A stretch of 64,000 nucleotides of DNA, taken from the NCBI GenBank assembly GCA_001898645.1, contig MKUQ01000037.1, forward strand, positions 1 to 64,000. Direction: 5' to 3'. A model generated the notes under the pieces. That model was not told the origin of the DNA. It made no database searches and was given only the letters and a program-made list of their open reading frames with translations. This stretch comes from Burkholderiales bacterium 70-64 (GTDB taxonomy: Bacteria; Pseudomonadota; Gammaproteobacteria; Burkholderiales; Burkholderiaceae_E). The translations under genes and the position numbers were made by a program. Positions 1 to 64,000 of this stretch are shown here, in pieces (position 1 is the stretch's first letter; every line of letters starts with the position of its first letter).

Positions 1-174
1 GACGGGCCGTGAGGTGTTGCGGCGAGGGCGTAGAGCAGCGGGCATGACAGCCGCAGGCTGGCGTGACGGCTGCGGCCCTCGGCGCGCCGCGTAGCGGCTC
101 TGGTGTGGACCATTGCACGGTGCGGCCGTCGGCCTGCGGCGTACCCTTGTCCCAGGAGGAATACCCGGGGGTCT

Positions 175-1032
175 ATGCTCTTCGAGGAAGTCGTGGGGAT
201 CTACGTTGGTGCCGCCACCCACCGCAGCAAGCAGCGTGACGGCTACAGTCTGCGCAACCTGCACCCTCACTTTGCCGGCCGCCTGGTGGCCGAGCTGCGC
301 CGCGCCGATGTGCGCCGCTATATCGAGCACCGCCAGGCCGAGGGCGTGACGGCCTCGACCATCGGCCGCGAGCTGCGTTTCCTCTCGGCGGCGATCAATT
401 ACGTCCGCCTCGAGCACGACCGGGCCGACCTGCCCAATCCGGTCCAGCGGATTGGCCTGGGCGAGCCTGAGGCGCGCGTGCGCTGGATCGACCAGGCCGA
501 TGCGGTCCGCCTGGTCGAAGCGGCCGAAGCACACGCCCGACGGCCGCACCTGGCCAACTTCATTCGCCTGGCGCTGCACACCGGCTGCCGCCGGGGTGAA
601 CTGCTTGGTCTGGAGTGGTCCCGCGTGGACCGTGGCCGCCGGCTCCTGCGCCTTGAGGCCGAGCACACCAAGGCCGGCCGGCGCCGGGTGGTGCCCCTGA
701 ACGATGAAGCCATGGCCGCTCTGGACGATCAACGCGAGTGGTTTAAGCGCCAGTGCGTCGCCAGCCCGTGGGTGTTCGGGCTGGCGCCAGACCGGCGCAT
801 CACGACGTTTCAGAAGGGCTTCAAGGCCGCCTGCAGGCGGGCCGGGATCGAGGACTTCCGGATCCACGACTTGCGACACACCTTCGCCAGCTGGCTGGTG
901 ATGGCGGGTGTGTCGCTCTACGTGGTTAAGGACCTACTCGGGCACTCCTCGATCACAGTGACGGAGCGGTACGCACACCTGTCACCAGACCAAGGGCGAA
1001 GCGCCGTGCAGCTGCTGCTGCGCGTCGGATGA
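175..1032 (+). CDS. Tyrosine recombinase / phage-type integrase
   Basis: Site-specific recombinase expected to cut and rejoin DNA at an attachment site through a phosphotyrosine. From the ATG at 175 (285 aa) the full catalytic set is visible: R139 in TGCRRGE, H231 and R234 in HDLRH, H257 in LLGH and the nucleophile Y266 in ERYAHLS. The N-terminal part resembles a SAM-like core-binding domain, and there is no long arm-binding domain. A GTG at 103 would add 24 unrelated-looking residues; AGGAGGA at 154-160 favours a start near 175, although the spacing is long. The gene reads toward a tRNA-Val whose 3' end is 15 bases past its stop, the typical arrangement of an integrase beside its attL/attR. 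The family is certain; which element it mobilises is not. Confidence 0.85.
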   Translation: MLFEEVVGIYVGAATHRSKQRDGYSLRNLHPHFAGRLVAELRRADVRRYIEHRQAEGVTASTIGRELRFLSAAINYVRLEHDRADLPNPVQRIGLGEPEARVRWIDQADAVRLVEAAEAHARRPHLANFIRLALHTGCRRGELLGLEWSRVDRGRRLLRLEAEHTKAGRRRVVPLNDEAMAALDDQREWFKRQCVASPWVFGLAPDRRITTFQKGFKAACRRAGIEDFRIHDLRHTFASWLVMAGVSLYVVKDLLGHSSITVTERYAHLSPDQGRSAVQLLLRVG

Positions 1033-1047
1033 ACCGGTGGATACGCT

Positions 1048-1123
1048 TGGTGGGCGGCACAGGGTTCGAACCTGTGACCCCTGCCGTGTGAAGGCAGTGC
1101 TCTACCGCTGAGCTAGCCGCCCC
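1048..1123 (-). tRNA. tRNA-Val (anticodon CAC)
   Basis: Reading the minus strand from 1123 gives a 7-bp acceptor stem (GGGCGGC pairing with GCCGCCC), a D-arm with AGCTCAGCGGTAGAGC, an anticodon stem CTGCC/GGCAG around the loop TTCACAC (anticodon CAC), a T-arm with GGTTCGAACC, discriminator A and an encoded CCA. It decodes GUG valine codons. Its 3' end faces the integrase at 175-1032, which makes its 3' half the probable integration site. Confidence 0.95.
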
Positions 1124-1174
1124 TGGGGAGGGAGGCGCAATTGTAGGCAAATCCGCCCCCTCGATCAAATTCCT

Positions 1175-1765
1175 TCAGGCTCGCTTCCAGACGATGCAGC
1201 GGTTGTTCGCCGGCATCGCGCGGTCCTCCTGCAGCTCGAACCCGGCCGCGGCGGCCAGCGCGTCGACCTCCTCGAAGTCGCGCAGGCCGCGTTTGGGGTC
1301 GGCATGGCGCAGCGTCTCGTCGAACTGCGCGTTGCTCGGGCTGGTGTAGCGGCCCTCGTAGTTGAACGGGCCGTAGATCACCAGGACGGCGCCTTGGCCG
1401 GTGAGCTTCGGCAGCGCCGCGAACATGCGCTCGACCTCCTTCCAACCCATGATGTGCAGCGTGTTGGCGCTGAACACCGCGTCGTATTCGCCTGCCGCAG
1501 GCGGGTCGTTGACGTCGAGCACGATGGGCGGCGGGGTGTTGGGCAGGGCGGCTTCCTGCAGCCACAGGCGGATGCCGGGCAGGTTCGCGGCGACGTCGGA
1601 GGTCTGCCAGCGCAGCCCGGGCAGGACGGCGGCGAAGTGCACGGCGTGCTGGCCGGTGCCGCTGCCGATCTCCAGCACCTGCCTGCGGTCGGCGAACCAC
1701 GTGCGCAGCACCGCGAGGATGGGCTCGCGGTTGCGTTCGCAGGCCGGAGAGCAGGGCTTCTCCAT
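1175..1765 (-). CDS. DUF938-family SAM-dependent methyltransferase-like protein
   Basis: A 196-aa protein with a class I methyltransferase fold signature: motif [15 protein letters not shown] at about residues 32-45 and a downstream [14 protein letters not shown] segment, which is characteristic of the DUF938 family. The family is widespread in proteobacteria and has no firmly assigned substrate. The gene is divergent from gltX with 109 bases between the start codons, a region that holds a TAAAAT -10-like hexamer at 1835-1840 for gltX. The ATG at 1765 is used. The family call is confident; the methylation target is unknown. Confidence 0.82.
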
Positions 1766-1874
1766 GGCTCAGGAGCCCGACTCGAGGCGGAGCACCGGGT
1801 GTGCCGGGCGCCCCGACGCACGCGCCTGCTCGCGTAAAATCGAACGTTTCTCCCGCTTCCCGGACATCCGCGAC

Positions 1875-3269
1875 ATGGTTCGCACGCGCTTCGCTCCCAG
1901 CCCGACCGGCTTCCTGCACATCGGCGGCGCCCGTACCGCGCTGTTCGCCTGGGCGTACGCGCGCCACCACAAGGGTACCTTCATCCTGCGCATCGAGGAT
2001 ACCGACGTCGAGCGCTCGACGCCCGAGGCGGTGCAGGCGATCCTGGACGGCATGCGCTGGCTGGAGCTGGACGCCGACGAGGGGCCCTTCTACCAGATGC
2101 AGCGCATGCCGCGCTACCGCGAGGTGATCGCGAAGATGCTGGCCGACGGCACGGCATACCGCTGCTGGTGCACGAAGGAGGAGCTGGATGCGATGCGCGC
2201 GGAGCAGGAGGCGCGCGGCCTGAAGCCCCGCTACGACGGCCGCTGGCGGCCCGAGCCGGGGCGTAGGCTGCCGGAGCCGCCGGCGGGGGTCGATCCGGTG
2301 GTGCGCTTCCGCAACCCGATCGGCGGGGCGACGGGCTGGAACGACCTGGTGAAGGGGCCGATCGCGTTCGACAACGGCGAGCTGGACGATCTCATCATCG
2401 CGCGCTCCGACGGTACACCGACCTACAACTTCTGCGTGGTGGTCGACGACTGGGACATGCGCATCACCCATGTGCTGCGCGGCGACGACCACGTGAACAA
2501 CACGCCGCGCCAGATCAACATCCTGCGCGCGCTGGGTGCGCCGGTGCCCGAGTACGGCCACCTGCCGATGATCCACGGGCCCGACGGCCAGAAGCTCTCC
2601 AAGCGCCACGGCGCGGTGTCGGTGATGCAGTACGACGAGGACGGCTACCTGCCCGAGGCGGTAATCAACTACCTGGCGCGGTTGGGCTGGAGCCATGGCG
2701 ACGAGGAGATCTTCGCTCGCGAGCAGTTCGTGGACTGGTTCGACGGCGCGCACATCAGCCGCTCGCCGTCGCGGTTCGATTTCGACAAGCTGCGCTGGCT
2801 CAATCACCACTACATGAAGGCCGCGGACGACGCCGACCTGGCGGCGCGCGTGCTGCCGCGGCTGCGCGCCTCGGGCGTGGTGCCGGCGCCCGGTTCGGCC
2901 GACCTGGCGGCGGTGTGCGGGCTGCTGAAGGAGCGGGCGCAGACGCTGAACGAGCTGGCCGAGCTCGCGCACATGTTCTATGTCGAGCCGGTGATCACGC
3001 AGGCCGACCGCGAGAAGCATCTCGATGCGGCGCCGGCGGCGCTGGGGCCGGCGCTGGCCGGGTTCGCCGATGCGCTGGCCCGTGCCGACTGGACGAAGGA
3101 GGCGATCGCGGCGGCGCTGAAGTCGGCGCTGGCCGAGCACGGCCTGAAGATGCCGCAGCTCGCGATCCCGGTGCGGCTGAAGGTGTTCGGCACGACCCAG
3201 ACGCCGTCGGTCGACGCGGTGCTGGCGGCGATGCCGCGCGAGACGGTGCTGGCGCGGCTGCGGCGCTGA
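1875..3269 (+). CDS. gltX: Glutamyl-tRNA synthetase
   Basis: Charges tRNA-Glu with glutamate in the cytoplasm. The 464-aa product is a class I synthetase of normal length, with the HIGH-type motif as HIGG at residues 15-18 (after APSPTGFL) and the KMSKS-type motif as KLSKR at 240-244. The anticodon-binding C-terminal domain follows to the end. The open frame extends upstream, but the ATG at 1875 begins the conserved [10 protein letters not shown] sequence, so it is chosen. A TAAAAT hexamer at 1835-1840 may be its -10 element. It is separated from aroC by 98 bases. Confidence 0.97.
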
Positions 3270-3367
3270 GCGCGCCGCAGCGAGCCGGCAGGCGCCCGAA
3301 GCCGGGGAACCGGCTCCGCCGGAAACCACCTCCGCTAGAATCCGCCTATCACTCCAAGGGCCCCGCG

Positions 3368-4483
3368 ATGTCCGGCAGCACCTTCGGTCGCCTCTTCACC
3401 GTCACCACCTTCGGCGAGTCGCACGGGCCGGCGATCGGCTGCGTGGTCGACGGCTGCCCGCCGGGGCTGGCGCTGTCCGAGGCCGACATCCAGCCCGACC
3501 TCGACCGGCGCCGACCGGGCACTTCGCGCCACGTGACGCAGCGCCAGGAGCCGGACGCGGTCGAGATCCTCTCGGGCGTCTTCGAAGGCCGCACCACCGG
3601 CACGCCGATCGCGCTGCTGATCCGCAACCAGGACGCGCGCAGCAAGGACTACTCGGAGATCGCGCGTACCTTCCGCCCCGGGCATGCCGACTACACCTAC
3701 TGGCACAAGTACGGGGTGCGCGACCCGCGCGGCGGCGGGCGCTCGTCGGCGCGGCTGACCGCGCCGGCGGTGGCGGCGGCGGCGATCGCGAAGAAGTGGC
3801 TGCACGAGCGCTTCGGCACCTCGATCCGCGCCTGCATGACGCAACTGGGTGAGATCCCGATCCCGGTCGCCGACTGGGCGCTGGTGCCGCACAACCCCTT
3901 CTTCGCCGCCGACGCCGCGATCGTGCCGCGGCTCGAGGCCTACATGGACGACCTGCGGCGCGCCGGCGATTCGTGCGGTGCGCGGGTGCGGGTGGAGGCT
4001 GACGGAGTGCCGGTCGGGCTGGGCGAGCCGCTCTACGACAAGCTCGACGCCGACATCGCCTACGCGATGATGGGCATCAACGCGGTCAAGGGGGTGGAGA
4101 TCGGCTCGGGCTTCGCCTGCGTGACGCAGAAGGGCAGCGAGCACGGCGACGAGCTGGCGCCCGAAGGCTTCGCGACCAACCATGCCGGCGGCGTGCTCGG
4201 CGGCATCTCCACCGGCCAGCCGATCGTGGTCGAGATCGCGATCAAGCCGACCTCGAGCATCCGCCTGCCGCGACGCTCGATCGACCTCGCCGGGGCGCCG
4301 ACCACGGTCGAGACGCTGGGCCGGCACGACCCCTGCGTGGGCATCCGCGCCGTGCCGATCGCCGAGGCGATGCTGGCGCTGGTGCTGATGGACCACGCGC
4401 TGCGCGACCGCGCCCAGAACGCCGAGGTGGCGGTGGCCACGCCGCGCATCGCCGGACCGGCGCCCCATGGGAGGAGAGGCTGA
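3368..4483 (+). CDS. aroC: Chorismate synthase
   Basis: Last step of the shikimate pathway: converts EPSP to chorismate using reduced FMN. The 371-aa product starts [20 protein letters not shown], carrying the family's first signature, and contains the [10 protein letters not shown] region and the C-terminal [13 protein letters not shown](A) signature. The ATG at 3368 is preceded by AAGGG. A TAGAAT hexamer at 3336-3341 is a plausible -10. The stop is 2 bases before the M48 protease start, so the two are probably co-transcribed and coupled. Confidence 0.97.
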
Positions 4484-4485
4484 CG

Positions 4486-5307
4486 ATGTTCCTGACACGA
4501 TGTGCCGCCGGTGCGCTGGTGGCCGTGGCGCTGCTGGCCGGCTGCGAGACGGTGCAGACGACCCGCGGCGGCGCCATCGGGGTGGACCGCACGCAGCGCA
4601 TGTCCACCATGATCTCCGAGGCGGACCTGGAGCAGCAGGCGGCGCTGTCCTATCGCGAGGAGATGGGCAAGGCGCGCCAGAAGGGCTCGCTCAATGCCGA
4701 TCCGGCGCTGACCGGCCGGGTGCGCGCGATCTCCAACCGGCTGATCCAGGCGAGCGGGGCGTTCCGCCCCGATGCGGCGCGCTGGAGCTGGGAGGTCAAC
4801 GTGGTCCGTTCCGACGAGGTGAACGCCTGGTGCATGCCGGGCGGCAAGATCGCCGTCTATACGGGGCTGATCACCAAGCTGAACCTCACCGACGACGAGC
4901 TGGCGGCGGTGCTCGGCCACGAGATCGCGCACGCGCTGCGCGAGCATGCGCGCGAGCGCGCCTCCGAGCAGCTCGGCGCGCAGGTGCTGATCGGCGGCGC
5001 GGCGACGGTGCTGGGGGGCGGGCAGACCTCGGTGGATCTGGGCAAGATCTTCTACGGCACCTTCTTCGGGCTGCCCAACAGCCGCCTGCACGAAACCGAG
5101 GCCGACCGCATCGGCGTGGAGCTGGCCGCGCGCGCCGGCTACGACCCGCGCGCGGCGATCACCCTGTGGCAGAAGATGGCGCGCAGCGGCGGCAGCGGCG
5201 GTCCGGAGTTCCTCAGCACCCACCCTTCGGCCGAGACGCGCACCCGCGACCTGGAGGTGTACGCGGCGCGCGTGATGCCCCTGTACGAGCAGGCGCGGCG
5301 CCGGTAG
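4486..5307 (+). CDS. M48-family lipoprotein metalloprotease
   Basis: A zinc protease attached to a membrane by lipid, probably acting in envelope protein quality control like LoiP/BepA relatives. The 273-aa precursor has a signal peptide ending in the lipobox LLAGC (Cys at about residue 20). The zinc-binding HExxH motif HEIAH is at residues 145-149, and the third-ligand region is NSRLHETEADRIG. There are no TPR repeats, so it is closer to the short LoiP/YggG type than to BepA. It starts 2 bases after aroC, with GGAGGAGAGG inside the aroC end acting as ribosome binding site. The substrate cannot be read from sequence. Confidence 0.9.
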   Translation: MFLTRCAAGALVAVALLAGCETVQTTRGGAIGVDRTQRMSTMISEADLEQQAALSYREEMGKARQKGSLNADPALTGRVRAISNRLIQASGAFRPDAARWSWEVNVVRSDEVNAWCMPGGKIAVYTGLITKLNLTDDELAAVLGHEIAHALREHARERASEQLGAQVLIGGAATVLGGGQTSVDLGKIFYGTFFGLPNSRLHETEADRIGVELAARAGYDPRAAITLWQKMARSGGSGGPEFLSTHPSAETRTRDLEVYAARVMPLYEQARRR

Positions 5308-5337
5308 GCGAGGGTAGGTGCATGGCATAATTCCCGG

Positions 5338-6747
5338 ATGTCCATCGCACCGCGCACGCTCTACGACAAGCTCTGGGATGCCCACGTCGTCCACCAGGAA
5401 GACGACGGCACCGCGCTCATCTACATCGACCGCCACCTGGTGCACGAAGTCACCAGCCCGCAGGCGTTCGAGGGGCTGAAGCTGGCCGGTCGCAAGCCGT
5501 GGCGGATCGCCGCCAACCTGGCGGTGGTCGACCACAACGTGCCCACCACCGACCGTTCGCACGGCATCGACGACCCGATTTCGCGCCTGCAGGTGGAGAC
5601 GCTCGATGCCAATGCGCGCGAGCTCGGCATCCCCTATTTCGACATCAACGACCGCCGCCAGGGCATCGTGCACATCATCGGGCCGGAGCAGGGCGCCACC
5701 CTGCCGGGCATGACGGTGGTGTGCGGCGACTCCCACACCAGCACGCACGGCGCGTTCGGCTGCCTGGCCTTCGGCATCGGCACCTCCGAGGTCGAGCACG
5801 TGCTCGCCACGCAGACGCTGGTGGCGCGGAAGATGAAGAACATGCTGGTGCAGGTCGACGGCGCGCTGCCGGCCGGCGTCACCGCCAAGGACGTGGTGCT
5901 CGCCATCATCGGGCGCATCGGCACGGCGGGCGGCACCGGCTACGCCATCGAGTTCGGCGGCTCGACCATCCGCGCGCTGTCGATGGAAGGCCGCATGACC
6001 ATCTGCAACATGGCCATCGAGGCGGGTGCGCGCGCCGGCATGATCGCGGTCGACGACACCACGCTGGGCTATCTGCGCGGGCGGCCGATGGCGCCGGCCG
6101 GTCTCGACTGGTACAAGGCGGTCGACCACTGGCGCACGCTGCGCTCCGATCCGCAGGCGCGTTTCGATCTGGTCGTCGAGCTCGATGCCACGCAGCTCAA
6201 GCCCCACGTCACCTGGGGTACCTCGCCCGAGATGGTGGTGGCGGTGGACGGGCGCGTGCCCGACCCCGACAAGGAAAAGGATCCGGTGCGCCGGGAAGGC
6301 ATGGAGCGCGCCCTGCAGTACATGGGGCTCAAGCCCGATACGCCGATCACCGACATCCGCATCGACAAGGTGTTCATCGGCTCCTGCACCAACGCGCGCA
6401 TCGAGGACCTGCGCGCGGCCGCGGCCGTGGTGCGCGGCAAGCACCGGGCCTCCAACGTGCGCCTGGCGATGGTCGTGCCGGGCTCGGGGCTGGTGAAGGC
6501 GCAGGCGGAGAAGGAAGGGCTCGACCGCATCTTCCGCGACGCCGGTTTCGAGTGGCGCGAGCCGGGGTGCTCGATGTGCCTGGCGATGAATGCCGACCGC
6601 CTCGAGCCGGGCGAGCGCTGCGCGTCGACCTCTAACCGCAATTTCGAGGGGCGCCAGGGCACCGGCGGGCGCACCCACCTGGTCAGTCCGGCGATGGCGG
6701 CTGCCGCGGCCGTCGCGGGGCATTTCGTCGACGTGCGGCGCATCTGA
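5338..6747 (+). CDS. leuC: 3-isopropylmalate dehydratase large subunit
   Basis: Large subunit of isopropylmalate isomerase (leucine biosynthesis). It binds a [4Fe-4S] cluster and works with LeuD. The 469-aa product has the three cluster cysteines: C350 in GSCTNAR, and C411 and C414 in [10 protein letters not shown]. The ATG at 5338 has no clear Shine-Dalgarno of its own. Just upstream are AGGGTAGG, a two-codon ORF ATG-GCA-TAA at 5322-5330, and a CATAAT hexamer at 5326-5331, so the mRNA may be leaderless or coupled. It leads the leuC - entericidin - leuD group. Confidence 0.97.
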
Positions 6748-6758
6748 GGAAAGGAGCC

Positions 6759-6896
6759 ATGCCCGTGAAGAGACTCGTGTCGGTGGTGGTAGCCCTCGCG
6801 TTCGGGATGTCGCTGGCGGCCTGCAATACGGTGGCCGGGGCAGGCAAGGACATCGAGAAGGCGGGCGAGAAGATTCAGGGCGCAGCGAAGAAGTAG
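6759..6896 (+). CDS. Entericidin A/B-family small lipoprotein
   Basis: A 45-aa precursor. It has a short basic start, a hydrophobic segment [14 protein letters not shown] with a lipobox ending at C22, and then a short mature part [20 protein letters not shown]. That tail is the recurring entericidin pattern (small amphipathic lipoprotein; in E. coli an antidote/bacteriolytic pair linked to stationary phase). AAGGAG lies 7 bases before the ATG. It sits between leuC and leuD, 11 and 7 bases from each, a position I know from other Burkholderiales. Its role there is unknown; the family call is strong. Confidence 0.88.
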
Positions 6897-6903
6897 GAGA
6901 GCC

Positions 6904-7557
6904 ATGCGTAGCCTGACGGTCCACCGCGGCCTGGTCGCGCCGCTCGATCGAGCGAACGTCGACACCGACGCGATCATTCCGAAGCAGTTCCTGAAGTCGA
7001 TCAAGCGCAGCGGCTTCGGGCCGAACCTGTTCGACGAATGGCGCTACCTCGATCGCGGCGAACCGGGCATGGACAACAGCCGCCGGCCGCCGAACCCCGA
7101 TTTCCCGCTCAACCAGGCGCGCTACCGCGGGGCCTCGGTCCTGCTCACGCGCAAGAACTTCGGCTGCGGCTCCTCGCGCGAGCATGCGCCGTGGGCACTG
7201 GAAGACTACGGCTTTCGCGTGATCGTGGCGCCGTCGTACGCCGACATCTTCTACAACAACTGCTTCAAGAACGGCCTGCTGCCGGTGCGACTGCCGGAGG
7301 CCGACGTCGACTGGCTGTTCGACCAGCTCAACGCCTTCGTCGGCTTCGAGCTGGTGGTCGACCTGCCGCAGCAGCAGGTGCGCACCGTGGACGGGGCGCG
7401 CAGCTTCGGCTTCGAGGTCGACCCGTTCCGCAAGGAGTGCCTGCTCGGCGGGCTCGACGAGATCGGGCTCACGCTCAGGCATGCCGACCTGATTCGCGAA
7501 TTCGAGAGCAAACGCTTGCGCGACCAGCCGTGGCTCACCACCACGCTGGCCGAATGA
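6904..7557 (+). CDS. leuD: 3-isopropylmalate dehydratase small subunit
   Basis: Small subunit of isopropylmalate isomerase, partner of LeuC. At 217 aa it has the usual length for betaproteobacteria. Recognisable family segments are [17 protein letters not shown] near residue 20 and [15 protein letters not shown] near residue 88. The start has AGGAG 5 bases upstream. The gene is followed after 33 bases by a strong stem-loop with a T-rich tail that separates it from leuB. Confidence 0.97.
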
Positions 7558-7590
7558 GCGGGCCCCGACCAGGCTGGAAGGCGCGTAACG

Positions 7591-7629
7591 GCGGCCCGGC
7601 TTGGATCCCAAGCCGGGCCGCTTCGTTTT
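7591..7629 (+). terminator. Hairpin with T-rich tail between leuD and leuB
   Basis: A perfect 14-bp inverted repeat (7591-7604 with 7608-7621) around a 3-base loop is followed by TTCGTTTT (7622-7629). This is the layout of a rho-independent terminator or attenuator on the plus strand. It ends 22 bases before leuB, and no convincing promoter lies between, so leuB expression would need read-through. Confidence 0.75.
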
Positions 7630-7651
7630 GGACCCTGACCGAGGATACGCA

Positions 7652-8716
7652 ATGAAGATCGCAGTGCTGGCCGGCGACGGCATCGGACCGGAGATCACCG
7701 GGCAGGCGGTGCGCGTGCTGCAGGCGCTGTCGAGCGACGGCCCGCGCATCGAGCTCGAGTTCGCGCCGGTGGGCGGGGCCGGCTACGACGCGGCCGGCGA
7801 TCCGCTGCCCGAGGCGACGCTGAAGGTGGCCGGCCAAGCCGACGCCATCCTGTTCGGCTCGGTGGGCGGCCCGAAGTACGACACGCTGCCGCGCGCCAAG
7901 CGCCCCGAGCAGGGGCTGCTGCGCCTGCGCAAGCATTTCGACCTGTTCGCCAACCTGCGCCCGGCGCTGGTCTACCCCGAGCTGGCGCACGCCTCGACGC
8001 TCAAGCCCGAGGTGGTGGCCGGGCTCGACCTGCTGATCGTGCGCGAGCTCACCGGCGACATCTATTTCGGCCAGCCGCGCGGCGTGCGCACCAACGAGCA
8101 GGGCGAGCGCGAAGGCTTCGACACCATGCGCTACGCGGAAAGCGAGATCCGCCGCATCGCCGTAGTGGCCTTCGAGACGGCGCGCAAGCGCCAGCGCCGG
8201 GTGTGCTCGGTCGACAAGGCCAACGTGCTCGAGACGACGCAGTTCTGGCGCGACGTGGTCACCGAGGTGCACGGCCAGTATCGCGACATCGAGCTCACCC
8301 ACATGTACGTGGACAATGCCGCGATGCAGCTGGTGCGCAACCCCAGGCAGTTCGATGTCATGGTCACCGGCAACATGTTCGGCGATATCCTCTCGGACGA
8401 GGCCTCGATGCTGACCGGCTCGATCGGCATGCTGCCCTCGGCGTCGCTGAACGCGCGCGGCTTCGGGTTGTACGAGCCGATCCACGGCTCGGCCCCCGAC
8501 ATCGCCGGCAAGGGCGTGGCCAACCCGCTGGCCACCATCCTGTCGGCGGCGATGCTGCTGCGCCATTCGCTGCACCAGGAAGCGGCGGCGCGGCGCATCG
8601 AGACGGCGGTGCGCAAGGTGCTGGCGCAGGGGTTTCGCACCGCGGACATCGCCGAGCCGGGCAGGCGCACGGTCGGCACGAAGGACATGGGCGACGCGGT
8701 GCTCGCGGCGCTGTAG
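7652..8716 (+). CDS. leuB: 3-isopropylmalate dehydrogenase
   Basis: NAD-dependent oxidative decarboxylation of 3-isopropylmalate in leucine synthesis. The 354-aa product begins [15 protein letters not shown], and the C-terminal half contains the family signature [20 protein letters not shown] (metal and substrate binding Asp residues) followed by HGSAPDIAG. The ATG at 7652 is used; the frame is open upstream, but conservation begins here. The gene lies downstream of the leuD-leuB hairpin and 18 bases before asd. Confidence 0.97.
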
Positions 8717-8734
8717 CAGGACAAGGAGCGTGTC

Positions 8735-9856
8735 ATGTTGAAGGTGGCAATGGTCGGGTGGCGCGGAATGGTCGGTTCCGTGCTGATGCAGCGCATGCGC
8801 GAGGAGAACGATTTCGCGCAGGTCGAGACGGTGTTCTTCAGCACCTCCAACGCGGGCGGGGCCGCGCCCGAAGTGGCCAATCTGGGCGATCGCAAGCTGC
8901 GCGACGCCGGCGACATCGCGGCGCTGAAGAAGATGGACATCGTGCTGACCTGCCAGGGCGGCGACTGGACCAACGAGGTGTTCCCGAAGCTGCGCGCCGC
9001 CGGCTGGAACGGCTACTGGATCGACGCGGCCTCGGCGCTGCGCATGCAGGAGGACGCGGTCATCGTCCTCGATCCGCTCAACCTGAACGTGATCCGCGAC
9101 GCGCTCGCGCGCGGCGTGCGCAGCTACATCGGCGGCAACTGCACGGTCAGCCTGATGATGATGGGCCTGAATGGCCTGTTCCGCGAAGGCCTCGTCGAAT
9201 GGATCAACGCGACGACCTACCAGGCGGCCTCGGGGGCGGGCGCGCAGAACATGCGCGAGCTCATCGCCCAGATGGGCGCGGCCCACGCGGCAGCGGCGCC
9301 GCTGCTGGCCGATCCGGCCTCGGCGATCCTCGAGATCGACGCCAGGGTCTCGCAGGCAATGCGCTCGGAGGCGTTCCCGACCCGGCATTTCGGCGTTCCG
9401 CTGGCCGGCAGCCTGATTCCCTGGATCGACAAGGACCTCGGCAACGGCATCTCGCGCGAGGAGTGGAAGGGCGATGCCGAGTGCAACAAGATCCTCGGCC
9501 TGCCGGCTTCGGGTCCCGGCCACATTCCGGTCGAGAGCCTGTGCGTGCGCATCGGCGCCATGCGCTGCCACAGCCAGGCGCTGACCATCAAGCTCAGGCG
9601 CGACGTACCGCTCGACGAGGTCGAGTCCATCGTCGCCTCGGGCAACGAATGGGTGAAGCTGGTGCCGAACACGCGCGAGGCGAGCATGCGCGAGCTCTCG
9701 CCGACCGCGGTCAACGGCACGTTGACGATCCCGGTGGGCCGGCTGCGCAGCCTGGCGTTCGGGCCGGGCTACCTGAGCGCGTTCACCGTGGGTGACCAGC
9801 TGCTGTGGGGGGCCGCCGAGCCTTTGCGGCGCATGTTGCGCCTGCTTGCAGCCTGA
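8735..9856 (+). CDS. asd: Aspartate-semialdehyde dehydrogenase
   Basis: Reduces aspartyl phosphate to aspartate semialdehyde, the branch point to lysine/diaminopimelate, threonine and methionine. The 373-aa product starts [20 protein letters not shown] (NADP-binding Rossmann start). The catalytic cysteine lies in [13 protein letters not shown], with [13 protein letters not shown] downstream. The length matches the gammaproteobacterial-type Asd. An AAGGAG motif precedes the ATG. It is followed by 189 bases without a gene before fimV. Confidence 0.96.
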
Positions 9857-9974
9857 TCGTCTCGTCAGGGCAGGCTCCAGGATACCGAGAAGCGCCGGAT
9901 CCGCCGCCCGGCCCCCGTGAATGCGCCGTTCGTCACGTGGCCGCCACAGCGGTAACCTGCGCCAGTGCTGGAGC

Positions 9975-10003
9975 TTGCACGGGTAAATAGCTGATGTTAG
10001 CCT
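9975..10003 (+). promoter_or_regulatory. Candidate sigma-70 promoter for fimV
   Basis: The gap after asd contains TTGCAC (9975-9980) and TAGCCT (9998-10003) 17 bases apart. The -35 is a good match and the -10 a weak one. The position, about 40 bases before the preferred fimV start, is suitable. No other feature was recognised in 9857-10024 apart from the tandem repeat at 10006-10025. Confidence 0.35.
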
Positions 10004-10005
10004 GA

Positions 10006-10025
10006 AAAAGTCGCTAAAAGTCGCT
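10006..10025 (+). repeat. Tandem 10-base repeat AAAAGTCGCT x2
   Basis: Two exact adjacent copies of AAAAGTCGCT occupy the leader just upstream of fimV, right after the candidate promoter. The function is unknown; it could be a regulator half-site pair or chance. Confidence 0.6.
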
Positions 10026-10045
10026 TGTTGCGCCGGGGGAAGAGC

Positions 10046-13027
10046 GTGAAATTTGCGGAAAAACAGCCATTCGAGCGGCGCCGGACGGGCTCCCCGACGG
10101 TCCTCGCACTGGCGGTCGCCGCCGCATTGGCGGGCACGGCGCCGACGCTCGCCGAGGCGGCCGGCCTGGGCCGGCTCACAGTACAGTCGGCGCTCGGCCA
10201 GCCGCTGCGCGCGGAGGTCGAGGTCACCGCGCTCGGGCGCGAGGAAGCGGGCTCGCTGAGCGCACGGCTCGCCTCGCCGGATGCCTTCCGCCAGGCCGGG
10301 CTCGAATTCAACTCCGCGCTCACCAGCCTGCGCTTCGCGGTCGATCGCCGCACCAACGGCGCGGCGGTGGTGCGCATCACCTCCTCGCAGCCCATCAACG
10401 AGCCTTTCGTCGATCTGCTGGTCGAGCTGAACTGGGCTTCGGGCAAGTTCGTGCGCGAGTACACCTTCCTGCTCGATCCGCCCGAGCTGCGCGTCGGTCG
10501 CGAGACGGTGGCCGGCGGTCCGTCGCAGATCGTGCCGGCGACCACCGCAGGTGTCAGCGCGGCGGCCGCACCGGCGCCGGTGGCGCAGCCTACGCAGGCC
10601 GCCTCAGGTGCAGCGTCGGGGGTGGTAGCGCCGCCGGCGGCGGCTCCCGCGCGGGCCGCGACGCGATCGGCCGCAGCCGCACCGGCCCCGGCCGAATCAG
10701 CCGGTGCGACCGCTCCCGCACCGTCGGCCCCGGCCGACGGTGCGCCGGGAAGTACCGGCAACGAGGTCACGGTGCGCCAGGGCGAGACCCTGGCGACCAT
10801 CGCGGCGCGCGTCAAGCCCGCCGACGTGTCGCTCGAGCAGGCGATCGTCGCCATCTACAACGCCAATCCGCGCGCCTTCTTCGGCAGCGTGCACCAGATG
10901 CTGGCCGGCGCGCACCTGACCGTGCCCGATCGCAGCACGATGGCGGCCGTCGACGCCGGCGAGGCGCGCCGTCAGATCCGCGAGCAGGCGGCGGTGTTCA
11001 ATGCCTACCGTGAACGGCTGGCTGCGGCAGCGCGCCGGGTCGAGCCGGCGCGTGCCGGCCAGAGTGCGACGGGGTCGGTGACCGCCCAGGTGCAGGACAG
11101 TGCCGCGGGCGCAGGGGCGGGTGACCAGCTCAAGCTGTCGCGCCCGGAGGGCGGGACAGCCGGGGCGGGCAGCGCAACCGGCAGCGCCGCCGCCTCGGCG
11201 GCCGAAGGCCGGGTGGCGCGCGACGCAGCGGTGCACGAGCAGCAGGACCGCATCGATGCGCTCGAGAAGAACGTGGCGGATCTGCAGCAGCTGCTCGAGC
11301 TGAAGAACCGCCAGCTGGCCGAGATGCAGAAGCAGGTCGAGTCCGCGCGGGCCGCGGCCACGACCGCGTCGGGGGCAGTGGGTGCGGTGGCCGGTGCCGC
11401 CGGCGGCTCGGCTGCCGGGGGCAGTGCCGCGGCGCCGGGCGCGGTGGCGCAGGCGCCGTCGTCCGGCGCGCCGTCCGCTGCTGCGCCCGCGGCCGGCACC
11501 AGTCCCTCGACCGAGGCCGGGTCCGGCGGATCGACCGAGGCAACAGCCGGTGGCAGCGTTGCCGCGCCTCCGGCCGGCGACGCCGCATCTGCCGCCACTG
11601 ATGGCGCGGCGGGCGGCACCGAGACTCCCGCTGCTGCGCCGGCTCCCGCGGCGACGGCCGCGCCGAGCCCCGCGCCGGCGGCCGAGCCGGGCTTCTTCGA
11701 GCAACTGGCGGACAACCCGCTGGTGCTGCCGGGTGCGGCGGCGATCGTGCTGGCGCTCGGCGCCTACGGCCTGTACGCGGTGCGCCGGCGCAAGAAGTCG
11801 GAGAAGTTCGAGGACAGCCTGATCGCGGCCGATGCGTTCACCGCCAACTCGCTGTTCGGCTCGACCGGAGGGCAGACGGTCGACACCAACAACAGCCTGT
11901 TCCCCGCCAGTGGGCGCGACAGCGGCGTCGACGTGCATTCGACCGAGGTCGACCCGATCGCCGAGGCCGAGGTCTACATCGCCTACGGTCGCGAGGCGCA
12001 GGCCGAGGAGATCCTGAAGGAGGCGCTCAAGAAGCAGCCCGAGCGCCAGGCGATCCGCCTGAAGCTGCTGGAGATCCATGCCGGGCGCAAGGACGCGGTG
12101 GCGTTCGCGGCGGTGGCCCAGGAGATGTACGACATGACCGGCGGCCAGAACGAGGAGTGGCCCAAGGTGGTCACGCTCGGGCTGTCCATCGATCCGGCCA
12201 ATCCGCTCTATACCGGCCAGGGTGACGGGGCGGCGCCCGCGCAGGCCGGCGACGGCCAGGCCGCGCCGCCGTCCGCGACCGGCGCCTCCGGGGCTGCCGC
12301 GCTGAGCGCTGCGGCGACGGCTGCCGCAGCGATGCTGGGCGACCGGCTCGCGCCGGCATCCGGCGCCGAGGCTGCTCCGCCGGCCGCCGGCGGCGCGTTC
12401 GCCGAAACCGTTCCGATGGATGGCGAGCAGGTGGACGGGACTGCCGGCGAAGTGCCGGCGCTCGACTTCGACCTGGATCTCGACACGACGATCGGGCGGG
12501 CGGCCGACCGGCGCACCGCCGGGGCTGCCGCCAGCCAGCCCACACCGGCCGATTCGGATCTGTCGCGCGCGATCGAAGGCCGCTTCGACCTGCCTTCGCT
12601 CGATATCGAGCTGCCGGCGCAGGCGGGCGCGGAAGAGCCGCAGGCGCTCGCCGACCTGGGCGATTTCAAGATCGATCTGCCCGCGCTCGAGGGGCTCGAT
12701 ACCCAGCCGGCAGCCGAAGAGTCCGCCGCGCTCGACGAGACGCCGGCGATCGACTTCGGCGACGTCGATTTCGGCCGCACCGATGGGCACGGCGCCGCGC
12801 ACGAGCTCTCGGGCGGCGAGCTGGAGCTGGCGACCGCCGATGCGGCGGTGGCGCCCGGCGCGGATTCCTCGCGCTGGCAGGAGATGGCCACCAAGCTCGA
12901 CCTGGCCTCGGCCTACGAGGAGATCGGCGACAAGGAAGGCGCGCGTGAGCTGCTCGAGGAGGTGCTGCGCGGGGGCGACCTCACACAGCAGCAGAAGGCG
13001 CGCTCGATGCTCGCCAAGATCGGCTAG
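10046..13027 (+). CDS. fimV: FimV/HubP-type LysM peptidoglycan-binding membrane protein
   Basis: A large envelope protein of the FimV family, which organises cell poles and supports type IV pilus assembly in Pseudomonas and relatives. In order there is an N-terminal signal/FimV domain, Ala/Pro-rich linkers, a LysM domain at about 240-290 (VRQGETLATIAARV), a coiled coil at about 397-440, a second low-complexity stretch, one membrane segment at about 558-580 followed by RRRKK, an acidic cytoplasmic region, and the conserved C-terminal FimV helix pair ending SMLAKIG. The GTG at 10046 with GGGGAAGA upstream is preferred (993 aa); a TTG at 10025 is an alternative. truA follows one codon after its TAG. 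Confidence 0.9.
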   Translation: MKFAEKQPFERRRTGSPTVLALAVAAALAGTAPTLAEAAGLGRLTVQSALGQPLRAEVEVTALGREEAGSLSARLASPDAFRQAGLEFNSALTSLRFAVDRRTNGAAVVRITSSQPINEPFVDLLVELNWASGKFVREYTFLLDPPELRVGRETVAGGPSQIVPATTAGVSAAAAPAPVAQPTQAASGAASGVVAPPAAAPARAATRSAAAAPAPAESAGATAPAPSAPADGAPGSTGNEVTVRQGETLATIAARVKPADVSLEQAIVAIYNANPRAFFGSVHQMLAGAHLTVPDRSTMAAVDAGEARRQIREQAAVFNAYRERLAAAARRVEPARAGQSATGSVTAQVQDSAAGAGAGDQLKLSRPEGGTAGAGSATGSAAASAAEGRVARDAAVHEQQDRIDALEKNVADLQQLLELKNRQLAEMQKQVESARAAATTASGAVGAVAGAAGGSAAGGSAAAPGAVAQAPSSGAPSAAAPAAGTSPSTEAGSGGSTEATAGGSVAAPPAGDAASAATDGAAGGTETPAAAPAPAATAAPSPAPAAEPGFFEQLADNPLVLPGAAAIVLALGAYGLYAVRRRKKSEKFEDSLIAADAFTANSLFGSTGGQTVDTNNSLFPASGRDSGVDVHSTEVDPIAEAEVYIAYGREAQAEEILKEALKKQPERQAIRLKLLEIHAGRKDAVAFAAVAQEMYDMTGGQNEEWPKVVTLGLSIDPANPLYTGQGDGAAPAQAGDGQAAPPSATGASGAAALSAAATAAAAMLGDRLAPASGAEAAPPAAGGAFAETVPMDGEQVDGTAGEVPALDFDLDLDTTIGRAADRRTAGAAASQPTPADSDLSRAIEGRFDLPSLDIELPAQAGAEEPQALADLGDFKIDLPALEGLDTQPAAEESAALDETPAIDFGDVDFGRTDGHGAAHELSGGELELATADAAVAPGADSSRWQEMATKLDLASAYEEIGDKEGARELLEEVLRGGDLTQQQKARSMLAKIG

Positions 13028-13030
13028 GGC

Positions 13031-13828
13031 CTGTTCACGCTGCCCCGCTACGCGCTGACCCTCGCCTACGACGGCAGCCGTTTCTGCGGCTGGCAGACCC
13101 AGCCGGACGGCCAGGCCGCGCAGGACGTGCTCGAACGGGCGCTGGCGGCCATTGCCGGCCATGCGGTGGACACCATCTGCGCGGGCCGCACCGATGCGGG
13201 CGTGCACGCACTGCGCCAGGTGGTGCATTTCGACTCGGCCACGCAGCGCCCGCTCACGGCCTGGGTGCGCGGCGTCAACGCCCATCTGCCGCCGGCCATG
13301 TCGGTGCGCAGCGCCACCGAGGTGCCCGAAGCCTTCCATGCGCGCTACGGCGCGGCGCGGCGCCGCTACCGCTACCTGCTGCACCGCTCGCCGGTGCGCC
13401 ATCCGCTGCTCGCGCAGCGCGCCGGCTGGACCTGGCGAGATACGGACGTGGCCCTGATGCGCGAGGGCGCGGCGCTGCTGGTGGGTGAGCACGATTTCTC
13501 GGCGTTCCGCTCGGCGCAGTGCCAGGCCGCCACCCCGGTGCGCACCCTCGAGACGCTGTCGCTCGCCGAGCGGGGCGCCTTCGTGCTGTTCACCTTCACG
13601 GCCAACGCCTTCCTGCACCACATGATCCGCAACATCGTGGGCGCGCTGCTGGCGGTCGGCGAGCGACGCCGCCCGCCCGCCTGGATCGCCGAGGTGCTGG
13701 CCGGGCGCGACCGCCGCCGCTCGGCGGCCACTTTCGCTCCCGACGGTCTGTACCTCGAAGGCGCGCAGTACGACGCGCGCTTCGGCGTGCCGTCGTGGAG
13801 CGAAGAGCCGCTCGAGTGCTTCGCGTGA
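13031..13828 (+). CDS. truA: tRNA pseudouridine(38-40) synthase, probable CTG start
   Basis: Isomerises uridines 38-40 in the tRNA anticodon arm. Counting from the CTG at 13031 (265 aa), the conserved N-terminus YALTLAYDGSRFCGWQTQ is at about 7-24 and the catalytic aspartate is D55 in AGRTDAGVHA. No ATG, GTG or TTG exists in frame between the fimV stop (13025-13027) and this conserved segment; the first conventional codon is a GTG at 13127, inside the domain. The likely starts are the CTG at 13031 or 13040. The gene is in the same frame as fimV, one codon after its TAG, which suggests coupled re-initiation. The identity is certain; the start is not. Confidence 0.9.
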   Translation: MFTLPRYALTLAYDGSRFCGWQTQPDGQAAQDVLERALAAIAGHAVDTICAGRTDAGVHALRQVVHFDSATQRPLTAWVRGVNAHLPPAMSVRSATEVPEAFHARYGAARRRYRYLLHRSPVRHPLLAQRAGWTWRDTDVALMREGAALLVGEHDFSAFRSAQCQAATPVRTLETLSLAERGAFVLFTFTANAFLHHMIRNIVGALLAVGERRRPPAWIAEVLAGRDRRRSAATFAPDGLYLEGAQYDARFGVPSWSEEPLECFA

Positions 13829-15075
13829 CGGGCCCGATCGACCGGCTGCGCCTGCGCTTTCCCGATGCGGCCGAGGAGGCGGCGTTTCGCACCTTCTACT
13901 GCCTGCGCTTTCGCCACCACACGCGCATCGCGCTGGTGGCCGGGGCGCTGCTGATCGTGCTGTTCGCCGCTTCGGACTGGCTGCTCGACCGCAACGGCGC
14001 GCAAATGACGGTGGCACTGCGCATGTTCGTCATCGTGCCGCTGATGCTCGCCTCGGCCTGGGCGGTGATGCAGCCGTGGATCGAGCAGGCCTACGAGACC
14101 GTGGCCACGGTGGTGGCGTGTCTGGTGGCGCTGCTGCTGGCAGTCATCTACTGGCACCTCGGCGCGGGCCTGACGCGCGCAGGCCTGGGGCTGGTGCTGC
14201 TGATGCTCTCGACCATCTTCATCATCCGGCTGCGCTTCCGCCATTTCGCGGTGTTCCTGCTGATCGCCTGGCTGAGCTTCCTCTCGGCCATCGTCGCGGC
14301 GCGGCATGCCGATCCGGCGCTGGCGCTGGCCAATACGCTGGCGGTGAGCGCGGCGATGGTCCTCGGGCTGTACGGCGCCTGGACGCGCGAGAGCGAGAAC
14401 CGCCGCGAGTTCCGCCTGTTCAACGAGGTGGCCGAGGCCAAGGCGCGCATCGAGGATCTGCTGCACAGCATGCTGCCGGGCGAGATCGTCGGGCGCATCC
14501 AGCGCGGCGAGTCGCCGATCGCCGATGCGCACCAGGAGGTCAGCATCGTGTTCGCCGACCTGGTGGGCTTCAGCGCGCTGGCGCGGCGGCTGCCGGCGGC
14601 GCAGCTGGTGCAGTTGCTCGATCGCCTGTTCTCGGAGTTCGACCGGATCGCCGCCGCGCACGGCGTCGAGCGCATCAAGACCATCGGCGATGCCTACATG
14701 GCAGTGTGCGGGATCGGATCGGCATGCGCCGATCACGCCGATCGCGCGGCGCGCTTCGCGCTCGCCCTGCAGGCGCGCGTGGCCGAGCTGGCGCAAGAGA
14801 GCGGGCTGGCGCTGAACGTGCGCATCGGATTGCACGTCGGGCCGGTGATCGCCGGGGTGATCGGCACGCGCAAGCCGGCGTTCGACTGCTGGGGCGAGAC
14901 GGTCAACCTGGCGAGCCGGCTGGAGTCCAGCGGCAGCCACGCGGGCGTGCACATTTCCGAGACCGCCTGGCAGCGGCTGCGCGAACGCTTCGTCACTCGC
15001 GAGCTGCCGCCGGTGAGCCTCAAGGGGGTGGGTGAGGTCAGGACCTACCTGCTGGAGGCGGCACACCCGGCCTGA
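13825..15075 (+). CDS. Membrane-bound class III adenylate cyclase
   Basis: Predicted to make cAMP from ATP at the inner membrane. The 416-aa product has about five to six N-terminal membrane segments (roughly residues 30-185), a short linker helix, and one catalytic domain. All expected catalytic residues are visible: metal-binding D245 and D289, purine-selecting K285 and D354 (DCWG), and transition-state N361 and R365 (VNLASR). The K/D pair points to adenylate rather than guanylate. The GTG at 13825 overlaps the truA stop as GTGA. It converges on the patatin gene with 12 bases between stops. Confidence 0.88.
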   Translation: MTGPIDRLRLRFPDAAEEAAFRTFYCLRFRHHTRIALVAGALLIVLFAASDWLLDRNGAQMTVALRMFVIVPLMLASAWAVMQPWIEQAYETVATVVACLVALLLAVIYWHLGAGLTRAGLGLVLLMLSTIFIIRLRFRHFAVFLLIAWLSFLSAIVAARHADPALALANTLAVSAAMVLGLYGAWTRESENRREFRLFNEVAEAKARIEDLLHSMLPGEIVGRIQRGESPIADAHQEVSIVFADLVGFSALARRLPAAQLVQLLDRLFSEFDRIAAAHGVERIKTIGDAYMAVCGIGSACADHADRAARFALALQARVAELAQESGLALNVRIGLHVGPVIAGVIGTRKPAFDCWGETVNLASRLESSGSHAGVHISETAWQRLRERFVTRELPPVSLKGVGEVRTYLLEAAHPA

Positions 15076-15087
15076 AGCGGCGCGCGG

Positions 15088-17997
15088 TCAGTCGGGCCTC
15101 CGCATTTCGTGCGTGGCCGGCGTCCCGCCCTGAGGTGGCATCGCGCCGGGGATGCGCATCTCGCCCGGGGCCCAGCGTCCGGCCGTGGCGGCAGCGCCGA
15201 ACACGCGCTCGCCGATGTACGCGCCGAGGCGGCGGTAGCTTTCCCACTGCGCTTCGTCGAAGAACTGGTCGAGCGTGCTTTCCTGCGGGAAATCCGGGTG
15301 CCCGGCGTAGTAGTCCAGCAGGTCCATCGGCTCGTCGCCGATCAGGGTCGGCTTGAGGAAGAGCAGCAGCGAGCGCGCCTCGCGGTCGCCGCCGTAGCGG
15401 GCCCAGGCGAGCGCGGCATGGCGCTGCGACCAGGCGCGGCCCTGCAGCTGCGCCGGCGGCGCGCCAAGGGCCGGCTCGCACGGCCGCCGCTGCAGCTGCG
15501 GCGGCGTGCCGATGCTGCGCAGCAGCGGCGAGTCGGCGCCGAGCAGCGCCTCGATCTCGGCCTCGCACAGGAAGCGGATCTCGGCGTCCCAGTCGATGCG
15601 CGCCTTGCGCACCAGGTTGCCGATGTCCTCGAAGGCGTAGCCGGCATCCTGGCCGTCGTCGCACACGATGATGAAGGGCACCCGGCGGCGCAGCAGCTCG
15701 TAGACCGCGGTGTTCTCGAAATGCCCGCCGTCGGAGAGGTACCAGCGCCGGCGGTGCGGGCCGTGGAAGCGCGCGAAGGTTTCGTGGGCGAGGTAGGTCT
15801 GGACCGGCGCGAGGGCGGCCAGCAGCGCGCCCGCGGCCTCGGGCGCGCGCCGCCCGCCGCGCTCGGGACGCTCGCGCGGGGCGATGCCGCTGTCCCACCA
15901 GTAGCCCAGGCGCACGTTCGAGAGGGCCAGCAGCATCGACAGGCCGAGGCGCGTGCGCGCTCCCAGCCCGGTGGTGAAGGCGGCGCCGGAAACGGCGACC
16001 CATTGCCCGACGGTGAGCGGCTCGATGCTGCGCGCGCGTCCGCCGCTGGGCGGGAAGACCGCGAAGCGCCCGGCCGGCAAAGGCAGGGGGGCGATCGCCC
16101 CGCCGTCGCCGTCCCACAGGGCATGGTGGTCGCGCCCCACGCTCAGGCCGCACGGGCCGATCGCCATCGGCAGGCCCTTGCGGTCGCGCTGCGCCAGCCG
16201 GGAGGCGCCGGTCACCGTTTCGTTGACCGTGACGTTGACCAGGTGCAGCGGTCCGCCGTGACGCTCGGGATGGTAGGCGCTCCACGCGATGTCGTCGGAG
16301 GGTTCGGCGCGCGTCACGTCGCGGTGCGCCGAGCCGGCTGCCGGCGGCCGCGCCGCCGCGGCTCCGGGCCGGTAGCCGGTGCGGCGCGCATTGCTCGCCC
16401 CGAGGTAGGCGCGGGTGAGCCGCGCGGCATAGAACTGGGCCAGCGTGGAGAGATTGAGGAAGGGGATGGTCCGCGCAGTGAGCAGCCCGATGACGAAGAA
16501 GGCCGCCAGTGCCGCAGCCATCGGGAGCGGCTGCGGGAGAGGCGGCGAGCCCGCGCAATCCAGGCACTGTCCGCTCCACATGAGGGCGTGGGCGACGGCC
16601 GACCACAGCACCAGCAAGGCGGCGAACAGCACCACGCCGAGGATGGACAGCAGGGCGGCCGAGGACAGGCGCAGGCCGCTCTCCTTCATGCCGAGCCTGG
16701 CGATCAGCGGCGCGAACCGGTGCACCAGCGCCGCGACGGCCGGGGCCAGGGCGAGCAGCGTGGCCCACCACCCTTCGCTCCATCCCCCGGCCAGGGCCGC
16801 CACGATCGCGGCGTACGCCGTCTGGCCCAGGCTGTCGACGAGCGCGTAGGCGGCGAGCGCCAGCACCACGGCCAGGGCTGCGGCCAGCCAGGCCGAGAGC
16901 CGGTTGCGCGCTACGGCTTCGCTGCCGCCGCCCACGCGCGCCACCACCCACGCCAGGGTGGCGGCGCAGGCCGCGTAGACGAGATAGCGCGCGCACGCTG
17001 CCGCCGCATCGTGGGCCGAGGCCGGCAATCCCACCGATTCGACGCCGGCGCGCCACAGCGCGGCTGCGCCCAGCCCCACCATGACCGTGGCCACCAGCGC
17101 CGGGTTGCTCGCCGGCCCGCCGGGGCGACGGCTGGTCTGGGTCAGCCAGTAGGCCCAGCCGATGGGCACCAGGACCAGCGCGAAGCCGGCCAGAGGCAGC
17201 ATGCCCCACGGGCTCCACCACAGGCCGGCGCCCGCCTCCGCCGCCAGGCGCGCCTCCAGCCCGCGCAGCCACGGCGATTGCCGCCACAGCGCGGCGCGCA
17301 GCAGGTTCCCGGCCAGGAACACGGCGAGCGTCGTCACCGCGAGCACGTAGTGCAGCGCGATCCAGTTGCGCACCATGATCGCTGCGGCGTACAGGTAGTC
17401 GCCCGCGCCGCGCGGCGCCATGTAGCGGCCGTTCTCGCGCAGCCAGGCGAGCGGCGGCGACGACGTGTCGGCGAGGGTGCACTCGACGCCGTCGGTGATC
17501 TGCGCCGGCGTGGCGGCTGCAGCGACGGGCGCCGTGGCCGTGGCGCCGGCTGCGGCAACCGCCCTTTGGGGTGCCGTCGCACCCGACTCGGACGGCGTTC
17601 GCGCCGGCCCGCCCGCGCGCGCCGCATCGGGGAGGTACAGGCTGCCCAGGAAGCTGCCGACGTAGCCGCCGCCGGAGACGCTCGACAGGTAGTCCACGTG
17701 GCGCAGGCGCCCGAGCGCGGCCAGGGACTGCAGCACGCCGAGCGCGAAGGTGGCGCTGCGGATCCCGCCTCCGGAGATCGCCAGCCCGACGCGGCCGACG
17801 CTTTCGCCGGCGTCCAGGGGCAGGGCGAGCGCGGCGCGGCGAGCCCGCACCGCGGCGAGCTCGCGCTCGGCCAGCGCCGCCGGGAAGGCGCAAGGGTCGG
17901 GCCGGCGGCCCGCGGGGGCGTCGCCGGGTGCCGCTGCAGCCCCGCCGGGGCGTGTTCCGGCGGTCGGGTCGGCGGGGGGCGTGGTCGGTGCGGGCAT
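15088..17997 (-). CDS. Patatin-like phospholipase with a central multi-pass membrane domain
   Basis: A 969-aa predicted lipid acyl hydrolase. The oxyanion-hole motif GGGIR is at residues 76-80 and the nucleophile elbow is SVSGGG with S108. The catalytic aspartate D756 lies in [10 protein letters not shown], about 650 residues later. Between them are roughly eight hydrophobic membrane segments (about residues 190-530). The ATG at 17997 has AGGACAG upstream. It is divergent from trpF (45 bases between starts) and convergent with the cyclase gene. The patatin fold is clear from both motifs. The substrate and the purpose of the membrane insert are unknown. Confidence 0.85.
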
Positions 17998-18042
17998 GGG
18001 CTGTCCTGTCCTTGCGGGGATCGACCCGCTACACTGCCGCCG

Positions 18043-18701
18043 ATGCGCACCCGGATCAAGTTCTGCGGCCTGGTCCGCTCCGACGACGTCCGTACGGCGG
18101 TGGCGCTCGGGGTGGATGCGGTCGGGTTCGTGTTCTACCCGCGCAGCCCGCGCGTGCTGGAGCCGGCGCAGGCGGCCGGGCTGCGCCGGCTGCTGCCCTC
18201 GTGGGTGGCGGCGGTGGGCCTGTTCGTCAACGCGCCCGAGGGCGAGGTGCGGCGCGTGGCCGGCGCCGTCGGCCTGGACGTGATCCAGTTCCACGGCGAC
18301 GAGACGCCGCAGACATGCAGCCAGGAGCGGCCGGTCGGCCTGCCCTGGTGGCGGGCGGTGCGCATGCGCCGGGAAATCGATTTGATAGAATCCTTCGGTT
18401 CGTTCGCCGGGGCCGAAGCGCTGCTGCTCGATTCGCACAGCCCGGGCTACGGCGGCAGCGGCGAAGGTTTCGATTGGTCGTGGGTGCCGCGCGAGCGGCC
18501 GGTCCCGATCGTGCTTTCGGGCGGGCTCGACGCCGAGACCGTCGCGGCGGCGATCGCGCAGGTGCGTCCGGCGATGGTCGACGTCTCCAGCGGCATCCAG
18601 GCGGCCGCCCCGCACGCCGATCCCCGCGCGAAGTCGCGCGAGCGCATGGAACGCTTCGTCGGCGAGGTGCTTCGGGCCGACGCGGCACGACAGGATTCAC
18701 G

Positions 18702-18705
<4 letters not shown>
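18043..18705 (+). CDS. trpF: Phosphoribosylanthranilate isomerase
   Basis: Third step of the tryptophan branch. A TIM-barrel of 220 aa that starts [16 protein letters not shown] (catalytic Cys in KFCG), with the general acid [17 protein letters not shown] region and the phosphate-binding [10 protein letters not shown] near the C-terminus. The ATG at 18043 is only 45 bases from the divergent patatin start. A TACACT hexamer at 18030-18035 could be a -10, which would make the transcript almost leaderless. The stop overlaps the trpB start as ATGA. Confidence 0.96.
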
Positions 18706-19900
<1,195 letters not shown>

Positions 19901-19901
<1 letters not shown>

Positions 19902-20716
19902 TGTCGCGCCTCGCCGCCACCTTCGCGCGCCTCGCCGCCGGCCGGCGCAAGGCGCTCGTCCCCTACGTCACCTCGGGCTTCCCGGCGCCCACGCTCACGG
20001 TGCCGGTGATGCACGCCCTGGTGGCCGGCGGCGCCGACGTGATCGAGCTCGGCGTGCCGTTCTCCGATCCGATGGCCGACGGCCCCACCATCCAGCGCGC
20101 CAACGAGCGCGCCCTCGCGCTCGGGGTGGGCCTGCGCGACGTGCTCGGCTTCGTGCAGGCGTTTCGCCGCGACGACGCCGACACGCCGGTGGTGCTGATG
20201 GGCTACGCCAATCCGGTCGAGCGCATGGGCGTGGAGCGTTTCCTCGACGAGGCGGCCGGCGCCGGCGTCGACGGCTCGATCATCGTCGACTATCCGCCCG
20301 AGGAGTGCGAGGCCCTGGTGGCCGCGGCGCGCGCGCGGGCGATCGATCCCATCTTCCTGCTCGCGCCGACCTCCACCGAGGTGCGCATCGAGCAGGTGCT
20401 GGCGATGGCCAGCGGCTACGTGTACTACGTGTCGCTCAGGGGCATCACCGGCGGCACGCTCGATCGCGACGACGTGGTGCGCCGCGTCGCGGCGATCAAG
20501 CGCCGCACCGCGCTGCCGGTGGGCGTGGGCTTCGGCATCCGCGACGGCGACACGGCGCGCGCGGTGGCCGAGGCGGCCGATGCGGTGATCATCGGCACGC
20601 GCACCATCGAACTGCTCGAAGACGGTCCTCCCGAGGGCGCCGCCGAGCGCGCCCGCTCGTTCATGGCCGGGATCCGCGCCGCACTCGATGCGCCGGCACG
20701 CCGGCCCAACCCATGA
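19901..20716 (+). CDS. trpA: Tryptophan synthase alpha chain
   Basis: Cleaves indoleglycerol phosphate to indole, which is channelled to TrpB. A 271-aa TIM barrel with the signature [19 protein letters not shown] (catalytic Glu/Asp) and the phosphate-binding [10 protein letters not shown]. The ATG overlaps the trpB stop by one base. It is followed after 10 bases by accD. Confidence 0.97.
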
Positions 20717-20726
20717 GGCGAATCCG

Positions 20727-21596
20727 ATGACATGGCTCGACAAGCTGCTGCCTCCGCGCATCAAGCGCTCCCCCGAGGGCGGCAAGAAGGTGCCCGAGGG
20801 CGTGTGGGTGAAGTGCCCGGCGTGCGACGCCGTGCTGTACTCGGCCGACCTCGAGGCGAACCTCAACGTGTGCCCGAAGTGCTCGCACCACATGCGGCTG
20901 GCCGCGCGCAAGCGGCTCGACCTGCTGCTCGACGCCGAGGGGCGCTACGAGATCGGCCAGGAGGTGCTGGCGGTCGATGCGCTGAAGTTCAAGGACAGCC
21001 GCAAGTATCCCGATCGCCTGCAGGAGGCGATCGAGGACACCGGCGAGACCGACGCGCTGGTGGTGATGGGCGGGGCGATTCGCGCCATCCCGGTGGTGGC
21101 GGCGGCCTTCGAGTTCGACTTCATGGGCGGCTCGATGGGGTCGGTGGTGGGCGAGCGCTTCGCGCGCGGCGTGCAGGGCGCGATCGAGCAGAAGGTGCCG
21201 TTCGTGTCGATCGCCGCCTCGGGCGGCGCGCGCATGCAGGAGGGGCTGCTGTCGCTGATGCAGATGGCCAAGACCACCGCCATGCTCACCCGGCTCGCCG
21301 AGCGGCGCCTGCCGTACATCTCGGTGCTCACCGATCCCACCATGGGCGGGGTGTCGGCGAGCTTCTGCTTCCTCGGCGACGTGGTCATCGCCGAGCCGCG
21401 CGCGCTCATCGGCTTCGCCGGCCCGCGCGTGATCGAGCAGACGGTGCGCGAGAAGCTTCCCGAGGGCTTCCAGCGCGCCGAGTTCCTGCTGGAGAAGGGT
21501 GCGCTCGACATGATCATCGACCGGCGCACGATGCGCGACGAGATCGCCCGGCTGCTGGCGCTGCTGCTGCGCCAGCCGAGCGAGGCGCTCGCCTGA
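20727..21596 (+). CDS. accD: Acetyl-CoA carboxylase carboxyltransferase beta subunit
   Basis: Beta half of the carboxyltransferase that makes malonyl-CoA for fatty acid synthesis. The 289-aa product has the N-terminal zinc ribbon with C30, C33, C49 and C52, and the crotonase-like core with SGGARMQEG and GGVSASF. The frame is open upstream inside trpA, but [10 protein letters not shown] at 20727 is the family start. It lies in the usual Burkholderiales order trpA-accD-folC. Confidence 0.97.
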
Positions 21597-21603
21597 GCCG
21601 AGC

Positions 21604-22887
21604 ATGGCCGAGGCCGCCTCGCCCCCACTCGCGCAGTGGCTCGCGCGCATCGAGGGGCTGCATCCGCGCACCATCGACCTCGGCCTGGTGCGCGTGCGCG
21701 AGGTGGCCCAGCGGCTGTCGCTGTCGCTGCCGTGCACGGTGATCACGGTCGGCGGCACCAACGGCAAGGGATCCACCTGCGCGCTGCTGGAGGCGATCCT
21801 GCTCGCCTCGGGCTACCGCGTGGGGCTCTACACCTCGCCGCACCTGGTGCGGTTCAACGAGCGGGTGCGCCTGGACGGCGTGCCCGTCGAGGATGCCGCC
21901 CTGGTCGAGCAGTTCGAGGCGGTGGAGGCCGCGCGCGCCGGCGTCTCGCTGACCTATTTCGAGTTCACCACCCTGGCCGCCCTGCGCCTGTTCCAGCAGC
22001 GGGCGCCCGACGTCGTGGTGCTCGAGGTCGGGCTGGGCGGTCGGCTCGACGCGGTGAACCTCGTCGATGCCGACTGCGCGATCGTCACCAGCATCGACCT
22101 CGACCATGCCGAGTATCTCGGCGACACGCGCGAGCAGGTCGGCTGGGAGAAGGCGCACATCTTCCGGCCGGGCCGGCCGGCGATCTGCAGCGACCCGATG
22201 CCGCCGGATTCGCTGCTGCGGTACGCGGAGTCGATCGGCGCCGACCTCTGGCTGCACGGACGCGACTTCAACCACTCGGGCGATCGCCAGCAGTGGGGCT
22301 ACGGCGGACGCCGCCAGCGGCGCAGCGGCATGGCCTACCCGGCGCTGCGCGGCGCCAACCAGTTGCAGAACGCTGCCGGGGCGCTGGCCGCGCTCGAGGC
22401 GCTGCGCGAGCGGCTGCCGGTGACGCAGCAGGCGGTGCGCGAGGGCCTGGCCATGGTGGAGCTGCCCGGCCGTTTCCAGGTGCTGCCGGGCGTTCCGGTG
22501 GTGATCCTCGACGTCGCGCACAATCCGCACGCGGCCGCCCACCTCGCGGTCAATCTCGACGCCATGGGGTCGTTCCGCGCCACCTTCGGGGTGTTCGGCG
22601 TGATGCGCGACAAGGACGTCGACGGGATCATCGCCGCGCTCAGGCACCGCATCGACCACTGGCTGCCGGTCGACCTGCCGGGGCCGCGCGCGGCCGGCGC
22701 GGCCTGGATCGCCGAGCGGCTGGCCGCCGCGGGAGTGGCGCGCGAGGGCGCGAAATCGAGCATCGAGTGCCATGCGTCGCCGGCCGCGGCGCTCGCCGCG
22801 GCGCGAAGTCGCGCCGGCGGCAATGATAGAATTGTCGTCTTCGGATCGTTCCTCACGGTTGCCGACATCCTTGCCGCCCGTGCCTAG
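21604..22887 (+). CDS. folC: Bifunctional dihydrofolate / folylpolyglutamate synthase
   Basis: Adds glutamate to dihydropteroate and to folates. The 427-aa Mur-ligase family enzyme has the P-loop GGTNGKGST at residues 50-58, and LDVAHNPHAAAHL at the start of the C-terminal domain. It lies 7 bases after accD. It is followed by a 77-base gap with no recognised signal before the SPOR gene. Confidence 0.96.
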   Translation: MAEAASPPLAQWLARIEGLHPRTIDLGLVRVREVAQRLSLSLPCTVITVGGTNGKGSTCALLEAILLASGYRVGLYTSPHLVRFNERVRLDGVPVEDAALVEQFEAVEAARAGVSLTYFEFTTLAALRLFQQRAPDVVVLEVGLGGRLDAVNLVDADCAIVTSIDLDHAEYLGDTREQVGWEKAHIFRPGRPAICSDPMPPDSLLRYAESIGADLWLHGRDFNHSGDRQQWGYGGRRQRRSGMAYPALRGANQLQNAAGALAALEALRERLPVTQQAVREGLAMVELPGRFQVLPGVPVVILDVAHNPHAAAHLAVNLDAMGSFRATFGVFGVMRDKDVDGIIAALRHRIDHWLPVDLPGPRAAGAAWIAERLAAAGVAREGAKSSIECHASPAAALAAARSRAGGNDRIVVFGSFLTVADILAARA

Positions 22888-22964
22888 TCGGACCAGGTTT
22901 CACCCTCGCCTCCCCGCCGGGCAGCACGCCGGCGCGAGCGCAGCGGAGCCGGTCGCGGATCGCC

Positions 22965-23786
22965 ATGGCCCGGCGTGACGCGTCCGACGGCGCGGCCCTC
23001 GATCCCGCTCTGACGCAGAAGAAGCGCGCCCGGCGCCGGCTGGTGGGCGCGGTCGTGCTCGGGCTCGCGGCCGCCGTCATCCTGCCGCTGGTGCTCGACT
23101 CCGAGCCGCGCCAGACCATCACCGACGTGCAGATCGAGATCCCGCCGCGCGACGCGCCGCTGCCGCCCAAGGCCGGCGATGCGGCGGGCTCGGCCGCCGC
23201 GTCCGATCCGGTCCCGCCGGCCACCCCGTCGGGGCCGCCGCCATCGGCGCCGGCGAACGAGACATCGGCGGCCGCGCCGGCGCAGGCGCCGCAGCATGCG
23301 CCGGCGGGCGGACCGGCCGAAGCGCCGGTCATCGCCGCCGCACCGGCAGCCAGGCCGACGGAAGTGCCGCCGGAGGCGTCGGCGACTTCCAGGCCGCCGA
23401 AAGCGGCCGAGGCGCCCGCGAAAGCGACCGAGGTGCCGCCGAAGGCGGCCGAGAAGCAGGCCAGGGCGGCGGAGAAGTCGGCGGCCGCCAAGGCCGAAGC
23501 GTCCCGCCATGCCGATGCGTCGAAGCCGTCGGCGCACGAGGGATCGAAGGCTGCCGAAACGCGCTTCGCCCTCCAGGTCGGCGCCTTCGCCAACGCGGGC
23601 AGCGCGCGCGCGCAGGCCGACCAGGTCCGCAAGGCGGGGGTGCGCACCTATACCGAGACGGTGCAGACCGCGCAGGGCTCACGCACGCGCGTGCGCGTGG
23701 GGCCGTTTCCCACGCGCGAGGCCGCCGAGCAGGCGCGTGCGAAGCTGCAGCTGGCCGGCATCGCCTCCACGGTGGTCACGCCGTAA
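22965..23786 (+). CDS. SPOR-domain inner membrane protein (DedD-like)
   Basis: Probably binds septal peptidoglycan during cell division. The 273-aa product has a short cytoplasmic start, one membrane segment (about 25-45, VVLGLAAAVILPLVLDSEP), a long Ala/Pro/Lys-rich linker (about 65-190) and a C-terminal SPOR domain (about 197-273, FALQVGAFANAGSARAQAD to the end). The place between folC and cvpA is where dedD lies in other proteobacteria. Its TAA overlaps the cvpA start. Confidence 0.85.
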   Translation: MARRDASDGAALDPALTQKKRARRRLVGAVVLGLAAAVILPLVLDSEPRQTITDVQIEIPPRDAPLPPKAGDAAGSAAASDPVPPATPSGPPPSAPANETSAAAPAQAPQHAPAGGPAEAPVIAAAPAARPTEVPPEASATSRPPKAAEAPAKATEVPPKAAEKQARAAEKSAAAKAEASRHADASKPSAHEGSKAAETRFALQVGAFANAGSARAQADQVRKAGVRTYTETVQTAQGSRTRVRVGPFPTREAAEQARAKLQLAGIASTVVTP

Positions 23787-24397
23787 TGCCGGCGAGCGTG
23801 GCCGTACTCACCGGCTGGGACTACTTCGTGATCGCCGTGCTCCTGATCTCGGTCGTGCTAGGCGTGGTGCGCGGTCTGGTGCGCACGGTGTTCGCGCTGG
23901 CCGGCTGGGTGGTGGCGTTCGTCGGCGCGCCGCTCGCCACCGGTCCGCTGCTCGCGGCCACCGGCTGGACGCTGCATCCGCTGTTCGTGCTGGTGCTGCT
24001 GTTCTTCCTGCTGCTGCTCGCGGTGCGCCTGCTGGGCGTGGCGATCGCGCGGGCGCTGGCCAGGGTCGGCCTCGGCCCGGTCGATCGCACGCTGGGCGCC
24101 GCGCTGGGCGTGGTGCGCGCCCTCATCGTCGTGGCCATTGCCGCGCTCGTCGGGCATCACCTGGGTGCCGATCGCGAGCCGGCGTGGCAGCATGCGCTGT
24201 CGCGCCCCCTGCTGGATGCGCTGGTGGGGTGGGTCGAGCCCTACCTGCCCTCGCGCGGCGGCGCGACCCAGACGGTGGATGCGCGCCGCCCCGCTCCGGC
24301 CCTGTCGTGCGCCACGGCACGGCGGGGCGCCGCTTCGATCCCGATGTCCGCAGACCCTGGAGAGGCACCGTCATGTGTGGAATCCTCGGCGTCGTAG
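23786..24397 (+). CDS. cvpA: CvpA-family inner membrane protein
   Basis: A 203-aa membrane protein with four hydrophobic segments, starting WDYFVIAVLLISVVLGVVRG as in the CvpA family (named for colicin V production; also linked to envelope stress and purine operons). The C-terminal tail after about residue 165 is non-conserved and overlaps the purF start by 25 bases in another frame. The cvpA-purF pairing is the standard arrangement. Confidence 0.9.
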   Translation: MPASVAVLTGWDYFVIAVLLISVVLGVVRGLVRTVFALAGWVVAFVGAPLATGPLLAATGWTLHPLFVLVLLFFLLLLAVRLLGVAIARALARVGLGPVDRTLGAALGVVRALIVVAIAALVGHHLGADREPAWQHALSRPLLDALVGWVEPYLPSRGGATQTVDARRPAPALSCATARRGAASIPMSADPGEAPSCVESSAS

Positions 24398-25905
24398 CGC
24401 GCTCCCCGGTCAACCAGATGCTCTACGACGGGCTGCTGCTGCTGCAGCACCGCGGGCAGGATGCGGCCGGCATCGCCACGGCGATGGGCAAGACCTTCAA
24501 CATGCACAAGGGCAACGGGCTGGTGCGCGACGTGTTCCGCACGCGCAACATGCGTTCGCTGCCCGGCCATACCGGCATCGCGCACGTGCGCTATCCGACC
24601 GCCGGTTCGGCCGGCAACTCGGAGGAGGCGCAGCCGTTCTACGTGAACGCGCCGTTCGGGATCATGCTGGCGCACAACGGAAACATCACCAACGCCGAGC
24701 AGCTCAAGGACGAGATGTTCCGGCGCGACCGCCGGCACATCAACACCGATTCCGATTCGGAAGTGCTGCTCAACGTGCTGGCCAACGCGCTGCAGGCCGC
24801 TGCGCGCGGCGTCTCGCTCGACCCCGCCACGATCTTCGAGGCGGTGGGCGAGGTGCACGCGCGGGTGCGCGGCGCCTATGCCTGCGTGGCCGAGATCGCC
24901 GGCTACGGCATCCTCGCCTTCCGGGATCCGCACGGCATCCGCCCGCTGTGCTACGGCGTGGCCGAGACCGACCACGGCACCGAGTACCTGGTGGCCTCGG
25001 AGTCGGTGGCGCTCGAAGGGCTGGGCTTTCGCATGGTGCGCGACGTGCAGCCGGGCGAGGCGATCTTCATCGACCTCGACGGCAACTTCCACGCGCAGGC
25101 GTGCGCGCCGGTGTCCTCGCTCACGCCGTGCGTGTTCGAGTACGTGTACTTCGCGCGGCCCGATTCCATCCTCGACGGCGCCTCGGTGTACTCGGCGCGC
25201 CTGCGCATGGGCGAATACCTGGCCGAGCAGCTGGCGAGGGAGTTGTGGCGCGGCGACGTCGACGTGGTGATGCCGATCCCCGACACCTCGCGCCCGGCCG
25301 CCATGCAGCTGGCCTCCAAGCTCGGGCTGGCTTACCGCGAGGGGTTCCTGAAGAACCGCTACGTCGGGCGCACCTTCATCATGCCCGGGCAGTCGGTGCG
25401 CAGGAAGTCGGTGCGCCAGAAGCTCAACGCGATGAGCGTCGAGTTCAAGGGCAAAAACGTGCTGCTGGTCGACGATTCGATCGTGCGCGGCACCACGTCG
25501 CGCGAGATCGTGCAGATGGCGCGCGACTCGGGCGCGAACAAGGTGTACTTCGCCTCGGCCGCGCCGCCGGTGCGCTTCCCGAACGTCTACGGCATCGACA
25601 TGCCGACGCGCGGCGAGCTGATCGCGCACGGGCGCACCGACGAGGAGATCCGCCTGGCGATCGGCGCCGATGCGCTGATCTACCAGAGCGTGGCGGCGAT
25701 GAAGCAGTCGGTGCGCGACATCGCCCCGGCGCTGCGCGAGTTCGAGGCCTCGTGCTTCGACGGCGTGTACGTCACCGGCGACATCACCCCCGAATACCTC
25801 GATCGCATCGAGCTCGAGCGCCTGCTCGGCGGGCAGGGCGGGGGCTACGACGACGATGCGCCGAGGAACCAGATGAACCTGCAGTTTCCGGTGGCCACCG
25901 ATTGA
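24373..25905 (+). CDS. purF: Amidophosphoribosyltransferase
   Basis: First committed step of purine synthesis: PRPP plus glutamine gives phosphoribosylamine. The 510-aa class II amidotransferase has the nucleophile C2 directly after the initiator (MCGILGVV), and the PRPP-binding site VLLVDDSIVRGTTS in the C-terminal half. The ATG at 24373 has GGAGAGG upstream and lies within the end of cvpA. The upstream open frame is not conserved. Confidence 0.98.
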   Translation: MCGILGVVARSPVNQMLYDGLLLLQHRGQDAAGIATAMGKTFNMHKGNGLVRDVFRTRNMRSLPGHTGIAHVRYPTAGSAGNSEEAQPFYVNAPFGIMLAHNGNITNAEQLKDEMFRRDRRHINTDSDSEVLLNVLANALQAAARGVSLDPATIFEAVGEVHARVRGAYACVAEIAGYGILAFRDPHGIRPLCYGVAETDHGTEYLVASESVALEGLGFRMVRDVQPGEAIFIDLDGNFHAQACAPVSSLTPCVFEYVYFARPDSILDGASVYSARLRMGEYLAEQLARELWRGDVDVVMPIPDTSRPAAMQLASKLGLAYREGFLKNRYVGRTFIMPGQSVRRKSVRQKLNAMSVEFKGKNVLLVDDSIVRGTTSREIVQMARDSGANKVYFASAAPPVRFPNVYGIDMPTRGELIAHGRTDEEIRLAIGADALIYQSVAAMKQSVRDIAPALREFEASCFDGVYVTGDITPEYLDRIELERLLGGQGGGYDDDAPRNQMNLQFPVATD

Positions 25906-25966
25906 GCGTGCGCGGATCCGTCTGCCGCGACGATCCTCCGCTGCGCCCCGACCGTACGAGAAGGCG

Positions 25967-27226
25967 ATGAGCGACCCAGCGAAAGTTCCCCCGGCCGATG
26001 AGGCCGGCTACCGCTTCGACACCCTGGCGGTGCGGGCGGGGACCGAGCGTACCGCGTTCGGCGAGCACACCGAGGCGATGTTCCTCACCTCGAGCTTCGT
26101 GCACGACAGCGCCGAGCATGCGGCGGCCAAGTTCGCCGGACAGGCCGAGGGCTACATCTACTCGCGCTTCGGCAATCCCACGGTGCGGCTGTTCGAGAAG
26201 CGGCTGGCCGCCCTGGAGGGCGCCGGCGACTGCCGCGCCACCGCCTCGGGCATGGCGGCCATCATGGCGGTGCTGATGAGCCTCACGCGCAGCAACGACC
26301 ACATCGTGTGCTCGCAGGGCGTGTTCGGCACCACCATCCAGCTGTTCGCGCTGTTCGGGCGCTACGGCATCGAGACCAGCTACGTGCCGCTGGCCGACGT
26401 CGGGGCCTGGGAGGCCGCCATCCGCCCGAACACGCGCATGCTGTTCCTCGAGACGCCGTCGAACCCGATGACCGAGGTCGGCGACGTGCGCGCCCTGGCC
26501 GCCGTGGCGCGGCGCCACGGCATTCCCCTGGTGGTCGACAACTGCTTCTGCACCCCGGCGCTGCAGCGCCCGTTCGAGCTGGGCGCGGACATCGTGGTGC
26601 ACTCGGCCACCAAGTACCTCGACGGCCAGGGCCGCGTGCTCGGCGGCGCGGTGCTGGGCTCCGAGCAGTACATGAACGAGACGCTGCAGCCGGTGCTGCG
26701 CTATTGCGGGGCCACGCTGTCGGCGTTCAACGCCTGGCTGCTGGCCAAGGGCCTCGAGACGCTGTCGGTGCGCATGCAGCGCCACTCGGACAACGCGCTG
26801 GCCGTGGCGCGCTGGCTCGAGGCGCAGCCGGCGGTGGCGCGCGTGCACTACCCCTGGCTCGAATCGCATCCCCAGCATGCGCTGGCGCGCGCGCAGCAGG
26901 GCGCCGGCGGCGCGGTGCTGGCCTTCGAGCTGCACGGCGCCGACGACGACGAGCGGCGGGCCCGTGCCTGGCGCGTCGTCGACGGCTGCCGCCTGCTGTC
27001 GATCACCGCCAACCTGGGCGACGTGAAGTCGACCATCACGCACCCGGCCAGCACCACGCACGGGCGCATGGCGCCCGAGGCGCGCCTGGAGGCCGGCATC
27101 GGGGAGGGCATGCTGCGTGTGGCCGTCGGCCTGGAGGATCCGCAGGACATCTGCGACGACCTGGCGCGCGGGCTGGCCGCGCGGGGCACGGCGCCCGAGG
27201 CCGCGCGCGCGGGGGTCGGCGGCTAG
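25967..27226 (+). CDS. metZ: O-succinylhomoserine sulfhydrylase
   Basis: PLP enzyme making homocysteine directly from O-succinylhomoserine and sulfide. The 419-aa Cys/Met-metabolism family protein has the PLP lysine K216 in HSATKYLDGQGR and the C-terminal VKSTITHPASTTHG and GMLRVAVGLED. It is called metZ rather than metB because of its place after purF, the typical betaproteobacterial location, and its GQGR after the lysine motif. Cystathionine synthase or lyase activity cannot be fully excluded. Confidence 0.88.
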   Translation: MSDPAKVPPADEAGYRFDTLAVRAGTERTAFGEHTEAMFLTSSFVHDSAEHAAAKFAGQAEGYIYSRFGNPTVRLFEKRLAALEGAGDCRATASGMAAIMAVLMSLTRSNDHIVCSQGVFGTTIQLFALFGRYGIETSYVPLADVGAWEAAIRPNTRMLFLETPSNPMTEVGDVRALAAVARRHGIPLVVDNCFCTPALQRPFELGADIVVHSATKYLDGQGRVLGGAVLGSEQYMNETLQPVLRYCGATLSAFNAWLLAKGLETLSVRMQRHSDNALAVARWLEAQPAVARVHYPWLESHPQHALARAQQGAGGAVLAFELHGADDDERRARAWRVVDGCRLLSITANLGDVKSTITHPASTTHGRMAPEARLEAGIGEGMLRVAVGLEDPQDICDDLARGLAARGTAPEAARAGVGG

Positions 27227-27242
27227 GGCCTGTGAACAGGCC
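27227..27242 (+). repeat. Inverted repeat after metZ
   Basis: GGCCTGT and ACAGGCC form a 7-bp stem with a 2-base loop directly after the metZ stop, followed by TTAAAG. It may be a weak terminator between metZ and putA. The same TAGGGCCTG string follows the fimV stop. Confidence 0.4.
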
Positions 27243-27258
27243 TTAAAGGGTGCCGCGC

Positions 27259-30200
27259 GTGCCGATGCGCTTTCCCGGCTTCGCGCACGAGATCAGGACG
27301 CCGGCGCCGCTGCGCGCCGCGATCTCAGCCGCCTGCCGGCGCCCCGAGCCGGAATGCATCCCGGCACTGCTCGAGGCGGCGCGTCTTTCCCCCGCACAGG
27401 CGCGCGAGGCCGATGCGCTGGCGCGCCGGCTCGCGCAGCGCCTGCGCGAGGGCAGCGCCGGCCCGGGGCTGCGCCACGGCCTGGTGCAGGGGCTGATGCA
27501 CGAGTTCTCGCTGTCGTCGCAGGAGGGCGTGGCGCTGATGTGCCTGGCCGAGGCGCTGCTGCGCATCCCGGACGCGGCCACGCGCGACGCGCTGATCCGC
27601 GACAAGATCACCGGCCCCGACTGGCGCTCGCACCTCGGCGGAGCGGCCCGGCCGCTCTTCGTCAACGCCGCCACCTGGGGCCTGATCGTCACCGGCAGGC
27701 TGGTCGCCACACACGACGAGTCGGGGCTGGCCGGTGCGCTGGGTCGCGCGCTCGCGCGCGGCGGCGAGCCGGTGGTGCGCAAGGCGCTCGACATGGCCAT
27801 GCGGCTGCTGGGCGAGCAGTTCGTGTGCGGCGAGACCATCGCGCAGGCGCTCGGCCGCGCGCGCCGGCGCGAGGCGCAGGGCTTTCGCTACTCCTACGAC
27901 ATGCTCGGCGAGGCGGCGCTCACCGACGAGGACGCGCAGCGCTATCTCGCGGCCTATGAGCAGGCGATCCGCGCCATCGGCGCCGCCGGCGCCGGCCGCG
28001 GCATCTACGAGGGGCCGGGCGTCTCGATCAAGCTCTCGGCGCTGCATCCGCGCTACGCCCGCGCGCAGCGCGAGCGCGTCATGGAGGAGCTCTATCCGCG
28101 CCTGTGCCGGCTGGCGCGGCTGGCGCGCGAGCACGACATCGGCCTGAACGTCGATGCCGAGGAAGCCGATCGACTCGAGCTCTCGCTCGACCTGCTCGAG
28201 CGCCTGTGCTTCGAGCCGGCACTCGAGGGCTGGAACGGCGTCGGCTTCGTGGCGCAGGCCTACCAGAAGCGCTGCCCGCACGTGATCGAGCACCTCGTCG
28301 ACCTGGCACGCCGCAGCCGGCGCCGGCTGATGGTGCGGCTGGTCAAGGGCGCCTACTGGGACAGCGAGATCAAGCGCGCGCAGGTCGACGGCCTGGAGGG
28401 CTATCCGGTCTATACGCGCAAGGCCTACACCGATCTCTCCTACCTGGCCTGCGCGCGCCTGCTGCTGGCGGCGCCCGACGCCGTGTACCCGCAGTTCGCC
28501 ACGCACAACGCGCACACGGTGGCGGCGGTGATGCAGATGGCCGGCGGCAACTACTATGCCGGGCAGTACGAATTCCAGTGCCTGCACGGCATGGGCGAGC
28601 CGCTCTACGAGCAGGTGGTGGGGCCGCTCGCGCATGGCGGCCTGGCCAGGCCGTGCCGCATCTACGCACCGGTGGGCAGCCACGAGACGCTGCTCGCCTA
28701 CCTGGTGCGGCGCCTGCTCGAGAACGGAGCCAACGCCTCGTTCGTGCACCGCATCGCCGATGCCTCGATCCCTCTCGATGCGCTCGTGGCCGACCCGGTC
28801 GAGACGGTCGAGCGTCTGGCCGCCGCGGAAGGCGGGCTCGGGCTGCCGCATCCGGCGATCCCGCTGCCGCGCGATCTCTACCGGCCGCAGCGCGTCAATT
28901 CCACCGGCATCGACCTGGCGAGCGACGAGCGCCTGTCGTGGTTCTCGGCCGCCCTGCTGCGCAGCGCGCAGCACGACTGGCGGGCCGCGCCGATCGTCGC
29001 CGGCCGCGAGCGCGCGGACGGGCCCGCGCGCGCGGTGCTCGATCCGGCCGATCGCGGCGACAGCGTGGGCACGGTGATCGAGGCGACGGCGGACGACATC
29101 GCCGAGGCGCTCGAGCAGGCCGCGCGCGCCGCGCCGGCCTGGGGCGCCACCGCGCCGCAGGCGCGCGCGGCGGCGCTCGAGCGAGCGAGCGAGCGGCTGC
29201 AGGCGCAGATGGGCGAGCTGGCCGGCCTGATGGTGCGCGAGGCGGGCAAGACCTGGGGCAATGCCGTGGCCGAGGTGCGCGAGGCGATCGACTTCCTGCG
29301 CTACTACGCCGCGCAGGTGCGCGACAGCCCCGATGCGCCGGCGCCGCGGCCGCTCGGGCCGCTGGTGTGCATCAGCCCGTGGAATTTCCCGCTGGCCATC
29401 TTCACCGGACAGGTCGCCGCGGCGCTCGCCGCCGGCAACACCGTGCTCGCCAAGCCGGCCGAGCAGACGCCGCTGGTGGCCGCGCAGGCGGTGCGGCTGA
29501 TGCACGCCGCGGGCATCCCCTTCGGCGCCCTGCAGCTGCTGCCCGGGCGCGGCGAGACCGTGGGGGCGGCGCTGGCGGCCGATGCGCGCATCCGCGGCGT
29601 GCTCTTCACCGGCTCGACGGAGGTGGCGCGCACCCTGCAGCGCACGCTGGCGGGCCGCCTCGACGAGGAGGGCCGGCCGCTCGTGCTGATCGCCGAGACC
29701 GGCGGGCAGAACGCCATGATCGTCGATTCCTCGGCGCTGGCCGAGCAGGCCGTCGCCGACATCGTCACCTCCGCTTTCGACAGCGCCGGCCAGCGCTGCT
29801 CGGCGCTGCGCGTGCTGTGTGTGCAGGCCGAGGCAGCCGAGCGCGTGCTGGCGATGCTGCGCGGAGCGATGCGCGAGCTGCGCATCGGCGCGCCCGAGTG
29901 GCTCTCGACCGACGTCGGCCCGGTGATCGACGACCAAGCGCGCGACGGGCTGCTCGCCTACATCGAGGCGATGCGCGCCCGCGGGCACCGCGCCTACCAG
30001 GCGCCGCTCGATGCGCGGGCCGGGCAGGCCATGGCGCGCGGCAGCTTCGTGGCGCCCACGCTGATCGAGCTGGCCGGCGTGGGCGAGCTCGGACGCGAGG
30101 TGTTCGGCCCGGTGCTGCATGTGGTGCGCTATGCGCGCAGCGAGCTCGGCCGGGTGCTGGAGGAGATCAACGCCACCGGCTACGGCCTCACGCTGGGCCT

Positions 30201-31053
30201 GCACACGCGCATCGACGAGACGGTCGATTTCGTCACCGCACGCGTGCGCGCGGGCAACCGCTACGTCAATCGCAACATGATCGGCGCCGTGGTCGGCGTG
30301 CAGCCGTTCGGCGGCGAGGGCTTGTCGGGCACCGGGCCGAAGGCGGGCGGGCCGCTCTATCTGCGCCGCCTGGTGGCGCGCGCCGCGCCGCGGCTGAGAG
30401 TGCCGGGGCAGGCCGCTCCTGGGCAGGCTTTCGCGCTGCCGGCGGCATCCGGCCCGGCGCGCGTGCTGGGCGCGGATTCGACGCGCGGGCCGGCGCCGCT
30501 GGCGTCGCTGCAGGCATGGCTGCAGGCCCGCGGCGATGCCGACTCGCAGGCGCTTGCCGAACTGTGCGTGGCGCTCGCTCGAGCCGTGCCGGATGCGGCG
30601 GGCCTCGTGCTGCCGGGGCCGACCGGCGAGCGCAACACCTGGACGCTGCATGCGCGCGCGGCGACGCTGTGCATCGCCGGCAACGAGGCCGACCGGCTGT
30701 TCCAGCTGGCGCACGTGCTGGCGGCCGGCTCCACCGCGCTGTGGCCGGACGAAGAGGGCACGCGCCGCCTGCACGACGCACTGCCGCCCGAGGTGCGCGC
30801 GCGGGTGCGGCGGGTGGCCGATGCGCATGCTGCACCGTGCGACGCGGTGCTGGTGCACGGCGATGCGCGGACGGTGTGCGAGTGGAGCCGCCTGCTCGCC
30901 GGGCGCGATGGGCCGATCGTGGCGATGCAGGCCTGCGCGAGCGGCGAGCGCACCCTCGGGGCGGTGGCCGTCGAGCGGCTGATGATCGAGCGCAGCCTCT
31001 CGGTGAACACCGCTGCCGCGGGCGGCAACGCCAGCCTGATGAGCATCGGCTGA
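27259..31053 (+). CDS. putA: Bifunctional proline dehydrogenase / glutamate semialdehyde dehydrogenase
   Basis: Oxidises proline to glutamate in two steps (FAD-dependent, then NAD-dependent). About 1,264 aa. The helical arm and PRODH barrel occupy about 1-520 (GPGVSIKLSALHPRY, RLMVRLVKGAYWDSEI), and the ALDH domain has E813 in ETGGQN and the catalytic C847 in GQRCSAL. A C-terminal ALDH-like tail follows after about 1060. The protein begins directly with the arm, with no ribbon-helix-helix DNA-binding domain, so this PutA should not repress its own gene. The GTG at 27259 has AAAGGG at good spacing; GTG 27250 and ATG 27265 are alternatives. Confidence 0.94.
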   Translation: MPMRFPGFAHEIRTPAPLRAAISAACRRPEPECIPALLEAARLSPAQAREADALARRLAQRLREGSAGPGLRHGLVQGLMHEFSLSSQEGVALMCLAEALLRIPDAATRDALIRDKITGPDWRSHLGGAARPLFVNAATWGLIVTGRLVATHDESGLAGALGRALARGGEPVVRKALDMAMRLLGEQFVCGETIAQALGRARRREAQGFRYSYDMLGEAALTDEDAQRYLAAYEQAIRAIGAAGAGRGIYEGPGVSIKLSALHPRYARAQRERVMEELYPRLCRLARLAREHDIGLNVDAEEADRLELSLDLLERLCFEPALEGWNGVGFVAQAYQKRCPHVIEHLVDLARRSRRRLMVRLVKGAYWDSEIKRAQVDGLEGYPVYTRKAYTDLSYLACARLLLAAPDAVYPQFATHNAHTVAAVMQMAGGNYYAGQYEFQCLHGMGEPLYEQVVGPLAHGGLARPCRIYAPVGSHETLLAYLVRRLLENGANASFVHRIADASIPLDALVADPVETVERLAAAEGGLGLPHPAIPLPRDLYRPQRVNSTGIDLASDERLSWFSAALLRSAQHDWRAAPIVAGRERADGPARAVLDPADRGDSVGTVIEATADDIAEALEQAARAAPAWGATAPQARAAALERASERLQAQMGELAGLMVREAGKTWGNAVAEVREAIDFLRYYAAQVRDSPDAPAPRPLGPLVCISPWNFPLAIFTGQVAAALAAGNTVLAKPAEQTPLVAAQAVRLMHAAGIPFGALQLLPGRGETVGAALAADARIRGVLFTGSTEVARTLQRTLAGRLDEEGRPLVLIAETGGQNAMIVDSSALAEQAVADIVTSAFDSAGQRCSALRVLCVQAEAAERVLAMLRGAMRELRIGAPEWLSTDVGPVIDDQARDGLLAYIEAMRARGHRAYQAPLDARAGQAMARGSFVAPTLIELAGVGELGREVFGPVLHVVRYARSELGRVLEEINATGYGLTLGLHTRIDETVDFVTARVRAGNRYVNRNMIGAVVGVQPFGGEGLSGTGPKAGGPLYLRRLVARAAPRLRVPGQAAPGQAFALPAASGPARVLGADSTRGPAPLASLQAWLQARGDADSQALAELCVALARAVPDAAGLVLPGPTGERNTWTLHARAATLCIAGNEADRLFQLAHVLAAGSTALWPDEEGTRRLHDALPPEVRARVRRVADAHAAPCDAVLVHGDARTVCEWSRLLAGRDGPIVAMQACASGERTLGAVAVERLMIERSLSVNTAAAGGNASLMSIG

Positions 31054-31071
31054 TCCTGCTCGCGGCAGGCG

Positions 31072-31090
31072 GCCGGGCCCCGGGCCCGGC
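31072..31090. terminator. GC palindrome between convergent putA and dnaE2
   Basis: A 9-base stem (31072-31080 with 31082-31090) lies in the 60-base space between the convergent putA and dnaE2 stops. It could terminate both transcripts, but neither side has a T-run, so it is weak as an intrinsic terminator. Confidence 0.35.
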
Positions 31091-31113
31091 GGAGCAACAG
31101 GCCCTGGCTTCCT

Positions 31114-34100
31114 CTATCGGAAATCCCGGCTCTTCACCGCCAGCTCCCCCAGCAGCGCGCTGTGATCGAGGATGCGCCGTGCCACCAGGTGCCTGACCTG
31201 GCCGCCGGTGTCGGTATCGCGCTGCCAGGTGCCGCAGACCGTCATCAGCTGCGAGCCGATCACCTCGCGGCGATGGCGCTCGAACACGCCGGGCCAGACG
31301 ATGACGTTGACGGCGCCGGTTTCGTCTTCCAGCGTGACGAAGATCGTGCCCTTGGCGGTGCCGGGCCGCTGGCGGTGCGTCACCAGCCCGCTGGCGCGTG
31401 CCGGCCGGCCGTCGGGCAGGGCGGCGAGCGCCGCGGCCGTGGAGACGCGCAGGCGCGCCAGCCGCGCGCGCAGCAGCGCGAGCGGATGCCGCCCCATCGG
31501 GATACCGAGGCTGCGATAGTCGGCGATGATCTCGCGCCCCTCGGGGGGCGCCGGTATCGGCGTGGGCGGCTCGTCGAAGCGCGCCTCGTGCAGCAGCGGC
31601 GGCAGCGGCTGGATCGCCGCAACCTCCCAGTGCGCCTGCGCGCGATGCCCGGCCAGCCGGCGCAGCGCGCCGGCCTGGGCCAGCGCTCGCAGCTCGCGTG
31701 CGTCGATCCGCGCCTGTCGTGCGAGATCCTCGACGCCGTCGAACGCGGGTGCCTCGCCGCGCTCGCGCCGGCGCGCGGCGCGTGCCTCGAGCAGCCGCAG
31801 CGCGCCCGCTTCCGAAAACCCGCGTACCCGGTTCAGACCGAGCCGCACCGCGGGCTGCGCGCGCCGGTCGATCGCACTGCCGTCGGCCGGCGCGACCCAG
31901 GGCGGAAGAACGCCGGTTTCCTCCAGCGTGCAGTCCCACTCGCTCGTCAGCGCGTCGACGCCGCGCACCTCGACGCCGTGCTCGCGCGCGTCGCGCACCA
32001 GCTGCGCCGGCGCATAGAAGCCCATCGGCTGGCTGTTCAGCAGCGCGGCCAGGAACGTCGCCGGCTCGTGCCGCTTGATCCACGCCGACACGTAGACCAG
32101 CAGCGCGAAGCTCGCCGCGTGGCTCTCCGGAAAGCCGTATTCGCCGAAGCCCTGGATCTGCCTGAAGATCGCCTCGGCGAACTCGCGCTGGTAGCCGTTC
32201 GCCAGCATGCCGTCGACCAGGCGCCGCTCGAACGGTTCGAGCCCACCCTTGCGCCGCCAGGCCGCCATGGCGCGGCGCAGCGCGTCGGCCTCGCCGCCGG
32301 TGAAGTCGGCCGCGATCATCGCGATCTGCATCACCTGCTCCTGGAAGATCGGCACGCCCAGCGTGCGCTCGAGCGCGGGGCGGATCTCGTCACGCGGATA
32401 GTGGACCGGCTCCAGGCCCATGCGGCGGCGCAGGTAGGGATGCACCATGCCGCCCTGGATCGGGCCGGGGCGCACGATCGCGACCTCGACCACCAGGTCG
32501 TAGTACTCCTTCGGGCGCAGCCGCGGCAGCATGCTCATCTGCGCGCGCGACTCGACCTGGAACACGCCGATGGTGTCGGCGCGCGAGATCATCTCGTAGG
32601 TGGCCTCATCGCCCTCCGGGATGTCCTGCATGCGAAAGGGCTGGCCGCGCCGCTGCCCGATCATGTCGAGCGCGCGGCGGATCGCGCTCAGCATGCCGAG
32701 TGCGAGCACGTCGACCTTGAGCAGGCCGAGCGCGTCGAGGTCGTCCTTGTCCCATTCGATGACGCTGCGCTCGGGCATCGCCGCATTCTCGACCGGCACC
32801 AGTCGCGTGAGCTTGTCGCGCGCGATCACGAAGCCTCCGGTGTGCTGCGACAGATGGCGCGGAAAGCCACGCAGCGTGCCGGCCAGCTCGAGCCATTGCC
32901 GCGCGACGCGCGAGTCGGGATCGAAGCCGGCCTCGCGCAGGCGCTCGGACTGCATGCCGGCGTCCCACCACTGGTGCGAGCGCGCGAGCTGCTCGATGCG
33001 CTGCGCGTCGATGCCCAGCGCGCGCCCGACGTCGCGCAGCGCCGAGCGTGAACGGTAGGTGATCACCGTGGCGGCGAGCGCGGCGCGATGGCGGCCGTAC
33101 TTGTCGTACAGGTACCGGATCACTTCCTCGCGGCGCTGGTGCTCGAAGTCGACGTCGATGTCCGGAGGCTCGTTGCGTTCGCGGCTGATGAAGCGCTCGA
33201 ACAGTACGCGGGTGCGTGTCGGGTCGACCTCGGTGATGCCCAGGCAGTAGCAGACCGCCGAGTTCGCCGCCGAGCCGCGTCCCTGGCACAGGATGCCGTG
33301 CGAGCGCGCATGGCGCACGATGTCGGCGACGGTGAGGAAGTACGGCTCGAATTTCATCTCGGCGATGATCGCCAGCTCGCGCTCGACCTGCGCGGCGACC
33401 GGCGCGGGCAGGCCGGCCGGATAGCGCTCCGGCACGCCGTCGAAGACCAGCTTGCGCAGCCAGCTCGCCGGCGTGTGGCCGGCCGGCACGATCTCCTCGG
33501 GGTACTCGTAGCGCAGCTCGTCGAGCGAGAAGCGGCAGCGCGCAGCGACTTCGAGCGTCTGCTCGAGCAGCGCCGGCGGGTAGAGCTGCCCCAGGCGCAG
33601 CCGGCTGCGCAGGTGCTGCTCGGCGTTGGGCGCCAGCGCGTAGCCCAGCCCGGCGAGCGGCGCGCGCAGCCGGATCGCGGTGAGCGTGTCCTGCAGCGTC
33701 TTGCGCGAGCGCACGTGGCACAGCACGTCGCCGACGGCGACCCGCGGCAGGCCGGTGGCGGCGGCCACGCGCTGCGTGCGCTCGAGCAGCGCGGCGTCGT
33801 GGCCGCGCATCAGCAGCGGCACGCCGAGCCAGCAGCGCTGCTCGAAGCGCTCGCGCAGCCAGCGCGCGTTGTACAGCAGCTGCGCGTACGGCGAGTCCGG
33901 CGGCGGCGCGGCCGAATCAGCGGCCGGGTCGACGGCCACCGCGGGCGAGGGCACCAGCAGCGCGAGGCAGTCGTCGAGCCCGCCGGCCAGGTCTTCGGCG
34001 AGCAGCCGGTAGCGGCCCTTGGCGGCGCGCATGCGGGCACGCGTGATCAGCTCGGAGAGGTTGCCGTAGCCGTTGCGCGAGCAGGCGATCAGCGCCAGCC

Positions 34101-34338
34101 GCGAGTCGTCGCCGAAGGACTCGCGCAGGCCGAACTGGGCGCCGATCAGCAGCGGCAGCTTCGCGGCGCGTGCGCCCAGGTGCGCGCGCACCACGCCGGC
34201 CAGCGAGCATTTGTCGGTGATCGCCAGTGCCGCGTAGCCGAGCTTTTGCGCGCGCTCGGCCAGCTCCTGGGGGTGAGAGGCACCGTGCAGGAACGAGAAG
34301 TTGCTCGCACAGAGCAGCTCGGCATAGTCGGGGAGCAT
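31114..34338 (-). CDS. dnaE2: Error-prone DNA polymerase III alpha-like subunit (DnaE2/ImuC)
   Basis: SOS-induced translesion polymerase that works with ImuA and ImuB. The 1,074-aa C-family polymerase has an N-terminal PHP domain and the catalytic aspartates in PDIDVDF at residues 393, 395 and 397. The HhH and OB-fold regions lie toward the C-terminus. It is shorter than replicative DnaE and lacks the C-terminal tau-binding tail, as is typical of DnaE2. The start codon at 34338 is 8 bases from a perfect LexA box. It is unusual that imuA and imuB are not adjacent but 21 kb away. Confidence 0.95.
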   Translation of the reverse strand: MLPDYAELLCASNFSFLHGASHPQELAERAQKLGYAALAITDKCSLAGVVRAHLGARAAKLPLLIGAQFGLRESFGDDSRLALIACSRNGYGNLSELITRARMRAAKGRYRLLAEDLAGGLDDCLALLVPSPAVAVDPAADSAAPPPDSPYAQLLYNARWLRERFEQRCWLGVPLLMRGHDAALLERTQRVAAATGLPRVAVGDVLCHVRSRKTLQDTLTAIRLRAPLAGLGYALAPNAEQHLRSRLRLGQLYPPALLEQTLEVAARCRFSLDELRYEYPEEIVPAGHTPASWLRKLVFDGVPERYPAGLPAPVAAQVERELAIIAEMKFEPYFLTVADIVRHARSHGILCQGRGSAANSAVCYCLGITEVDPTRTRVLFERFISRERNEPPDIDVDFEHQRREEVIRYLYDKYGRHRAALAATVITYRSRSALRDVGRALGIDAQRIEQLARSHQWWDAGMQSERLREAGFDPDSRVARQWLELAGTLRGFPRHLSQHTGGFVIARDKLTRLVPVENAAMPERSVIEWDKDDLDALGLLKVDVLALGMLSAIRRALDMIGQRRGQPFRMQDIPEGDEATYEMISRADTIGVFQVESRAQMSMLPRLRPKEYYDLVVEVAIVRPGPIQGGMVHPYLRRRMGLEPVHYPRDEIRPALERTLGVPIFQEQVMQIAMIAADFTGGEADALRRAMAAWRRKGGLEPFERRLVDGMLANGYQREFAEAIFRQIQGFGEYGFPESHAASFALLVYVSAWIKRHEPATFLAALLNSQPMGFYAPAQLVRDAREHGVEVRGVDALTSEWDCTLEETGVLPPWVAPADGSAIDRRAQPAVRLGLNRVRGFSEAGALRLLEARAARRRERGEAPAFDGVEDLARQARIDARELRALAQAGALRRLAGHRAQAHWEVAAIQPLPPLLHEARFDEPPTPIPAPPEGREIIADYRSLGIPMGRHPLALLRARLARLRVSTAAALAALPDGRPARASGLVTHRQRPGTAKGTIFVTLEDETGAVNVIVWPGVFERHRREVIGSQLMTVCGTWQRDTDTGGQVRHLVARRILDHSALLGELAVKSRDFR

Positions 34339-34346
34339 GATCGGAA

Positions 34347-34366
34347 TACTGTACGAAAAAACAGTA
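34347..34366. promoter_or_regulatory. LexA (SOS) box of dnaE2
   Basis: TACTGT-ACGAAAAA-ACAGTA: the core CTGT-N8-ACAG (34349-34364) is a perfect match to the proteobacterial LexA operator with symmetrical flanks. It is centred about 18 bases before the dnaE2 start, so LexA bound here would block the promoter. Confidence 0.93.
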
Positions 34367-34422
34367 TATACGACGGCTTCCCGGCGGGCCGGCTGCAGCG
34401 TCGCGAGCCGGCCGGAGCCTGT

Positions 34423-35028
34423 TCAGGCGCGCAGGCCGGCCTCGCGGATCCTGACCAGCGCGACCGCGGCCGGCTCGCCGCCGCCCGGCTCCAGACGCAC
34501 GGGCGCATCGCCGGCATCGAGGCGCAGCACGTCGAGCCGCTGCAGCGTGAGTAGCGCGTGGCCGTCGGCGAGCGCGATCGCCGTGCCGCCGAGCACGCAG
34601 ACGAAGAGCAGGGCGGCGCCCGGCTCGATGGCGCGAGCGCCGGCATGGAGGCCGTCCAGGCGGATGCGCTCGATCGAGCCGCTCGCCCGTCCTCTGCGCA
34701 GCATCAGGTTGAGGTCGCGCACCGGACCGTCGGCGAGGCGGCCGGTGAAGGCTTCGGCGCCGTCGAAGATCGCGCCGGGCCCGTCGGGCGCCAGCTCGAT
34801 GCAGCACCGGGCCGAGACCAGGCGCATGCCGGCGCCTTCCACCAGGAGGATGTGGCGCTCGATGCCGGGAAAGGAGGAGAAGGGGCCGTCCTCGCGCACG
34901 TCGGCCACGCTCAGGCGCCAGTCGAAGTCGCCCCCGGCCGGCGCGCGCGCGATCTCGAGGGTGGTGCCGCCGCCGTTCTTCCACGGCATGGCGGCATGGG
35001 CGGCGGCGCGCAGAACGGAGAGCGGCAC
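34423..35028 (-). CDS. hutD: HutD/Ves-family protein
   Basis: A 201-aa cupin-like protein of the HutD family. It is recognised by an N-terminal MPWKNGGGTTLEIARAP, DFDWRLSVADV and FPGIERHILLVEGAGM. In Pseudomonas, HutD is thought to bind an intermediate (such as formylglutamate) and set an upper limit on histidine utilisation. The GTG at 35028 is the likely start. It lies 20 bases downstream of the IclR gene, so the pair forms an operon divergent from the plus-strand hut group. Confidence 0.88.
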   Translation of the reverse strand: MPLSVLRAAAHAAMPWKNGGGTTLEIARAPAGGDFDWRLSVADVREDGPFSSFPGIERHILLVEGAGMRLVSARCCIELAPDGPGAIFDGAEAFTGRLADGPVRDLNLMLRRGRASGSIERIRLDGLHAGARAIEPGAALLFVCVLGGTAIALADGHALLTLQRLDVLRLDAGDAPVRLEPGGGEPAAVALVRIREAGLRA

Positions 35029-35048
35029 GGGAAGCGGCCCCGATCCGG

Positions 35049-35798
35049 TCAGGGGCGTGCCGGCGCGCCCAGCTGGATCGAGGCGTGTCGGGCCGCGTCG
35101 ACCACGAGGGTGCCGAAGCGCGCAAGGAGGTCGTCGGCGATGCGGAACGTCGGGCCGGTGATGCTGAAGGCGGCCACGATGCCGCCGCTCGCGTCGCGCA
35201 CCGGCGCGGCGACTGCCGTGACGTCGCGCTCGAGGGTGCCGCGGGCCGCGGCATAGCCGGCTTCGCCGGTGCGCCCGAGCAGCGCGGCGCCCGCCGAGGT
35301 CCGGTCCAGCGGCAGCATCATGCCCAGCCAGGTGGAGTGGTGGATGCTCTTGGGGCTGATGACCTGGCGCAGGTAGATGGCGTTGTCGGCATCGATGCGC
35401 ACGGCCAGGTTGGCCGTCTCGCCGCTGGCGTCGGACAGCTCGCGCAGGTACGGCCCGGCCAGCTCGTACAGCGACGAGCCGCGCAGCGCCGACAGGCCGA
35501 CCTGCAGCAGGCGGGCGCCGGCCCGGTAGCGCGCGTCGGCGTCGCGTTCGACGAACCCGGCGTGCTCGAGGCTGGCGATCAGGCGCGAGGTGGTGCTCAC
35601 CGGCAAGGCGCTGGCGCGCGCCAGCTCGGACAGCGTGGTGCCGTTGCGCTGCGTGCCGACCAGCGCCAGCAGGTCGAACGCGCGTTGCACGGCGCGTACC
35701 GGCAGACGCTCGCCGGCGCCGGTGCCGGCTTGCGAGTGGGTATCGACCGCGTGGAGGGTGGGGCGGCCCCGCCGGGTATTCATCTTTTTGCTTGCCAT
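35049..35798 (-). CDS. IclR-family transcriptional regulator
   Basis: A 249-aa regulator with an N-terminal winged helix (about 35-90, RAFDLLALVG to VSTTSRLIASLEHAGFV) and an IclR effector domain (about 105-245). Its position, divergent from the imidazolonepropionase/ABC importer/urocanase operon and upstream of hutD, makes it the probable regulator of that operon, replacing the HutC repressor usual for hut genes. The start may be the ATG at 35798 or the one at 35783 (MNTRRGRP). Only 31-46 bases separate it from the divergent start. Confidence 0.88.
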   Translation of the reverse strand: MASKKMNTRRGRPTLHAVDTHSQAGTGAGERLPVRAVQRAFDLLALVGTQRNGTTLSELARASALPVSTTSRLIASLEHAGFVERDADARYRAGARLLQVGLSALRGSSLYELAGPYLRELSDASGETANLAVRIDADNAIYLRQVISPKSIHHSTWLGMMLPLDRTSAGAALLGRTGEAGYAAARGTLERDVTAVAAPVRDASGGIVAAFSITGPTFRIADDLLARFGTLVVDAARHASIQLGAPARP

Positions 35799-35835
35799 TT
35801 TGCCATCAGGCGGATTATCTTACCGTTCCATGGAA
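35792..35835 (+). promoter_or_regulatory. Candidate shared promoter/operator of the plus-strand hut operon
   Basis: TTGCCA (35792-35797) and TATCTT (35816-35821) lie 18 bases apart and could drive the plus operon with a very short leader. A perfect palindrome TTCCATGGAA (35826-35835) spans the ATG and has the TTCC/GGAA half-sites known from several IclR-family operators. The region overlaps the 5' end of the IclR gene. Weak, positional evidence. Confidence 0.3.
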
Positions 35836-37152
35836 ATGCGCAATGCCCAGATGCTGGTCGTCCATGCGGCCGAGCTGATTCCCTGCGCCGGCCCGGTGCA
35901 GGGAATCCGCGCAGCAGCCCTGGACCGCCTGGAAGCCATCGCCGACGGCGCACTGGCCATCGTCGACGGCCGCATCGCGGAGGTGGGCACGAGCGCCTCG
36001 ATTCTCTCGCGCTATGAGGCGCCGGAGGTCATCGATGCCACCGGCTGCCTGGTGTCGCCGGCCTTCGTCGATTCCCATTCGCACCTGCTGCACGGCGGCA
36101 CCCGCCACGAGGAGTACGACGCCAAGGTCACCGGGCGCCGCGAGGTGCCGCTCGACGGCGGCATCCGCTACACCGTGCGCAAGACCCGCGAAGCGTCCGA
36201 CGAGGCCCTGCTCGCGCGGGCCCGCGCCGACCTGGACGCGATGCTGGTGCACGGCACGGCCACGCTCGAGGCCAAGACCGGCTACGGCCTGGAGCGCGAG
36301 CAGGAGATGCGCCTGCTGCGCCTGACCGCCGGGCTGCGCCACACCGTGCAGGTGGTGCCGACCTACCTGCCGCTGCATGTCCTGCCCGACGGCTACGGCG
36401 ATCGCCGCGCCGAGTACATCGCCGAGGCGATCGCCGCCCTGCCGCAGGCCGCCCGGCTCGCCGTCTACTGCGACGTGTCCTGCGATCCCCTGTGCTTCAC
36501 CTTCGAGGAATGCCTCGAGGTGGGCGAGGCGGCTCGCGCGCTGGGCATGCGCATCCGCGTGCACGCCGACCAGAATGGCGACGGCAGCGGCGCGCTGCTG
36601 GCAGCGCGACTGCGCGCCTCGGCGGCCGATCACCTCGACTACGCGAACGACGCGGGCCTGCGCGCCATGGCCGAGGCGGGGACCGTGGCCACCCTGCTGC
36701 CGGGGGTGACGCTGCACATGTGCGAGATGACGCCGCGCGTCGCGGGCGCCGCGCTGCGGCCGGCCGAGAAGCCGTTCATGCCCCTGCTGGCGCGCCGCGC
36801 GATCGATGCCGGCGCGGTGGTGTCGCTGTCGACCGACTACAACCCGGGCAGCTGCCCGACGCCGTCGATGCAGATGGTGATGCAGCTGGCCGCGCGCCTG
36901 TACCGGCTGAGCTACGCGCAGATCTGGAACATGTGCACGCTCAATGCCGCGCGCGCGCTCGACCTGTCGCACGATCGCGGCAGCCTCGAGCCGGGCAAGC
37001 GCGCCGATGTCCTGCTGTGGTCGGTGCCGACCCACGGGCTTGCCATCAACCGTTTCGGCGTCAACCAGGTCGATACGGTGATCGTCGAGGGGCGCGTCGT
37101 CGTGCGCGAAGGGCGCCTGCTGTCTTCTTCCACTGTCGGAGTCAACCGATGA
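35830..37152 (+). CDS. hutI: Imidazolonepropionase-like amidohydrolase (copy A)
   Basis: Predicted to open the imidazolone ring to N-formimidoylglutamate. The 440-aa amidohydrolase has the metal motif HSH in FVDSHSHLLHGG, GGIRYTVRKTREAS as in known HutI, and further metal-ligand segments RVHADQNG, SAADHLDYAN and LSTDYNPGS. It is closer to textbook HutI than copy B, but DSHSH and VYCDVSCDP differ from the usual DCHTH and FCE. It heads the operon; its stop overlaps the importer gene as ATGA. The ATG at 35830 is chosen, with 35836 as an alternative. The substrate is inferred from neighbours. Confidence 0.78.
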   Translation: MEMRNAQMLVVHAAELIPCAGPVQGIRAAALDRLEAIADGALAIVDGRIAEVGTSASILSRYEAPEVIDATGCLVSPAFVDSHSHLLHGGTRHEEYDAKVTGRREVPLDGGIRYTVRKTREASDEALLARARADLDAMLVHGTATLEAKTGYGLEREQEMRLLRLTAGLRHTVQVVPTYLPLHVLPDGYGDRRAEYIAEAIAALPQAARLAVYCDVSCDPLCFTFEECLEVGEAARALGMRIRVHADQNGDGSGALLAARLRASAADHLDYANDAGLRAMAEAGTVATLLPGVTLHMCEMTPRVAGAALRPAEKPFMPLLARRAIDAGAVVSLSTDYNPGSCPTPSMQMVMQLAARLYRLSYAQIWNMCTLNAARALDLSHDRGSLEPGKRADVLLWSVPTHGLAINRFGVNQVDTVIVEGRVVVREGRLLSSSTVGVNR

Positions 37153-38297
37153 AACTGAAACTCCTCGCCGGCGTCGCGCTGCTGGGCGCCGTTCTCGCCG
37201 CGCCCGCCGCGGCCCAGCAGCCGCCGATCCGCATCGGCTTCCACGCGCCGCTGACCGGCTTCGCCGCGTCCGACGGCAAGTCCTCGCTCAACGGCGCCCA
37301 GCTGGCCGTCGAGGACATCAACGCCGCCGGCGGCGTCAACGGGCGCAAGCTCGAGCTGGTGGTCGAGGACGACCAGGCCAAGCCCGAGCAGGCCGTGCCG
37401 CTGGCCAACAAGTACATCGGCGACGGGCTGAAGCTGGTGGTCTCGGGCAGCTACTCGGGCCCGACGCGCGCGGCCGCGGGCGTGTTCCAGGCGGCGAAGA
37501 TCCCCTACATCTCGGCGTACGCCATCCATCCCGACATCACGCGCGCCGGCGACTACGTGTTCCGCACCGCCTTCATGGGCGAGGTGCAGGGCAAGGCGGC
37601 CGCCAAGCTGGTCGGCGACATCCTGAAGAAGAAGCGCGTGACACTGATCTCGCTGAACAACGACTTCGGCCAAGCGCTGTCGGCCGGCTTCAAGGACGTG
37701 GCCGGCAAGTTCGGCCTGGACATCGTCAGCGAGTACACCTACGGCATGGGCGACCGGCAGTTCGGCTCGATCGTCGCCAGCGTCAAGCGCGACAACCCCG
37801 AGGTGCTCTACGTGTCGGGCTACTTCTTCAACGGCGGTCCGCTGGTGGCGCAGCTGCGCGCCGGCGGCGTGAAGGCCGAGATCGTGGGCACCGAGGGCTT
37901 CGACACCTACAACTTCATCTCGATCGCCAAGGACGCCGCCGAAGGCGTGCTGGTGACCACCTCGCTCGATCGCGACAGCAAGCTGCCGCAGATGCGCAAG
38001 TTCATCGACGACTACGAGGCCAAGTACAAGGTGGGCGCCGACATGGTGGCCGCCAGCACCTATTCGGCGATCGAGGTCGCCGCGGCGGCGCTGGCCAAGG
38101 CGGGCCCGAACGACCCGGCGAAGCTGCGCGAGGCGATCGCCGCCACCAGGGATCTGCCGACCGCGGTCGGCAAGCTCACCTTCAATTCGCTCGGCGAGGT
38201 CAACAAGGCCGGGCAGATCCAGGTGATCAAGGGCGGCAAGTTCCATCACTTCGCCACCATCGACGATCCGGTGCTGCTGGCCGCGCCGACCAAGTAG
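37149..38297 (+). CDS. Periplasmic binding protein of a branched-chain-type (Liv) ABC importer
   Basis: A 382-aa exported protein with a signal peptide cleaved near AAAQQ (about residue 22), then a type I binding-protein fold (LivJ/LivK family): IRIGFHAPLTGFAASDGK, GGVNGRKLELVVEDDQAKP. It begins a five-gene importer set inside the hut operon, with its start overlapping hutI. Because it sits between hutI and hutU, it more likely carries urocanate, histidine or a related compound than leucine; this is inference from context. Confidence 0.88.
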   Translation: MKLKLLAGVALLGAVLAAPAAAQQPPIRIGFHAPLTGFAASDGKSSLNGAQLAVEDINAAGGVNGRKLELVVEDDQAKPEQAVPLANKYIGDGLKLVVSGSYSGPTRAAAGVFQAAKIPYISAYAIHPDITRAGDYVFRTAFMGEVQGKAAAKLVGDILKKKRVTLISLNNDFGQALSAGFKDVAGKFGLDIVSEYTYGMGDRQFGSIVASVKRDNPEVLYVSGYFFNGGPLVAQLRAGGVKAEIVGTEGFDTYNFISIAKDAAEGVLVTTSLDRDSKLPQMRKFIDDYEAKYKVGADMVAASTYSAIEVAAAALAKAGPNDPAKLREAIAATRDLPTAVGKLTFNSLGEVNKAGQIQVIKGGKFHHFATIDDPVLLAAPTK

Positions 38298-38327
38298 TCC
38301 AGCCCCCGCCGCCGCGAGCGACCCGCG

Positions 38328-39194
38328 ATGTACTACGTCGAACTGCTCGTCATCGGGCTGGTGTGGGGCTGCACCTACGCGCTGATGGCGCTGGGCCTGA
38401 CGCTGGTCTACGGGCTGCTGCGCATCCTGCACGTCGCCCAGGCCACGGTGTTCACGCTCGGCGCGTACATCGGGCTGCTGGTGGCCAACCGGACCGACAG
38501 CCTGCCCCTGGCGTTCGTCGCGGCGACACTCTCGGCGGGCCTGCTCGGCCCGCTGATCTACCGGCTGGTGTACGAGCCCATACTCGACAAGCCGCCGTTC
38601 GTCGCGCTGGTCGCCTCGATCGGCGTGCTGATCGGCATGGAGGACGGCTTCCGGCTGATCTTCGGGCCCTACGGCCTGTCGTTCGACGACAACCCGTGGT
38701 TCACCGCCACCTGGTCGCTGGGCGGAATCACGCTGAACCTGGTGCAGATCTGGATGGTGGCGGCCGCGGTGGTCCTGCTGTCGGCCTTCGCCCTGTTCGC
38801 GGCCCGCACCCGCGCCGGGGTCGCGTGGCGGGCGACCGTCTCCGATCCGGTCATCGCGCAGAACTTCGGCGTCAGCGTGATGCGCGTGCGCTATCTCAAC
38901 TTCTTCATCGCCTCGGCGCTGGCCGGCATCGGCGGCGTGCTGGTCGGGCTGCTCAACAACCTGGTCGAGCCGGCCATGGGCAGCGTGATCAGCTACAAGG
39001 GGCTGGCGATCATCGTGCTCGGCGGCCTGGGCAACGTGCCGGGCACGCTGGTGGCGAGCCTCGCGCTGGGCGTGGTCGAGAGCTTCGGATCGGTGTTCCT
39101 CGACAAGGTGCTCGATCGCGACGCGATGGCCTTCCTGTTCCTCATCGTCGTGCTGATGGTCCGTCCCAAGGGCCTGCTCGGCGGCGCGCACTGA
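38328..39194 (+). CDS. ABC importer permease, LivH type
   Basis: A 288-aa inner membrane protein with about eight membrane segments. It has the LivH-family start GLVWGCTYALMALGLTLVYGLLRILHVAQA and the cytoplasmic coupling region RATVSDPVIAQNFGVSVMRV. It is the first of two permeases and pairs with the LivM-type gene 12 bases downstream. The transported compound is inferred to be linked to urocanate breakdown. Confidence 0.9.
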   Translation: MYYVELLVIGLVWGCTYALMALGLTLVYGLLRILHVAQATVFTLGAYIGLLVANRTDSLPLAFVAATLSAGLLGPLIYRLVYEPILDKPPFVALVASIGVLIGMEDGFRLIFGPYGLSFDDNPWFTATWSLGGITLNLVQIWMVAAAVVLLSAFALFAARTRAGVAWRATVSDPVIAQNFGVSVMRVRYLNFFIASALAGIGGVLVGLLNNLVEPAMGSVISYKGLAIIVLGGLGNVPGTLVASLALGVVESFGSVFLDKVLDRDAMAFLFLIVVLMVRPKGLLGGAH

Positions 39195-39206
39195 GCGGCG
39201 GCATCC

Positions 39207-40046
39207 GTGGACTACTACCTGTCGGTGGCGACCTTCGCGGCGCTCAACGTGGTGCTGGCGCTCGGGCTGAACATGATCAGCGGCTTCTGCGGGCAGGTCA
39301 GCCTGGGCCACGCCGCGTTCTACGGGCTGGGCGCCTACGCCGCCGCGCTGTGCTCGGTGGCCGGGATGCCGTTCGTGCTCTCGGTGCTGGTGGGCGTGGT
39401 GGTGGCAGGGGCCTTCGGCGTGGTGGTCGGCTTCGCCGCGCTGCGCGTGCGCGACGACTTCCTGGCGATCGTGACCATGGGGGTGGGCTTCCTCTTCCTC
39501 GGCGTGGTGCGCAAGCAGGCCTGGCTCGGCGCCGAGATGGGCATCGCCAGGATTCCCTCGCCGATGGGCAAGGGCGGCTACGCGCTGATGGCGATCGGCG
39601 CGGCGATCGCGCTGGTGCTGCTCAGCCTGCACGTGCGGCGCAGCTGGATGGGGCGCGCCTTCGACGCCGTCGCCCAGGACGAGGACGCCGCGCGCACCAT
39701 CGGCGTGGACGTCGCCGGCTACAAGACCGTGGCCTTCCTGCTGGGCACCGCCTCGGCGGGGCTGGCGGGCGCCATCTACGCGCACATGACGCAGCTGATC
39801 GTGCCCGACGCGTTCAACTTCATCCAGTCGATCACCATCCTGGCGATGGTCGTGGTGGGGGGCATCGGGTCGACGCTCGGCGTGGTGCTCGGGGCCGTGC
39901 TTCTCACCGTGATGCCGGAGCTGTTCCGCTTCATCAACGACTACAAGCTGCTGGTCTACGGCGCGCTGCTGCTGCTGGTGATGCGCTTCAGCCCCGAGGG
40001 CTTCGCCGGGCTGTACCGGCGCGTCACCGGCCGGAGGCTGGCATGA
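39207..40046 (+). CDS. ABC importer permease, LivM type
   Basis: A 279-aa inner membrane protein starting from a GTG. It has LivM-type segments such as GLNMISGFCGQVSLGHAAFYGLGAY and the coupling loop GRAFDAVAQDEDAARTIGVDV. It is shorter than E. coli LivM (no N-terminal extension), as is usual for non-leucine members. The stop overlaps the next ATPase gene as ATGA. Confidence 0.9.
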   Translation: MDYYLSVATFAALNVVLALGLNMISGFCGQVSLGHAAFYGLGAYAAALCSVAGMPFVLSVLVGVVVAGAFGVVVGFAALRVRDDFLAIVTMGVGFLFLGVVRKQAWLGAEMGIARIPSPMGKGGYALMAIGAAIALVLLSLHVRRSWMGRAFDAVAQDEDAARTIGVDVAGYKTVAFLLGTASAGLAGAIYAHMTQLIVPDAFNFIQSITILAMVVVGGIGSTLGVVLGAVLLTVMPELFRFINDYKLLVYGALLLLVMRFSPEGFAGLYRRVTGRRLA

Positions 40047-40799
40047 TGGTGCCCGAGGCGATGCTCGAGGTCCGCGACCTGTCGGTGGCCTTCGGCGGCG
40101 TGCGCGCCGTCACCGGCGTCAGCCTGAAGGTGGCGCGCCGCGAGCTGCTCGGGCTGATCGGCCCCAACGGCGCCGGCAAGACCACCCTGCTGCGCCTGCT
40201 CACCGGCGTCGTCGCGCCGGACGCGGGCACGGTGCACCTCGAAGACCGCGACGTGACGAGGATGCCGATCCACCGGCGCGCCCAGCTCGGCTTCGTGCTC
40301 ACGCACCAGGTGGTGCGCCCGTTTCGCGACATGACGCTGCTCGAGAACGTGATGATCGCCGCCGCCCGGCGCCAGACGCTGCGGCCGTGGCGCGCGCTCG
40401 CCTCGGTCGAGACGCGTGAGGCGCGCGAGCAGGCGATGCAGCTGCTCGAGCGCCTGGGCATCGCCGACGGCGCCGGCAAGTCGGCGCGCAGCGTGCCGCT
40501 GGGCTACCTCAAGCGCATGCAGGTGGCGCGCGCGCTCGCGCTCGAGCCGCGCCTGCTGCTGCTCGACGAGCCGCTGGCCGGGCTGAACTACACCGAGGCC
40601 ACGCGTCTGGCCGACCTGATCGCGGAGCTCAACGCCGGCGGCCTGACGATCGTGCTGGTCGAGCACAACCTCGGCGAGGTCACCCGCATCGCCCACCGCC
40701 TGCTGGTGCTGCACAACGGAACCGTGCTGGCCGACGGCGCGCCGCGCGAGGTGATGGCGCGCGGCGACGTGCGCAGCGCCTACCTGGGGGGAGACGTCG

Positions 40800-40813
<14 letters not shown>
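40043..40813 (+). CDS. ABC importer ATPase, LivG type
   Basis: A 256-aa ATPase with Walker [10 protein letters not shown], a divergent signature region (VPLGYLKRMQVARAL instead of LSGGQQ) and Walker B LLLLDEPLAGLN, with a switch histidine in VLVEHNLG. The LSYG/LSGG-type motif is replaced by PLGYLKR, a tolerated variation in LivG relatives. It overlaps livM by 4 bases and livF by 14. Confidence 0.9.
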
Positions 40814-41513
<700 letters not shown>

Positions 41514-41536
41514 ACGCCATCTTTCCGGAGGTTCCC

Positions 41537-43222
<1,686 letters not shown>

Positions 43223-43240
43223 ACGAAGAGGGAGCGTGCC

Positions 43241-44029
43241 ATGGAGCCGTTCCGATTCCGCGCCGGCACGACGCCGCTGCTGGTGTCGATGCCGCACCGC
43301 GGCACCTGGCTGCCGGAAGCGCTGGCGCGCCGGATGACGCCGGCGGCCCTCGCGCTGCCCGACACCGACTGGCACCTCGAGCGCCTGTACGATTTCCTCG
43401 ACGAGATCGGCGCCTCGGTGCTCGAGGCGACCCACTCGCGCTACGTGATCGACCTGAACCGTCCGCCGGACGACGCCAGCCTGTATCCCGGCCGCAGCAC
43501 CACCGGCCTGGTGCCGATCGACACCTTCGCCGGCGAGCCGGTCTATCGCCCCGGCGAGACGCCGCAGGAGAGCGAGACCGCCGAGCGCATCGAGCGCTGC
43601 TGGAAACCCTACCACGACCGCCTCGCGCAGGCGCTGGCCGAGCTGCACGCGCGCCACGGCGTCGCCCTGCTGTGGGACGCGCATTCGATCCGCTCGGTGG
43701 TGCCGCGCTTCTTCGAGGGCCGGCTGCCCGACCTCAACCTCGGCACCGCCGACGGGCGCTCCTGCGACCCGGCGCTCGCCGCGCGGCTGGCGGCCGTCGC
43801 CGGCGCCGCGGCGGGCTACAGCTCGGTGCTCGACGGGCGCTTCAAGGGCGGCTACATCACGCGCCGCTACGGGCGCCCGCAGGAGGGCGTGCACGCGGTG
43901 CAGCTCGAGCTGGCGCTGTGCGCCTACATGGACGACGATCCGCCGTTTGCCTTCCGCGAGCCGCTGGCGGCGCGGCTGCGGCCGCACCTGCGGGCGATGC
44001 TCGAGGCCATGCTCGGGTTCGCCCGCTGA
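43241..44029 (+). CDS. hutG: N-formylglutamate deformylase
   Basis: Last step of the HutF/HutG route: N-formylglutamate to glutamate and formate. The 262-aa HutG-family hydrolase has SMPHRGTWLPE near the start, RYVIDLNRPPDDASLYPGR and LLWDAHSIRS. GAGGGAG precedes the ATG. It lies between hutU-A and hutF-A. There is only one hutG in the window, so both hut operons may share it or the copy B product may not need it. Confidence 0.92.
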   Translation: MEPFRFRAGTTPLLVSMPHRGTWLPEALARRMTPAALALPDTDWHLERLYDFLDEIGASVLEATHSRYVIDLNRPPDDASLYPGRSTTGLVPIDTFAGEPVYRPGETPQESETAERIERCWKPYHDRLAQALAELHARHGVALLWDAHSIRSVVPRFFEGRLPDLNLGTADGRSCDPALAARLAAVAGAAAGYSSVLDGRFKGGYITRRYGRPQEGVHAVQLELALCAYMDDDPPFAFREPLAARLRPHLRAMLEAMLGFAR

Positions 44030-44066
44030 GGCACGCGTGCCAGCCCCCGGCCTGCGCGCCGCAGCG

Positions 44067-45467
44067 ATGACGCGCCACTGCTTCGCCGCCCGCGCCCTCC
44101 TGCCCGCCGGCTGGGCGCGCAACGTGCGCATCGCGATCGATGCGGCGGGCGGTTTCGCCGACGTCGCCGCGGACACGGCCGGCCCGCGTCCCGGCGACGA
44201 GGTGCTCCCCGGGCCGGTGCTGCCGGGCATGGCGAGCCTGCATTCGCACGCCTTCCAGCGCGCCATGGCGGGAATGGCCGAGACGCGCGGCCCGGGCAGC
44301 GACGACTTCTGGAGCTGGCGCGAGCTGATGTACCGCTTCGTCGCGCGGCTCACCCCCGAGGCCGCGTTCGCGATCGCGCGCCACCTCTACGTGGAGATGC
44401 TGCGCAACGGCTACACCGCGGTGGCCGAGTTCCACTACGTCCATCGCCGGCCCGACGGCACCGCCTATGCGGCGCCCGCCGAGCTGCTGCTGCGCCACCT
44501 CGCGGCGGCGCGCGAGGCCGGGATCGCGATCACGCTGCTGCCGGTGCTGTATCGCTGGTCGGACTTCGGCGCCCGGCCGCTGCAGCCGCGCCAGGCCCGC
44601 TTCGGCAACGATCCGGCCGCGATCCTGGCGATGGTGGAAGCGGCGCGCCGGGCGGCGGCCGGCGATGCCGACGTGCGCGTCGGCGTGGCGCCCCATTCGC
44701 TGCGCGCGGTCGATGCGGCATCGCTGCGCGAGCTGGTCGCCGGCCTCGAGGCGATCGATGCGAGCGCGCCGATCCACATCCACGTGGCCGAGCAGACGAA
44801 GGAGGTCGACGACAGCGTGGCCGCGAGCGGATCGCGGCCGGTCGAGTGGCTGCTGTCGAACCAGCCCGTCGACCGGCGCTGGTGCCTGGTCCACGCGACG
44901 CACATGACGGCGGACGAGACCGCGGCGCTGGCGCGCAGCGGCGCGGTGGCCGGCCTGTGCCCTAGCACCGAGGCCAACCTGGGCGACGGCATCTTCCCGC
45001 TGCCGGACTATCGCGCCGCCGGAGGCCGCTGGGGCATCGGCGGCGACAGCCACGTGTCGCGCGATCCGGCCGAGGAGCTGCGCCTGCTCGAATACGGCCA
45101 GCGCCTGGCGCTGCGCCGCCGTAACCTGGTGGCGGGCGGCGCGGTCGGCTCGCCGGGCAGCGACGCGGTCGGCACCACGCTGTGGACCGAGGCGGCCGCC
45201 GGCGGCGCACAGGCGCTCGGCCGCCCGATGGGTGCGCTCGCCGCGGGCCTGCGCGCCGACCTGGTCGAGCTCGACCCCGGCGCCGCCGACCTGCATGCGC
45301 GCGAGGACGACGCGCTGGCCAACGCGCTGGTGTTCTCGGGCACGCCCGGGCTGGTGCGCAACGTGATGGTCGGCGGCCGCTGGGTGGTGCGCGAGCGACG
45401 CCATCGTCTCGACGACGAGGGGGGCGAGGACGCCTACCGCCAGGCGTTGCGCATGCTGCTCGCCTAG
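44067..45467 (+). CDS. hutF: Formimidoylglutamate deiminase (copy A)
   Basis: Releases ammonia from N-formimidoylglutamate to give N-formylglutamate. The 466-aa amidohydrolase has the metal motif HSH in SLHSHAFQRAMAG, AEFHYVH, HIHVAEQTKEVDD, LVHATHM and IGGDSHVS, all matching classical HutF including STEANLGDGIFP. The ATG at 44067 lacks a clear ribosome binding site; a GTG at 44037 with GAGG upstream would add 10 residues. Its stop TAG shares a CTAG palindrome with the stop of the opposing copy B gene. Confidence 0.93.
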   Translation: MTRHCFAARALLPAGWARNVRIAIDAAGGFADVAADTAGPRPGDEVLPGPVLPGMASLHSHAFQRAMAGMAETRGPGSDDFWSWRELMYRFVARLTPEAAFAIARHLYVEMLRNGYTAVAEFHYVHRRPDGTAYAAPAELLLRHLAAAREAGIAITLLPVLYRWSDFGARPLQPRQARFGNDPAAILAMVEAARRAAAGDADVRVGVAPHSLRAVDAASLRELVAGLEAIDASAPIHIHVAEQTKEVDDSVAASGSRPVEWLLSNQPVDRRWCLVHATHMTADETAALARSGAVAGLCPSTEANLGDGIFPLPDYRAAGGRWGIGGDSHVSRDPAEELRLLEYGQRLALRRRNLVAGGAVGSPGSDAVGTTLWTEAAAGGAQALGRPMGALAAGLRADLVELDPGAADLHAREDDALANALVFSGTPGLVRNVMVGGRWVVRERRHRLDDEGGEDAYRQALRMLLA

Positions 45468-46858
45468 TCGAACAGTGTGTGCGCCGCCTCGGCGTAGGCG
45501 CGCACGATCGATTCCTGCCGCAGGTGCACGCCCTCGCGCACCTGCCAGCGGCCGTCCACCATCACGTCGCGCACCGCGTCGGCGGCGCCCGAGAGCAGCC
45601 AGGCATCGAGGATGGCCTCGGTGTCGTGGCCGGCCAGGGTCGGCGAGTGCGGATCGAGCACGACGACGTCGGCGGGGCTGCCCACCGACAGGGCAGGGGC
45701 CGGGTCGCCCAGCGCGCGCATCCCGCGCAGCGCCGAGGCGAACAGCTGCTCGCCGCTGCGCAGGCGGCGCGGGTCGCCGTGCTCCGCATCGGCCAGCACG
45801 TTGCGCCGGCCGCGGCTCAGGCGCTGCCCGCACTCGAGCATGCGCAGCTCGGCGGCCACGCCCGAGGCGTAGTGGCTGTCGGTGCCGATCGCCCAGGCGC
45901 CGCCTTCGCGGTGGTATTCCACCAGCGGGAACAGTCCGTCTCCGAGCATCGCCTCGGTCATCGGGCACAGGCCGGCGAGCGCGCCGCTGCGCGCCAGGCC
46001 GCTGCGCTCGCCTTCGTCGAGGTGGGTCGCATGGACCAGGGTCCAGCCGGCGTCGAGCGGCGCGTGCCCGAGCAGCCATTGCACCGGCCGGGCGCCCAGG
46101 CCGGCCAGGCATTCCTCGACCTCGTGCCGGGTCTCCGAGACGTGGATGTGGATCGGCAGGTGCGGCTCGATCGATGCCGCGCCGGCCACGGCCGCCGAGA
46201 GCTCCGCGGGCGCCACCGCGCGCAGGCTGTGCAGGGCCAGCCCCACGGCGGCGCCGTGCTCGGCGCGGCGCGCGTGCAGCGAGCCGGCCAGGCGCAGGAA
46301 CTCGTCGACGTCCGCGTGCACGAAGCGCGCCTGCTCGGGCAGCGGTGTCCTGCCGATGCCGGCGTGCGCATACAGGGTCGGCAGCACGGTCAGGCCGATG
46401 CCGGCCCGGCGCGCGCCCGCGGCCAGCCGCCAGGCCATCTCGGCCGGCTCGGCGTAGCGGGCGCCGCCGGGCGCGTGATGCAGGTAGTGGAACTCGGCCA
46501 CGCGGGTGAAGCCGTGCAGCAGCATCTCCATGTAGGTGAACGCCGCCACGTCCTCGTAGTGGCGCGGCTCGATGCGCTGCGCCAGCGCGTACATGCGCTG
46601 GCGCCAGGTCCAGAGGTTGTCCTCGTGGCCGCGCCCGCCGATCTCGCAGCGGCCGGCGAGCAGGCGCTGGAAGGCATGCGAATGCACGTTGGGCATGCCT
46701 GGCACCGCGTGGCCTGCGACCTGCTCGTCGACGCGCTGCTGCGGAGGCGGCGTCGCACCGATCGCGGCGATGCGGCCGGCGGCATCGACGTCCAGGTAGC
46801 CGGGCGAGAGCCAGCCGTCGGGCGTCCACAGGTGTTCGAAGGCGATGCAGCGCGACAT
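45464..46858 (-). CDS. Formimidoylglutamate deiminase-like protein (divergent copy B)
   Basis: A 464-aa amidohydrolase of the HutF family, last gene of the minus-strand operon. Metal-site segments are kept: NVHSHAFQRLLAG, AEFHYLHH, HIHVSETRHEVEE, LVHATHL and GTDSHYA. It differs from copy A at substrate-side positions (VAEQTK to VSETRH, STEANLG to MTEAMLG, SHVS to SHYA) and throughout the C-terminal third. The start is 2 bases after the HutI-like stop, so translation is coupled. The reaction is probably deimination or a related hydrolysis of a pathway-specific intermediate; not proven. Confidence 0.8.
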   Translation of the reverse strand: MSRCIAFEHLWTPDGWLSPGYLDVDAAGRIAAIGATPPPQQRVDEQVAGHAVPGMPNVHSHAFQRLLAGRCEIGGRGHEDNLWTWRQRMYALAQRIEPRHYEDVAAFTYMEMLLHGFTRVAEFHYLHHAPGGARYAEPAEMAWRLAAGARRAGIGLTVLPTLYAHAGIGRTPLPEQARFVHADVDEFLRLAGSLHARRAEHGAAVGLALHSLRAVAPAELSAAVAGAASIEPHLPIHIHVSETRHEVEECLAGLGARPVQWLLGHAPLDAGWTLVHATHLDEGERSGLARSGALAGLCPMTEAMLGDGLFPLVEYHREGGAWAIGTDSHYASGVAAELRMLECGQRLSRGRRNVLADAEHGDPRRLRSGEQLFASALRGMRALGDPAPALSVGSPADVVVLDPHSPTLAGHDTEAILDAWLLSGAADAVRDVMVDGRWQVREGVHLRQESIVRAYAEAAHTLFD

Positions 46859-46860
46859 GC

Positions 46861-48129
46861 TCAGGCTCCCGGGTCGGCGTGGACGACCGCGCCGTCCTTG
46901 ATCACCGTGCGTGCCCGGCCGCGGCCGAGCCGGTAGGCGAGGTCCTCGAAGGTCGGCAGCGCGAAGATCGCCAGGTCGGCCTGCTTGCCGGGCTCGATCG
47001 AACCCACGCGGTCCTCGAGCGCGAGCGCGCGCGCGCCGCCCCAGGTCGCCGCGCGCAGCGCCTGCGCGGGGGCGAAGCCGTACTGCCGACAGGCGAGCTG
47101 GATCACGAAGGGCATCGATTCGAGCCAGCAGCCGGGGCACATGTCGGTGGCCAGCGCCACCTCGACGCCCAGCTCGAGCAGGCGGCGTGCGCGCACCGGC
47201 CGCGCGTGCCCAACCGCGAAGTCGAGCCCCGGCATGACGACGCCGGCCACGCCGGCCTCGCGCAGCGAGGCCATGTCTTCGTCGGTCGCGTGGTTCAGGT
47301 GGTCGGCCGACACCGCCCCGAGCTCGGCCGCGAGCGCGCAGCCGCCGATGCGCGAGTAGGCGTCGGTATGGATCTTCGCCTTCAGGCCGTGCTCGAGGCC
47401 GGCCTGCAGGATGCGGCGCGACTCCTCGACGGTGTAGTAGCCGTCGTCGCAGTACACGTCGTTGAACCGCGCCAGGCCGCGGCGCGCGGCCTCGGGGATC
47501 ATCTCCTCGACGATCTCCCGGATGTAGGCCTCGCGGGAGCGGTCCTCGGGGAATTCGTGCGCGCCCAGCAGCGTGCTCACGATGCCCACCGGCTGGCTGC
47601 GCGCCAGCGCGGCGTTGACCTCGAGCATGCGCAGCTCCTGCGCCGTCGACAGGCCGTAGCCCGATTTGGCTTCGACGGTGGTGGTGCCGCAGGCGAGCAT
47701 GTGCCGCAGGCGCTCGTGCGCCTGCACGAGCAGCTCCTCGCTGCTCGCCTGGCGCAGCAGGCGCGCCGTGCCGGAGATGCCCACCGGCACGCCGCGGGCC
47801 GCCAGCGAGGCGGCCGTCTCGCCCTGCACCCGGCCGGCATACTCGAGCACGCGGGAGCCGGCGAAGACCAGGTGGGTGTGGCAGTCGACGAAGCCCGGCA
47901 CGACGATGCCGCCGGCGGCGTCGACCACCTGCGCCGACGCGGTGTCGACCGCGGCCTCGACCTCGGCCGCGCTGCCGGCGGCGAGGATACGATCGCCGCC
48001 GATCGCCACCACCCCGCGCTCGATGCGCCCGACCAGGTCGGGCGCCCGCGCGGCGCAGGTGAGCACCTGCGCTGCGCCGGTGACCAGCAGCGAGGCGCGT
48101 GGCCGGACTGGACCCTGCTCAGAGGCCAT
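46861..48129 (-). CDS. Imidazolonepropionase-like amidohydrolase (divergent copy B)
   Basis: A 422-aa HutI-family protein. It has the HTH metal motif in DCHTHLVFAG, then VEAKSGYGL, SADHLNHAT and ATDMCPGCWLES. Compared with copy A and classical HutI, the glycine-rich GGGI/STVRATREAS stretch becomes RGVPVGISGTARLL, the HADQ region becomes HTDAYSRIGG and TDxNPGS becomes TDMCPGC. It overlaps the urocanase-like gene by 11 bases and precedes the HutF-like gene by 2 bases. Probably a ring-opening hydrolase for a urocanate-type product; exact substrate unknown. Confidence 0.8.
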   Translation of the reverse strand: MASEQGPVRPRASLLVTGAAQVLTCAARAPDLVGRIERGVVAIGGDRILAAGSAAEVEAAVDTASAQVVDAAGGIVVPGFVDCHTHLVFAGSRVLEYAGRVQGETAASLAARGVPVGISGTARLLRQASSEELLVQAHERLRHMLACGTTTVEAKSGYGLSTAQELRMLEVNAALARSQPVGIVSTLLGAHEFPEDRSREAYIREIVEEMIPEAARRGLARFNDVYCDDGYYTVEESRRILQAGLEHGLKAKIHTDAYSRIGGCALAAELGAVSADHLNHATDEDMASLREAGVAGVVMPGLDFAVGHARPVRARRLLELGVEVALATDMCPGCWLESMPFVIQLACRQYGFAPAQALRAATWGGARALALEDRVGSIEPGKQADLAIFALPTFEDLAYRLGRGRARTVIKDGAVVHADPGA

Positions 48130-49819
48130 GGCCGGGCCCGAAGGTGGCCTCGGGCGTCCACCACAGCGGCACCTTGACGCCGTCGCGCGCGAAGCGCTCG
48201 GCCGCGGCCTTGCGCGCGATGTCGTAGCCGGCCTGTGCGTGGCGCACCACGCCGATGCCCGAGTCGGTGGTCAGGCATGCCGCCAGCCTCACGTCGGCCT
48301 CCGTGCTGCCGTCGGCGATCATCGTGACGCCGGTGTGCACCGCCTCGCCCATCGAGTAGTTCTCCTGGATGGCGACCAGGTCCGCGCCGCCGGCGCAGTT
48401 GAGCAACGCGTTCAGGTACGGCCAGTCGGAGATCAGGTCGCTGCCGTCCTTCATGTTCTCGGATTCGAAGGTCGGGTTGACGATCGAGCCGGAATCCAGG
48501 TTGTCGCGCGAGAAGGCGACCGGCCCTGACAGGACGCCGTCCTTCACCATCTGGTTCACGCGCAGCCCGAAGGCCTTGCGCTGGCCGAAGCCGAGATAGC
48601 AGATGCGCGCGGGCAGCCCCTCGATCGGGATGTGCTCGCGCGCCAGCGTGATCCAGCGCGTGACCAGCTCGTCGTCGGCGAACATCTCGAGCACCGTGTC
48701 GTCGAGCTTCTTCAGGTCCTCGGGGTCGCGCGACAGGCAGATCCAGCGGAACGGGCCGCGGCCCTCGCAGAACAGCGGTCGGATGTAGGCGGCGACGAAG
48801 CCCGGGATGCGCATCGCCTCGGCCTGCGGCATGCCGGCGTCGCGCGCTTCCTTGCGCAGGCTGTTGCCGTACTCGAACACCTGCGCCCCCTTGTCGAGGA
48901 AGGTGTTCATCAGCTTCAGGTGGCGGATCATCGCCTGGCCGGCACGCTTCAGGTAGCCGTCGCGGTCGCGCTGGCGCAGCGCCCGCGCTTCGTCGACGCT
49001 CAGCCCGGTGGGCACGTAGGCGAGGGGGTCGTGCGCCGGCGTCATGTCGGTGATGATGTCGGGCGTGAAGCCGGAGGCCAGCGCGCGCTCGAGCACGTCG
49101 ACCGCGTTGCCGACCAGGGCGATGCCCAGCGGCTTGCCCGCCTGCGCGGCTTCGCGCGCCATGCGCACCGCCTCGTCGAAGTCGGCGGTCATGGCGTCGC
49201 AGTAGCCGACTTCGAGGCGGCGCCGGATCACCGCCTCGTCGACGTCGGCGCAGATGCACACGCCGCCGTGCATGCTCATGGCGCGGGTCTGGTTGCCGCC
49301 CATGCCGCCCATGCCCGCGGTGAGCAGGATGCGGCCCTTGAGCGAATTGCCGAAGTGCAGGCGGGCGATCGAGCCCAGCGTCTCGAAGGTGCCCTGGATC
49401 ACGCCCTGGGTGCCGATGTACTCCCACGGCGCGGCGGTGTACTGCGCGAACATGGTCAGGTTCTTCGCCTGCAGGTCGTAGAACACCGGCCAGGTGGCCT
49501 TCATGATGTTGGTCGTGGCCATCACCACGCGTGGCGCGAGCAGGTTGGTGCGGAAGATCGCCACCGGCATGCCCGACTGCACGACCAGGGTCTCGTCGTT
49601 CTCGAGCTCCTTCAGCGACTTGACGATCGCGTGGTACGACTCCCAGTTGCGGGCGCACTTGCCGATGCCGCCGTAGATGACGAGATCTTCGGGCCGTTCG
49701 GCGTTCTCCATGTTGTTCTCGAGCATGCGCAGGATCGACTCCTGCTTCCAGCCCTTGCAGCGCAGCGTGCTGCCGCCCTGGGCCTTGACGCTGTAGAGGA
49801 TCTCGGGTTGCGCGGTCAT
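48119..49819 (-). CDS. Urocanate hydratase-family protein (divergent copy B)
   Basis: First gene of the minus-strand operon, 566 aa. It is a clear urocanase-family member (VIYGGIGKCARNW, IRPLFCEGRGPFRW, GLPARICY with the conserved cysteine C407). Key substrate and cofactor loops differ from the canonical copy A in this window: [12 protein letters not shown] becomes [20 protein letters not shown] becomes DMTPAHDP, and the loop [15 protein letters not shown] becomes QENYSMGEAVHTG. The ATG at 49819 has GGAGAA upstream. It is transcribed from an operator-controlled promoter shared with a HutC-type repressor. It could be a second urocanase clade or a hydratase for a modified urocanate. Confidence 0.82.
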   Translation of the reverse strand: MTAQPEILYSVKAQGGSTLRCKGWKQESILRMLENNMENAERPEDLVIYGGIGKCARNWESYHAIVKSLKELENDETLVVQSGMPVAIFRTNLLAPRVVMATTNIMKATWPVFYDLQAKNLTMFAQYTAAPWEYIGTQGVIQGTFETLGSIARLHFGNSLKGRILLTAGMGGMGGNQTRAMSMHGGVCICADVDEAVIRRRLEVGYCDAMTADFDEAVRMAREAAQAGKPLGIALVGNAVDVLERALASGFTPDIITDMTPAHDPLAYVPTGLSVDEARALRQRDRDGYLKRAGQAMIRHLKLMNTFLDKGAQVFEYGNSLRKEARDAGMPQAEAMRIPGFVAAYIRPLFCEGRGPFRWICLSRDPEDLKKLDDTVLEMFADDELVTRWITLAREHIPIEGLPARICYLGFGQRKAFGLRVNQMVKDGVLSGPVAFSRDNLDSGSIVNPTFESENMKDGSDLISDWPYLNALLNCAGGADLVAIQENYSMGEAVHTGVTMIADGSTEADVRLAACLTTDSGIGVVRHAQAGYDIARKAAAERFARDGVKVPLWWTPEATFGPGHGL

Positions 49820-49872
49820 GAAACGTTCTCCGGGTGAAGGTCGATGAAGCGGTCTGGTCGGATTGTTCTAGT

Positions 49873-49884
49873 TTGTTTATACAA
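49873..49884. promoter_or_regulatory. HutC-type operator 1 (TTGT-TTAT-ACAA)
   Basis: A perfect inverted repeat TTGT-N4-ACAA, resembling known HutC/GntR-HutC operators, lies 54 bases upstream of the urocanase-like start. It covers the predicted transcription start of the minus-strand operon, so repressor binding would block initiation. Confidence 0.75.
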
Positions 49885-49886
49885 AT

Positions 49887-49916
49887 AGCATATACCTGAT
49901 CGGTCTCGATCGTCAA
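49887..49916 (-). promoter_or_regulatory. Sigma-70 promoter of the minus-strand hut-like operon
   Basis: On the minus strand TTGACG (49916-49911) and TATGCT (49892-49887) are separated by 18 bases, a good sigma-70 match. The expected start near 49880 lies inside operator 1. Confidence 0.65.
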
Positions 49917-50007
49917 TCGAGTTGTGCCCTTGCCGGAGGTGACACCGTTTCCGCAGGGTGCCATGCAGCCCCCGGAGGGGCGCTCACAGCGGGACAAGCT
50001 GTAGCTA

Positions 50008-50019
50008 TTGTGTAGACAA
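50008..50019. promoter_or_regulatory. HutC-type operator 2 (TTGT-GTAG-ACAA)
   Basis: The second TTGT-N4-ACAA inverted repeat in the same intergenic region lies upstream of the HutC-type gene, directly after a TAGCTA hexamer. It suggests that the repressor also controls its own gene. Confidence 0.7.
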
Positions 50020-50100
50020 ACAGGGCCAAGTAGGATGGCGGCTGCGCATCTGCGCCCCCTGCGGGGACCGCCTGCCGCTCCCGATTTCCATGCCCGCGAA

Positions 50101-50850
50101 ATGCCCACCAAAGCGAACGACTTCCACCAGGACGCGCCGCCGCTCTACGAGCGCGTGAAGCAGTACATCGTCGACCGGATCATGTCCGGGGAGTGGCCGC
50201 AGGGGCATCGCGTCCCGACCGAGCAGGAACTGGTCGGCATGCTCGGCATCAGCCGCATGACGGTGCACCGGGCCCTGCGCGAGCTGATGAACGAAGGCAT
50301 GGTCCGCCGCCGTCCCGGGGCCGGCACCTTCGTGCACAACGAACGCCCGCGCCTCGATCTGGTGCAGGTGCGCGACATCGCCGAGGAGATCGCGCTGCGC
50401 GGGCATGCCCATGCCAGCGAGGTGCATCTGCTGCGCAGGGAGAAGGCCGACCACGTGGCCAGCGAGGCGCTCGGCATCCCTCTGCGGGCGCCTTTCTTCC
50501 ATTCGCTGATCGTGCACCTGGAGAACCAGTGGCCGGTCCAGCTCGAGGAGCGCTACGTCAACCCCGCGGCCGCACCCGCCTACCTGGAGCAGGATTTCAC
50601 CCGCTCCACGACCTACGCCTACCTCATGACCACCGGCCCGCTGGATCGCGTCGAGCACGTCGTCGAGGCCATCCGCCCGTCGCCGCGAACCTGCGAGCTG
50701 CTCAAGATCTCCCCGGAGGAGCCGTGCCTGGTGCTGCACCGGCGCACCTGGTCGCGCGGACAGGTGGTCTCGCGCGCCTGGCTGACGCATCCGGGCAGCC
50801 GCTACCGGCTCGGCGCCGAGTTCGGGCGAGCCGTTCCGGAGGAGGCCTGA
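50101..50850 (+). CDS. hutC: HutC-type GntR-family repressor
   Basis: A 249-aa regulator with an N-terminal GntR winged helix (about 10-80: PLYERVKQYIVDRI, SRMTVHRALRELMNEGMVRR) and a C-terminal UTRA effector domain (about 95-240). In the HutC subfamily the effector is urocanate. It is divergent from the urocanase-like operon, with two matching operators between. The ATG at 50101 gives the family's usual length; ATG 50035 and TTG 50008 lie upstream, the latter inside operator 2. It may repress the divergent operon and itself. Confidence 0.9.
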   Translation: MPTKANDFHQDAPPLYERVKQYIVDRIMSGEWPQGHRVPTEQELVGMLGISRMTVHRALRELMNEGMVRRRPGAGTFVHNERPRLDLVQVRDIAEEIALRGHAHASEVHLLRREKADHVASEALGIPLRAPFFHSLIVHLENQWPVQLEERYVNPAAAPAYLEQDFTRSTTYAYLMTTGPLDRVEHVVEAIRPSPRTCELLKISPEEPCLVLHRRTWSRGQVVSRAWLTHPGSRYRLGAEFGRAVPEEA

Positions 50851-50903
50851 GGAGCGACCTGAGGAGCGGTCTGAGGGGGCGTCTGCCCCGGGGTGATCCC
50901 GGC

Positions 50904-50931
50904 TTGCGGCGGCGCCATGCATCTGTAATAG
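50904..50931 (+). promoter_or_regulatory. Candidate promoter of the ugp operon
   Basis: In the 157-base gap between hutC and ugpB, TTGCGG (50904-50909) and TAATAG (50926-50931) are 16 bases apart. No PHO box could be recognised with confidence. Confidence 0.4.
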
Positions 50932-51007
50932 TCGCCGCCGACAATGTCGCGCTGTCGGCGCTGGGCGGGCCGACCGTTCGGCGGTCGCCACGAAGAGGAG
51001 CAGGGCC

Positions 51008-52351
51008 ATGAGCACGTACCAGGCAAGAGGCAGGGCGGGGTGGTCGCGGCGCGCCTTCGGCGCGGCGCTGCTGGCCGGTGGGCTGGCGGTGTCCATGCCC
51101 GCGTCGGCGGTCACGGAGATCCAGTGGTGGCACTCGATGACCGGGGCCAACAACGACCGGATCGTCAGCTTCGCCGAGCGCTTCAACAAGGCACAGAGCG
51201 ACTACAAGGTCGTGCCGGTGTACAAGGGCTCGTACCCCGAGTCGATGACGGCGGCGATCGCCGCCTACCGTGCCGGCAATGCGCCGCACATCGTGCAGGT
51301 GTTCGAGATCGGCACCGCCACCATGATGGCCGCCCGGGGCGCCATCGTGCCGGTCGAGAAGCTGATGAAGGACGCCGGCGAGAAGTTCGACCGCAGCGCC
51401 TACGTGCCCGCGGTGGCGGGCTACTACACGACGCGCCGCGGCGAGATGCTGTCGTTCCCCTTCAACAGCTCGACCACGGTCTTCTTCTACAACAAGGACG
51501 TGCTCGCCAAGGCCGGCGTCGCCGCGCCGCCGCAGACCTGGTCCGAGGTGGTCGCGGCGGCGGCCAAGATCAAGGCTTCGGGCGCCAGCGCCTGCCCCTA
51601 CACGACGAGCTGGCCGAGCTGGGTGCACATGGAGAGCTTCTCCGCCTGGCACAACACCCTGCTGGCGAGCGAGGACAACGGCTTCGGCGGCCCGGGCGCG
51701 CGCCTGCTGGTGACCACGCCGCTGTTCGAGCGGCATTTCGGCAATCTCGCCCGATGGGCAAAGGACGGTTTGTTCGTCTACGCCGGCCGCACCACGGAAG
51801 GCGACGCGAAGTTCTTCAGCGGCGAGTGCGCGATGTTCACCGGCAGCTCGGCCGTGTACGGCAACGTCAAGCGCAACGCCAAGTTCGCCTTCGGCATCAG
51901 CAAGCTGCCCTACTACTCCGACGTGCCCGGGGCGCCGCAGAACACCATCATCGGCGGGGCCAGCCTGTGGGTAATGGGCGGCAAGAAGGCAGCCGAGTAC
52001 AAGGGCGTGGCGAAGCTCTTCACCTTCCTCTCCTCGCCCGAGATCCAGGCCGAGTGGCACCAGGCCACCGGCTACCTGCCGCTCACCATCGCCGCCTACG
52101 AGCTGACGAAGAAATCGGGCTTCTACGAGAAGAACCCGGGCACCGACGTGGCGGTGCAGCAGATGATCGTCAAGACCACCGACAAGTCGCGCGGCATCCG
52201 CCTGGGCAACATGGCGCAGATCCGCGACATCGTCCACGAGGAAATGGAGACGATGCTGGCCGGCAAGGAAGATGCCCGCAGCGCGTTGGCCAACATCAAG
52301 CGCCGCGGCGACGAGCAGCTCGCGCGCTTCCAGCGCACCGCCCGGGAGTAG
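51008..52351 (+). CDS. ugpB: sn-Glycerol-3-phosphate ABC importer, binding protein
   Basis: A 447-aa extracellular solute-binding protein of family 1, closest to UgpB: ITEIQWWHSM-type start of the mature part (VTEIQWWHSMTGANNDRI), SFPFNSSTTVFFYNKD, WPSWVHMESFSAWHN. The signal peptide contains WSRRAFGAALLAGG, a possible twin-arginine motif (SRRxF), unusual for this class. AGGAGCAG precedes the ATG. It feeds ugpA, ugpE and ugpQ downstream. Glycerophosphodiesters are also possible ligands. Confidence 0.92.
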   Translation: MSTYQARGRAGWSRRAFGAALLAGGLAVSMPASAVTEIQWWHSMTGANNDRIVSFAERFNKAQSDYKVVPVYKGSYPESMTAAIAAYRAGNAPHIVQVFEIGTATMMAARGAIVPVEKLMKDAGEKFDRSAYVPAVAGYYTTRRGEMLSFPFNSSTTVFFYNKDVLAKAGVAAPPQTWSEVVAAAAKIKASGASACPYTTSWPSWVHMESFSAWHNTLLASEDNGFGGPGARLLVTTPLFERHFGNLARWAKDGLFVYAGRTTEGDAKFFSGECAMFTGSSAVYGNVKRNAKFAFGISKLPYYSDVPGAPQNTIIGGASLWVMGGKKAAEYKGVAKLFTFLSSPEIQAEWHQATGYLPLTIAAYELTKKSGFYEKNPGTDVAVQQMIVKTTDKSRGIRLGNMAQIRDIVHEEMETMLAGKEDARSALANIKRRGDEQLARFQRTARE

Positions 52352-52354
52352 GCG

Positions 52355-53239
52355 CTGGACAAGCGCGTCGTCTTCCGCGCGATCGGCTGGCTGCCGGCCG
52401 CGCTGCTGGCGCCGCAGCTGGCGATCATCCTGGTGTTCTTCTACTGGCCGGCGGCCGAGGCGCTGTTCCAGTCGGTGTTCATCCAGGATCCATTCGGCGC
52501 GAGCCGCGAATTCGTCGGCCTGGAGAACTTCCGCGAGCTGTTCGGCGACCCGCTGTACCTCGATTCGTTCCGGATCACCGCGGTGTTCTCGGTCGCGGTC
52601 ACCGCGATCGGGCTCGCGCTGAGCCTGGCGCTGGCCTACTTCGCCGATCGGGCCATCCGCGGCGCGCTGCTGTTCCGCACCCTGCTGATCGTCCCCTACG
52701 CGGTGGCTCCTGCCATCGCCGGCGTGCTGTGGATGTTCCTGTTCAACCCGACGCTGGGCATCGTCGCGCACTGGCTGGGGGCGATGGGCGTGGCCTGGAA
52801 CCACGTGCTCGACGGCACCCAGGCGATGATCCTGGTCGTGGTGGCCGCGGTCTGGAAGCAGATCAGCTACAACTTCGTCTTCTTCCTGGCCGGGCTGCAG
52901 TCGATCCCGAAGTCGCTGATCGAGGCGGCCGCGATCGACGGCGCCGGCGCCTGGCGCACCTTCCGCTCGGTGATCTTTCCGCTGCTCTCGCCGACCACCT
53001 TCTTCCTGCTCGTCATCAACGTCGTCTACGCGTTCATCGAAACCTTTGCGATCATCGACGCGGCCACCGGCGGCGGTCCGGCCAAGGCCACCGAGGTCCT
53101 GGTCTACAAGGTGTACAACGACGGCTTCAAGGGGCTCGACATCGGCAGCTCGGCGGCGCAGTCGGTGGTGCTGATCGTCATCCTGCTGGTGCTGACCTTC
53201 GTGCAGTTCCGCTACGTCGAGCGGCGGGTGCGCTACTAG
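52355..53239 (+). CDS. ugpA: sn-Glycerol-3-phosphate ABC importer permease, probable CTG start
   Basis: A 294-aa permease with six membrane segments and the EAA-type coupling loop [20 protein letters not shown]. The conserved UgpA N-terminus ([14 protein letters not shown]) begins about 12 residues after the ugpB TAG. No ATG, GTG or TTG lies in that space, and the first conventional codon is a GTG at 52433, inside the first membrane segment. The CTG at 52355 has GGGAG 6 bases upstream and matches the E. coli UgpA length. As with truA, it lies in frame, one codon after the upstream TAG. Confidence 0.9.
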
Positions 53240-53308
53240 CCATGGAACCGAATCCATCGCTTTCGTCTTGTTGCGATACCTCCGGGTCGGGGTACTAGCG
53301 GAGCCGGC

Positions 53309-54154
53309 ATGCTCGGTCGCACTCCGTTCATGACCTTCCTCACCTACGCGGTGCTGATCGCCGGCGTGGCCCTGGTGGCGCTGCCGGTGTGGGTGACCTT
53401 CGTCGCCTCCACGCAGACGCTCGATCAGGTGCTGGCGACGCCCATGTCGCTGCTGCCGGGCGATCGGCTGCTGGCCAACTACGCCGAGGTGCTCTCGGCC
53501 GGCGCCGGCAACACCACCGCCCCGGTGGCGCGGATGCTGTTCAACAGCCTGGTGATGGCGCTGGCCATCGCGCTGGGCAAGATCGCGATCTCGCTGCTGT
53601 CGGCGTTCGCGCTGGTGTACTTCCGCTTCCGCCTGCGCCAGACCGCCTTCTGGCTGGTCTTCGTCACGCTGATGCTGCCGGTCGAAGTGCGCATCATGCC
53701 GACCTACCAGGTGATGGCCGACCTCGGGCTCATCGACACCTACGCCGGCCTGACGCTGCCGCTGATCGCCTCGGCCACCGCGACCTTCCTCTTTCGCCAG
53801 TTCTTCATGACGGTGCCCGACGAGCTGGCCGAGGCCGCCAAGATCGACGGCGCGGGCCCGATGCGCTTCTTCTGGCACGTGCTGCTGCCGCTGTCGAGCA
53901 CCAGCATCGCGGCGCTGTTCGTGATCCAGTTCGTCTACGGCTGGAACCAGTACCTGTGGCCGCTGCTGGTCACCACGCAGGAATCGATGTATCCGGTGGT
54001 GATCGGCATCAAGCGCATGATCGCCGGCGGCGATGCCGCCACCGAGTGGCCGCTGGTGATGGCGACCGCGATGCTGGCCATGCTGCCGCCGGTGGCGGTG
54101 GTGGTGCTGGCGCAGAAGTGGTTCATCAAGGGCCTGGTGGAGTCGGACAAATGA
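53309..54154 (+). CDS. ugpE: sn-Glycerol-3-phosphate ABC importer permease
   Basis: A 281-aa second permease with six membrane segments and the coupling loop LAEAAKIDGAGPMRFFWHVLLP. The 69 bases between ugpA and this gene hold only an 18-codon ORF (53242-53298). The stop overlaps ugpQ as ATGA. The ATPase gene ugpC, normally next, is missing, so the importer must borrow an ATPase encoded elsewhere. Confidence 0.94.
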   Translation: MLGRTPFMTFLTYAVLIAGVALVALPVWVTFVASTQTLDQVLATPMSLLPGDRLLANYAEVLSAGAGNTTAPVARMLFNSLVMALAIALGKIAISLLSAFALVYFRFRLRQTAFWLVFVTLMLPVEVRIMPTYQVMADLGLIDTYAGLTLPLIASATATFLFRQFFMTVPDELAEAAKIDGAGPMRFFWHVLLPLSSTSIAALFVIQFVYGWNQYLWPLLVTTQESMYPVVIGIKRMIAGGDAATEWPLVMATAMLAMLPPVAVVVLAQKWFIKGLVESDK

Positions 54155-54897
54155 GCGTCTCCTTCGAGCACTGGCCGTACCCGGCCAGGGTCGCGCATCG
54201 CGGCGCCGGCAGGCTCGCGCCCGAGAACACGCTCGCCGCCCTGCGGCTGGGCGCGTCGTTCGGCTACACCATGTTCGAGTTCGACGTGAAGCTCTCGGGC
54301 GACGGCGTGCTGGTGCTGATGCACGATGCCACCGTCGACCGGACCACCGATGGCGCCGGCCGCGTGGGCGGCTTCACGTTGGGCGAGCTGGCGCGGCTCG
54401 ATGCCGGCGGCTGGCACTCGGATGCCTACGCCGGCGAGCCCATCCCCACGCTCGCGCGGGTGGCGCGCTGGCTGCGGCGCAACGGCTGCCTGGCCAACAT
54501 CGAGATCAAGCCGGAGCCGGGGCGCGAGGCCGAGACCGGCGCGGCGACCGCGTGCGAGGCGCGTTGGCTGTGGCAGGGCGCGAGCGTGCCGCCGATTCTG
54601 TCGTCGTTCTCCGAAGCGGCGCTCGAGGCGGCGCGCGCTGCCGCACCGGAGCTGCCGCGCGCGCTGCTGTTCGGCGAAGCGCTGCCCGACGATGCCCTGG
54701 CGCGCTGCCGGGCGCTCGGCTGTGTGGCGCTGGACGTGCACCATCGCGCGCTGTCGGGTCCGCTGATCGCGTCGGCCCATCGTGCCGGCCTGCGCGTGAT
54801 CGCCTACACTGTGAATGAAGCGGAGCACGTCGCGGAGCTGTCGGCCCTCGGGCTGGACATGCTCATCACCGACGCGGTCGACCGGATCGCTCCCTGA
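54151..54897 (+). CDS. ugpQ: Glycerophosphodiester phosphodiesterase, cytoplasmic
   Basis: Hydrolyses imported glycerophosphodiesters to glycerol-3-phosphate and an alcohol. A 248-aa GDPD-family TIM barrel with VAHRGAGRLAPENTLAA, FEFDVKLSGDGVLVLMHD and IEIKPEPG (metal and catalytic His/Glu residues). It has no signal peptide, hence it is cytoplasmic like UgpQ. The start overlaps ugpE. It is followed by a 7-bp stem-loop at 54945-54960 without a T-run. Confidence 0.95.
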   Translation: MSVSFEHWPYPARVAHRGAGRLAPENTLAALRLGASFGYTMFEFDVKLSGDGVLVLMHDATVDRTTDGAGRVGGFTLGELARLDAGGWHSDAYAGEPIPTLARVARWLRRNGCLANIEIKPEPGREAETGAATACEARWLWQGASVPPILSSFSEAALEAARAAAPELPRALLFGEALPDDALARCRALGCVALDVHHRALSGPLIASAHRAGLRVIAYTVNEAEHVAELSALGLDMLITDAVDRIAP

Positions 54898-55012
54898 GGG
54901 ATTACCCAAGGGGTTTCCCTGAGTGCCCCTCGCGGCAGGGGGCGCTTGACCCCGGTCAAGGTGGCGCGACCCGGTGCTCGTACGATGCCTGACATCGCTC
55001 CCGGAGACCCGA

Positions 55013-55396
55013 ATGCCTCTGTCAGAATCGCAGATCGACGAACTGCTCAACCAGATCCGGCAGCGGTTGGCTTTCCTCGAAGAAGAGATCTCGCGCAAGC
55101 TCGGCGAGGCCTCCGAGGAATTCTCCACTTTCGATCGCATCGGGGATACCGGCGACCTGTCGTCGATCCTGAACGAGAGCGAAGTCGACATGTCGGAGGC
55201 GCTGCGCGACATCGACGAGTGGCGCAGCCTGCGCGGCGCCCTGCGCCGCGTCGACGAGGGCACTTTCGGCGTGTGCATCGACTGCGGCGTCGACATTCCC
55301 TTCGAGCGCCTGCGCGCGGCCCCGATGGCGCTGCGCTGCATCGACTGCCAGATGCGCTCCGAACGCCACGAGCATCGCCGTCACCCCGAGGAGTGA
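55013..55396 (+). CDS. TraR/DksA-family zinc-finger protein
   Basis: A 127-aa protein with an N-terminal helical region (about 1-80, partly coiled coil) and a four-cysteine zinc finger C88-x2-C91-x17-C109-x2-C112. Family members bind RNA polymerase's secondary channel or act as small regulators. It is shorter than DksA (about 150 aa), and the acidic DxxDxA tip is not obvious, so it may be a DksA paralogue. The ATG at 55013 (MPLSESQIDELLNQI) is chosen. A palindromic element follows its stop by 17 bases. Confidence 0.85.
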   Translation: MPLSESQIDELLNQIRQRLAFLEEEISRKLGEASEEFSTFDRIGDTGDLSSILNESEVDMSEALRDIDEWRSLRGALRRVDEGTFGVCIDCGVDIPFERLRAAPMALRCIDCQMRSERHEHRRHPEE

Positions 55397-55413
55397 AAGG
55401 GTCGCTGTTCGCA

Positions 55414-55535
55414 GAACGTGCGAGGGAATCGTAGCGAGCGGTCCGAGGTCGTGCCGAGAAGCGCAGCCGTACCAGGGTACGGCGAGCATCACAGGCGCGA
55501 GATCGGGCCGCGCAGTAGATTCCCGCGCGCATTCA
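55414..55535. repeat. 122-base palindromic element overlapping the imuB stop
   Basis: An imperfect palindrome centred at 55474/55475. The innermost 8-bp stem GCCGTACC/GGTACGGC (55466-55473 and 55476-55483) is perfect, and the outer arms (55414-55430 and 55518-55535) share GGGAATC/GATTCCC and most flanking bases. The left outer arm is identical over 17 bases to the arm of the repeat inside imuB at 55828, and the right arm matches that repeat's interior. The element fills the space between the TraR/DksA gene and imuB and includes the imuB TGA. Confidence 0.8.
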
Positions 55536-57128
55536 CCCGAAGCGTCCGTGCACGAACCATCCTCCGCGGCCGCCCTCGGGCGCCAGCCGTTCGCGGTAGA
55601 TCCAGTACAGCGCGTGCGTTTCGTCCTCGGCGACGAAGTAGTCGCGCTGCACCAGGGCGGCGTCCCACCAGCCGCCTTCGATGCGTTCCGGACCTGCCAG
55701 CAGCGTGAGCGGCGTGCGCCAGCAGGGGCGGTTGTCGCGCTCGCCGATGGCGAGGGGTTCGTGCAGCAGCCATAGCGGCCGGGGCAGGCCGGCGACGGGG
55801 ATACCCGCGGCGACGGGCACTTCGGCTGAACGTGCGAGGGAATCTACTGCGCGGCCCGAGGTCGCTACGATTCCTTCACACGCTCCGTGGACAACGGCCG
55901 CCCGCGCTCCGGGATGGACGCCGGCCGCTTCGATCCGGTACGCGGCCTCGGGGCGGTGATCGGCGGCCAGGGACAGGCGCTGGATGCCGCGCGCACCCAG
56001 CCGCGCCTGCAGCCGCTCGATCAGCCGGGCCAGGTTCTCGCGCGCGGCGCCGGGCGCCGGCAGCAGCGACGCGCTGGCCGCGGGCTGCGCCAGCACCTCC
56101 TCGCAGCGCAGGCGCAGCGCATGCACCGGTGCCGGCAGGCGGGTGACGGCGAGCGTCTCGCGCAGCAGCGTGAGCAGCCGTTCGGGGTCACGGCTCGGAC
56201 CGGCCAGCCGGACCGTCAGCAGCGTGTCCTCGCGCGCATCGCGCCGGTCGTGGATGGCGTGCAGCACGAAGGTGCGCAGCGCGCCGTGGCGCGCCGCCAG
56301 CCATGCGGCGAGCGGGTCCACCAGGCGCCGGGCGGCGAACAGCAGCGCCTCGGCGTGATCGACCCGTGCCAGCAGCTCGATCTCCGCCTCGAAGCGGGCG
56401 GGCGCCTCGAACCAGCGGCGCGATTCGGGCTGCTGCCCGCGGGCGCGATCGAGCTCGTCGAGCAGCGCGGGCCCGCAGCGGCGCGCCAGGCCGGCGCGCG
56501 GCAGCGCGAGCAGGTCGCCGACGCGATGCGCGCCGATGGCATCGAGCGTTTCGCGTTGCGCGCGGCTGCGTGCGAGCAGGCGGCTAGGCAGGGCTTCCAG
56601 GGTGGCCGGCAGGTCGGCGGCGGTGCTGGACAGGCCGTCGCGATGGCGCGCGAACAGCCACGCTGCCGCGGCGGTGGGCGCCGTGCCGATGCGCGCGGTG
56701 TAGCCGAGCGCCCGCAGCCCTTGGCGCAGGCGTGCCAGCAGCGCCTCGGGTCCGCCGAAGTAGCGCAGGCTCGCGGCGACCTCCAGCAGCAGGCCGCAGG
56801 GAGCGGGGGTGTCGTCGTGCTCGCCGAAGGGCAGGTCGGCCTGCAGGCTGACCGAGGGGGTGAACTGCAGGGCCCAGGCCGCCAGCCGTTCGAGCGCGGC
56901 CTGCTCGCGTGCCGCATCGCGCTCGCGCAGCAGCAGGGCGGGGGCGAGCGCCAGCGCGGCCGCCCGCTTCATGCCGGCGACGATGCCCAGCGCCCGCGCG
57001 CCCGCGTCGGCATCGAGAATGCACAGCCGGTCGCAGATCGCCAGCGGCGCGCCGTCGCCGGGCGCGAGCGCGCCGCAGCGGGCGATCTGCAGCGCCAATC
57101 GGTCGAAGAAGAGGCCCAGCCACCACAC
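55533..57128 (-). CDS. imuB: ImuB, Y-family polymerase-like mutasome subunit
   Basis: An inactive Y-family polymerase relative that links DnaE2 to the sliding clamp during SOS mutagenesis. The 531-aa product from the GTG at 57128 starts WWLGLFFDRLALQ as usual for ImuB. No ATG is available nearby and no strong ribosome binding site is seen. The C-terminal part has RPLWLLHEP and GGWWDAALVQRDYFVAEDE. Residues about 415-434 are encoded by a palindromic repeat and look like an insertion between the conserved blocks. It lies 32 bases after imuA. Confidence 0.9.
   Translation of the reverse strand: MWWLGLFFDRLALQIARCGALAPGDGAPLAICDRLCILDADAGARALGIVAGMKRAAALALAPALLLRERDAAREQAALERLAAWALQFTPSVSLQADLPFGEHDDTPAPCGLLLEVAASLRYFGGPEALLARLRQGLRALGYTARIGTAPTAAAAWLFARHRDGLSSTAADLPATLEALPSRLLARSRAQRETLDAIGAHRVGDLLALPRAGLARRCGPALLDELDRARGQQPESRRWFEAPARFEAEIELLARVDHAEALLFAARRLVDPLAAWLAARHGALRTFVLHAIHDRRDAREDTLLTVRLAGPSRDPERLLTLLRETLAVTRLPAPVHALRLRCEEVLAQPAASASLLPAPGAARENLARLIERLQARLGARGIQRLSLAADHRPEAAYRIEAAGVHPGARAAVVHGACEGIVATSGRAVDSLARSAEVPVAAGIPVAGLPRPLWLLHEPLAIGERDNRPCWRTPLTLLAGPERIEGGWWDAALVQRDYFVAEDETHALYWIYRERLAPEGGRGGWFVHGRFG
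55828..55885. repeat. Palindromic repeat inside the imuB reading frame
   Basis: Arms 55828-55844 and 55869-55885 pair at 14 of 17 positions around a 24-base centre. The left arm is identical to the left outer arm of the 122-base element 400 bases away. It is read through in frame and adds about 20 residues (IVATSGRAVDSLARSAE on the minus strand) before the conserved RPLWLL motif, comparable in style to Rickettsia palindromic elements. Confidence 0.75.
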
Positions 57129-57160
57129 TGCGGCGACGACCGTGGTGGTATCGATACGCC

Positions 57161-57886
57161 CTAATGCAGCGCACCGGCGTGCGATGCATCGGGGCGGATG
57201 CGGCTCGCATGCATCGGCGGGCGCTGCGCCGGGTCTGCCAGCGGGCTCGCGCGCAGCCGGATGGCCGTGACCGGCTGCGGCAGGTCGAGCAGGAGCGGAT
57301 CGGCCATGAGCGGCCCGCGCCGCTTGAGGATCTGCACCGACAGGCGCTCGTCGGGGCGAGGCAGCAGCAGCAGGCGCAGCGGGGCCGGCGAGGCCTCGAA
57401 CTGGGCCGCCAGCTGCCTGAACAGGAACACCGGACCACCGGCCGACTGGGCGGCCAGCTGCATGCGGCGCAGGTGCTCGGGGCGGGTTTTCTCCTGCGGC
57501 AGCCAGGCAAGCAGGGCGCCGAACGAGGCGCTGCCGAGCGCCTGCTCGACGGCCCACAGGCGATCGGCGGCGTTGGGGGCCTGCACCACCAGCAGGTAGT
57601 CGAGGTCGATGCCGTGGCTGGCCAGCGCCGGGGCGTAGGGCACGTGCGGCGGCGCCAGCAGGACGACGAAGCGGCGCTCGCGCGTGAGCGGGCGCAGCAG
57701 CGGCACCAGCAGGCGCAGCTCGCCGATGCCCGGCTCGCGGCCGATCAGCTCGGTGAGCATCCCGGCCGGCCAGCCCGCGCCGGGCAGCTCGGCATCGAGG
57801 GCGGGAAAGCCGCTCGAGAGGGCGGTGACGGCGGCGTGGCCGAGCTGGCTGGCGCGCCAGACGGCAGCGGGCAGCGCGGACGGCAT
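57161..57886 (-). CDS. imuA: ImuA, RecA-like SOS mutagenesis subunit
   Basis: A 241-aa RecA/SulA-like protein of the ImuA family, which helps the ImuB-DnaE2 polymerase. Recognisable are the start VWRASQLGHAAVTALSSGFPALDAELPGAGWPAG, TELIGREPGIGELRLL, and RLWAVEQALGS. The open frame continues upstream into lexA, but the ATG at 57886 gives the standard N-terminus. It lies 28 bases after lexA, so it is transcribed with it under LexA control. Confidence 0.9.
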   Translation of the reverse strand: MPSALPAAVWRASQLGHAAVTALSSGFPALDAELPGAGWPAGMLTELIGREPGIGELRLLVPLLRPLTRERRFVVLLAPPHVPYAPALASHGIDLDYLLVVQAPNAADRLWAVEQALGSASFGALLAWLPQEKTRPEHLRRMQLAAQSAGGPVFLFRQLAAQFEASPAPLRLLLLPRPDERLSVQILKRRGPLMADPLLLDLPQPVTAIRLRASPLADPAQRPPMHASRIRPDASHAGALH

Positions 57887-57914
57887 GGCGGTTTTCCTGG
57901 GGAGCCGCGCGCCG

Positions 57915-58559
57915 TCAGAGCGCCTTGCCGGTGCGCAGCAGGCCGACGGCGATGCCCTCGAGGGCGAACGGATCGCTGCGGGCATCGACGACGATGGGCG
58001 CGAAATCGGGGTTCTCGGGCAACAGCTCGACCGTGTGGCCCTTGCGGCGCCAGCGCTTGACGGTGACCTCGTCGCCGACGCGGGCCACGACGATCTGGCC
58101 GTTGCGGGCTTCCCGAGCGCGGCGCACCGCGAGCAGGTCGCCGTCGAAGATGCCGGCGTCGCGCATGCTCATGCCGCGCACCTTCAGGAGGTAATCGGGC
58201 TTGTCGTCGAACAGGTTCGGATCGATGGCGTAGCTGGCCTCGATGTGCTCCTGGGCGAGGATCGGGCTGCCGGCGGCGACCCGACCGACCAGCGGCAGGC
58301 TGAGGGCGAGCTGCACCGCGCGCGGCTGATCGCTGGGGGAGTCGGGCAGCAGCTTGAGCCGGATGCCGCGCGAGGTGCCCGAGGCCAGCTCGATGACGCC
58401 CTTGCGCGCCAGCGCCTTGAGGTGCTCCTCGGCGGCATTGGGGGAGCGAAAGCCCAGCTGCTGGGCGATTTCGGCCCGGGTGGGCGGAAAGCCGGTGTCG
58501 GCGATGTGCTGCCTGATCAGCGCCAGGATCTGCTGCTGGCGCGAGGTGAGGTCCCGCAT
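57915..58559 (-). CDS. lexA: LexA repressor
   Basis: SOS repressor. The 214-aa product has an N-terminal winged helix (1-70, [26 protein letters not shown]), the self-cleavage site A96-G97 in RVAAGSP, and the catalytic pair S131 (VRGMSM) and K168 (VTVKRW). These are each 12 residues later than in E. coli. It heads the lexA-imuA-imuB operon, with a LexA box 38 bases upstream of its start, and probably controls dnaE2 at 34338 too. Confidence 0.97.
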
Positions 58560-58597
58560 GGGCGTGCTCCGCTTCGGGGTTCGGGAATGTCTGCGAC

Positions 58598-58617
58598 CAG
58601 TGTATTTTCATACAGTA
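58598..58617. promoter_or_regulatory. LexA box upstream of lexA
   Basis: CAGTGT-ATTTTCAT-ACAGTA: GTGT-N8-ACAG at 58600-58615 matches the LexA consensus with one mismatch in the core (GTGT for CTGT). The position before lexA implies auto-regulation of the lexA-imuAB operon; it is weaker than the dnaE2 box. Confidence 0.8.
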
Positions 58618-58741
58618 TCCGGGTCGGATGCAAGTTTCCTGTCACGCTCTGCTGTGCATTTGCGGAGGTTTGTGGCAAAGTCGAAAAACGGATCGGCATG
58701 ACGGTTCGTGGAGTTGCATTTCCCGGGTGACTGGTTCGGTA

Positions 58742-58777
58742 TTCCTCGAAATGCAATGAGTCCAACGGTTCGAGGAA
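58742..58777 (+). promoter_or_regulatory. 5' leader hairpin hiding the ribosome binding site of the RRM gene
   Basis: TTCCTCGAA (58742-58750) and TTCGAGGAA (58769-58777) form a perfect 9-bp stem with an 18-base loop. The 3' arm contains the Shine-Dalgarno GAGGAA, 9 bases before the ATG. In the folded RNA the ribosome binding site would be closed, as in RNA thermometers or auto-regulated leaders. A second weaker pairing, GTTGCATTT/AAATGCAAT, overlaps the loop. Confidence 0.6.
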
Positions 58778-58786
58778 CGAGTTTCG

Positions 58787-59269
58787 ATGGGAACCAAGAT
58801 CTACGTGGGCAATCTGCCGTGGCGCGCGACCGATGCGCAGCTGTCGCAGCTTTTCGGCAGTCACGGTGAAGTCACCGATGCCAAGATCGTCACCGATCGC
58901 GAAACCGGCCGCTCGCGCGGCTTCGGTTTCGTCACCATGGCCAACGACGAGGCCGCCCAGGCGGCCATCCGCGCGCTCAATGGCCACTCGCTGGAAGGAC
59001 GCAGCCTGGTGGTGAACGAGGCGCGCGAGCAGGGCGGCTTTGGTGGCGGTGGTGGTGGAGGCGGCGGCAGCCGCGGCGGCGGAGGCGGTTACGGCGGGGG
59101 TGGCCGCAGCGGCGGAGGCGGCTACGGTGGCGGCGGTGGTGGCGGCTACGGCGGAGGCGGTCGCAGCGGAGGCGGCTACGGCGGCGGTGGCGATCGCGGC
59201 GGTGGTGGCGACCGCGAGGGCGGCGGCGGCCGCGGCGGCCCGCGGCGCGCCCGCCAGTTCGGCCAGTAG
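58787..59269 (+). CDS. Glycine-rich RRM RNA-binding protein
   Basis: A 160-aa protein with one RRM domain (about 4-80; RNP2 IYVGNL at 5-10, RNP1 RGFGFVTM at 44-51) and a C-terminal tail of [13 protein letters not shown]-type repeats (about 83-150) ending RRARQFGQ. It resembles bacterial cold-inducible Rbp proteins that bind single-stranded RNA. It is divergent from lexA with 227 bases between. The leader contains a stem that covers the ribosome binding site. Confidence 0.93.
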
Positions 59270-59344
59270 GGGGCGTTCCCGCGATTCCCTTCCGCGCCGG
59301 CGCCTCGGCGCCCGGCGCGGTGTCTCCCGTCGGGTGTCCGGATG

Positions 59345-59366
59345 CCGGCGCTGCGCGCCGGTTTTC
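59345..59366 (+). terminator. Rho-independent terminator of the RRM gene
   Basis: CCGGCGC and GCGCCGG form a 7-bp stem with the loop TGC, followed by TTTTC, 75 bases after the RRM stop. It lies in the 155-base space between convergent genes; nothing else was recognised there. Confidence 0.6.
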
Positions 59367-59424
59367 GGGCTCACCCTTGCGGCCTGCCTTCCGGCCGGGG
59401 TCGGCTCGACTCCGACAGGCACTC

Positions 59425-59892
59425 CTAGATGAACAGGCAGATGTCCGACTGACCCGCGAATTCCAGGAAGGTCGCGGCGCCGCCCGGTTCGATCTCGGCG
59501 ATGAGGTCGTCGGTGCGAAAGTCGAACAGGTCGAAGGTCATCTGGCAGGCGATGAACCTCACCCCGGCCTCCAGGCACAGGCTGCGCAGCTCCTGCAGCG
59601 ACGCCACCCCCTTGGAGCGGATCTTCGACTTCATCATGCGGGTGGCCATCGCCTCCATGCCCGGCAGCGCCTGCGCGAAGACCGGGATCGGCATCGGCAT
59701 CGGCATCGCCGGATTGGCCAGCGGGCTGAGCTTCACGTCGGCGAGATCCTTGCGCAGCAGCGTCAGCCCGTAGAACGTGAAGAACACCTGCACTTCGTAG
59801 TCGAGCGCGGCGGCAGTGGACGCCAGGATGAACGGCGGATACGCCATGTCCAGGGTGCCCTTGCTCGCGATGATCGCCATCTTCCTGGCCAT
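59425..59892 (-). CDS. DsrE2-like sulfur-relay family protein
   Basis: A 155-aa protein of the DsrE/DsrF-like (DsrE2) family, often linked to sulfur transfer or found as a peroxiredoxin-like fold. Family blocks are AIIASKGTLDMAYPPFILA, FTFYGLTLLRKDL, NPAMPMPMPIPV and VRFIACQMTFDLF with the conserved cysteine in ACQM. The ATG at 59892 follows GGGAGGT. No other dsr genes are nearby; the neighbours are a cytochrome c and copper genes. The role is unproven. Confidence 0.82.
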   Translation of the reverse strand: MARKMAIIASKGTLDMAYPPFILASTAAALDYEVQVFFTFYGLTLLRKDLADVKLSPLANPAMPMPMPIPVFAQALPGMEAMATRMMKSKIRSKGVASLQELRSLCLEAGVRFIACQMTFDLFDFRTDDLIAEIEPGGAATFLEFAGQSDICLFI

Positions 59893-59953
59893 GCGAGAAA
59901 CCTCCCGAGCGGATCCCTTCCGCTTGCGGCCTATTGTGCGCCTGCGCCGCCGC

Positions 59954-60454
59954 TCACTGCCGCTGCCGGCTCGCGCGCTCGATTTCAGCCTGCCTGGCGC
60001 GTATCGCCTCGGGCCAGTTCGAGGCGATGTAGGCGAGCACGGCGCGGATCTGTGCATCCGTGAGCACGCCGTAGAAGGCCGGCATGTCGCTCTGGTAGCC
60101 GGGTGGCGCGTAGGCCTGCACGCCGTTCTTGACGATGGTGAACAGCACCCCTGAAGGGTGATGCCAGGTGTGCCCGGTGGCGTCGTGCGGCGGCGCGGGC
60201 ATGCGGCCGTCGGCGCGACGCGTCTGCCAGTGGGGCTGTCCCTCCAGCCGCTCGCCGTGGCAGCTCGCGCAGTAGCGGGCGTAAACCTCGCGGCCTTGCG
60301 CGATCACCGCGGGATCGGCGCCATCGGCCGCCGACGGCGCTCGCCAGTGCCACCACGCGGCGCCGAGCGCCGCCGCTGTCGAGATTGCGCCCACCGCCAA
60401 CACGGTTGCGCGCCGCGGCCTGGCTGCGCGTTTTCCGGCATCCGGATCGTTCAT
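59954..60454 (-). CDS. Membrane-anchored class I cytochrome c
   Basis: A 166-aa single-haem cytochrome c. It has an N-terminal membrane anchor (about 16-36), haem motif CASCH (C62, C65, H66) and a likely axial methionine in YQSDMPAF. It probably transfers electrons in the periplasm. The start overlaps the stop of the copper ATPase (ATGA), so it belongs to the copper operon and may pair with copper handling or oxidase function. The partner is unknown. Confidence 0.85.
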
Positions 60455-62673
60455 CGGGCACTCCGCAGGCGCAGCGCATTGGAGACGACCGAGACCGAGC
60501 TCAGGCTCATGGCGAGCGCGGCGATGAGCGGCGAAAGCAGCCAGCCCAGCACCGGGTAGAGGACCCCGGCGGCGATCGGAACCCCGAGCGCGTTGTAGAC
60601 GAGCGCGAAACCGAGGTTCTCGCGCATGTTCCGGACGGTCTGGCGCGAGATCGCCCGCGCGCGCACGATCGCCCGCAGGTCGCCCTTGACCAGCGTGACG
60701 TGGCCCGCGTTCATCGCAACGTCGGTGCCGGTGCCCATCGCGATGCCGATGTCGGCGCGGGCGAGGGCGGGCGCGTCGTTGATCCCGTCGCCGGCCATCG
60801 CGACGCGGCGGCCCTGGGCTTGCAGGCGTTCGATGATCGCAACCTTGTCCGCCGGTTTCACCTCGCCGAGGATCTCATCGATGCCGAGCGCGCGGCCGAC
60901 GGCGCGTGCGGTCGTCCAGCCGTCGCCGGTCGCCATCACCAGGTGCAGGCCGGCCTGCCGCAGCTGCCGCACCGCCTCCGCGGTGGTCGGCTTGATCGGA
61001 TCGGAGACGGCGAGCAGGCCGTTTGCCTTGCCGTCGACCGCGAGGACCATGACGCTTGCACCTTGCGCGCGCAAGGACTCCGCCTGGCCGGCCAGCGGTG
61101 CATGGTCGATGCCTTCGTCGTCCATCAAGGTCGTGTTGCCCAGTGCGACGCGTCGACCCTCGACGGTGCCGCGCACGCCGATGCCGCTGGCCGATTCGAA
61201 GGTCCCGGCCGCCGCCAGCGCGAGCCCGCGCCGCCGCGCCTCGTCGACGATTGCATGCGCCAGCGGGTGCTCGGATCCCTGGTCCAGGCTCGCAGCGATG
61301 CGCAGCACCTCCGATTCATCGAAGCCGGCAGCGGCGGCGACGCGATCGAAGGCGGGCTTGCCTTCGGTGAGCGTACCCGTCTTGTCGACGACGATGGTGT
61401 CGATGGTCCGGAATGCCTCGATCGCCGCGGCATCGCGAAAGAGGATTCCCTGCGTGGCGGCCTTTCCGGTGGCGACCATGATCGACATCGGCGTCGCCAG
61501 CCCCAGTGCGCACGGGCAGGCGATGATGAGCACCGCCAGCGCGTTCAGCGTGGCGTACACCCAGCTCGGCTGCGGGCCGAAGAGGCCCCAGACCAGGAAC
61601 GTGACGACTGCGATCGCGATCACCGCCATCACGAACCAGCCCGCGACGAGGTCCGCCATGCGCTGCATCGGCGCGCGAGAGCGCTGGGCCTGCGCGACCA
61701 TCGCCACGATCTGAGAGAGCATGGTTTCGGAGCCCACGCGCTCGGCGCGCATGATCAACGCGCCGCTGGTGTTGATCGTCGCGCCGACGACCTTGTCGCC
61801 GACGCGCTTTCCGACCGGAATCGGCTCGCCGGTGAGCATCGACTCGTCGATCGAGCTCTCGCCCTCGAGCACGACGCCGTCGACCGGTACCTTTTCGCCG
61901 GGGCGGATGCGCAGCCGGTCGCCTACGTGCACGAGGGCGAGGGGGATGTCCGCCTCTCTGCCGTCGGCATCGAGCCGGCGCGCGGTTTTCGGCGCCAATC
62001 CGAGCAGCGCCTTCAACGCGGCCGAAGTGCGGCCGCGCGCGCGCAACTCGAGTATCTGGCCGAGCAGGGTCAGGGACACGATGACCGCCGCGGCCTCGAA
62101 ATAGACGCCGACGCGTCCGTGCGAGGCGAACGACTCGGGAAACCACTGCGGGGTAATCGTGGCGGCGACGCTGTAGACGAAGGCGGCCCCGGTGCCGAGC
62201 CCGATCAGCGTCCACATGTTGGGGCTGGCATTGCGGAACGATTGGACACACCGCACGAAGAACGGCCAACCGGCCCAGAGCACGATCGGGATCGACAGCA
62301 CCAATTCGACCCACGGCTGCGTCGTCGGCGACATCAGGTCGAAGCGGTGACCGAACATCGCGAGCGTGGTCACGATCGCAGTCAGCGGCAACGTCCACCA
62401 GAAGCGTCGCGTGAAGTCGACGAGCTCCGGGTTCTCCTCGTCTTCGAGTCCCGGCAGGAGCGGCTCGAGCGCCATGCCGCAGATCGGACAGTTGCCCGGC
62501 GCAGCGCGGCGGATTTCCGGATGCATCGGACAGGTGTAGATCGTGCCCGCGGGCGGCGGGGCCGCTCGCGGTCCCTCGGCGTGATCGCGGCCGGTGTGAG
62601 CGTGTCGAGGCGGGCGCACCGGGCCCCGCGCACCCGCCGCCTGGGTGGCTCGACGATCCGGTTGCTCCTTCAT
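60451..62673 (-). CDS. Copper-translocating P1B-type ATPase
   Basis: Exports copper or silver from the cytoplasm. The 740-aa product has a His-rich start, a heavy-metal-binding domain with CPMHPEI and CPICGM (about 45-70) rather than a classic GMTCxxC domain, and eight membrane segments. The transport motif CPC is at 386-388, phosphorylated D430 is in DKTGT, and GDGINDAP lies near the C-terminus. The ATG at 62673 is used; the longer upstream frame is not conserved. It is similar to SilP/CopA-like pumps found next to Cus systems. Confidence 0.93.
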
Positions 62674-62779
62674 ATTCCGGCGTTCCTTGTTCTCGACACG
62701 AGGCAGGGGAGATTGAATTCCATGTTCGCACGTGCGATGCCCAGGGCCTCCTCCTGCGACCGCCTGGCGTTCTCCAGCT

Positions 62780-63259
62780 TCACCGCGACGCCCGGTGCGG
62801 GTTCGCCGCATCGTGCCCGGAGCGGGTTTCCTTCGCCTCGCCCGGCGTGAACCGCGCCTGCTGCGGCTTCGCGCCGGCCAGCGAGACCGAGACGACGACC
62901 TTCGTGCCGGGTGCGGTCGCGTAGCGGCCGGCGCCGCGCATGCGATTGTCGCCATCGGGTCGCAGGGCGATGCTGGCCTTCGACTTGCCCGCCATGAACA
63001 GGGCCGAGCCGGATGCGCCCGCCGTCGACACCGGCGCTCCTGCGTGATCGGTGACGTGCACCACCACGGGGCTGTCCTTCGCGGGTGTAGCGTCCTTCGC
63101 CACCACCAGTTCGTAGTGGTAGGGCCCGGCCATGCGCAACTGCCCGCCGTGGGGCGCGTGCTGCGTATCGAGCCAGGCGTCGTCGTGGGCGAATGCCGCG
63201 GTCCAGCCGAGGAGGGTGCCGGCGGCGAGGAGAGCGGCAGCGATGGAGCGGGGTTTCAT
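62780..63259 (-). CDS. Exported protein of unknown function in the metal-efflux group
   Basis: A 159-aa protein with a clear signal peptide (cleavage near AAFAHDD, about residue 24). The mature part begins with a possible metal-binding [15 protein letters not shown], followed by a small beta-rich region ([22 protein letters not shown]) like FixH/YtkA-type domains. It sits between the CusA-like pump and the copper ATPase on the same strand. A periplasmic metal-binding helper is plausible but not shown. The 106 bases to the ATPase gene hold no recognised signal. Confidence 0.65.
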
Positions 63260-63283
63260 GCGGATTTCCTTTCGGATGACGGG

Positions 63284-64000
63284 TCAGAAGCTTTCGCCCG
63301 CGCGCGCGGCGAGCAGGCGCTCCAGGGGCCTGGCGCCCCAGCGGCGGAACATCAGCGGCGTGAGCATGGTGTCGAGCACCGTGGCGCTTACCAGGCCGCC
63401 GAAGATCACCACGGCCACGGGATGCAGCACTTCCTTGCCGGGCGCATCGGCCGACAGCAGCAGCGGCACCAGCGCGAAAGCGGCCACCAGCGCGGTCATC
63501 AGCACCGGCGTCAGGCGCTCGAGCGAGCCGCGCACGATCATCTCGTCGCCGAAGCGCTCGCCTTCGAAGGCGCACAGGTTGACGTAGTGGGAGATCTTCA
63601 GGATGCCGTTGCGCGTGGCGATGCCCGCCAGGGTGACGAAGCCCACCAACGCAGCCACCGACAGGGGTTGGCCCGAGATCCACAGGGCGATCACGCTGCC
63701 GACCAGCGCCAGCGGGATGTTGCCCATGATGATCAGCGAGAGCACCGTGGAGCGGTAGCGGCTGTACAGCACCAGGAAGATCATCGCCAGCGACACCGCC
63801 GCCAGCAGCACGATCAGGCGCGCAGCCTGCTCCTGCGCCTGGAACTGGCCCTCCAGTGTCGTGAAATAGCCCTCCGGCATCGGCTCTGCGACGATGGCCG
63901 CGCGGATCCCGGCGACCGCTGCGGACATGTCCCTGCCGTCGGTATTGGCCGACACCACGATGCGCCGGCGTGCATTCTCCCGGCTCACCTGGTTGGGACC
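63284..64000 (-). CDS. CusA/CzcA-type heavy-metal RND efflux pump, C-terminal part
   Basis: The 5' part lies beyond the right edge; the frame is open to 64000 (GPNQVSRENARRRIVVSAN). About 239 residues are present, including the last periplasmic segment and the C-terminal membrane helices (LAAVSLAMIFLVLYSRYRS, GFVTLAGIATRNGILKISHYVNL, TPVLMTALVAAFALVP, TPLMFRRWG). These proton-driven pumps export Cu/Ag or Co/Zn/Cd. The company of a copper ATPase favours copper/silver; the diagnostic residues are off-window. Confidence 0.92.
   Translation of the reverse strand, partial: GPNQVSRENARRRIVVSANTDGRDMSAAVAGIRAAIVAEPMPEGYFTTLEGQFQAQEQAARLIVLLAAVSLAMIFLVLYSRYRSTVLSLIIMGNIPLALVGSVIALWISGQPLSVAALVGFVTLAGIATRNGILKISHYVNLCAFEGERFGDEMIVRGSLERLTPVLMTALVAAFALVPLLLSADAPGKEVLHPVAVVIFGGLVSATVLDTMLTPLMFRRWGARPLERLLAARAGESF

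Follow-up and report, generated by a model that had tools for sequence, protein, structure and literature searches.

A second hut-type operon in Burkholderiales bacterium 70-64 with predicted specificity for N-tau-methylurocanate

Introduction

Histidine methylated on its ring is commonly left over from actin, myosin and the muscle dipeptides. The window analysed here, a single stretch of 64,000 nucleotides from Burkholderiales bacterium 70-64, carries two sets of genes for histidine-type degradation, a plus-strand A operon and a minus-strand B operon, and the question raised by this locus is which substrate the second set serves. An earlier note on this DNA had suggested a modified imidazole as substrate of the B operon, naming thiourocanate first and a methylated urocanate second, and had put it forward as a candidate for an undescribed system. 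The latter claim is too strong, since a 2022 paper already deals, according to its title, with the degradation of N-tau-methylhistidine in bacteria (Beliaeva, Atac and Seebeck, 2022; doi 10.1021/acschembio.2c00437). Among the papers covered by a literature search on modified urocanates, methylhistidine and ergothionase, none dealt with a methylurocanate hydratase. Based on gene order, family scores, trees and active-site residues, it is considered probable that the B operon supplies the final steps of a histidine-type route for the breakdown of N-tau-methylhistidine, leading from N-tau-methylurocanate to N-formylglutamate. Thus, the second suggestion of the earlier note provides the best fit.

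Organization and predicted regulation of the B operon

The features of the locus are summarized in Table 1. The open reading frames confirm the minus-strand trio described previously, including an 11-base overlap between HutU-B and HutI-B (48119-48129) and a 2-base gap between HutI-B and HutF-B (46859-46860). All three frames are intact and tightly spaced. The divergent regulator belongs to the HutC family (TIGR02018), scoring 290.6 bits against an NCBIfam cut-off of 220. A longer HutC frame, starting at 50008, is also possible.

Table 1. Features of the B operon, its regulatory region and the A-operon deformylase
Feature	Position	Strand	Description
HutU-B	48119..49819	-	predicted N-tau-methylurocanate hydratase, urocanase family
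HutI-B	46861..48129	-	predicted methyl-imidazolonepropionase
HutF-B	45464..46858	-	predicted (N-methyl)formiminoglutamate deiminase
HutC-type GntR regulator	50101..50850	+	divergent from B operon; assigned by TIGR02018 score
HutG, N-formylglutamate deformylase	43241..44029	+	A operon; hutG 359.2 bits, cut-off 278.75
Palindrome TTGTTTATACAA	49873..49884		predicted HutC operator near hutU-B start
Palindrome TTGTGTAGACAA	50008..50019		predicted HutC operator upstream of hutC

Two perfect palindromes are located between hutU-B and the divergent hutC gene, and they represent the two matches of the motif TTGTNTANACAA in 64 kb, where 0.03 would be expected. The same motif occurs near hutU in five canonical loci of family genomes, and it was also found in two HutU-B loci. 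Furthermore, five loci have a divergent HutC homologue no more than 0.3 kb away from HutU-B, and in two others the distance is 1.6-1.7 kb. HutC is predicted to bind both palindromes and, through these sites, would repress the B operon.

Divergence of the three enzymes

A HutC regulator and this operator motif are common to ordinary hut operons, which would suit a simple duplicate whose substrate is urocanate itself. The family scores point the same way, as the NCBIfam cut-offs are passed for hutI (TIGR01224; 383.1 bits, cut-off 298.15), hutF (TIGR02022; 509.7 bits, cut-off 413.05) and hutU (TIGR01228; 676.1 bits, cut-off 375), the last being a broad model that a thiourocanate hydratase passes as well, with 712.6 bits. 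Since HutU-B-type proteins pass this general cut-off, annotation can give the wrong substrate.

The trees argue against a duplicate. Identities between the A and B copies are 45% for HutU, 37% for HutI and 46% for HutF. In a tree of 25 rows, HutU-B falls within a clade of 11 rows (support 100/100), apart from the canonical, thiourocanate and S-methylthiourocanate-type hydratases. HutI-B belongs to a clade of 31 rows (100/100) that co-occurs with HutU-B, being present in 72 of the 75 HutU-B loci across several phyla, while the HutF-B clade comprises 7 rows (6 different, 100/100), every one from a HutU-B genome. The parallel divergence proposed in the earlier note is therefore supported: on the tree check suggested there, the B copies form co-occurring clades outside those of the ordinary histidine pathway. 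Its description of the plus-strand copy as canonical holds for HutU-A and HutF-A, which group with canonical enzymes, but not for HutI-A, which belongs to a third clade of its own (100/100; 6 rows, 5 of them different) and is separate from ordinary HutI.

At the level of residues, 62 diagnostic alignment columns set HutU-B apart, and the canonical hutU signature is lost. All 85 B rows, which comprise 83 different sequences, have Phe in place of Arg455 (P. putida numbering) and Asn in place of His444, and the HHGGG loop of canonical rows is shortened to QENYS in HutU-B. Arg455 is also absent from two thiourocanate hydratase rows, and the deposited structures 1uwk/1uwl and 8q9u/8q9v show an Ala/Arg difference at this position. 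Together with the separate clades of all three enzymes and the loss of the ring-site His from linked lyases (see below), these changes led to the rejection of a plain duplicate, to which we assign a very low probability; the ring-site changes in HutU-B and in the linked lyases support a modified imidazole as substrate.

Thiourocanate or S-methylthiourocanate, as intermediates of ergothioneine breakdown, are less probable still, to the point of being hardly credible. The best NCBIfam score of HutU-B is indeed that for S-methylthiourocanate hydratase (NF058531), yet its 685.7 bits remain below the cut-off of 880. Against the thiourocanate hydratase model (NF058530) the protein reaches 631.8 bits, below the cut-off of 930, whereas a control protein from the same genus passes with 999.3 bits. 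In addition, sulfur at carbon 2 would be incompatible with the formimino modules discussed below, and the three linked lyases tried score far higher against histidine lyases than against ergothionase 6s7j, so that an ergothionase-type linked lyase was rejected. Thus, HutU-B resembles the NF058530 and NF058531 hydratases as a urocanase superfamily variant for modified urocanates, but it scores below both cut-offs and lies in another clade; the thio substrates were rejected on the cut-offs, the tree and pathway logic.

Lyases linked to HutU-B in relatives

A neighbourhood check for a linked lyase, another suggestion of the earlier note, proved informative in relatives, where an MIO-type lyase is present in 60 of the 75 HutU-B loci. 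The ring-site argument is drawn from these lyases, not from the source genome. In the alignment column that holds His83 of P. putida HAL (position checked on 1gkm), His occurs in none of the 50 distinct HutU-B-linked lyases (52 copies) and in all 12 distinct lyases whose partner is canonical HutU (18 copies). Among other distinct lyases it is found in 24 of 29, and the five without it all come from HutU-B genomes. The replacement residues are D, C, N or S. A motif recount that included shorter frames and previously missed lyases gave 57 of 58 without His in HutU-B loci, the sole exception being the second lyase of one locus. In the G. kaustophilus HAL, mutation of H82, probably the equivalent of H83, is reported to abolish activity (PMC11432326). 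The tree excludes a single co-evolving clade of linked lyases: those linked to HutU-B are not one clade, which counts against the methylhistidine reading. The loss of the His in lyases of more than one clade counts in its favour.

Of the three lyases of Siminovitchia terrae (synonym Bacillus terrae), the only D-type one sits in a HutU-B cluster, and both HutU-B and HutI-B of the source genome share clades with this cluster. S. terrae is reportedly the organism of the 2022 paper and its HutU-B cluster probably the published N-tau-methylhistidine cluster, which would tie the 2022 enzymes to the HutU-B clade. That pathway is reportedly histidine-like and has a lyase, a hydratase and a ring hydrolase of its own. 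The presence of four urocanases in S. terrae, two of them in another cluster, is counted against the methylhistidine reading. The likeness of the B operon to the 2022 pathway runs through the S. terrae cluster, and it differs in having a HutF-type deiminase, an adjoining HutC gene and no detected lyase. With the canonical hut system (HutH-HutU-HutI-HutF-HutG, HutC), the B operon shares the enzyme families, regulator family and operator-like motif, but it differs in its separate clades, its changed ring-site residues and the lack of any HutH found. The HutU-B clade and its ring-site signature offer a sequence test for the pathway across many phyla.

Ring opening and terminal modules

HutI-B retains the HTH and ATD motifs, presumably metal ligands; in two of its relatives the Asp of ATD is replaced by Asn, a point against the methylhistidine reading. 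In the HutF-B clade, HVAEQ has become HVSET adjoining a conserved Glu in 7 of 7 rows, as expected if the methyl group sits on the leaving amine. Across the 75 HutU-B loci, HutF is present in 7 (B type in six), FTCD_C in 18 and FtcD_N in 16, whereas an M20 hydrolase without HutF in 41 counts against N-tau-methylhistidine. Three interchangeable endings are suggested, namely HutF/HutG, FtcD/cyclodeaminase and M20 hydrolase. MTTB-family genes near HutU-B loci (MttB1 in 3/75, MttB2 in 5/75, identities from 24%) were too few and too weak to be retained as candidates.

The HutF and FtcD modules of relatives point to a C1 formimino unit, so that ring carbon 2 would be unsubstituted. Such a product, together with the altered ring site, leaves the substituted nitrogen (tau or pi) unfixed and would equally accommodate another ring-modified substrate with carbon 2 free, such as N-pi-methylurocanate (from anserine) or one with a larger N-substituent. 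On pathway chemistry, with an N-pi-methyl group the deiminase would meet an ordinary imino nitrogen, whereas HutF in the B operon is divergent, and the last step would require an N-formyl-N-methylglutamate deformylase, whereas no HutG is encoded in the B operon. We therefore regard this alternative as distinctly unlikely. HutG of the A operon would then serve both branches. For N-tau-methylurocanate, the substrate favoured here, HutU-B would catalyze hydration, HutI-B would produce N-(N-methylformimino)glutamate by opening the methyl-imidazolone ring, and HutF-B would release methylamine, leaving N-formylglutamate for conversion by the neighbouring HutG to glutamate and formate.

Absence of a lyase and origin of the operon

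The earlier observation that the window contains no ammonia-lyase was upheld: none is seen in the 64 kb, and no PF00221 match occurs in the source assembly (63 contigs, 98.28% complete). An MIO lyase of its own, altered at the ring site, is expected of the N-tau-methylhistidine pathway but was not found in this genome, where methylhistidine could accordingly not be the starting compound. None of the 73 other genomes of the family yielded HutU-B, and among 399 order-sample and 398 phylum-sample genomes it occurs only in the source genome, so it was probably acquired.

Both this probable acquisition and the division of the assembly into contigs would fit genes captured without a lyase, or a lyase that has been lost or has escaped notice in a gap of the assembly, leaving the operon idle or incomplete. 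Intact frames, tight spacing and two perfect palindromes argue against such decay. Moreover, the lyase-less state recurs across unrelated HutU-B genomes: G081, G475 and G476 have no PF00221 match, and G079 and G080 carry His-type lyases only, most of these assemblies being drafts too. Pararhodobacter oceanensis is likewise a HutU-B carrier in which only a His-type lyase was found. The reading as captured genes or as a lost or missed lyase is judged rather unlikely. It would be compatible with the substrates preferred here for the enzymes.

The lack of a PF00221 lyase in a 98.3%-complete genome suggests that the operon may use scavenged methylurocanate. Tentatively, and as a possibility that we consider doubtful, the lyase-free operon would work alongside the urocanate operon, controlled by HutC, and convert imported N-methylurocanate from other organisms to glutamate, formate and methylamine. 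If such an operon works, methylurocanate would be exchanged between organisms as a nutrient. With respect to methylamine assimilation, no type III glutamine synthetase scored over the cut-off in the source genome, which is counted against the methylhistidine reading; as a marker the enzyme was uninformative, with 5 of 16 genomes carrying one over the cut-off.

Operon layout and predicted regulation

The window's open reading frames confirm the arrangement described in the earlier note, in which three minus-strand genes, joined by an 11-base overlap and a 2-base gap, lie beside a divergent HutC gene. NCBIfam names these B genes urocanate hydratase, imidazolonepropionase, formimidoylglutamate deiminase and HutC, every one above a cut-off. 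TTGTNTANACAA has two matches in 64 kb versus 0.03 expected, each in the interval that separates hutU-B from the start of hutC, and is also found near hutU in five canonical loci of the host family and in the HutU-B loci L029 and L030. Overall, it was matched in 11 of 218 loci, of which two are copies of the window and two (L055, L071) are without an evident tie. HutC is predicted to bind these sites. The 21 kb hut/ugp block possibly represents an insertion, as DnaE2-like and ImuB/ImuA/LexA-like genes, recognized by eye and located on the same strand, flank it on its two sides. In addition, an integrase-like gene (by eye) adjoins a tRNA-Val gene, an arrangement resembling the terminus of an integrated element.

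Coordinates of features in the window and in loci of relatives (L numbers)
Location	Feature	Positions	Strand	Remark
Window	Integrase-like gene	103-1122		
Window	DnaE2-like and ImuB/ImuA/LexA-like genes	31114-34338 and 55533-58559		
Window	HutI-A	35836-37152	+	A operon
Window	Branched-chain-type ABC transporter (by eye), HutU-A, HutG, HutF-A		+	A operon
Window	IclR-type regulator, HutD		-	Adjoin A operon
Window	HutF-B	45464-46858	-	
Window	HutI-B	46861-48129	-	
Window	HutU-B	48119-49819	-	
Window	TTGTNTANACAA sites	49873-49884 and 50008-50019		Predicted HutC operators
Window	HutC gene	50101-50850	+	
L004	Thiourocanate hydratase	1483-3138		Genome G071
L027	Alphaproteobacterial HutU-B locus	1753-7817		
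L060	M20-family hydrolase gene	14672-15853		
L074	HutI-B relative	11574-12977		ATN
L081	HutI-B relative	6973-8226		GTN
L216	Siminovitchia terrae cluster	6145-19881		

Divergence and origin of the B enzymes

A genome scan for HutU-B relatives yielded 75 kept loci from the best 80 of 158, with HutU identities to HutU-B of 67-83% and hosts among Bacilli, Clostridia, Syntrophomonadaceae, Alphaproteobacteria, Desulfobacterota, Spirochaetes, Chloroflexota and others. A tree built from 25 dereplicated urocanases placed all 11 B rows in a single clade (support 100/100), with the canonical enzymes (including HutU-A), the thiourocanate hydratases and the S-methylthiourocanate hydratase-like proteins outside it. 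By sequence, HutU-B is a family of its own. Furthermore, 62 alignment columns separate 85 B rows from 20 canonical rows, the latter being conserved to 95% or more and the former differently conserved; among them are the changes of Arg455 to Phe and of His444 to Asn (P. putida numbering, taken from the alignment) and those in the HHGGG loop. Deposited structure pairs (1uwk/1uwl and 8q9u/8q9v) differ by Ala versus Arg at the Arg455 place, which suggests that depositors mutated it for its functional importance.

HutI-B was present in 72/75 loci (best 80 of 158), the three exceptions all being short (L059, 3.2 kb; L067, 8.1 kb; L088, 13.5 kb), and its 31 rows formed a single 100/100 clade. The seven HutF-B rows (six different) likewise formed a 100/100 clade, every row from a HutU-B genome, with six diagnostic columns, two of which flank a conserved glutamate (HVAEQ to HVSET). 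The parallel divergence of all three enzymes proposed earlier is thus borne out: HutI-B and HutF-B diverged together with HutU-B. Asn takes the place of Asp in the ATD motif of two HutI-B relatives (L081, L074).

None of the remaining 73 genomes of the family yielded HutU-B (best full-length identity, 48%). In an order sample (399 genomes, E <= 1e-180) and a phylum sample (398 genomes, E <= 1e-190, the rows listed belonging chiefly to that order), it was found in the own genome alone. Two alphaproteobacteria and one uncultured proteobacterium carry the closest kin of HutU-B in the tree, and HutU-B was likely gained horizontally. A betaproteobacterial MAG (L074) carries HutU-B and HutI-B adjoining a similar A operon.

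Linked lyases and the ring-site histidine

The linked lyase sought as a partner exists in relatives, 60/75 loci (best 80 of 158) and 47/51 of the full-length ones containing a lyase frame, but no PF00221 match was obtained in the own genome (4.72 Mb, 63 contigs, 98.28% complete), whose two urocanases both lie within the window. Among 74 family genomes, 21 had a urocanase match and 17 a lyase; the four with the former and without the latter are the own genome and G034, G035 and G036, these three with partial urocanase matches only. A PF00221 search of 21 HutU-B genomes (the own, ten, and another ten picked because a first motif showed no lyase in the locus) gave no match in four (G000, the own; G081; G475; G476); G079 and G080 had His-type lyases only, and G477 one His-type lyase and one fragment. 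A gap in the draft genomes possibly explains the absence; if the absence is real, the operon would act on imported methylurocanate.

Lyases were compared at the position matching His83 in P. putida HAL, with 1gkm as the check on numbering. Of 52 motif-detected HutU-B-linked copies, 42 carried D, six C, three N, one S and none H, versus H in 18/18 copies linked to canonical HutU and 26/37 others. Counted as distinct genes, His occurred in 0/50, 12/12 and 24/29, respectively, and the five other lyases lacking it all came from HutU-B genomes. With a looser motif, 57/58 lyases in HutU-B loci were non-His, the sole exception being a second, partial lyase of L049; the linked lyases of L084, L091 and L099, missed by the first motif, carry D. 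Mutation of H82, likely the equivalent residue, and of three others completely abolished G. kaustophilus HAL activity (PMC11432326). Since the linked lyases are not monophyletic and that of L031 (S) sits within His-type proteobacterial lyases, the histidine was probably lost repeatedly, which points to a common selective cause, a changed substrate ring. The same paper mentions N-tau-methylhistidine as a HAL substrate, citing 2022 work (PMC11432326).

Proposed position of the ring modification

Among terminal modules, HutF occurred in 7/75 loci (six of B type, A type in L074), FTCD_C in 18/75 and FtcD_N in 16/75 (all from the best 80 of 158). HutF has a neighbouring HutG in L027, L028 and L030. 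An M20-family hydrolase gene, found in 41/75 of the same loci, mainly in Bacilli, may stand in for HutG/HutF there. Because HutF and FtcD act on the formimino unit, ring carbon 2 should bear hydrogen, which argues against thio-substrates. The thiourocanate suggested in the earlier note is further disfavoured by the scores of HutU-B, 631.8 bits on the thiourocanate model (cut-off 930); on the S-methylthiourocanate model it reached 685.7 (cut-off 880). A same-genus protein (L004) scored 999.3 bits on the thiourocanate hydratase model, above 930, and its genome also has one PF00221 lyase.

The alternative also raised there, a methylated urocanate, fits both the ring-site changes and the terminal modules. 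An N-pi-methyl ring, or another ring-modified substrate with free carbon 2, such as one with a larger N-substituent, would also agree with the formimino chemistry and is together judged improbable: the B operon has a divergent HutF and no HutG of its own, in keeping with a substituent carried by the nitrogen leaving at the HutF step, which is tau. N-tau-methyl is therefore the most likely modification on pathway chemistry. Some alphaproteobacterial HutU-B loci, such as L027, carry genes for an aminotransferase, an FMN-type hydroxyacid dehydrogenase-like protein and a TRAP transporter (latter two by eye), perhaps an entry route from a hydroxy or keto acid.

Relation to known pathways

The organism of the 2022 paper on bacterial N-tau-methylhistidine degradation is reportedly Bacillus terra(e), now Siminovitchia terrae; Bacillus terrae was resolved as a synonym of the latter. 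S. terrae has a HutU-B cluster with the single D-type lyase of its three. This cluster is likely the one for the pathway of that paper, the four urocanases of the genome keeping the match uncertain. The window operon is filed as a variant of this already published pathway type, from which it differs in being proteobacterial and HutF-ended, with an adjacent HutC gene and no lyase detected.

HutI-A falls in a third HutI clade (six rows, five different; 100/100). The same kind of operon in L195 (genome G288) and L074 contains a HutU resembling S-methylthiourocanate hydratase (866.4 and 863.6 bits, cut-off 880); the A operon type may therefore have its origin in the breakdown of S-methylergothioneine. 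The L216 cluster of S. terrae comprises two urocanases, HutI, an arginase-family protein, acyl-CoA dehydrogenase, class III CoA-transferase and ETF genes, and perhaps serves imidazolepropionate oxidation to urocanate.
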